Of a DNA stretch of 64,000 nucleotides, positions 1 through 64,000 are shown piece after piece. This stretch comes from Pezizomycotina sp. ARF18 (Eukaryota > Ascomycota). Numbering within the stretch: the stretch's first letter is position 1; each line of letters starts with the position of its first letter. The position numbers and the translations under genes are program-made. The stretch covers positions 62,001 to 126,000 of the forward strand of contig AZLU01000036.1 of the NCBI GenBank assembly GCA_002224055.1, written 5' to 3'. The notes under the pieces are model-generated. The model was given only the letters and a program-made list of their open reading frames with translations, did not search any database and was not told where the DNA came from.

Positions 1-1
1 G

Positions 2-298
2 GGCGACGACGCGGATAAATTCGATCCGTATAGATTTTTGGAACAGGTTAACGACCAGTCGAAGAGTAGAAACGGGAGGGACGATATGGAGAAGAGACGG
101 GACGCGGCGTTCAAGCCGTTTGGTGGAGGGAGTACGCATTGTCCGGGGAGGTTTTTTGCGTGGACGGAGGTTAGCGGGCTTGTTGCTGGTTTGGTGGCAG
201 TTTTTGATGTCGAGATGCCGGAGGAGAGTACATTTAAGGTTAATAGAGGGGATGGGAGCGGTGTTAGGAAGGCTACGGGGCCAGTGTGGGCGGGATGA
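2..298 (+). CDS. Cytochrome P450, C-terminal fragment
   Basis: The reading frame is open from the window edge and carries the P450 haem-ligand signature [14 protein letters not shown], with the proximal cysteine codon at 140-142. Upstream FDPYRFL matches the PERF-like region that precedes the haem loop. This is a haem-thiolate monooxygenase, normally ER-anchored; substrate unknown. FGGG followed by three residues and CPGR is seen in CYP7/CYP8-like fungal P450s, so I place it loosely there. Only the last ~98 residues are present; the N-terminus lies outside the window. The stop at 296-298 falls in a G-rich run, and a different frame continues from 295 to 345 with a basic tail ([16 protein letters not shown]) that looks like a normal P450 C-terminus, so a one-step frame change near 290 is possible. 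Sure of the family, unsure of the exact end. Confidence 0.9.
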
Positions 299-1093
299 AG
301 GTTAGGAAGGAGGCCGAGGGGAGGAAGGTTGTTATGAAGTGGTGATCTCATGATGCATGATGGTGGATGGGGAAGGAAGTTGCTGGCGTAAATATAGATA
401 TTTCACATTAATATTTAAGGAATGGATATCAATACATCTCAATTGATCAAGGGCCCCGGAGAGCTTTTGTAACACGAAAGTCATAATATACTTACGTATC
501 GTTATGTCTCGAGATTCATCAAGTAGTTTATTCCGTTATGTATATATACACATCACTAGCATCCAGTACCCTATAAGAGTATTTTGGCTATTTTGAATCT
601 GCTTAAAATCCCGGCCTGCCCAATTTATTTCAGATCTCAAGCTCTGCTCTGAGTGCGTGAGAAGAGGCGTGGCCAGAGACGTGCGATTCGGGGCTTAGCT
701 GCGCGACCACTAGGCCTTTTGCTAACCGGGGGACTAGGGCGAAGCTGAACGGACTCGAATGAAAAGTGATGCTAGAACTGCTTGCACCAGTTAGTGGTAA
801 GCGGACGATAGAAGTTTGGGCTGCATCCGGTTGTTTCGAAACATAAGAAAGTTGGGACGCATGGTTAGTTTCGACGCAATTCCAAACCGTGGGATTTCCT
901 GCCGACAAAAGAAAGAGCTTCAGGCACTATATCGTACAACCTGTGAAAACCACAGGGTAAAAGCTTCTCCAGCTACGAAATGAAACGCAACACACAAAAC
1001 TTGATGAAACATCCTGCTTCGTCACGCCACGAGGTATATTGACCCATAATACGAGCGTTCAGCATTAGATATTTAATTTGGGATATAATATAG
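299..1093. other. Intergenic stretch, nothing recognised
   Basis: Downstream of the P450. AT-rich from 380 to 610. A 92-codon minus-strand ORF (630-908) is Ser-rich with no recognisable domain and lies 3' of the two-exon gene at 1094-1710. I cannot support it as a gene. Confidence 0.4.
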
Positions 1094-1710
1094 CTAAATT
1101 GACTTCCATTTCCATCCATTTCTTTCTTCTCCATTCACATTAAGATTGAAGAATGGCTCATCCTCGATGACGCCCGCGAGTGCCGTGCTTTCGATGGCTC
1201 GGTTTGGTGCATCACGGGATGCTTCGTCAAGAAAGCGTTCAAGGCAATAAAATAGATCGTGCTCGACGGTGTCAGAGATCTTTGAGAACACTGATTTTGG
1301 GGGTGGTTAACTCGGTTTAGTAAATGCTATAATAATTTGAAGAATATAATTTATTTTGAGGGAGAACAACGTCGCGAAAGAATGAACGGGTGGCATCGAA
1401 GATAGATAGCTAAAAAGTTAAGATGCGGAAAAGCACAGGGGTTGATGCGTAGTATACCTGATTCGTGAAGTCTGCTAAGTAATTCCATCGGAACAATCGA
1501 TCCAGAACTTTCGGCATCTGGGGAGGCGACGAGAGTTTCGCCCTCTGAGCCATCAATTTCAGGGCTTGACCTAGTAGAGTATTGAATAGATCCCTCGTCA
1601 GAGTTCGGAGAAGAAGCTATGTGCTCAGAATCTAAAGCAGACGTGATGCTCGTGCCTCGGTGGTATATGAGGCGATTTTCGATATTGGGATACTCTGCGT
1701 TGTCATCCAT
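1094..1710 (-). CDS. Two-exon small protein, family copy A (149 aa)
   Basis: Exon 1 is 1458-1710 (253 bp) starting at ATG (MDDNAEYPNIENRL). Intron 1291-1457 (167 bp) begins GTATAC after CAG and ends in CAG. Exon 2 is 1094-1290 (197 bp). The splice is phase 1 and joins to 450 bp, 149 residues plus stop, with no internal stop. Exon 1 encodes an acidic Ser/Glu-rich, probably disordered region. Exon 2 encodes YCLERFLDEASRDAPNRAIE, likely a short helix. No signal peptide or membrane segment is evident. The same intron position and an exon-2 motif (roughly L-x-R-F/Y-L-x-E, then N-R-x-I) recur in minus-strand copies at 4184-4554, 8975-9377 and 13898-14409. Function unknown; I do not recognise the family. 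The gene model is supported by the paralogues and by perfect phase. Confidence 0.65.
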
Positions 1711-4183
1711 AGCGAAAAGATTCTTTTGGGAGGAGCCAAATTATCTTGAAGATTAAGATTAAAAAAAAACCCAAGTTGGTTCACTCGGAGAATTCAGCAG
1801 TAGTATCTCGATATATAAAATATATATGACCAACCTAATACTCTACTCCGCTAAAGATGATATGAGAGTAAGAATGAAGACTATTTACCGGCACCGCGGG
1901 AGGATGGGGTTCATTGCTAAAATGTACAGCAGTTGTTTTTAATTTGCAAAGCCAGGCTTCAGCAATATATATAGGATCTCATGAGGGTATTCTCGGTAAC
2001 ATCGCGTGCTGCTTCTCTCTATCTTAGAAAAAAAAAAAAAAAAAAAAAAGGAATTACTGCGTAGACGTGCCCAAGCATCCCAGCGCTCTGCAAATAAAAT
2101 AAAGAGAAATCCTTGCAGTTGGCTGTAGCAGTGAGACTATCATGAGGGTACACATACTTCTTGTCTCTGCAGCCATATTTCCCCATGTCACCTAACTCGA
2201 GCTTTAATGACGGAAGGACCCCACTAAAATGAAGAACAGGAAGAGAATAATAGAAGATAAAGCAAAAACTCCAATATTTCAACGAAAAGAAACCCCCGAA
2301 CTAGTTCCTAGTTTACTGAATTGAAATATCAAACGAAAGATTTATATAGCTTGCATTCTTACGGAGTCATGGCTCCAGCACCTGCATTCTAATTAAGGTA
2401 CCGGTTTGTGTACTTATTACATGAACGAGAGGTCACAGTGAGAGCACTATGGATGGAGGGGTTCTTTGGGTACCGTGCACTTGTTTTTATTTTTTTATTT
2501 ATTCATTTATTTTTTTTTTCGGGTTGGCTTGCTGAGTGATGAAGCCAATGGTATCCCTCATGTATCGGTTTATAAGTCAATTGCCTTTGATGAATAAACT
2601 TTGTGGAGTGCCACCGCCTCCGCCATTTCTCCAGCCCCCTGCTTTATAAATCCCTCCGCAGCCATTCCCTTACTCGGCAAAGAGAATGGAAACAATGCTG
2701 CAGCTCTTTAAAAATTTTCTACGAGCCTTAGACACTCATAAAATGCCACCATGTTTTTGCAGACGTTAGGATGTTCAACTTTAACATGCAGTGACCACTC
2801 TCAATGCTTCTTTAAGCGCCCAAACCAGGAAAGTATTTCTTTATCGCGGGGAGTTTTCGAGGCTCTCTTTCTGAGCAAATGAAGCGGATCTTCACTTTTA
2901 ACTTATTTATCTACTTATCTACTTATCTATTTGTTTTTCTTTCTCTGGGTCTTTCGTCGGGGCTTGCCCGGAGATATAGAAGAACTAATAAAATGGCGCA
3001 ATGGCTTGGTATGCACAGATCTAGAAACGAAAACTATATTTTCTTTAAGTCGTACACGGCTTTGTATCGTCTTATAGGTTTATATTATTGCCAGGGTATT
3101 GTAGATGCATATCGGAGGTTTGCACCGACTAATAAATGGAAGGTTTATTTAGAGCAATTCCCCTAAAAGATATAGCAAATCGTACACAAAAGGATCAGGC
3201 TGAAGCGATAGAATAACGTATCGTATGGTCTGGCGAATAAGCATGCAAGCACCCCGGCTCGATGGATTTTCAAAAAGTTTTGAACTTGTAGACTTATTTA
3301 CTAGTATATATTTATTCTATAGTATTTTAAAATATCGACTATCTTATTTATGATCTTAGAATATAACCTTAAACACGCGTTTTCGGGTATTGAGCTTATT
3401 CGCCAGTTTTCAATGGATTTTTAGAAATAGGCACGCCTGCACGTTATTTGCTGCTAGCCTGTTCATTGCTATATTCCTATTTGCCAACCCTCGTTTCGAC
3501 GCCTGAGAATTGCGATGCCGACAGGGAACTTCCAAAAATTTTGGCGCGTTATTCCCGTGTGAAGATGCATTATTGTTTATAGGTAGGGTCAGGTTGGGAT
3601 TCCGATTAGATTCACAGCCTCTGGTTTGTTCGTTACTGGAGAAAAGGCCAAATTGACTGACCGCGGAGAGCAAAATATTCCAAGCACCGGATCGCACGTC
3701 CGGAGCGCTGCAAAACTCTACCGAAGGAGTCTGGAATAGGGTCATTGCCGCCGCTGCGGTCATATTATAAGAGCCGTTGTTGCCTTGAGCATTAGTTGCT
3801 ATAGTGATAGGAAGAATCTCGCATTTTTTAATTGCGTTTGTCATGGTTCTAGAGAGGTGGTTTCAACGATTGAATATGTCTCAAATATCGGAGACCTCTC
3901 TATAATCTTCACTACTTTAGAAAACCAAATAAACAACGGTATAATGCAAAAACGTATTCCGTGCTCATGAAGCAGAAGAATGCTAACCTATATGAAACTC
4001 ATACAACAAAGTCAAGAGGAAAAGCTAGAAAAGGGGGATCTGTGGAGAAAAGCAAGAAGCCTACGCGTCGAGAAAACTTCAAAAAGAGGTATTATCTCTG
4101 ACCTATACACTAATACAACGCTCTGTCTCTATATGAACACCTACAACCTATCGTCTACATTAACAATATTTCAAAAACCTGCA
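1711..4183. other. Intergenic stretch with weak ORFs only
   Basis: Contains a 20-nt A run at about 2030-2049 and T-rich patches near 2490-2520. The longest ORF is 3410-3844 on the minus strand (144 codons, Asn/Ala-rich, MTNAIKKCEILPITIATNAQ at its start). It has no recognisable domain, no shared intron and no motif of the two-exon family. A plus-strand ORF at 2879-3166 has a hydrophobic start but poor codon character. I support none of these as genes. Confidence 0.35.
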
Positions 4184-4554
4184 TTATTCGGTCGGGCAAT
4201 AGCTATTGAGATACATCATCGAGTTCGAGCTCAACATCAGTACTGTTGAAGTGAGGTAGAGGATCCTCTCAATAACGCGATTGGGTCCTTCGAATGATGC
4301 TTCTTCAAGATACCGATCGAGCATGAACGACGAAGCATGAGCGACTCCAAAATCCTTGTCTATTTAAGTCCCCAGTTATATCACGTATAAATTGTTAGAA
4401 CTTTAACGTATATCTCCTAAACAAGTGGAGGGAGAGATCAAGAAACTGAGAAACGAAGAAAAGAAAATCTCGTTAATGACAATAGTACCCGAACCGCTTC
4501 CTGAGGAAGTGTTTAAGACCTCGCTCCCAGCTCCGAGCTAGTCGCTATTGTCAT
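4184..4554 (-). pseudogene. Two-exon small protein, family copy D (decayed)
   Basis: Exon 2 is 4184-4359. After an AG acceptor at 4360-4361 it reads in phase 1 and contains FMLDRYLEEASFEGPNRVIE then RIL, the clearest match to the exon-2 motif of copies A (1094-1710) and C (13898-14409). Exon 1 probably starts at the ATG at 4554 (MTIATSSELGARS) but meets a stop after 13 codons. A neighbouring frame continues with a Ser/Gly-rich stretch (NTSSGSGSGTIVINEI). The expected GTATAC donor is not seen; a GATATACG at the right distance could be a mutated one. Exon 2 is therefore well supported by homology while exon 1 is broken. Function unknown. Confidence 0.5.
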
Positions 4555-5497
4555 GGATGTGTAAGGGAATTGTGTTGTTGATCAGGAGCTGAACTGAAAA
4601 TGGTACGCGCCGTTGAAACTCCCGGAAAATCTTGCCGAATATATTTCGAGGCTCGAATAGCTATTGAAGGTTGAACTTGGGGTTCGAACTCCATGTATAA
4701 TCGTTTGCCCATATTTACTTGTGATGGAGCCGTTTAACTTGTATAACGTTTACAATATATATTTCTGTAAGATACGAAAAAGGTCTATTAGAAAAGAAAC
4801 AAAAATTATTTCGAAGTAAATTAAAAGCAATAGAAAATCAAACTTGTATTATATCTTGATTGTGATATAATGTAGATTGTGATGCAGAGAAAGCTAGAGC
4901 TTTATCGAGTGAAACAGTTACCTGATATGAAACCCTTTCGTTAGACCAGCAGAAATTTTATTATTACGCAGCTAGATTACCAGACAACCAGGTAAGGATT
5001 TTTTTGAAAGTTAGAAGACATCAAGTCCCCGAGGACCGGATTTCAGTCTAATATATGACATTCCATATCGTGTCTTTTTAGTCTCCTCGGCAGCTCCAGC
5101 TCACGAGCTACCCGTCTGATACCCAGAGAGTCCTTGATAGCAAAAAAGGAGAAAAGTCTGGGGCCGTTTTTTGTTGCACAGTGCGGCGTGCTATGCTCAT
5201 TTTCCAATCTCGTAAGCCTACTTGGCTAATCTTCGGATCTGCGAGATTTGACTCGCGAGAGGATCCGCGGAAGCGGGTACGAGAGCCGTACAACAAATTT
5301 GATGACGCGACAAAGGGCCAATTCGTGCCTAAAACGGGAGAAGGATTCTTGATCGGATAGCCTATAGCCATTGCTCAGCACTAGCGTACAGTGTTGCCCC
5401 CCTCACGACTACGTTGTAATTGTTTTTTGTTTCTCCTGTTTCGTTTCATATAGATTTCTTGCACTTTGCATATGTAAATTTGCGTACATTAACCGAT
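4555..5497. other. Intergenic, 5' flank of the transposon
   Basis: An 87-codon minus-strand ORF (5108-5371) is basic and Ser/Arg-rich with no domain I recognise. The sequence keeps ordinary CpA/TpG content up to the transposon edge. The last five bases, 5493-5497 (CCGAT), are repeated just after the element at 7113-7117. Confidence 0.4.
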
Positions 5498-5555
5498 CAC
5501 GCGGTGGCCAAAAAAGTTACGCACTTTTAAAAATCCCAGCTTAGCGCTCACTATA
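5498..5555 (+). repeat. Left terminal inverted repeat
   Basis: Pairs with the reverse complement of 7054-7112 over almost its whole length. The few differences are mostly transitions plus one A in a homopolymer. Two of them (TTACGC here against TTGCGC, TTTTAAAA against TTTTGAAA) are TpG to TpA changes on this copy, in keeping with RIP. Confidence 0.9.
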
Positions 5556-7053
5556 CTATATAAAAATTATATATATAAAATTATATATATTAAAACCCTA
5601 TTATTATATTATTATAATTAATAACCTTTTATAGATGCTTAAGTATACTTAGAACCTATTTATTAATAGATTTCTATTATAAGCCGGCCTAATCTTTATT
5701 AATAGCTAATTTTAATAATTTAAGGTTAAAATACTTCCGCTTATATACCTCGACTTAGATTTTACTATATATTCTTAATAGGTAATAAATCCGGGCTATA
5801 CGGTATATAAATATATATTATAGCCTATTATTCCGTTTCTACTATACAACTATATTATTTACGCTATTATTCTTTTCTAATATAAAATTCTAATTATTAT
5901 ATAGCTATTTATCAACTACTAGCTCTAATATTTAATCGCGGTAGTATTTTAATATTATTTTACTATTTTTATTAGTTAATATATTATAATATATAAGATC
6001 TAATTTAAAATTCTAACCTACTACGGCCTATATATAAAATTTAAATATTAAATCGTTCTTATTATTATATACTTACATAGTATTTAAGACCGGGTTATAG
6101 TCCTAATTAAAATAAATTTCTAATAATTTTATTTATATATATTTTACTAGGTAAGTAAAATTATTTTAAACTATATATATAAGCCTTAGAGGTAGCGATA
6201 TATTTATAGTTATAGAATACTAATTTTTACTTAGCGAACCTTACTAAAATAAAGGTCTTTTTTAACTATATATATACCTCTAACCTAAACTTAAATACTA
6301 CTTTAATATCTTATATATAATTATTATAGTAGCGCTCCTTATATCTCCGTAATACGCGTACCTTATCCTTTAGTATATAGCTAAAGTAAAATTTATTACT
6401 AAAATAGATTTATTTCTAGTACTTTAGTATAGATAGGTATACTAGCTACTAATAGGCTAAAATTAGTCGCTTATACTATATATTATTAGGCTTTTACTAT
6501 TTTTAATAGGCTATATAATACCGTTAGTACCTTTTAGCTATATACTTTTATACTATATATATTAATATGCCTTTAATATAGGCCTTAAATACTAGCATAT
6601 TTTATATTAAATAATATACTTTTTAGCCTTCGTCTATAAGTAGTTCTTCTATTATATTAAGCTAGGCTTTTAATAGTTTATATAGCTTACCGTATCGATC
6701 TAAACGCATCGGGCTATTAGTAAATATTATACGTAATTATTTTTATTATATAAATACTAGTGCGTTACGTTAGCTTATATTTTTAATATAAACTAGTAAT
6801 AGTAACTAATTAGCTAGTATTATAGTCGCGTATAAATAGATAGTATTATAATGCGATAATATATTTTATTAAAAATATGGTTTTTTATAGAGTAGATTTA
6901 TAAGCGTATGTTAGTACTAGTTTTAAGAGAGGGACCTTAATATTTAATGAAGTAAAAGAGTGTATACGCCGGCTAGAGCGGCGGCTAGTTCGCCGGGCTA
7001 TTAAACGCGTTCTACGTACGATAGTATTAATAGTAGATATATTTTTTGTGTGG

Positions 7054-7112
7054 TATAGTGGGTGCTAAGCTGGGATTTTCAAAAGTGCGCAACTTTTTTT
7101 GGCCACCGCGTG
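7054..7112 (-). repeat. Right terminal inverted repeat
   Basis: Reverse complement begins CACGCGGTGGCC and ends AGCACCCACTATA, matching 5498-5555. It is followed directly by the second CCGAT at 7113-7117. Confidence 0.9.
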
Positions 7113-7641
7113 CCGATATACCCGGATTCTTCCGAGAACAGAAGCCCTTCTTTGAGCATGCTGAGGAGGAGTTTTATGAAATGGGCACGAGACCAAAATT
7201 CGAATTGAGACTGCATCGTGTCTATTTCACTATTGGTTTACACCAGACCTTAGTGTCGACATACTCGTAAGAATGTCTACTAGCTCGTGTAATTCCTTTG
7301 CCTTTTATACCTTGCTTAAGCAATCCTTTATTCTACCTCGCTAGTTGTCATTGTTCTGATATGAACACGAGAGATGTAAGCCAGACTCAGAGTCCTTCTT
7401 CCCTCCTTCCTATATTTCCCTAGCGCGTACTCGTTGGGGGAGATCTAGAAAGGAGAATGGATTATTGTTCGTTATCCACAGTTGCTAACATTAGTAAATG
7501 CTTTCAATTTATTCGCTGGGGAAGTTAACCGGAAACGACACTGGTGAATTACTTTGCTGGCGTCAGCTCCCCGGCTCCTCCTTCGATGCGTCCTTCAATC
7601 CAATACCAAAGTGATTGGCTTCCTACAGCCAGAATGTCTCG

Positions 7642-7998
7642 TCATCTGCCATCGCATTGCAGAACGTCGACTTCATACCAAATTCCTTTGCGGCTCTGGC
7701 ATACCCCGCGGTGTCGGCTATTTAATGTCAGTAGATATTCCCAAAGCGGATAGTTGAAATTCCAACGCACCAAAAAATCCCAGATGCTCGACACAAATGT
7801 ATCCAGGCGCCTCATAAGCCACCCTGCTGGTGATATTGTGGTATCGGACTCCTGAATACTCGCGGCAAACTTATCTGCTAGCCTATGGGCGATACCGAGA
7901 TGTGTGAATGCGTCTATAAGTGTGGATATCTCTTCAGCGATTGCTAGTGTCTTCTCAGATGCCGTTTTCGTCATAGTTTCTAGACACTTAACAAACAT
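7642..7998 (-). CDS. Hypothetical protein fragment
   Basis: The ORF starts at ATG 7998 (MFVKCLETMTKTASEKTLAI) and has protein-like composition, including an amphipathic N-terminal part and the Trp/Phe-rich segment VSSIWDFLVRWNFNYPLWEY near residues 78-97. After about residue 100 the frame used becomes Arg/Cys-rich, while a neighbouring frame continues with GYARAAKEFGMKSTFCNAMA. A frame change near 7700 is therefore likely. No family recognised. Flanking DNA (7118-7641 and 7999-8974) shows only short ORFs. Confidence 0.35.
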   Translation of the reverse strand: MFVKCLETMTKTASEKTLAIAEEISTLIDAFTHLGIAHRLADKFAASIQESDTTISPAGWLMRRLDTFVSSIWDFLVRWNFNYPLWEYLLTLNSRHRGVCQSRKGIWYEVDVLQCDGR

Positions 7999-8974
7999 CA
8001 AATGTCTAGTCTTGTTTGCGATGAGATAAAATTAATTGGGGTTTTGCAATGAAATTGTGGTCTGAAAGCTTTTATGTATTACCATTATGACTCTGTTCAT
8101 CAGAGTTTCTAATGAATACCAGCTTAAAAACTTTATAAAGATAATCGACCAAGAAACTGTATTTCTTCGTAAAGGATAGAGTTTATCCTAGAGCCAGTAT
8201 ATAGCCACGTGGAGACCTAGAACGACCGTGCACCATATCAATGGAAAAAATACTGTGCAACGATATCTAATCACACAGCATACAGGGCTCGCGTCAGCGA
8301 ACATAATATGTTACAGGAACAGGATGAAAATTTAGTCGCACATCAAAATATGTATACATTGGAAGAAAAAAGCTTTGAAAAATATATTCTAGGAAGTAAT
8401 AGCGTGCGATGTATATTAGCTGGAGACTTTCAATTTTGACATGAAGCATAGAAGACCTCGCAAAGCCTGATCAAGAATTATAAGCGGGCGGAAGGAAGTT
8501 TCCAATCCTAACGATACTCTCCAGGATGCTTGGTAGCAACTCTAATATTAAACGCAAGGGGAAAAAAAAAAAAGATGGGACGACTAGGGTGTCCCTGTAA
8601 ACTTTGTGTAACGTTGACGTGGGCGTGCTATCGGGCGTGCATTATTCAAATTCGCGAAACAGTTTAGGAAATTAGGAGATATAATATCTGAGAACTATTT
8701 ACTATGAGCCGGAATAGTATTAGCCAGTTATAATGCAGTATGAAAACCGCAATCGCGGGGATTTATCGTTTTGATAAGGCGAAATTTAAAGTAAGTACTT
8801 AAGTACAGGTAAACATCGCCTCTCCCGATCAGCCGGGAGTAGGAAGGTAATCATCTAAGAGATATAAATGCCCGAATACCAAGGGACTATCCGATATCAT
8901 TTAAGATTTGGAACTCGTAGCGAGCGGCTGGATAGTAAGGACCTGGTCCGTAAGAATTCTCTCCATCGCGCTAT

Positions 8975-9377
8975 TTATACCTTCGGGGACCTCTCTGCGA
9001 GAAAGCGGTTCAGGGCGTAGGATGGATCGTCCACGGTTGAAAAAACGTGCTTGGGGCCTAAAAACAGAATAAGTAGTTAACTTCAGCTATACTCATGGGA
9101 ATAACAGAGACGAGCAGTGAACATACTCGTGGCCCCAATCTCGGTTGGTTTAACGGTAGAAGCGCTGCTCCCGACGCTGGAAACGCCGGTAGGCGGCTGG
9201 GAATCGTAGTCTCCAAATTCAGATCGTGTCGAAGCAGCGTCGGACAGTGTTGTGGCGGTGATTTTCTCCGTCGCTAGTGATAACAGACTTATCACCTCCG
9301 TTTACTTCGTTATGAGGGATTTCACCGATGCCAGAGCTAGAAGGCGTCTCATTGACAAACTCGGCGTTGATAGCCAT
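8975..9377 (-). pseudogene. Two-exon small protein, family copy B (frameshifted)
   Basis: Exon 1 runs from ATG at 9377 (MAINAEFVNETPSSSGIGEI) to 9127. Intron 9058-9126 (69 bp) runs GTATGT...TTTTTAG. Exon 2 runs from 9057 to a stop at 8975. The splice is phase 1, as in copies A, C and D. Exon 2 begins SPKHVFSTVDDPSYALNRFL, aligning with the motif in the other copies. Exon 1 changes frame near 9295: the ATG frame stops while the downstream Ser/Thr-rich frame (TTLSDAASTRSEFGDYDSQP) is the one that joins exon 2. After AERSPK exon 2 reaches a stop, but another frame continues EVPEGINSAMERIL, matching copy D, so a second frame change is likely. Function unknown. Confidence 0.5.
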
Positions 9378-9493
9378 ATTTAGTTGTCCTTCGTAAGGGC
9401 CGAGGTAGCTATGATGCTGGTTTTGATTGTTAATACTAAACCGCCGCTCAGTAGGGGCTTTAAATGTCGGAGTTTCTGTCTGATACCCCTTAC

Positions 9494-9517
9494 TTATTAT
9501 TATTATTATTATTATTA
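9494..9517 (+). repeat. (TTA)8 microsatellite
   Basis: Eight perfect TTA units upstream of family copy B. The surrounding 9378-10302 holds no gene I can support. An A-rich patch with interspersed G lies at about 9847-9880. Confidence 0.95.
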
Positions 9518-10302
9518 GATCTCGATATAAAGATATAGTAGTAGGAGAAAATGCTGAACGGGATAAAAAAACGAATACGTACGTGTGTAAATTGGAAGAA
9601 TACCCTTGAATTTTTGTGAGGGAAAGGACTTTACTCGCTTATATATCGAGAAAATTATATCGACTGAAAATTTTTACAAACATAGTGGTTACTTTAAAAT
9701 CAGTTCAGCGAGTTAGACAGACCCAGTTGCCTTTGCGCGTTACTTTGAGGCTCACATTTAGCCCATCCGTATAGCGTCACGTACTGGTTCGTACTGGTTT
9801 CTCAGAGACTGGGTATCAGGCAAGCGCAACCAGGATGTCATTGTTGAAAAAAAAATGAAAAAAAAAGAAAAAAAAAGAAATTGGAGGGCTTTCTTATGGT
9901 TATAAAACGGCCTAGCATATATATCGCTAACGGCCTAGCGGTGCGGATGCTACCGCAATGGTTACACAAGATGACCTTCCCCTTTCAAGATGGGTAAATT
10001 ATTTATCGTGGTCATAGGGTTATCTTAAACACTTCATACGAATCGAATAATGCCGAATTATGACTAAAGGTATCGCATAGTAGACTGGTATTCTTTGTAC
10101 GAAGGGCACCACGGATGTGTTATAGAATAAAAAAGAAGGTCAAAAGGTCGAACCTTTACGCGCCGAATATACTAGCAAGCACAGGACTTGAGAGCTAGAG
10201 GCAATTAGCAAAATCGCTTTTCCACAAGCTACGAGAATAATCCAAGCCATAGTTTTGGTATCTACTAAAGCGGAGTTTTAGAATCTCAATTTCAATATTG
10301 CT

Positions 10303-10671
10303 TCATGGAGGTAAATGTACGCTTGGTTTGGATACAGAATCCAATCCACTGAGAACCATCTTATAATTATGCGTCTTTGCCGTTCCGCTACCCTTTGCGT
10401 TCTCTTGAACTGCGGTAGTAGTCGTCTCTTTGTTACTCTCTATCGTATTAGGGTGCTGCTTGCGCATGTGTTTTGTAAGATTATCACGACGCGTGAATTG
10501 CATGTTAAAGTTGAGAGATCCGCAAAGGAAAATTTTCTTCTGTTCCTCAGTCGCGTGCGTCACGCGCTCGTGCCTATTCCTGTTTTGCCGGTCCGTGAAC
10601 TCTCGACCACAGCGGCCTTTTCGGCAACGGAAACAAGAAGCGGAAGAGACGGTAACTTCTTTTGGATGCAC
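10303..10671 (-). pseudogene. C2H2 zinc-finger protein fragment
   Basis: The minus-strand frame encodes two linked C2H2-type fingers: FRCRKGRCGREFTDRQNRNR-HERVTH, then FLCGSLNFNMQFTRRDNLTK-HMRKQH. They are followed by a polar tail ending in VSKPSVHLPP. The first finger and linker (FTDRQNRNRHERVTHAT) are nearly identical to those at 20594-20974, so the two are paralogues. In the second finger the position of the second cysteine is Phe (TTT), whereas the 20.6 kb copy has FPCEFPDCDMRF, so this finger probably cannot hold zinc. No ATG starts the frame: it is open from a stop near 10700 and an ACTCAG just upstream could be a splice acceptor. No ankyrin-coding exon is visible upstream. Probably a displaced last exon. 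Confidence 0.6.
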
Positions 10672-12871
10672 GGTGGCGTGTTCATATCTGAGTATTTCTC
10701 TTTATTTTCCAAGTTGTCTTAGACGCCGTCAGGTTAGTTCCGAGGTTATAACAGAAAAACGGAGAAGAATGCAAAAATAGTTGTCCATACTACCAGAACG
10801 CTACAAATCAGTACCGCGAGGGATTTTTTTATCAATAAAACTTCAGGCAAACGGTCTCTATATTTAGAGGCTATTTAATACTACTGAAATACACGCGTCA
10901 TCTCGGTAAGTGAAGACCGGGATAAGGAAAAAGAAAGGAGAAGAGCAAAACCCTCGATCTCCGAGTAGACCGGGGTACGTGCGATTATGAAACGCCTTAA
11001 GTTCTTACCCTAAGATTTTTGAACATGTGCATCATACCAATGAAGACTTTTATTTCAATGTTACTATACCTAACTTTACCGTCTAAAGGTACCTCCCTAA
11101 CCAGCCAGGCGGAATGGACTTATCGAGGGTCCAGGAATCTATCCAATTCTCACGTGTTGGAAGTTTGGAGGGCGATATTTAGGGTATTAAAAAAGGAAAC
11201 CAATATATCAAAATTCCGGATTTATAAGAACGGAAAGGCGGGGGCGGAAAAAGGCGTCGGAGATGGGTTGCACTTTCTTCACATGTCTTCTGAAACATAA
11301 GGGGGCTGCGGTGCCGACTTGATAGTATAGTTAGGTGGCTATTGTTACGCCCTATAGCGATATTCCAAAATCCTATAGTGTCAACGAGCTGGCAACCAAA
11401 TTCATCCCTCATAATGACCGTTTCAGTCAAGCAGTTTGAAAATTTCATTAGGGAGAGAAAGATCGATATTATACCATATATTTGGTCCTGACATCAACGG
11501 CATTCTCCTCAAACATATAATCGCGTATTTGAAAACTTTGAAGACGGTAGTTTTCAGCCAGTCACATGGCGCCAGAGTGTGGACGGAGCATGAAAAGGTC
11601 CTTGGTTTCTAATTGCAACTCAACGGTTATTTGTGGGCCGAAATATCAAAGCGACTGGGCTGGCGGTAACGGAAGACTACAGTTTTGATCGAGACGCGTC
11701 GTCCTAGAGGTCATCTAGTTTTATTTATTCAGCTCCGTACTTTTATTAAAGTACTAAAAATCCCATTAATATTAGAATGATTTCTTGACGGACATAATTA
11801 TCTCAATAGGAGACATACTTCGTGGTTGACCTGTTGAATTACGTGACTCACACATACGGTGACTTGAACATCATATAATAACTACGATTTAAACGATAAA
11901 GCGAGACGGACAGAAAAAGAAAATAAGATGAAAATCAGGACTATTACGCGGTCGTGGAATGAGCGTAAGTGGGCTATCGGAACAAAAGTCTCACTTAGAC
12001 AGATTCGGACCGACCTTGGCAAGAACTGAGTGGCCCTCCTTTCCAAACTTCATGTAGCTGGAAAAATAAGTAGGTATTACTTTGGGAAAAGGAAAACAAA
12101 AAAGGGTTGCCCATCTCCAGAGGATAATTTCACGTTAGCCTCCTTCATACTCACCAGTATGCATGCTGATAACTATTAAGAGATGCCGTGCCTAAAATCG
12201 TAGTCACGCAAAATGATTGCCTTAAAGAACTTCGATGTGGAGGTAAAGCAGTAACAAGGGGTGATGTGAACCGGCATAAGCTAAGATTTATCATTAGGGA
12301 TCCTTATGTATCTAGCACGTATTACCGAAAATTGAGCTAGCCTTCTACCCAAGACGCAGCCCAGGAGTTTAAAGGACCAGAATAATATAAGCAAACTGTA
12401 AGAAGCAAGTTTAAACAAGTCAAACAAGCTGTCGTTCGTTCATTAACTATTGCTCGACAATATCGGAAACTAGCCTTTGCTGATAAGTGCGACGATGATA
12501 CTCCTACCTCCCCAGTCCAATATCAAAACCCCTTCTCACCGCCGTAGAGATGTATCCAGAGCAGACAAACCCATCTTGTTTTGTTTCGTTTTTCCTTCTC
12601 GAAATCACTCCTGCGTTTGTCAAGTAATTAATTTAATGGTCTTCGGAAGCGGTATGGTTGGTCGCTACTTTGAACCATTCAAATTCTTAGGAGGGGGCTA
12701 CCAGCCCATTTGTACATTACATCCAATTTGTCAAAGGGCGTTTCAGGGTCGGTGTAAGTTTATATAAACAGCTATTGGATTGCAGTACAGCGTCTCTAAA
12801 AGCTAGCATAGATAATCTAGCGATACTTCCCTCTTTCTACGTGTCGGAGACAAGTAGATGTTTTTTTTTTT
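10672..12871. other. Intergenic stretch, nothing recognised
   Basis: Short ORFs only (for example 11019-11300 plus, 12477-12767 plus) with no domain and no family resemblance. A T run lies at about 12860-12873. Confidence 0.4.
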
Positions 12872-13270
12872 TTAGACAGGATAATTGATGAAAGATGAAT
12901 GCCCTCCTATTGAAATGTCCGAAATCATATTTACCCCTCCCTCCCAACCGTATAGATTGACCAGAACTTTCAAGGCTGAGGAAGAACGACCTGGATATGT
13001 AGTAGCGGTAAGAGTCATAAAATAAATAGTGCTCTCTGCATGTCTTAGCTGTAATATCTCTAGATTATTAGCGAGGTTTCCTTTGTTTTCCTCATGTACC
13101 ACACGCGGATTACCATAGTGGAATGAACAAGGGGCTGGGGCTCCATCCTCACTGACCACGTCAGAAAACCCAAAACTCTTCTGTATTATTTTGAAAAGGT
13201 CGAAGGTTTTATAATATATAATGAAAAGTTTTAGTTTAGGGATATCTCCGATATCCGATATGTGCTTCAA
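12872..13270 (-). CDS. Hypothetical protein, 132 codons
   Basis: Single open frame beginning MKHISDIGDIPKLKLF. Its middle part (FGFSDVVSEDGAPAPCSFHY and LANNLEILQLRHAESTIYFM) has balanced protein-like composition, better than surrounding ORFs. No signal peptide, membrane segment or known domain is seen, and no splice sites are obvious. It may be an exon of a larger broken gene or chance. Confidence 0.3.
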   Translation of the reverse strand: MKHISDIGDIPKLKLFIIYYKTFDLFKIIQKSFGFSDVVSEDGAPAPCSFHYGNPRVVHEENKGNLANNLEILQLRHAESTIYFMTLTATTYPGRSSSALKVLVNLYGWEGGVNMISDISIGGHSSFINYPV

Positions 13271-13897
13271 AATAACCTAGTCATACTATTGCTGAAATTT
13301 TTATAAACGACGACTATAAACAACGGTGCTATTGTGCACATTGAAGTAGGAGTGGTACAGATTGGCTCATTTAATAGTGAGAAAGAAATAAAAGAGAGGA
13401 GGAACAAGCATGTCGCTGTTATTAATAAGGAATGTTATCCAAGCCATGACGTTCTACATAGGTCGGCAATCATTTTTTGCTCTGGTTTTACCTTTGAAAA
13501 GCTTGTAATTGAGCTTGTCTGGGGAAATCTGTAGAGTCATTTGTTCATTTTGAAGAAAATCCGACCAGTAACCGTTATAACATTATCTGACCAGTGCATA
13601 TATAGCTCCGCTCGTAATTTATAAGAATAAGTAACATGATATTTTGCTTCACCAGAATAACTTAAGGTATGAAACACATCGGTGTAGCAAAAATTTCAAG
13701 ACAAAGGGAAAGAGGATACAGCCATGATATCGAAGAACGAAAGGCATTTGTTTACTATTTTTATTTTAGATGAAACACGACAGGGCGGAAAACAAGAATA
13801 AAAATCACAGAAGCGAAGAAAAGATGTTCAAAGTAGTTCAAAGGAATCAAAATTCGTGAGTAGGGGAGAACGATGATGTTTAATGCATGGCTAGTAT

Positions 13898-14409
13898 TTA
13901 TTTCTTCTTCTGAGCAGTGTTGGCAAGGTCCCCGGAGGCCATGAATGTATGTGTTGCCTCACTTTCAATGTCAGCGGCGTCCCTAGTTCCTTTAGTCATA
14001 TATGATCCAAAAACTCGATTAGAGCTTTCCTTTGGGGTCTCGCTCTGAAACCGGCTCATGACGAACGAGGGCTGGAGGAGGGATGTCGTGGGAGCGTCTA
14101 GTCGTGCTACGTCGATACGATACCAAAGATCAATAAATACTCAGGTCTTTCAAAGCTAGGCTTGAAGGGTGGGTTATGTATACCTGACGCTTGGAGGTCA
14201 TCACCATTCGATGAATATGCTCTGTATTCCGGACCAGATACCTGAGGGGTTGTACTCCAGTGGCTCATCTGCGAAGCCTTCGAGTGAGACGCATTTGAAG
14301 GGCACGAAATCTCTCCATTTGAAGGCTGACGCGGGAGCGATGTAGATTTAGGTAGCGATTTCTCTCCAGTGCCCTGCTCTGGATGAAGCAAACTCTTGGG
14401 TGCAGACAT
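13898..14409 (-). CDS. Two-exon small protein, family copy C (144 aa)
   Basis: Exon 1 is 14184-14409 (226 bp) from ATG (MSAPKSLLHPEQGTGEKSLP). Intron 14107-14183 (77 bp) starts GTATAC after TCAG, the same donor context as copy A, and ends in TAG. Exon 2 is 13898-14106 (209 bp). The phase-1 join gives 435 bp, 144 residues plus TAA, with no internal stop. Exon 1 is Ser/Pro-rich and probably disordered. Exon 2 carries PSFVMSRFQSETPKESSNRV, aligning residue by residue with copy D (SSFMLDRYLEEASFEGPNRV), and ends in Gln-Lys-Lys-Lys. No signal peptide. Function unknown. The intact frame across a spliced intron, with three paralogues, makes this a good gene call. Confidence 0.68.
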
Positions 14410-15754
14410 GCCGGCGATGCTTTTCGAATATTCTCAGTGTTTGACACAATCTTTCCCGAGGCAATGAAACCTACTTAATCTTCACTCGACACTGTCGGAT
14501 GTTGAAACTTCTGAGCTTTTCTCCGGAAGTATGAGAGGATGTGTATACGGTCGTTATGTTGTTAATAGCAATGAGGTTATATTGGACCGATAATAAAATA
14601 TGAATAATTAGGAATAAGAGGATGATGGATAGGTTCCGAATAAGAACCATAAATGGGATGAGAAGGACGAGAGATAAATCAGCGTTCGAATTATATTGCA
14701 GAAATACAAAGCATCGAAATGCTAGAATGATCTAAAGTCCTTTGGCTACAACATGGGCACGACCGGTGTGGTTAGCGGTCAGCTATTTATGCTTCCGTTG
14801 TTAAGTGTTTGTCCTATGTTGATTTGTTTTCTCACCAAACGAATCATAAATGGATCGTTGGTGAAGACCACTCAATTATGAAAATGGGGTAGTTTAGTCA
14901 CAAAGCTCAATATCCAAAAGCGATTTTAAAGCATGAATTTGTGACAAGCAGTACATGCACTCTCCATAACAGGAGATTAGCCATTTCAATTCAATGGGTA
15001 GGGATGCTGAATGTTGCACAACGCTTTGGCTAACTCCACGAAGGGTGCCTCCTCGCTGCCTATATTTAAAGGATATTGGGCAGCAGCTAGCAGAATAAGC
15101 GACATGAACAAGGAGATGATTCTTGATCTCATGAGATATAGAAGCGAATTTGTTTAGCACGCTGGTACACGTGTACAGAAACTCGAAGACAAAGCACTAA
15201 CGGCTAGCAGGGGTGATACCAGTAGGTCGAGATCGTAAGTTTGGGATCGTAAGTTGATTCTTCATGGCTGCCCGCGTCTAGAGATCACCAGCGTGAGGCC
15301 AGCCCCAGGGTATTACCTGTTTTAATAATAGTTAGAACTAATCAGACAGGTAAAACTTATCCGGTGGCCAGACTTGCGGACGCACTAGATATCAAGTATT
15401 GGTCCATGTGACGAAAGTTTCGACAAAGTTAGCGTTATTCGAAAAGACATGAAAGAGATGGTCTATGCCGCAATGTCGTCCTCACTCACAGAGACAATAG
15501 AGGAGCCTACAACTTAGGCTTTAGACAAATAGGGGCAGGGAACTGGCTTATAGTCGAAATCGAAACATTTGATGCCATAGTTCTGAGTATTGGCAATAGT
15601 GTCAGTAATAAAGGCTCCGGGGAACTTTGGAAGCATTTCCATATTTTCATCTTTGTTTTTTTTGGTTTACTTTTCCCGTTTAATCTCACATATTAGGGGT
15701 GATCTATTTCATGACATCTGCGGGTTTCTTCATGTTCGAGGCCAGACGTTGGCC

Positions 15755-16075
15755 GGGTCCTCCTGGATAGCCCGGCGCCAAAAAAAGCCACATTTGGTAT
15801 TCCCTCCGCGAATTGGAGGACCAAGTGGGTCCTCCGGATATTTGAGTGCATATCTTGGCTCCTTTGAGCAAATTAAGATGAGGACGTAGACAGGACCTCA
15901 TTCTGAAATGAGTTGCCGGTCGGAGGACCCTACAGCAAGGATTATAATTTGAGTGAGCAAAGAAATGAATTAGTTGTGTGATTTGAGGGATTAAAATCCC
16001 TGACAGAACGCTTTCGGTGGGGAGGACCCCAGAATTGGCGGTAAATACACACAATCTATTGGTGGAAGGGTCCTC
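15755..16075. repeat. Cluster of GGGTCCTCC motifs in both orientations
   Basis: GGGTCCTC(C) occurs at 15755, 15827 and 16068. Its complement GGAGGACC(C) occurs at 15815, 15922 and 16021, with a partial copy AGGACCTC near 15892. Six near-perfect 8-9-mers in 320 bp of otherwise AT-rich DNA is far above chance. It could be a set of subterminal motifs of a small non-autonomous element or a factor-binding cluster. I found no clear terminal repeats. Confidence 0.6.
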
Positions 16076-17846
16076 TCGCTAAATCTCAACAATTGTATTT
16101 CCGGCTTGCATATCTAGACTTCCGTTGACTTCTTAAAAGTGCCCGGGAAATTCCGAGCGAAGCGAGAATGAACACGGGGGGCTAGACACCGAGTGCGGCA
16201 TCTGAGGTATATATCTAATACCAAATATATTCGGTTAGCGGCGGCCTTGAGTAACAAACCATTATACTCATCGACGGTTCTAGTTTTCTCATCTCCGTTA
16301 CTTTTGTGTCCTGGTTATAATGCTAAGTCTGGTAAGGTCGTTGTTATCAGCAGGATTTATAAAGGCCCAAGCCCAAGCAGGAGCTCTCATAAGTATAGTA
16401 AACCTTTCTTGAAACAATAGCTCGGAAATTCCAAAATCACCGCAACGGACCACCTGATCAGTAGATAAGGCACCGCATGAATTGAATAGTAGTGTAAATA
16501 CTTCAGTTTCTGTACCAAAGGCATGGATGCGATCAATGTATTTTTACTAATGTAGAGTTTACCGGGTTATATACCTATTCCCTGAATGTAAATTCGAGGT
16601 GGTTTACACTACAAGCCCATTTAATAGTAAGTAATGTATGGATGCGGTGTTTCTAGTAGATACAAACATCGACAAAAGAGCCTTATTAACAATTGCCTTT
16701 CGACCATCACGAAAATCCTCCTAATCAACGGTGAGCTAAGCGTTATAGATGTATGTATAATTATGGTATATCTAGAACTGGAATGTAGTGCACAGACATC
16801 ACCAATATCAATCGCCACGAACCTATTGTCCATAAGCTAGAAATCTTGCGTTAGATGATTATGTACGCGTCCAGGTTTGGTGTAGTCACCTTGGTAATTT
16901 ATAATTTGTAGTTCGAGAGAGTAGCGCAATGTTGTCCCGTACCCAACATCAGGAATTTATTTTGGCCCCACGGAGAAATAATAGAGAAGCGCAATGCAAA
17001 GTAAATAAATAACCCTGACGTACTAAAAATAATGAGCAGTTTGGTTAATGAAATTAACTATATGGTAGCATATATACTGGATTATTAGTGGCAATGAGAT
17101 GTCTCTTTCTAAGCTTTAGGGTCACAAGAGACCGAGTATCCGGCTTATCCTCAAAACATTCCAAAGGACGAGCAAAGGGAAGATGACTAGAAACTAAAGG
17201 CTACAATCCATTAAGGTTTATGGGCCAAAAGTAATTTGTTTCCCACGAATTCGCTCAATATTTACGTCGTACTCGATGGTACAATAGCATTAGTCCATAG
17301 ACTCTTAACAATACGTCGTACGTAACATTGGCCCTGTTGCAATAACAGCAAGCTTTATTACAGCCATGATTTGATTTGAAGTTTTAACATCACGCTGAGA
17401 AATGGTCTATTCCTTTCCTGATTTTATGCCGATGTCGGGATAGTGGAAGTCCGTTTTGAGCTCCCCAAGTTCTTTGGCGGATTCAGGCGACCATGATATC
17501 CTCCCAGGCCACCTTTTTATCAATAATCAAGAATATCGACGTGACAAGCGTCCACGTGGATTAATCATAAATTCGCTTGCGCAAGCCATCGCTTTGGTAT
17601 GAAATTATACAAATATTTCGCGTAATTTTGGCGGGCCGCACGGGCGCTATAGGTTAAATTTCTTATAGGCAGATTCTTTATTCAGGAAAAAAGAAATGAA
17701 TAAAAATAGGGCAATCTGAATTCGTTATTCGCAGTATCAGGCTTATAAAAATTTCTTTTTAAATACAAATTATGTTTCCAGAAGCTTTTTAAAGTTCTTA
17801 TAAATCTCCCAAGTAATAATATGATCTCATTATATACCACAATTGC

Positions 17847-17885
17847 TTTTTTTTTTTTTTTTTTTTTTTTTTTGGGGGGGGGGGG
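17847..17885 (+). repeat. T27-G12 homopolymer junction
   Basis: A run of 27 T is followed directly by 12 G. Other long runs in the window are T34 at 19398-19431 and A34 at 25868-25901. None has a recognisable SINE body beside it. Confidence 0.9.
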
Positions 17886-19395
17886 TGTATTTTGTTTTTA
17901 TATAAGTATATCTACAGAAAGCATATACAAGGAAAGGCTTGAAGGCCTTGTAAACCTGCCTGAAAACTTACAATAACCATGATGAGCATGTACTTGAATA
18001 TTTTATCAAGGTATTCATATTTATAACAACAACACAATGGATAATTTGGCGCTAAATATTTCATTTCAGGAAGCAGCGCTCTATGTCACATACCTCGTCG
18101 TATACTCATTCATTTTTTAACGCTGCGTCACAAAAAAAAGATAATAATAATACCACTTAGATTATCGGTGGCCCCTTTGCTTCTCGTTCACTGGCACTGA
18201 CAGTTCTCCTGGCTAGGTTCCATATAGGTACAGATTAACTATCCATGGAAGCGAATGACAGATACTGTGTATTTTATTTGCTCCAGCACGGTAACGACAA
18301 AGACCCTGTATGTGCTAAATTAGATCAGTGCTATATGTTGGAGCAACTGTGATATGAAGCAAACTCGAAATCCCAAGAAACACTTATAGAAACAGTCTGC
18401 CACCGGCGAGACATTATCGCTTATTTTACCCTACAAACAACAAGAAAGCTATATTTAGGGAATTTTACTCGCCCATTTCGCCAATATCTCTATCTTTATA
18501 TACAACTGAACTGTTTCAAGTACTAAAGCGCAGAAAAAATATATTTAGTATCGCCGTCCATGTCCTGCTGAAAAGGAAAGAAAATCAAGCGATGTTGTTT
18601 TCGTCTATATTTGATATTACGCGCAGCTAATCTCTGTCTATCACTGGCAGTAAGAATGTATCGTGGCTCTGTTAACTTAACCGCGCTTGGGATGTAAGTT
18701 CAAGTCCGTTATGCTAGTAAAGGCTAAGAACTGTGGGTCATTGCTTATACGCATTGATATTATTAATGTATAGCTCTAGTAGCGGTTATTCTCAAGGTCT
18801 CTACTTTTTGGCTTTAAATATACCGCTTGTCACGAAATTTATCAATAATAATCGCATATATGGTTACAAAAATAGTTTAATCTTTGTGTGTTTTGGTTGG
18901 GTTAATTCATTTATACTGTTCCGTTATTGAGACTATAAAAAGCGGAGGAGAAGCAATCAGTACGAATATCACGGTAAATTTGACGTGAACATCCTTATTG
19001 ATTTACAATAATACTTAATAATTTTTATAATTACTTATTCAATTTATAATCATTTATTAGGAAATGCCCTCTCCTGTTCAAAAATATCCCTCTCACTTAA
19101 CTTCTTAGCTAAAATGATACAATCTTAATCACCGTATGGTCTACGGTAGCAATTAAGCACCGTTATATCTAGACTTCCAGTGCTCCCAGTCTCACAAGTG
19201 GTAAAAATAAGACGAGCTTGACCAGCTACGGTCGGAGGAGCACACCGGCGGAGCACACCGGAGGTAAGTATAGGTGGAAAGTCTTAGTATTCATATAGCT
19301 CAACCTCCGATTTGTATATTGCCATTTATCGCCACGGTCTTGTGACTATTTAATACATCATTTATATGATACGATCTAAGTTGTTTCTTGATCAT

Positions 19396-19434
<39 letters not shown>

Positions 19435-20593
19435 GCCCTTCATTTAGACGTGTGTGGAAGTATATATATCTTTTACTGGCTTTTTTATTTAAAAATAAAT
19501 AAATAAATAAATGAATAAAAAAACAAAAAAAACTCCGATGGCTACCGAGGCCTTTTTAAATATTATTACAACACGAAATATAACCGAGTATATTTGGAAA
19601 CTATTTAATAGCTTGAAGTTAGCCAGCTAAGCTTGGGTATCCGCAGTGACAATTTTTGTTTTCTTTAGAGAAAGAAAGGAACAAAAGAGCAATTGGGCAA
19701 ACACACCCATATCTAGGTAAATATTCCGGCTATAGGAGCGGTATTTTGCCACCTCAGGCTACAATTGTCGAGTGGGTTTAATTAATTCCCTATTCTATCG
19801 TGATTTCATTGTATACCATTAAGGGGTTCACGCTTACATATAATAGAAACGATATGCTTTCGCACCAGCTTTATTATTATAAATAAGCCTGTCGTAAATA
19901 GCCGGAAAGATTTCGTGTAATATTTCCATCTATATTATTGGAGAGAAGTTCGTAGATACGTCAGCTAAGGTAAAAATTGTTTAGAGAAAACTTGCAGATG
20001 CTTAACACAATTACTACGCGCTATAATAGGAAGGACATGATCGTATCGCGGAATATTTGGCTCTTTCCGTGGTCGAACTGTTCAGGCTGTATGATAACTT
20101 AACTATTGAATGTATAAAGTTCTTAAATACTGCTAACTCTTGCGTCTATAAGTTTCCTCCTAAGGACATTATTTACATAGCGAATAAAAATATCAAAATT
20201 ATAATTCAGAGAGGAAAGAAATGTCAAGTTGAGTGACTAGGAGACGCTTGATAACAGAAATACATAGAAATAGCCTCACTAACGCCATTGACGAGTGCTG
20301 CCAAATAAGAATCCAAAGAATACCTTGGTAGACGAACAAATTAGAAAAAAAAAAAAAAAAAAAAGGAAATTCCAAGAGAAACCAGTCGCGCTGTAGAAGG
20401 TGTCGTCCAACCAGTGAACACAAATTTCTGTTTGATAGATAGCTTCGGGAATTGGAAGGGGAATATTCATAGGAGGATATTTCTATAGCCTATCTTACCA
20501 GAATAAGTAGACACCAGGCCGGGTGACGCTCGATAGATATTATAGGTCCGAGCCGGCGCTTTACTTAATTTCGGAGGTGGCCGGAATTCCGAT

Positions 20594-22571
20594 TCAGGTA
20601 GTCGCACACCGGTATTCCCGCCACCAGTTTTGTGTTAAGGAGACCCCTTTGCGTTTCCCAAGTATCCCTGTGAGTAAAATCACGATGCTTATTACGGACA
20701 TGTTTTGTAAGTTATCTCGGCGTGTAAACCGCATGTCGCAATCAGGGAACTCGCAGGGAAACGTCTTCTTCTGATCATCCGTCGCGTGCGTCACGCGCTC
20801 ATGTCTATTCCTATTTTGTCTGTCCGTGAACCTGTGCGTGCAGCCTTTCCTGCAGTAGAAGACAGAGTTTGATGATGGCGATAATGTCCTTGACACAGCT
20901 TTATGGGATGGCTGAGTAGGTGAAGGCGCGGGCGACAAGGATTTGTTTGTGGGCGGCTTTGGTGGACCGTCCATGGCTCTAGCCCCGTAGAAAGCTCCAT
21001 GCGTGAAACTGGATCCCTCAGATACCGAAGTCTTTCTGAGGAATCAAGTATCTCTGGCGTGTTACCGTCATTGGGCAGCGCGTCGAACCCGTCAATCCAG
21101 TCCGGCCCAATATCGGGCACGATATCTAATTCGCTGAGTTTGCTTCCCACCGATGCAGCCGATGGAAAATCGTCATTGAGGTTTGTAGCAGCATTGGGGT
21201 CCGCTCCATGCCTGAGCAAATGTAGTATAGCGTCTTGATTACTCGATATCGTCGCGAGGTGCAGTGGGGTTTGTCCTCTACCATCTTGAGATTTGGATCT
21301 GCGCCATGGTTTAACAAATCCTCCATGATAGAGATATTTCCTCGGATTATTGCCGCGTGAAGTGCGTTGTATCCGTTGTTATTCAAAGTGCTTGTATCGG
21401 CGCCAAAATTTAACAATACTTGAACGCAGTCCCTCATGTCGCGATACACGGCATAGTGCAATGGTGTTGATCCACGGTCGTCCATAATATCAATTCCGGA
21501 CGAGTCGCGCTTCAGTAAACGGTGAAGAAGCAAGGAGTAATTCGATTTAGCTACGAGATGTAGAAGCGTTCGACCATTCATAGCCTGTCGTTAACCCTTG
21601 CTTGGTAGTCTAGAAGGACTTCCATCATTTTCTCGACGCGCGAGTAGATCCAGCTTCCCCCGGTTTGGGTATATGTAAACAACGCTTTAACACATACTTG
21701 CAAGGGGGTTAAATGTTCTGCCTGACCGGTAACGTTTCCGGAAGCCGCACGGTCTTCATAACTTTCTCTGCCTACTCCTGCAGAATATATAGCAACGTCG
21801 TTTACTGAAGCGGCCTGCTCCAACAACGCCCTTGCTACCGGGAAATTAAGCCTGTCCGTTGCTACATGAGCGGTGTCCAACCAAAGCATCTTTCAAGCTT
21901 AGAAGCCGGGTTCTCGCAGACACAACTCTTCGATAAGGCTTTGGTGGTCGTAAGCAATAGCTATATGCAATGCAGTTTTGCCAGATAGCGTTGGAGCACA
22001 GATATCGGCGCGGCATTAAAGAGCAGCCGAAATATTTTGATATTCCCTACCCTCGCCGCAACGTGTAAGGGCATCCAACCATCACAATCTCTGATGGATA
22101 AATCGATTTTGCCTTTGAAAGCTACAAGGTCCTCGACTAGAACCACGAAGCCATTTTCAATGGCAAGATGGAGCGCTGTTCTATGCTGTTTCCGTCGTAG
22201 CGTTTATATCAACTTGCCCTGATCTTAGATATACACTAACAAGCTCTGGAGAACCCTGAAGTGCTGCAAGGTGTATAGGCTTTAATCTCGTATTTGATAT
22301 GGGTTCCTTTCGCAGATGAATGGAGGAATACGATATAGACTGCGCACTTCTGATTGAAACTTTTGAGGGAAGTCATCTCCCTCGCTTTTAGAAGAGATTG
22401 GGGAGCTATTTCGCTTAGATTGTCTGCCTGAGCTTCTAGACTTGCAACGAAGCAGGAGACTGCGTCTCCATGATAAGCGGCGAGGTTCCCGGAGAGCCTG
22501 AGAGCGAGAAGGTGCAGTTCTTGGCCGGCGTTCAAACAGATCCTATTCGTAACAAGCTTAATACGGGACAA
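20594..22571 (-). pseudogene. Ankyrin-repeat protein with C-terminal C2H2 fingers, broken
   Basis: Read 22571 to 20594, successive frames encode ankyrin repeats (DGWMPLHVAARVGNIKIFRL; MNGRTLLHLVAKSNYSLLLH; GSTPLHYAVYRDMRDCVQVL; GYNALHAAIIRGNISIMEDL), then a Pro/Ser linker (SLSPAPSPTQPSHKAVSRTL) and two C2H2 fingers (FYCRKGCTHRFTDRQNRNRH; FPCEFPDCDMRFTRRDNL then KHVRNKH). The layout resembles fungal ankyrin proteins that end in C2H2 fingers, often related to STAND proteins. The coding frame shifts at least four times (near 22300, 21960-21580, 21290, 20970 and inside finger 2 near 20710). No start codon or N-terminal domain is visible upstream, so the 5' part is missing. The fingers are paralogous to 10303-10671. 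Role, if any, would be regulatory or recognition; not functional as it stands. Confidence 0.7.
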
Positions 22572-23200
22572 ACAACGGTAAAAGCTTGCTGAACGGTATT
22601 ATCTTACATCGCTTCTAATTTTTTCAGCTATATCAATACTTCTCGATGGTACGGGCTGCTACTCGGATGAATAAGCGGAGAGGGTGCTGAAAAGTTTTTG
22701 TTTATTTTGGGAGGAGATACTACTGAGCTGTGACTCCTTTCAATATGCCTTCTCTTAACGGACTTTTTCCTAATAACAAAGGTTGGGGTGCGAAATTGTT
22801 GACCTAAAACTGATATAAGGGCAAGGGCAAGAGTGGAAAATAGGCGTATGAAGTCAGCATCTCATTCGTGTATTACATATACGGATATGATAATGCAGAT
22901 GAATAGGTTATAAGCGAGATTATCTGCCATTCTTGGATCGAATGGGAGTTGCAATCTCGCGGTCACGTTGAGACTGAGACTTAGGCCTAGTTCACCTAAA
23001 ACCTCTCTGCCCTCTCTGCCCTCTCTGCCCTCTCTGCCCTCTCTGCCCTCAGATTCTGACCCGGTGCTAGGAGAGTTGAGGTTGCGCTTTTTTGATCCTC
23101 GACTTGTTGTGTAACATGATTTCCCAGTCTTGAAAGCTCAAATTAGAATTTATTAGTACGCGAATTGTTTGAAATATTTTTTAAGCAATCGACATTCTTC

Positions 23201-23231
<31 letters not shown>

Positions 23232-49500: not shown

Positions 49501-51289
49501 CAGGAAATTTGCTTTTGATGCCTTCGTCAGGTTTTGTGGAGTTGGTGGGGACGACTCAGCGACGACTCAGCGGCCAGGTGTGGCGGGGAAAAGCTGAGAT
49601 ATATTTGTGGGAAAACAAGAGACGAGGGGAGTACTGAACGAATATAGCTAAGTAACTCTGGAATTTTATCTAGGACCCATTTTTGATATTTGAACAGGTA
49701 CATCGCGATACATCTCACGATCTTGGTGATCACGTATTTTACAGGAATACGGAGTTGAAGGGTTTCTCCAACCGCCTAAAGGTCGCAAATAGAGCTTTCG
49801 CAGGCGATATTGGCTTGCTGCACGGAAAACTACGGTTTAGCCACTAGGGAAAATCAATAATACAAAAGAATAAAGGACTACGGTATTCATGGTTTTGAAA
49901 GGTCCTGGTATCACGGATTCCGTATACCTGAACAGAACGGGGATGATGTTTCGGCGCTTGCGGAGAAAGAAAGAGAACCGCCGACTTAGACGCGCGGGTG
50001 GAAATAACTCATGAACCCCGAAATCTAACTGCACGCAATTATAAACCTCAATCACCATTATTGAACTCATCCTTTTCTTCGCAATACAGGATATCATTTC
50101 AAGCAAAAAAAGCTATTGAAAGGCTGCATGGTTGTCTAGAGGGAGGAGAAATACGAGCACTTCAGGAGTAATGATACAATCTCAGCGCAATACATGCTTT
50201 TCTTTTCAACTTTGCGTTTCCAACCGCATTCATTGCCACGGGAGTTTTCAATTCTTTCGCAAGTAGACTGCACATATAGACCAAAGGGTTCTAGGTTTTG
50301 ACTTTAATATAGGTCTGGTGGGCTATTTATGTACAAGTGGGGGAAAAAAGGGTGAAATTCACCACCTCCTGGAGAACTCCGCCATCGTTTTATTTGCGTG
50401 TCAAGAGAAGCCTAGTTCCAGCATTTTTGATAAATTAATATCCCTTTTTTCATATAACAATTTCGAGCGTAGAAAGGAAATTAAACAAAGGTATCTGTAC
50501 TCACGGGAAATATCGTGAACCCGTAGAATTCTAGAATCATTTTTTGTGTATCAAAAAAAAAAAAATCGTCCAGTCTGGGAATAAGAAAGAAAAATTCTAC
50601 TGAGTATCTCAATTGCAGCATCGTCACATTTGAGGTAGACAAAATTGAAGAATTCATGAAGTTGCAGACAGACCCTATACATGTACGTTTATTATTTCTA
50701 TAGAATGTGTTGTGTTTTTTCTGCAGCATTACACTAGATTTTTTCCTCAAGATAAAAAGGAAGACCTAGATAAGAACATAATAAAACGATAAAAATGCGC
50801 CTGGGTATATCTATTCCAATGGTGAAACTCCCACGCTATATGCACTCAATAAACGTGAAGTTGAACTGAAGAGGAAATCGAAGAACAAAAATAGAGCGAG
50901 AGGATCTAAAACTCCGAATCGCTGTGATTGCTAAAGGCCACATCGTGGATACCGTAAAATTCGTAATGATAAAGGAAAGAGATACAGGTCTAATAGTGGA
51001 AAATAACAATGCGCTGAACGCTATGATATAAATAGACCGAGGGCTAAAGAAAACAATAAAGAGAAAGAAAAGGAGAAATGGATAAGGCTGTATATAGGAT
51101 ATAATGCTTATTAAAAAGAACCGTGCTTTTGTAAAAAAAGAGAAATAATGAAGCAAAGAGATTAAGTGAAGTACATCAATTTAGAAAGAAGAGATTTTAT
51201 AAATCGAGAAGGTAGGAAAGTTCACTGAAGGACCCTCTTTGGAATACAAATATAGGTGTGTAAAAAATAACAAAAATGAGGAATAACGG

Positions 51290-51515
51290 GCAACATGACT
51301 GCGTGGCGGGAGCCTTTTATGGGGCTTGGCTGGAAAGGTCCCTTGAAGGACAGAAACGTATCTTCAACGAAAAAAACATGAAGAATAATAAACATAACTG
51401 CGTGACAAAGGATTTTTTAGAAATGGTTAGTTAGAAAGGTCTCTCGAGCTGCAGAAATGGATATATCGCAGAAAAAAACAAACGAAAACAGAATATGAAG
51501 AACAGTAAAATGAAA
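51290..51515 (+). repeat. Degenerate direct duplication, ~110-bp unit
   Basis: Two adjacent blocks share, in order, ACTGCGTG, GGAAAGGTC or GAAAGGTC, GCAGAAA or ACAGAAA, GAAAAAAAC and ATGAAGAA. A weaker third block may follow to about 51,720. Non-coding. Confidence 0.5.
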
Positions 51516-52219
51516 AGAGAAATTAGGAGAGTGGAGATGTTTGAAATAAAGTGTAGAGAAGGAAATATGAAGACTCCGCCAGGCTAGTGCCCCAATTATC
51601 TCTCGAGAGGAGCATACGTGGGAAAAAAGGTTTGACGAACGCGGAAAATGAAATTAAAAAAAGAGGGAGTAGAAGAAAGGATATGAGAACTAAATCAAAC
51701 GCTGAGAAACGGCCACCCAAGTGAGAACAATGCAGGGAATAATAAACATGGAGAAATAGGATGGAACAAAGATGTCAGTGGGGAAGCCCAGGCAGGCAGA
51801 CCCATTGAGAGATGAAAGTTTTCGTGAAGAGATACTGTTCGACCTTCCGTTGGTTTTTATGGCCTTCGATGGCCTTCGATGCTGGCTCTTTTTCCTTTTT
51901 TCTTTTTGCTGTTTGCTGTTCGCTGTAATGAAACCTGAAGAAGAAAAAGAGGCAACACGTCAGTAATTACGTAAACGGTCAAGCCAAAGGCTGATGGAAT
52001 CTCATCGAAGGACTGGATCGCGCACGTGATGCTCTTGTAAAAAAAAATAAAAAAATGAAATAAAAAAGTCCCACGAGGCGGTTTAAAAAAAAAAAATAAC
52101 TATACAACGGACCTCCCCTGCGATTTCAAGTTTCATCCCAGGAAAAATATCCAAACCAAGATCAATCATTAAAGAGAACAAACAAGAAAGAAGAACAAAT
52201 AGAAAAGAAAGAGATAAAA

Positions 52220-54066
52220 GTAATGAGAAGCAAACGTGGAAGGAGTCATATCAATCATACCTGTAATAACCAAAGAAGTTCTTGGGTAAGCTCCCATCCT
52301 AATCATTAGGAAAAAGGCTTCCTCCATTAGAAGATGGTGCACCTCCTTCCTTCCTGAACCACCACTCCACACCCTTCTCGTCATCTTTAGACTCCTCTGC
52401 AGACCCCTTTTCAGACTTCTCCTCTTCGTTTCCGTCCTCATGGGCATCTCCGGAAGCCTCAGGAGAAATAACCTCGTCGTTGAGGTCAGAGGCTTCTTCG
52501 AGGCAAGGGACGACCCTAAGGTCCCCAGCATGGTAAGACGGTGGTTGAACAACGGGAAAACCAGAGCACCGGCATTCCTGTGAATGCGTGGACGGCCGCC
52601 ACCCTGGATCTCCACAGCTTGAGGACCCAGCAGGGCCCCCGCAGCCGCCTCCGTGCTCTCGGCGACAGTAGCGAAGGAGTAAAGCCCGACGGGCTGCGTA
52701 ACTGAGCCGTAAGTAGGGAGTTCCGCATCCGCTTCGGCATCGAATGCTGCTTTGATGTTTGAAGAAGGCGGTTAGCTAACTTTATTTCCCCTTTCTTTTC
52801 ACAAAATCTAACAGTAAACTTGAACTTCCCCTTCGGGGACTAAACTGGGGGTTTCCTTACAACCATGGACACGTTGCGGCGTGGTAGCAGCCCTCAACCC
52901 CGGGTACTGTCCAGTCGTGAGGTTGAGTTCGAAGTCGGGATCCGACTCCAGGACGAGTTCTCCAGTAAGAGCCTCTATTTCCTCGCGGGTCAAGTTCGAC
53001 AGGCCTGGGCCAGCAGGCTCCCCTTCAGCGTCTTTTTTTTTTTTCGCATAACAAGAACATGTTGGCTAACCTTTCTCACAAACAACTACGGAAGACAGGA
53101 AAGGAAGTGTGCCGATAAAGATAAGGGGAGAGGTTGGCAAAACAATGAACGTCTTGGGGGTTCTGACCTTCATCTCCGGCACCAACTGCTGACCCGCCTC
53201 CCGGGTGCGTCGGAACGACATGAACACCACCGCCGTGGGAGAGCGTTTCCATATTACCAGCAAGTAAGTTCCCATCCCTCCTCTCAGAATCGTTCTCATC
53301 ATCTGCCTCGTTCCCGGATTGCTCCATAGCAGAAGCGCTAACAGCCGGTGCAGGATCGGCTTGCTCTTCAAACAGCCCCTCGGAGGACGAGGAGCTTTCT
53401 ACGGCGTACTCTGAGGCCGCCTGCTTCACCAATTCCGCATTCGCTCGTTGCAATTGCGGAGGTTAATATCCGAGACCCTAGGGTCCATGGCATTCGCGCG
53501 TTTACGACCTCGAATACCGATCGCTCCTGAAGCCTGCCTGATCACTATTTGGGCTTCCTCGAACCTTCGCCTCCTGTCTGCCTCGATTGCCTTAATCCCA
53601 ACAGGGAAAGGTCTTTCGGTGGAGGAGGCACTGGAAGCCGAAGTAACCAGAGCGGTGTTGCCATAAGAACTTTCGGCAGAAGAGGTTAAGCTTCCAAAGC
53701 CAACCGAAGAAGCTCCGCTTGACGAAAGCGCTGAAATGGGACTCGGCGGTGATTTTGAGGGAGCGGTGCCAGCTACTCCTCGAAGAAAGTCTGCCCTGTG
53801 CAAGGCACTGCTCAAGTTTCCCCTGTGAGCTTCACCGGTGTTGGGGCGAGAGCTTAAGGGTTTCTTCCGGTGATCTGAGGGCGACTCGGCCCGCCCTCTT
53901 CACCGGCAGCTCCTGACACAACACTCGCGGCAGCTGAACCACCGACAGATTCTTGCACTTCCGCAGCGGCAACTGCCCTCTGGGGCTCGCTTTCTTCGAC
54001 GGCGTTGGAAAGGGCATTGGACTTCTTGCCACCACCTTGAGGGTTTTCTTTGTGATCGTCCTCCAT
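52220..54066 (-). pseudogene. Amplified disordered-protein family, copy 1 (most complete)
   Basis: Multi-exon gene-like unit. In order: MEDDHKENPQGGGKKSNALS (54066), GGPSRPQITGRNP, NLSSALHRADFLRGVAGTAP, Ser-rich tracts, RRRRFEEAQIVIRQASGAIG, RKRANAMDPRVSDINLRN, VESSSSSEGLFEEQADPAPA, GLSNLTREEIEALTGELV then LESDPDFELNLTTGQYPGLR, ELPTYGSVTQPVGLYSFATV then AESTEAAAGALLG, an acidic run and GVEWWFRK. Introns are suggested by AT-rich interruptions containing GTTAGCTAAC or GGTTAGCCAAC branch-like sites (near 52775, 53065). The product would be mostly disordered, acidic and Ser/Ala-rich. I recognise no domain and propose no function. Further partial copies lie at 54.5, 56.7, 59.8, 61.1, 62.2-63.3 and 63.4-64.0 kb. 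It is broken in places. Confidence 0.55.
52874..52950 (-). repeat. 77-bp inverted repeat, arm 1
   Basis: Reverse complement matches 54595-54671 at 72 of 77 positions. All five differences are transitions. It codes LESDPDFELNLTTGQYPGLR and the following residues AATTPQ on the minus strand. Confidence 0.9.
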
Positions 54067-54548
54067 TTTCTACAAAGGCAACAAGAAATGGTTAGTAAAA
54101 ACTTCAATCCACTTGAAAATCCAAAGGCAGAAATCCAGAAGAAGATATTCGAAGAAGTATAAAGAAAGCCTTACGAAATACGTTGAAGAGATCTTTTCGT
54201 TTGCGTATTTGATCTAAAAGAAGAGACGACTTGGTTAGCTGCTGAGCTTTCAAAAGATGAAGAAAAAACAAGATGAAAGCTAATGAATTGTATAAACAGC
54301 AAGCTGTAAACAACTCCAGCCATTCAAAGCTCCCAGTAGCGTAGACGCGAGAGGTCGTGTAGAAACATCCGCGCATATGCGACTATTAATGATCAGCCCC
54401 CGCCCCCCTTGCCGCAGGTCGAAGCAGAAATGCCCGTTCATGAAGTCACGGAACACATCCGCAGCTACCACGTCAGCTCCCGGAGATCACAAGCGCAGCC
54501 AAGTTTCCATGGGCGCAGTGATCCCCGGGAGCAGCCCCCAAGTTCCCT

Positions 54549-54821
54549 TTGACGAAGAAAGGGAACAGACGTGGGGTGGCGGGAGCACTAATCTTGGAGT
54601 CGGATCCCAACTTCGAACTCAACTTCATGGCTGGACAGTACCCAGGGTTGAGGGCTGCTACCACGCCGCAAATTGCTGTTTTCAGAAGTTTCCACGACAA
54701 AACGGGACATCGAGCCTATGATATGAAAGATGCTTGGGGGCTCCAAGACAAAACGAGGCCAAAAAAGCAAAAGAAACAACATGGGAAGGCGCCTACAACC
54801 TTTGATGCTCCTGAAACCTAG
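54549..54821 (+). pseudogene. Amplified family, copy 2 fragment
   Basis: Plus-strand frame containing LESDPNFELNFMAGQYPGLR then AATTPQ, matching copy 1 on the opposite strand. It is followed by a Lys-rich end (RPKKQKKQHGKAPTTFDAPE) and a stop just before the TTTGTCGATTTTAGTA array at 54831. The upstream segment from 54377 has further family-like residues (PLPQVEAEMPVHEV). Contains repeat arm 54595-54671. Only a short part of the family is present. Confidence 0.5.
54595..54671 (+). repeat. 77-bp inverted repeat, arm 2
   Basis: Partner of 52874-52950, 93.5% identical by eye count, in opposite orientation about 1.7 kb away. Confidence 0.9.
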
Positions 54822-54830
54822 AGGAGACTG

Positions 54831-54951
54831 CTCCGTCGATTTTAGTAGTCGAGTACTGCTTTGTCAATTTTAGAAGTCAGCACTGCACTGTTTTGTCGAT
54901 TTTAGTGAGGGTGGTTGGGTAGGACTCCTTTGTCGATTTTAGTATTCAGGT
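54831..54951 (+). repeat. Array of TTTGTCGATTTTAGTA elements (4 copies)
   Basis: Copies start near 54833 (CCGTCGATTTTAGTAG), 54860 (TTTGTCAATTTTAGAAG), 54892 (TTTTGTCGATTTTAGTGA) and 54930 (TTTGTCGATTTTAGTATT), with irregular spacing of about 27-38 bp. The reverse complement occurs twice at 60177-60265, so the two arrays face each other across 5.2 kb. Confidence 0.8.
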
Positions 54952-56099
54952 TACGCATTCCTTACCTCTTTAACGATCGAGTACTTCTTTTCGAAGACGT
55001 TTGAAAACGCTAACTTGAGGAAATCTAATTTGAACAGGTCGTCAGCCTCAACTTCTTGTAGAGCTTGGGGGTCTGAATGCGTTGATTTAAGAGAGACTCA
55101 ATCCAACTGGAGAACGCGGCGTCCATAAGTGAGCACTGCTCAGAACCCGTCGTTTGCCGGAGCGAAAGACGAGGCCGTCAGAGCAGTGCAACCAATGGTC
55201 TAGAACCTTGAAACGACATGGAAGATCATCTGGCAAAATCCTAGGACGTACTGAACGACTGACAGGGTAGAACTGGAACGAAGCCGATTTGAGGAGAGCA
55301 GACTTACAAGGCTTTTTGTGTTGTCTCCGTGGGGAACTTCTCGTTCAGAACCCGACCCGCGGGTAGGCAATCTTATTAATAAAACTTGAAGATCTTTTTC
55401 GAAGGAAATTCTCGAAATGCTAACTGTAGAAAGGAATTTAGTTAACGCAAGCCATCGAAGACTTTGCAAGTGGGAAGGACAGCAACGGAGCATCTCTGGA
55501 TAGGCTAGAAGATCTGGCGCCTATGGCTCAAAGCGGGGTGGGGAGTTGGGGTGGGAGGTTGACTTATCAGTCCCTTCCTGAGAAAGCTTCTCCTGATTGA
55601 GAGTAAAGCTACCTGACCTTGTTAGACTTTTCGTTATCGTAGGATGCTAACTTCGTCTCCTCTCCTGTAATAATCTAGCGTGGTCTTTGTTAAATTTGAA
55701 GACACTTTTATTGGAGTCCGGACGCAAGCCTGGACCTGTCACAGAGATGGGTCGGGTCGGGCGAACCTATTATTGGAAGCTTCTACAGAATACCTGCACG
55801 AAAACCTCGCCCTCCGATGGAAACTGTACATTGTTGTTGGCGTGGTTTCTTGCAAAAGGAAAGCGGCACAAGGCGAAGTACTGCCCAATGACGACTGGAG
55901 CACGGAATACACGATACGCCGCGCGAAGCGGGTGCTTTTCGGAAAAAACTCACTTTTATTTCTGTCGAACCTCACCCGCCGTTGAAAATTCACACTTTGT
56001 CTGTTCCCTTTCTTCGTGAGGGGGAACTCGTGGCCGCAAAAGTCAAATGCTCGGGGCTTGTCAGTACACGCAAAGAGAAAACTGCTGGTCCCGCTTCTT
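54952..56099. other. Stretch between repeat array and duplicated block
   Basis: ORFs 55200-55493 minus and 55680-56019 plus have no domain. Splice-like CTAAC sites (near 55010, 55420, 55648) suggest remnants of the same intron-rich family or its flanks. No gene supported. Confidence 0.35.
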
Positions 56100-57300
56100 T
56101 CGGATCAAGTTGATCAACTTATCGGAGGAGGGGGGGCTCTCTCACCCAAATCGTCGAAACCTGCTTTTCTGCGGAAAAGAAAAACGTTAGCTCTTTCTCT
56201 GGGTGGTTCGACCGGTCGCGACATTAAGACGGCCGAGGATCGCTGTTGGAAGCCTTGGTACTGCTGGAACTGCTGGTGGCGAATCCCCTTGAGCCACGCA
56301 TTCCTACGCACTCCAGGAGTCCATCCCTCGCAAAGGGGGTTGAGAGGGAGCTTTGCGCTCCCCATCCCAGGGACAGGTGTTGGAATTGTTGGAACTGCTG
56401 GTGGCGCGGGCATTCACTGGGGAACTCCCAGCACCAGGATCCATGAACCCAAGGCGACTCCCCCCCATCACCGGTCGCTCCCTATTAATGATGGAGGGTA
56501 GATGGGGGCTTGGGAGTTCTTCTTGAAAACACCATTCTCAAAAACCCGCAACTGGGTGTGGGACGGAAGGGGAGGAACGGCTCTCTCACCTAAATTGACG
56601 GAACGCTCTTAGATACTGCTTCTGTGCGGAAAAACAAGGAATTTAGCTGTGGCCTTCTCCAACAACGACAACAACATTAAGATAAACGCAGTAGCTAAGG
56701 ACTTTGTGTGGATGGTGGAAGAGAGCTGCAGCGTCTTGCAAACACAGTCGTTGGCCCACTCCTTATCATGCTGGGGACCGTGGGATCGTCCCCTGCCTAG
56801 AAGAAGCCTCTGAGCTCAACGACGAGGTATTTCCCCTGAAGCTTCCGGAGATGCCCACGAGGATGAAAACGGAGAGGAGAGGGCAGCGGCGCCGCCTGGC
56901 CAAGAATGACTGACGATCGCTGCTGGAACTGCTGGAACTGTTGGGCATGCTTGAATTGCTGGCGACGCCGCTCTCGCACAACGACCGCCGAGCACCCTCT
57001 CGCCACTTTCGGCAAGCGGAACTTCCTCGGTTGGTTCAGAAGGCTTCACGTCTTCTGCCGGGAGTTCCTATGGTACGGGGCTCCTGGAGAGCAGTTGAAA
57101 GCGAAGCTCTACCCACCGAAAAGGACTCTAGTTGAGAGCTTCGTTGGAACTGCTGGAACTGCTGGGGAACTCCCAGCACCAGAAATCGCACACCAAACTC
57201 ATCCCCCCCATCACCACTCGCTTCCCATTGATGATGGGAGGGTGGGGTGGGTGCTACTCCCAGCAGCCCGGAGTTGGGGTGGGTTGGTGGGGTGGGAGTT
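56100..57300 (+). pseudogene. Amplified family, copy 3 fragments in a tandem duplication
   Basis: Two blocks (about 56100-56520 and 56560-57290) share GGCTCTCTCACC, a GCGGAAAA element and CGACA..ACATTAAGA, then a GGAACTGCTGGAACTGCTGG element, GGGGAACTCCCAGCACCAG and a CCCCCCATCACC stretch. The plus strand at 56755-56850 carries ATGCTGGGGACCGTGGGATC and codes AGDRGIVPCLEEASELNDEV, matching copy 1 at 52480-52560. Coding parts are short and interrupted. Confidence 0.45.
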
Positions 57301-57644
57301 ATGAAAAGAAATGAACAGAGGAGTTACGAAAAGAAATGAACAGAGGAGTTACGAAAAGAAATCTGGAGGATGAAATCGCACAGAAACATTCTTTTGCCAA
57401 AAAAAGCCATTTTTCGACAACAAGAGGTTGTCCCAGAAGAAGGCAGCACGAAGAAATTTCGAACGCTTGATCTGCTGGTCTGACGCCGAGGATGATGCAG
57501 GGTGGGAGGGAAACCGCAAAGGTTCCTCCTTCCCTTGCCGCAAGTCGAAGCTCAAGCGGCTCCCGTCTCCACCGCTTCCTTCAAACAAGAGCGGTGGCAG
57601 ATAAGGGGAAGAATTTCTCGCTTTCACAGGGACTCGGGAGGGAA

Positions 57645-57919
57645 TGGTCAACCAATCAAATGCAGGGTATAGGGAGGGAGGGAGGGAGGAGATCTCGAAA
57701 TGGCAATCAAACAGATGCTGAGATGGCGATGAATCAAATGCAAGGGTAGAGGGTGAGTGGGTAGATCGCCATCAACCATGTGCAGAAAATATTCATCAAC
57801 CGAACACAAGGCGATCAACAATATGCATGGCACGGCGATTAATCAAATGCAGGGAATGGGGTCGGTATACAACAGAACAACTGAAGAAAGAGATGGGGCA
57901 TCAACCAGATGCAGGGTTA
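57645..57919 (+). repeat. Degenerate repeat coding (A/S)INQMQG
   Basis: About seven copies of a GCGATCAATCAAATGCAGGG-like unit, starting near 57645, 57697, 57723, 57764, 57809, 57833 and 57896, separated by variable spacers. Each can be read as INQMQG or a variant (AMNQMQG, AINNMHG), though not all in one frame. Confidence 0.65.
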
Positions 57920-57999
57920 ACCCATCGGCAGAGGACCCGCGCCAGATGGTAAGTGAACGTACCTTATTGAAAGAACTTTACAACGTCGTCGTTTGCTCT

Positions 58000-58600
58000 T
58001 CGTCTTCTTCTTGAAGGAGGAGCAGTACAGGGAAGAACAAGAGGTAGAATATGCTTGAGGACGGTGAAGAAAAAAAAGGGGATTTGGTTGAGAATGCTAA
58101 CAAGAAAATTTTACTTTGATATAGAAACAGAGAATTTTTAACAATACTAACAGAACCACAATAGGATGGTGATGGTGATTGTGGGATATAGATATAGATG
58201 AAGAGAGTATGGTGAGTTAAGAAAGAAGAACAGAAGAGATATCTGGATGAGTCAGTTGAAGAAATATTTGTTCTTGAAAGAGGTTGAAATTTTTTTTATG
58301 AATAGGAGGAGGAGGAGGTGAAGTCTTTGTGGGATTGAAGTAGATGGAGCAAAATATTATTTTTCATTTTATTTTTTCGTGAAGTTGCTGACTCGCCGCT
58401 TATTCAAGGTCGCACGACTAAGCAGGGTAGCTATACAGCGCTGTTCGGGCCCTTTTCGTCAGCGTCAGGTGCGCGCAGAGGGGGCTTCTCTCGGCGTGAC
58501 GGTATGAACCTCATCGAAGGGCGGCTTGAGCCCACCCCGACAGCATACTCCACGACGCGGAAGTGAGACCCTAGGCAGGATGGGAGCAGACGTGCCTGGT
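58000..58600. other. Non-coding, diverged similarity to 49.1-49.5 kb
   Basis: Shares with 49,150-49,500, in the same order, a GAGAATGC element, TTTTACTTTG followed by A/G and TATA, GGAGGAGGAGG, ATGGAGCAAA, a T-rich run and CGCCGCTTA. No ORF of note. Confidence 0.4.
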
Positions 58601-58649
58601 AGAAGACCTAGTATGACGACTGCCTTCCTAGACGGAAGCAAGGGCTTTG

Positions 58650-59640
58650 GCTCTTGACATGCTCCGGGGTATATGTCGTTTCTAGCAGGCATTTACATGG
58701 CGATGCTGTTCCGGATGACTTGCACTCCCGGCTCTTTGGCCTGAAGAAGCCTAATTTCCTCAACGCTATTCCCGGGTCAGCCACCTTGATCAATACCCTT
58801 GGCGCTGCCGCCGTGCAGCACACCCAAGCCAGGGTTTCCGGGGCTGCAGGGCTTCAATATTGGTGATACTGCTGGTAGAGGCGTTGGTGCGCTCTCCCGC
58901 CTATATGGATAAACATGTATGTTCTACGACGGTGATTTAGGAAGAGTATATTGGATATACGCTTCCAAAATGGTTCCCGCGCGGACGTTGGGCGGCCTGT
59001 CATCCATCAACACAGACACCCACCTACTCGTCTACGTGCTCTTCTCCAACTGTGCAAACAACCTGTCCGTCCTGGATATGCCCGTCCATCTAGACGCCGT
59101 CGAGCACCTATTATTCTTCGAGACGGTGTGGCTACAGAAAGGACATTTAGCAAGATGTCCGAAAAAGAAGAAAATGCACGTCAAGAAAGTCTAGTTTGGA
59201 GGCATCATCGAGCGTCACGCATGTTGTTTTTTACGGGTTCGGATGGAAAGAGAAATCCATTGTTTCCCCGAAGGAAAAGTGGAACCATATCTAGGATGTA
59301 AGTTTTACTCTATTGAAGCATTTCGTTGGTTTGTGGTGCTAGCTGCTAATTAATCTATCTATTATCACAGAGTTGGAAAAATGCCCGTCCTCCAAGTCGT
59401 CCGCCTTGCAGGTTTTCATCTGAGGATGGCCACGAGATAGTTGCTGGTGATGCTGCCGATGGAACTGCCCGGGCACTCCCCCTCAACAATGGAGGAGCCA
59501 ATGTTCGCTTTGGTCCTTGCGATGCCCGGTCTGCTTCGATGATAAGTACCCGCGGGCGGCTAGAGATTTTGCCAGTTGTTTGGAGTTCAAAGAAGGAGCT
59601 TATATGTCCATAGGCCTTCTCGACATTTATTCTGGCTCGG
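58650..59640 (+). pseudogene. Unrecognised spliced gene remnant
   Basis: A protein-like plus-strand segment (LFGLKKPNFLNAIPGSATLI, NTLGAAAVQHTQARVSGAAG) runs to 58866. Another frame continues 58951-59299. A plausible intron spans 59300-59371 (GTAAGT, GCTGCTAAT branch region, CACAG) and restores an open frame (IVGKMPVLQVVRLAGFHLRM). A further frame at about 59417-59600 reads FSSEDGHEIVAGDAADGTAR then ALPLNNGGANVRFGPCDARS. No family recognised. Frames do not join as read. Confidence 0.3.
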
Positions 59641-59724
59641 TGACCAATTAGGATGTTCTTCGGCTTCAGTCTTTGGGAATCTCGCGTATGTTTCCTCCTG
59701 TGCGTTTGGCTGTGGTGATGGGAA

Positions 59725-60176
59725 GTGAATACCCTGGAAGAGGAGGAGTCGCTCGAGGCGGTTTTGAAAGCGCGAAGAGGAGAAAGGAGGAAAGTACGCC
59801 GTCGCGGCCGTTTTAGTTGCTTGCGGAGATTGGACGAAGAAGGAGGCTGGTGCTACTGCGGCTACTACGCCTACTCCGCCGGCAGGGTTACTTCCGCCGT
59901 TCCTGTCCCTGTGATCGAAAGCTAGTCCTCTGAAAGACGCCTTAGCGCCTAAAGTCTCGAGCAGAAGGAGGGGGAAGGGAGGATTGAGAACTTGCCTGCT
60001 GGAAGAACCCCGCGTTGCTTGCTGCCTTCCAAGGTGGAGATGACAGTTTTGGAAACGTCAAGGCAGAAAAGATCCGCCGCCTGGACGACGCGTTTCGCAA
60101 AGTTAGCGGCTTCCAGGAACGTTTTTGGATTCAGAAACGAAAACGGAATCTCAAGTTGTTACGGAAAGCATACCTT
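59725..60176 (+). pseudogene. Amplified family, copy 4 fragment
   Basis: Contains VTSAVPVPVIES, resembling SAVSAPVIESSSSSEG at 63.45 kb, and LLAAFQGGDDSFGNVKAEKI, resembling the GGADHLLAAFQAP-like frame near 63.62-63.66 kb. Ends at the inverted TTTGTCGATTTTAGTA array. Confidence 0.4.
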
Positions 60177-60270
60177 ACTACTAAAATCGACAAAACAGTA
60201 TACCTTTTGTATACATGAATGTTGTGTGTTGACTACTAAAATCGACAAAGCAGTATACTTTGTATACATG
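60177..60270 (-). repeat. Array of TTTGTCGATTTTAGTA elements (2 copies, inverted)
   Basis: Two ~55-bp units, each ACTACTAAAATCGACAAA followed by A or G, CAGTATAC, a short T stretch and GTATACATGA. The core is the reverse complement of the array at 54831-54951. Each unit also contains the short inverted pair GTATAC...GTATAC. Confidence 0.85.
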
Positions 60271-60282
60271 AGAGCTTTTTAG

Positions 60283-61059
60283 TCGGTCTCGATCAGACTC
60301 TCCCGACGGCCGGGAAAAACCCTTGTGCGGAGAGTGAAAAGTTGTAGTTTTTCTTTGTCCCCAGCGCGGTGTTGCCTTTTTGTTTTTTCTTTTATTATGA
60401 TTATTTTTTAAGTTCGCATTATTATTATTGCATTTAAACAGTGAGGTCGCTAATGGCGATTGCTGGAATTTTCGCAGGTGCCCGGAGATTCCAGGAAACG
60501 ATTATTTCTTCTAGGAGGGACTCGTAAGTTTGGCCTTCTTCCACACCCTCTACGTCCTTGCGAAACATCTCCCGGGAGAGGCCGGGAGAAGCGAGAATAG
60601 TGGAGCACCTCGAAAAAATGAGGGCGGAATGTGAAAACTCACGTGAGATATTGAGAAGGAAAATGGAAAGAGCTAAGCAAAATTACAGGTAAAGGAAAGT
60701 TCCAAACCTGGCTCGAATAAAGTTTACGCATCAGGTCTAGGCCGTGGGCATTATGCGGAGGAACAATGGGGTCTAGGCCTTGCCCAAGCGCTGAGGCAAC
60801 GAGCTCTTAAGAAGGTTTCCGATGGAGATAAACACAAAGAGAAAGGCTCCCACGAAGATCCGACCAAGAGTGCATTACTCAGACACGATGAGGGGAGCTG
60901 TAGTCCCTAAAGCTGGAGCCGGGAGACCTTGAAGGCCCGAAACACTCCTATGAAGTGTTTATACTGGCTACGTGACGCTGTTGCATTCCCCCACTCTCGC
61001 AGCAGCCGAAGAACTTGCGGCTATAGACGCGGGGTATTTTGAAGATGCGTATTAGCCTT
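60283..61059. other. Spacer between family fragments
   Basis: No ORF of note. T-rich at 60370-60440; CTAAC-poor. The segment 60480-60900 is G/A-rich and may be eroded coding DNA of the family, but I cannot assign it. Confidence 0.3.
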
Positions 61060-61760
61060 GTCTTCCTAGCGGCAGCAGCAACCCAGCTGAAGAAGCTGAA
61101 GATGAAAACGAAGAGGAGTCTGAGGAGGAGTCTGAAGATGACGAGAACGGGGTGGAGTGGTGGTTGAGGAAGGGGAGGAGGTGCACCATCTCCTAATCGC
61201 AAAGATATGGAGGAAGTCTTTTTCCAAATGATAGGGAGGGAGGTTATCCAAGAGCTTCTCTTCTTATTGAAAGTGTGCTTTGATTTCTGTCTCTATACAC
61301 GTCTTACGCCCGAATTTTGTAGATCACGTCCACGCGCGGTTCGACGGGCCAGCGGACGTAACTCCAGCGCTGGGTGCCGCTCCGTTGAGCAAGGGATACC
61401 GAACCAAGGTGGAGCGCCCACGGATTCTCTGACCTCCCCAGCACCATGCGCTGAGTTCAGTTGGTGGGCCTCTCCCAGACGGTTTCCGTGCGAATATCGT
61501 CACTGGTGGTGTCCCCGTGGCTGGCGCTTCCCGGTTCCCCTGGTGGCGTACCAGTTCTCCTTGGCAGTTCCGTACGACTTTGATAATGGGGTATGAGTTT
61601 CCTTCCATGTTTTGCTCCTGTTCTTTATCTTTTTGATTTATAAGATTGAGATATGTGGCTAACTTTGTTACTACTAGGAAGAGCAAAACGAAAGATGGAA
61701 TGCTTGCGCTGCTAAACCTTCTCACAAAGATCTGGGGAACTTGTATGACCGCAGAAGTAT
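61060..61760 (+). pseudogene. Amplified family, copy 5 fragment
   Basis: An acidic run (AEDENEEESEEESEDDENGV) followed by GVEWWLRKGRRCTIS aligns with the C-terminal part of copy 1 (GVEWWFRK). It is followed by ATGGAGGAAGTCTTTTTCCA, matching the copy 1 sequence that codes EEAFFLMI. An intron is visible at about 61589-61677 (GTATGAG ... GCTAAC ... CTACTAG). The intron starts GTATGA with a TTCCTTCCATGTTT stretch, resembling the copy 1 sequence near 52220-52260, so similarity extends into non-coding DNA. Confidence 0.5.
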
Positions 61761-62159
61761 ATCGCTCATCTGATAAACGTGGCGAAGGGTTTTGCGGAAG
61801 TCAGCTGTAAACGCCTGAAGAAGAACTCTTTTACAATGCTCGCGGCCAGAAGAAGCACTGCATCTTCATGGCCACGGTACTCAGGAATTTCTCTGGATGA
61901 ACAACTCCCCGATCCCCACTCCGGGAAAGAAAACTGTTAAGTATCGCAATATGGAAGCGCGATCCATTTATTGCGAGTTAGACGAAACTCAGCGCAAACG
62001 CAACCAGTATGATAGCCTTTTTCCTTTCTTTCATTCGTTAAAGACTATACCAATGCTTCTTTTTTCCTTCAGTGGTGCTGATTATATTTCTATCTTCCCT
62101 AGCTCTCAAAGGGATGGCCTGAGCAACTCTGCCTTCCGCGAAAGGAGTCTATTGGACCC
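61761..62159. other. Spacer, ORF open on plus strand
   Basis: A plus ORF from 61897 (MNNSPIPTPGKKTVKYRNME) runs through to 62361 into the family fragment described next. Its first half is not recognisable as family sequence. Confidence 0.3.
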
Positions 62160-63310
62160 GAAGTCAAACGCCGTTAAAAAACCGAGCGCCGGGGAGTTTA
62201 GACCATTTCGAACCTTCCCGTGCGGAAGTCAGTGGATCAGCTGCGGCGGTGTTGCGTCAGGAGCTGCCGGTCAGGAGGGCGGGCCGAGCAGCTCCCAGGT
62301 CACCGGAAGGAATCCATTCAGCTCGCGCCCCAACACTGGTGAAGTTCGCAGAGGAAACTAGAATCATTATCCTTCCTCTACCCAAGTTAATCGAGGGGGC
62401 CGCCACCCTCGATCGTCAATGTTAATCCCTGCGGTCTATAATCCCCTGCAGAACCGTGGCTGGACATCTTCTCCCAGCAGGACTATAAAACACTCAGCCC
62501 CACCCTCCATTAGTCTGCTGCAATTTCTACCACCTAACATGCGATCGCGACGAAAGGTAGCTTGCAAGCACCTCATGGAACCATAATTGGTTCGCGGAAT
62601 CAACGCCCGCCAAACGAGCTTTTGATCTGTCGAACCTCCCGGCTACGCGGCAAAGACGTTTCTAAAGACGCGGGGAAATCCCGAGCGCTGCTGGCCGGTA
62701 ACAGCCCGTTGGGGGGTTACCGAAGCGGATGCGGAACTCCCGACTTACGAAAGCGTAACGCAGCCGGTCAGGCTTACTCCATGGCGACGGTTGCTGAAAG
62801 CACCGAGGCTGCCACGGGCGCCATCATCAAGCTGTCGAAGTTCGTGGGTCACGGAGTGTCATCATCAGCCGAACTGCCCTCAGGTCCCGGCCTTGGAGCC
62901 GCCGTCTTACAATGCCGGTGATCATAGGTTTGTCCCCGTTATTGAGGATGCGGATGAAGAAGGTAGCCCAGTCACACCATACGCGGCAAAGACGTTTCAA
63001 AAAACGGGCTTGGGAAAGCCGGGCGCTGCTGACCGGTAGCAGCCTGTTGGAATTGCTGGGGCGGACCCGGAGCTGCCAACTTACGAATCAATTACGCAGC
63101 CTGTCCGGCTTTACTACATGGCCACCGTCGCCGAGAGCACGGAGGCGGCTGCCGGGACCCTGCTGGGTACTAAAGCTAGTGGGAGGTCCAGGGTGGCCTT
63201 CCACGCATCCACAAGAATACCGATGCTCTGTTTACCCGGCCGTTCAGCCCCTTTCTTATCATGCTGGAGACCGTAGAACGCCCCCGCCTCGAAGGGGCAG
63301 GCAGAACATG
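62160..63310 (+). pseudogene. Amplified family, copies 6 and 7 in tandem
   Basis: 62220-62340 codes GAAGQEGGPSSSQVTGRNPF then SSRPNTGEVRRGN, the counterpart of copy 1's N-terminal region. From 62700 a unit codes ELPTYESVTQPV with ATVAESTEAATGAI nearby and AGDHRFVPVIEDADEEGSPV. From 63060 a second unit repeats ELPTYESITQPVRLYYMATV then AESTEAAAGTLLG. This shows that the ELPTY module is duplicated here. Confidence 0.5.
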
Positions 63311-63440
63311 TAATGTTTTCACTCTCTTCAATAATACGGGACACCATTTTAAACAGACAGAAATTTTTTTGAAGAGGATCTAACATTTATCATTGGATTT
63401 TAAGCTATATTAGAAGGTTTTAAAAGACCTATTCGAAACT

Positions 63441-64000
63441 TTGGTGAAAAAATCTGCATCTTCCTCCGCGGTCTCTGCTCCAGTGATCGAAAGCTCATCG
63501 TCGTCCGAGGGGCTGTTGGAAGAGGAGTCGTTCCTGCACAAGCCGTTAGCACTTCCGTTACCGAGCAGTCTGGGAGCGAGGATGACAATGAGAGGAGCGG
63601 TGGAAACTTGCCTGGTGGTGCAGATCATCTGCTTGCTGCATTCCAAGCTCCAGTGCTTCCTCCGGAAGAGACCTTTCCCATTTGAAGAAAGGCAATAGAA
63701 GGGGATAGGAAGGATAGATGGCGGCCGGCAGGCCTCAGAGGCTATTAGTATCCGAGGTCGAAAACGGGCCAATGCTATGGACCCCAGGGTCTCAGGTTGA
63801 TATCAACCTCCGTAATTGGCAGAAGGAAAATGCGGCTTGTGAAGCAGCAGGCCTCAGAGCACGCCGTCGAAAGCTCATCGGGGTCGTGATCGTCCCCGCC
63901 GTGGCCCCATGCTTCACAAATCAGATTTCTCCTTACCGTCCCCGCGCCAACGCCATGGACCCTTGAGTTGCGGGTTTGAACCTGAGCGCGTTTCAACTTG
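63441..64000 (+). pseudogene. Amplified family, copy 8, cut by the window end
   Basis: Contains SAVSAPVIESSSSSEGLLEE, matching VESSSSSEGLFEE in copy 1, and IRGRKRANAMDPRVS at about 63740-63800 then INLRNWQKENAACEAAGLRA. A second ANAMDP occurs at 63945-63962. The order of modules differs from copy 1, so the array has been rearranged. Confidence 0.5.

Follow-up and report, generated by a model that had tools for sequence, protein, structure and literature searches.

Four loci on the minus strand of a 64 kb stretch of fungal DNA (A, 1094-1710; B, 4184-4554; C, 8975-9377; D, 13898-14409) belong, on balance, to a single small family of protein-coding genes, with groups on contig C36 and at the end of contig C4 and about nine copies in the regions read. 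This stretch, referred to here as the window, is C36:62001-126000 of a genome of 46.36 Mb in 408 contigs, and positions given without a contig are counted from its first base. Direct reading of the sequence found the four loci at the positions and on the strand of the original prediction, whose central proposal, a two-exon family with a fixed intron phase and a second exon better conserved than the first, was supported and extended beyond the window. The family is larger than the four members it had been given.

Loci, intron phase and membership

In the four window loci, the segment that follows the intron contains RF or RY and then acidic residues, and A, B and D add NR (Table 1). A phase-1 intron could be read from predicted splice sites in each of the four, as had been claimed. 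The donor GTATAC, ascribed to A and C, is correct for A; that of C is GTATGT, and GTATAC is also the donor of D. Two copies had been described as whole reading frames, of 149 and 144 aa. The former holds for A, and D reads as 141 aa, reaching 144 aa only with an acceptor 9 nt upstream.

Table 1. Parts of the window loci and positions of the further copies (contig given where outside the window)
Feature	Position	Strand	Description
Copy A, exon 1	1458..1710	-	84 aa plus one base; Ser 20%, Asp+Glu 19%
Copy A, predicted intron	1291..1457	-	167 nt, phase 1, GTATAC...CAG
Copy A, exon 2	1094..1290	-	VFSKISDTVEHDLFYCLERFLDEASRDAPNRAIE, with tail FFNLNVNGEE
Copy B, exon 1	4489..4554	-	Start codon and intron-meeting frame differ in the present assembly
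Copy B, proposed intron	4360..4488	-	129 nt, phase 1, donor GTACTA
Copy B, exon 2	4184..4359	-	FMLDRYLEEASFEGPNRVIE
Copy B, acidic tail	4203..4238	-	DVELELDDVSQ then stop, in a frame other than that of the RY motif; position counted from the sequence
Copy C (probable), exon 1	9127..9377	-	One frame change; SSASTVKPTE precedes the intron
Copy C (probable), predicted intron	9058..9126	-	69 nt, phase 1, GTATGT...TAG
Copy C (probable), exon 2	8975..9057	-	YALNRFLAE, early stop, without the NR segment; alone not significant
Copy D (probable), exon 1	14184..14409	-	75 aa plus one base; Ser 23%
Copy D (probable), predicted intron	14098..14183	-	86 nt, phase 1, GTATAC...TAG; alternative acceptor 9 nt upstream
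Copy D (probable), exon 2	13898..14097	-	FVMSRFQSETPKESSNRVFG; alone not significant
Copy E, exon 2	C36:25558-25742		37 kb from the window loci, same contig
Copy F	C4:571242-571363		
Copy G	C4, from 576654	+	
Copy H	C4, from 579627	+	
Copy I	C4, from 581579	-	

The additional copies came from whole-genome searches that used the second exons of A, H, F and B as queries, and from local profiles over the regions read. The regions read comprised 156 of the 262 kb of C36 and 57 of the 583 kb of C4, and the profile tests were run on these 213 kb. Copies F, G, H and I lie within the last 12 kb of C4 (583,001 bases). A whole-genome protein search with A matched C4:579626 (E 0.0025) and C4:571248 (E 0.0043). 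Exon 2 of H retrieved F (2.9e-12), B (3.1e-4) and A (5.3e-4), that of F retrieved H (2.6e-12), B (2.1e-4), G (5.3e-4) and A (6.7e-4), and that of B retrieved H (3.7e-4) and F (4.6e-4). When exon 2 of D, E or I served as the genome query, only self-matches were returned, so divergent members may be missed. The only matches to exon 1 of A were its own locus and one at E 2.6. A further remnant may lie at C4:565680-565745, in a short frame with E 0.03-0.7. A query of three TTAGGG telomere units, in a search that skips simple repeats, gave no match that would mark the C4 end as subtelomeric.

Splice sites were picked by hand and the introns are predicted. Both sites fit phase 1 in seven of the nine loci (A, B, C, D, G, H and I), and the residue preceding the split codon is Ser in six of these seven. 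The acceptor of F also fits, and its exon-1 frame with the ST..PTE motif misses phase 1 at the intron. No in-frame donor was found for E, the proposed one lying outside any open exon-1 frame. The RF motif of G is in a frame other than that following the acceptor.

We assessed membership with leave-one-out hidden Markov models, in which the tested copy was absent from the profile, over 7086 frames of the 213 kb. E-values were 4e-13 for A, 9.5e-11 for B, 5.8e-22 for F, 6.8e-11 for G and 1.2e-18 for H; copy I gave 4e-4, with a second frame of the same copy at 6.6e-4, and copy E, which was in no profile, gave 2.3e-4 when all rows were included. The test firmed up these seven loci and weakened C and D: for A to D as one family, exon 2 was significant in A and B, and the E-value exceeded 0.5 in C and D. 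In seven profile runs on exon 2, D scored E 0.6-3.6 and was missing from the first 14 frames of one run, C scored E 1.1-2.5 and was missing from those of two, and two frames not counted as members outranked both in most runs. Matrix scores were 21.7 for D and 15.2 for C, and each of the two has a phase-1 acceptor. The maxima of ten random sequences of equal length ranged over 15.4-21.8, so that C lay under all ten. Two non-member frames without an acceptor scored 24.4, above D (window position 38434, minus strand), and 15.9 (C4:565706).

Other features support these two copies. The pattern ST-x(1,2)-P[TM]E, composed after the copies had been seen, occurs three times in six frames of the 213 kb, each time in a family locus (C, F and H, three of the nine). 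Judged from sequence features, A and B are clearly family members, and C and D are probably members. We retain C because of its intron phase and position and its pre-intron motif SSASTVKPTE, which is its best support, and D because of its intron phase and donor, its Ser-rich exon 1, its position and orientation among the grouped loci, and RF...NR.

Frame breaks and selection on exon 2

The 64 kb window holds only nine start-to-stop frames of at least 150 aa, a first hint of small indels. We consider the broken frames of the family beside those of conserved genes. Frame changes with less than 40 nt between the pieces, which leaves no room for an intron, numbered six on C49, two on C208, four on C70 and three on C303 in HSP70, and one in SEY1 on C4, in all 16 over 7.8 kb. 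The tally used 27 of 38 HSP70 matches, omitting every match on C3 (six), C44 (two) and C10 (one) together with a single overlapping piece from C70 and another from C208; a piece of the C49 gene best matched mitochondrial HSP70. The rate is at least one break per about 490 bp, so that roughly one break per family copy is expected without any decay. A study of nanopore fungal assemblies reports small indels that lead to frameshifts and become fewer with coverage (PMC9453082); the platform used for the present genome may differ. The frame breaks of the family are probably assembly errors for the most part, which largely explains the broken appearance of the copies.

Two copies had been called broken in the original prediction, and intactness cannot be judged on an assembly in which HSP70 and SEY1 are broken in the same way. 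Birth-and-death evolution is unsupported, since the like breaks in these conserved genes mean that broken copies are no evidence for it. In an error-rich assembly frame breaks can pass for birth-and-death, and a few housekeeping genes are enough to warn against that reading.

A test of selection was possible in one pair. Across 35 exon-2 codons, the comparison of F with H gave dN 0.135 and dS 0.881, a dN/dS of about 0.15; in the other five pairs synonymous change was saturated. Third codon positions differ most in all six pairs. These values fit a translated segment under purifying selection, as seen in the one usable pair, and the description of the genes as fast-evolving is only partly right, exon 2 being under purifying selection in F and H.

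The same measurements bear on a rival account in which an older family is decaying into pseudogenes through birth-and-death turnover, and A, possibly with D, is all that is still whole. When their motifs are read together, B, C, E, F, G, H and I all change frame; these changes and the short second exon of C would be expected of decay. However, HSP70 and SEY1 are broken likewise, with about one break per copy foreseen in its absence, and the low dN/dS of F and H speaks against it, so that we think decay unlikely.

Two acidic-tail patterns, composed after looking at the copies, were found downstream in six of the nine loci (A, B, E, G, H and I), against a background of 0.3% and 0.6% of 20,000 random 150-nt windows. 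They were unmet in C, D and F; a similar stretch was seen by eye in F, and none in C or D. Counted from the RF frame, the tail of A and E is in frame 0, that of G (and, by eye, of F) in frame 1, and that of B, H and I in frame 2. A programmed frameshift ahead of the tail is unlikely, since the shift differs between copies.

Proposed nature of the proteins

Our best guess for the role of the family is that its proteins, disordered in their first half, serve inside the cell as small adaptors or regulators. Each gene would encode an intracellular protein of roughly 110-150 residues, mostly disordered and without a signal peptide, in which a low-confidence model suggests a single short helix across the RF segment, and often with an acidic end. 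Such a protein might grip a partner through the RF..EEAS..GPNR segment while its first exon drifts, and copy number would have grown, probably by local duplication. A model of exon 2 of A, built from three window rows with the first residue read as Met, placed a single helix at residues 5-27 with a low-confidence mean pLDDT of 55. An amphipathic character of this helix is unsupported, two of eight segments exceeding shuffled sequences at p<0.05.

The original prediction saw no obvious signal peptide in any copy; inspection of the starts by eye also revealed none, and assembly indels may shift those starts. The starts of F and H are alike (M[DN][ST]K.QH). The original prediction named no known family with this pattern, and in Pfam-A the protein of A, exon 2 of H and the protein of D matched no family at E 1 or better. 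A protein database searched with A gave 38 candidates, none at E<=1, and with an alignment as query 822 candidates, none at E<=10. A control, a secreted-looking window protein of 184 aa (35345-35896), gave 168 candidates, none at E<=0.001; because this fungal protein gave no relatives either, the absences for the family carry little weight for the lineage-specificity that had been suggested. The 57 pattern matches in bacterial and archaeal contigs and 31 in viral contigs yielded none that was confirmed, plasmids searched with the DNA of A gave no match, and Rfam at gathering scores gave none. A literature search with the motif strings returned no paper, and among the papers listed by another search none was on such a family, as judged by title or the start of the abstract.

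The RIP-mutated transposon reported nearby is real, with inverted ends (5510-5575 and 7034-7099, 66 nt, 86% complementary), and RIP-like in its composition (5520-7110, GC 0.244, TA/AT 1.47), a composition that the four loci do not share. Small, grouped and divergent genes near such an element would suit proteins that act in a host and are exported without a classical signal peptide, and a fixed intron position is likewise reported for the Blumeria CSEP families (PMC3582587). Yet the starts, inspected by eye, show no signal peptide, and we hold this reading to be improbable. We give a similarly low chance to a more novel account, in which small clustered intracellular proteins keep RF..EEAS..GPNR and the acidic end under selection while the rest drifts, as might be the case for self/non-self or regulatory proteins whose variety arises in a disordered exon joined by a fixed phase-1 intron.

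Frames of the ankyrin and C2H2 types occur close to both groups on C36. In the window, C2H2 pieces occur at 10306-10701 and 20597-21043 and ankyrin-like frames at 21129-22203, and a long ankyrin frame lies 3 kb from copy E. In such a setting the genes might be partners of allorecognition receptors of fungi, sharing a short signalling motif with the receptor; this role and export to a host are the main functional rivals of our reading. Against this, genome searches with the exon-2 segments of A, H, F and B hit family loci only, though they may miss divergent forms, and no ankyrin frame common to C36 and the C4 end was found in the regions compared. We rate such partners as very improbable. Chance, with unrelated short reading frames picked by eye, is hardly credible as an explanation: C and D alone do fall within background, but A and B are matched by the C4 copies and by a profile that omits them, which refutes chance for these two. 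Repeated frames at C36:13.7-23 kb, considered as a second gene family, contain many stops and look like DNA repeats. By its content the window is taken to be fungal: it starts, by eye, with a P450-like end and has C2H2 and ankyrin frames, short introns and the RIP-like transposon.

Comparison with known families

Work on the Blumeria CSEP effector families with a ribonuclease-like domain reports ten families whose intron between exons 1 and 2 keeps one relative position (PMC3582587). The present family resembles those CSEPs in having divergent paralogues, multiplied by duplication, with a fixed intron position. CSEPs differ in being candidate secreted, ribonuclease-related proteins (PMC3582587). 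The family described here is without a signal peptide by eye, has no Pfam match for the three proteins scanned, and is modelled with low confidence as a single helix.

Small clustered fungal families without named domains typically have few local copies, a disordered-looking first half, a short core and no database match. The family studied here is of this familiar kind, fairly ordinary for small fungal genes. Should our reading hold, the fungal genes left unnamed by the searched libraries, already many, gain a small family whose conserved core can be measured. It is like these families in its local copies, its disordered-looking half and its short conserved core, and its own marks are the phase-1 intron, in seven of nine loci, and the acidic end, in six of nine.

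A possible further remnant and frame changes in the assembly

The profile built from the exon 2 segment of the two-exon family scored a short frame on another contig of the assembly, C4 (C4:565680-565745, containing MIARFYEERDR), at E 0.03-0.7, and this frame is perhaps an additional remnant of the family. Small indels are frequent in the assembly, with at least one frame change per ~490 bp of conserved genes, as tallied at four HSP70 loci (contigs C49, C208, C70 and C303) and SEY1 (C4). Pseudogene calls on this assembly need checking.

Other frames on the contig

Several mutually similar reading frames lie on both strands over 10 kb of the window (52172-63310), and GQYPGLRAATTPQ is an example of a segment common to them. 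Outside the window, at 134412-139109 of the same contig, three related frames with Cys pairs carry PLGCC- or PLGFC-like motifs, and one of the three has a signal-like start. Frames related to the C2H2 and ankyrin-like ones listed below were seen at 28.9-31.7 kb of the contig, close to copy E, a family locus outside the window. A Pfam scan of the 184-aa frame matched nothing at E 0.01, and a database search with it found no relatives at E 0.001.

Individual frames in the window
Feature	Position	Remarks
C2H2 zinc-finger piece	10306-10701	above Pfam cut-off
C2H2 zinc-finger piece	20597-21043	below Pfam cut-off
Ankyrin-like frames	21129-22203	adjoin the C2H2 piece at 20597-21043
Complete frame, 184 aa	35345-35896	signal-peptide-like start, judged by eye

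A transposon-like element

A transposon-like element occupies 5510-7099 of the window, with inverted ends of 66 nt that are 86% complementary. Its base composition is RIP-like (GC 0.244 and TA/AT 1.47 over 5520-7110), and its ends resemble those of fungal Tc1-mariner elements.
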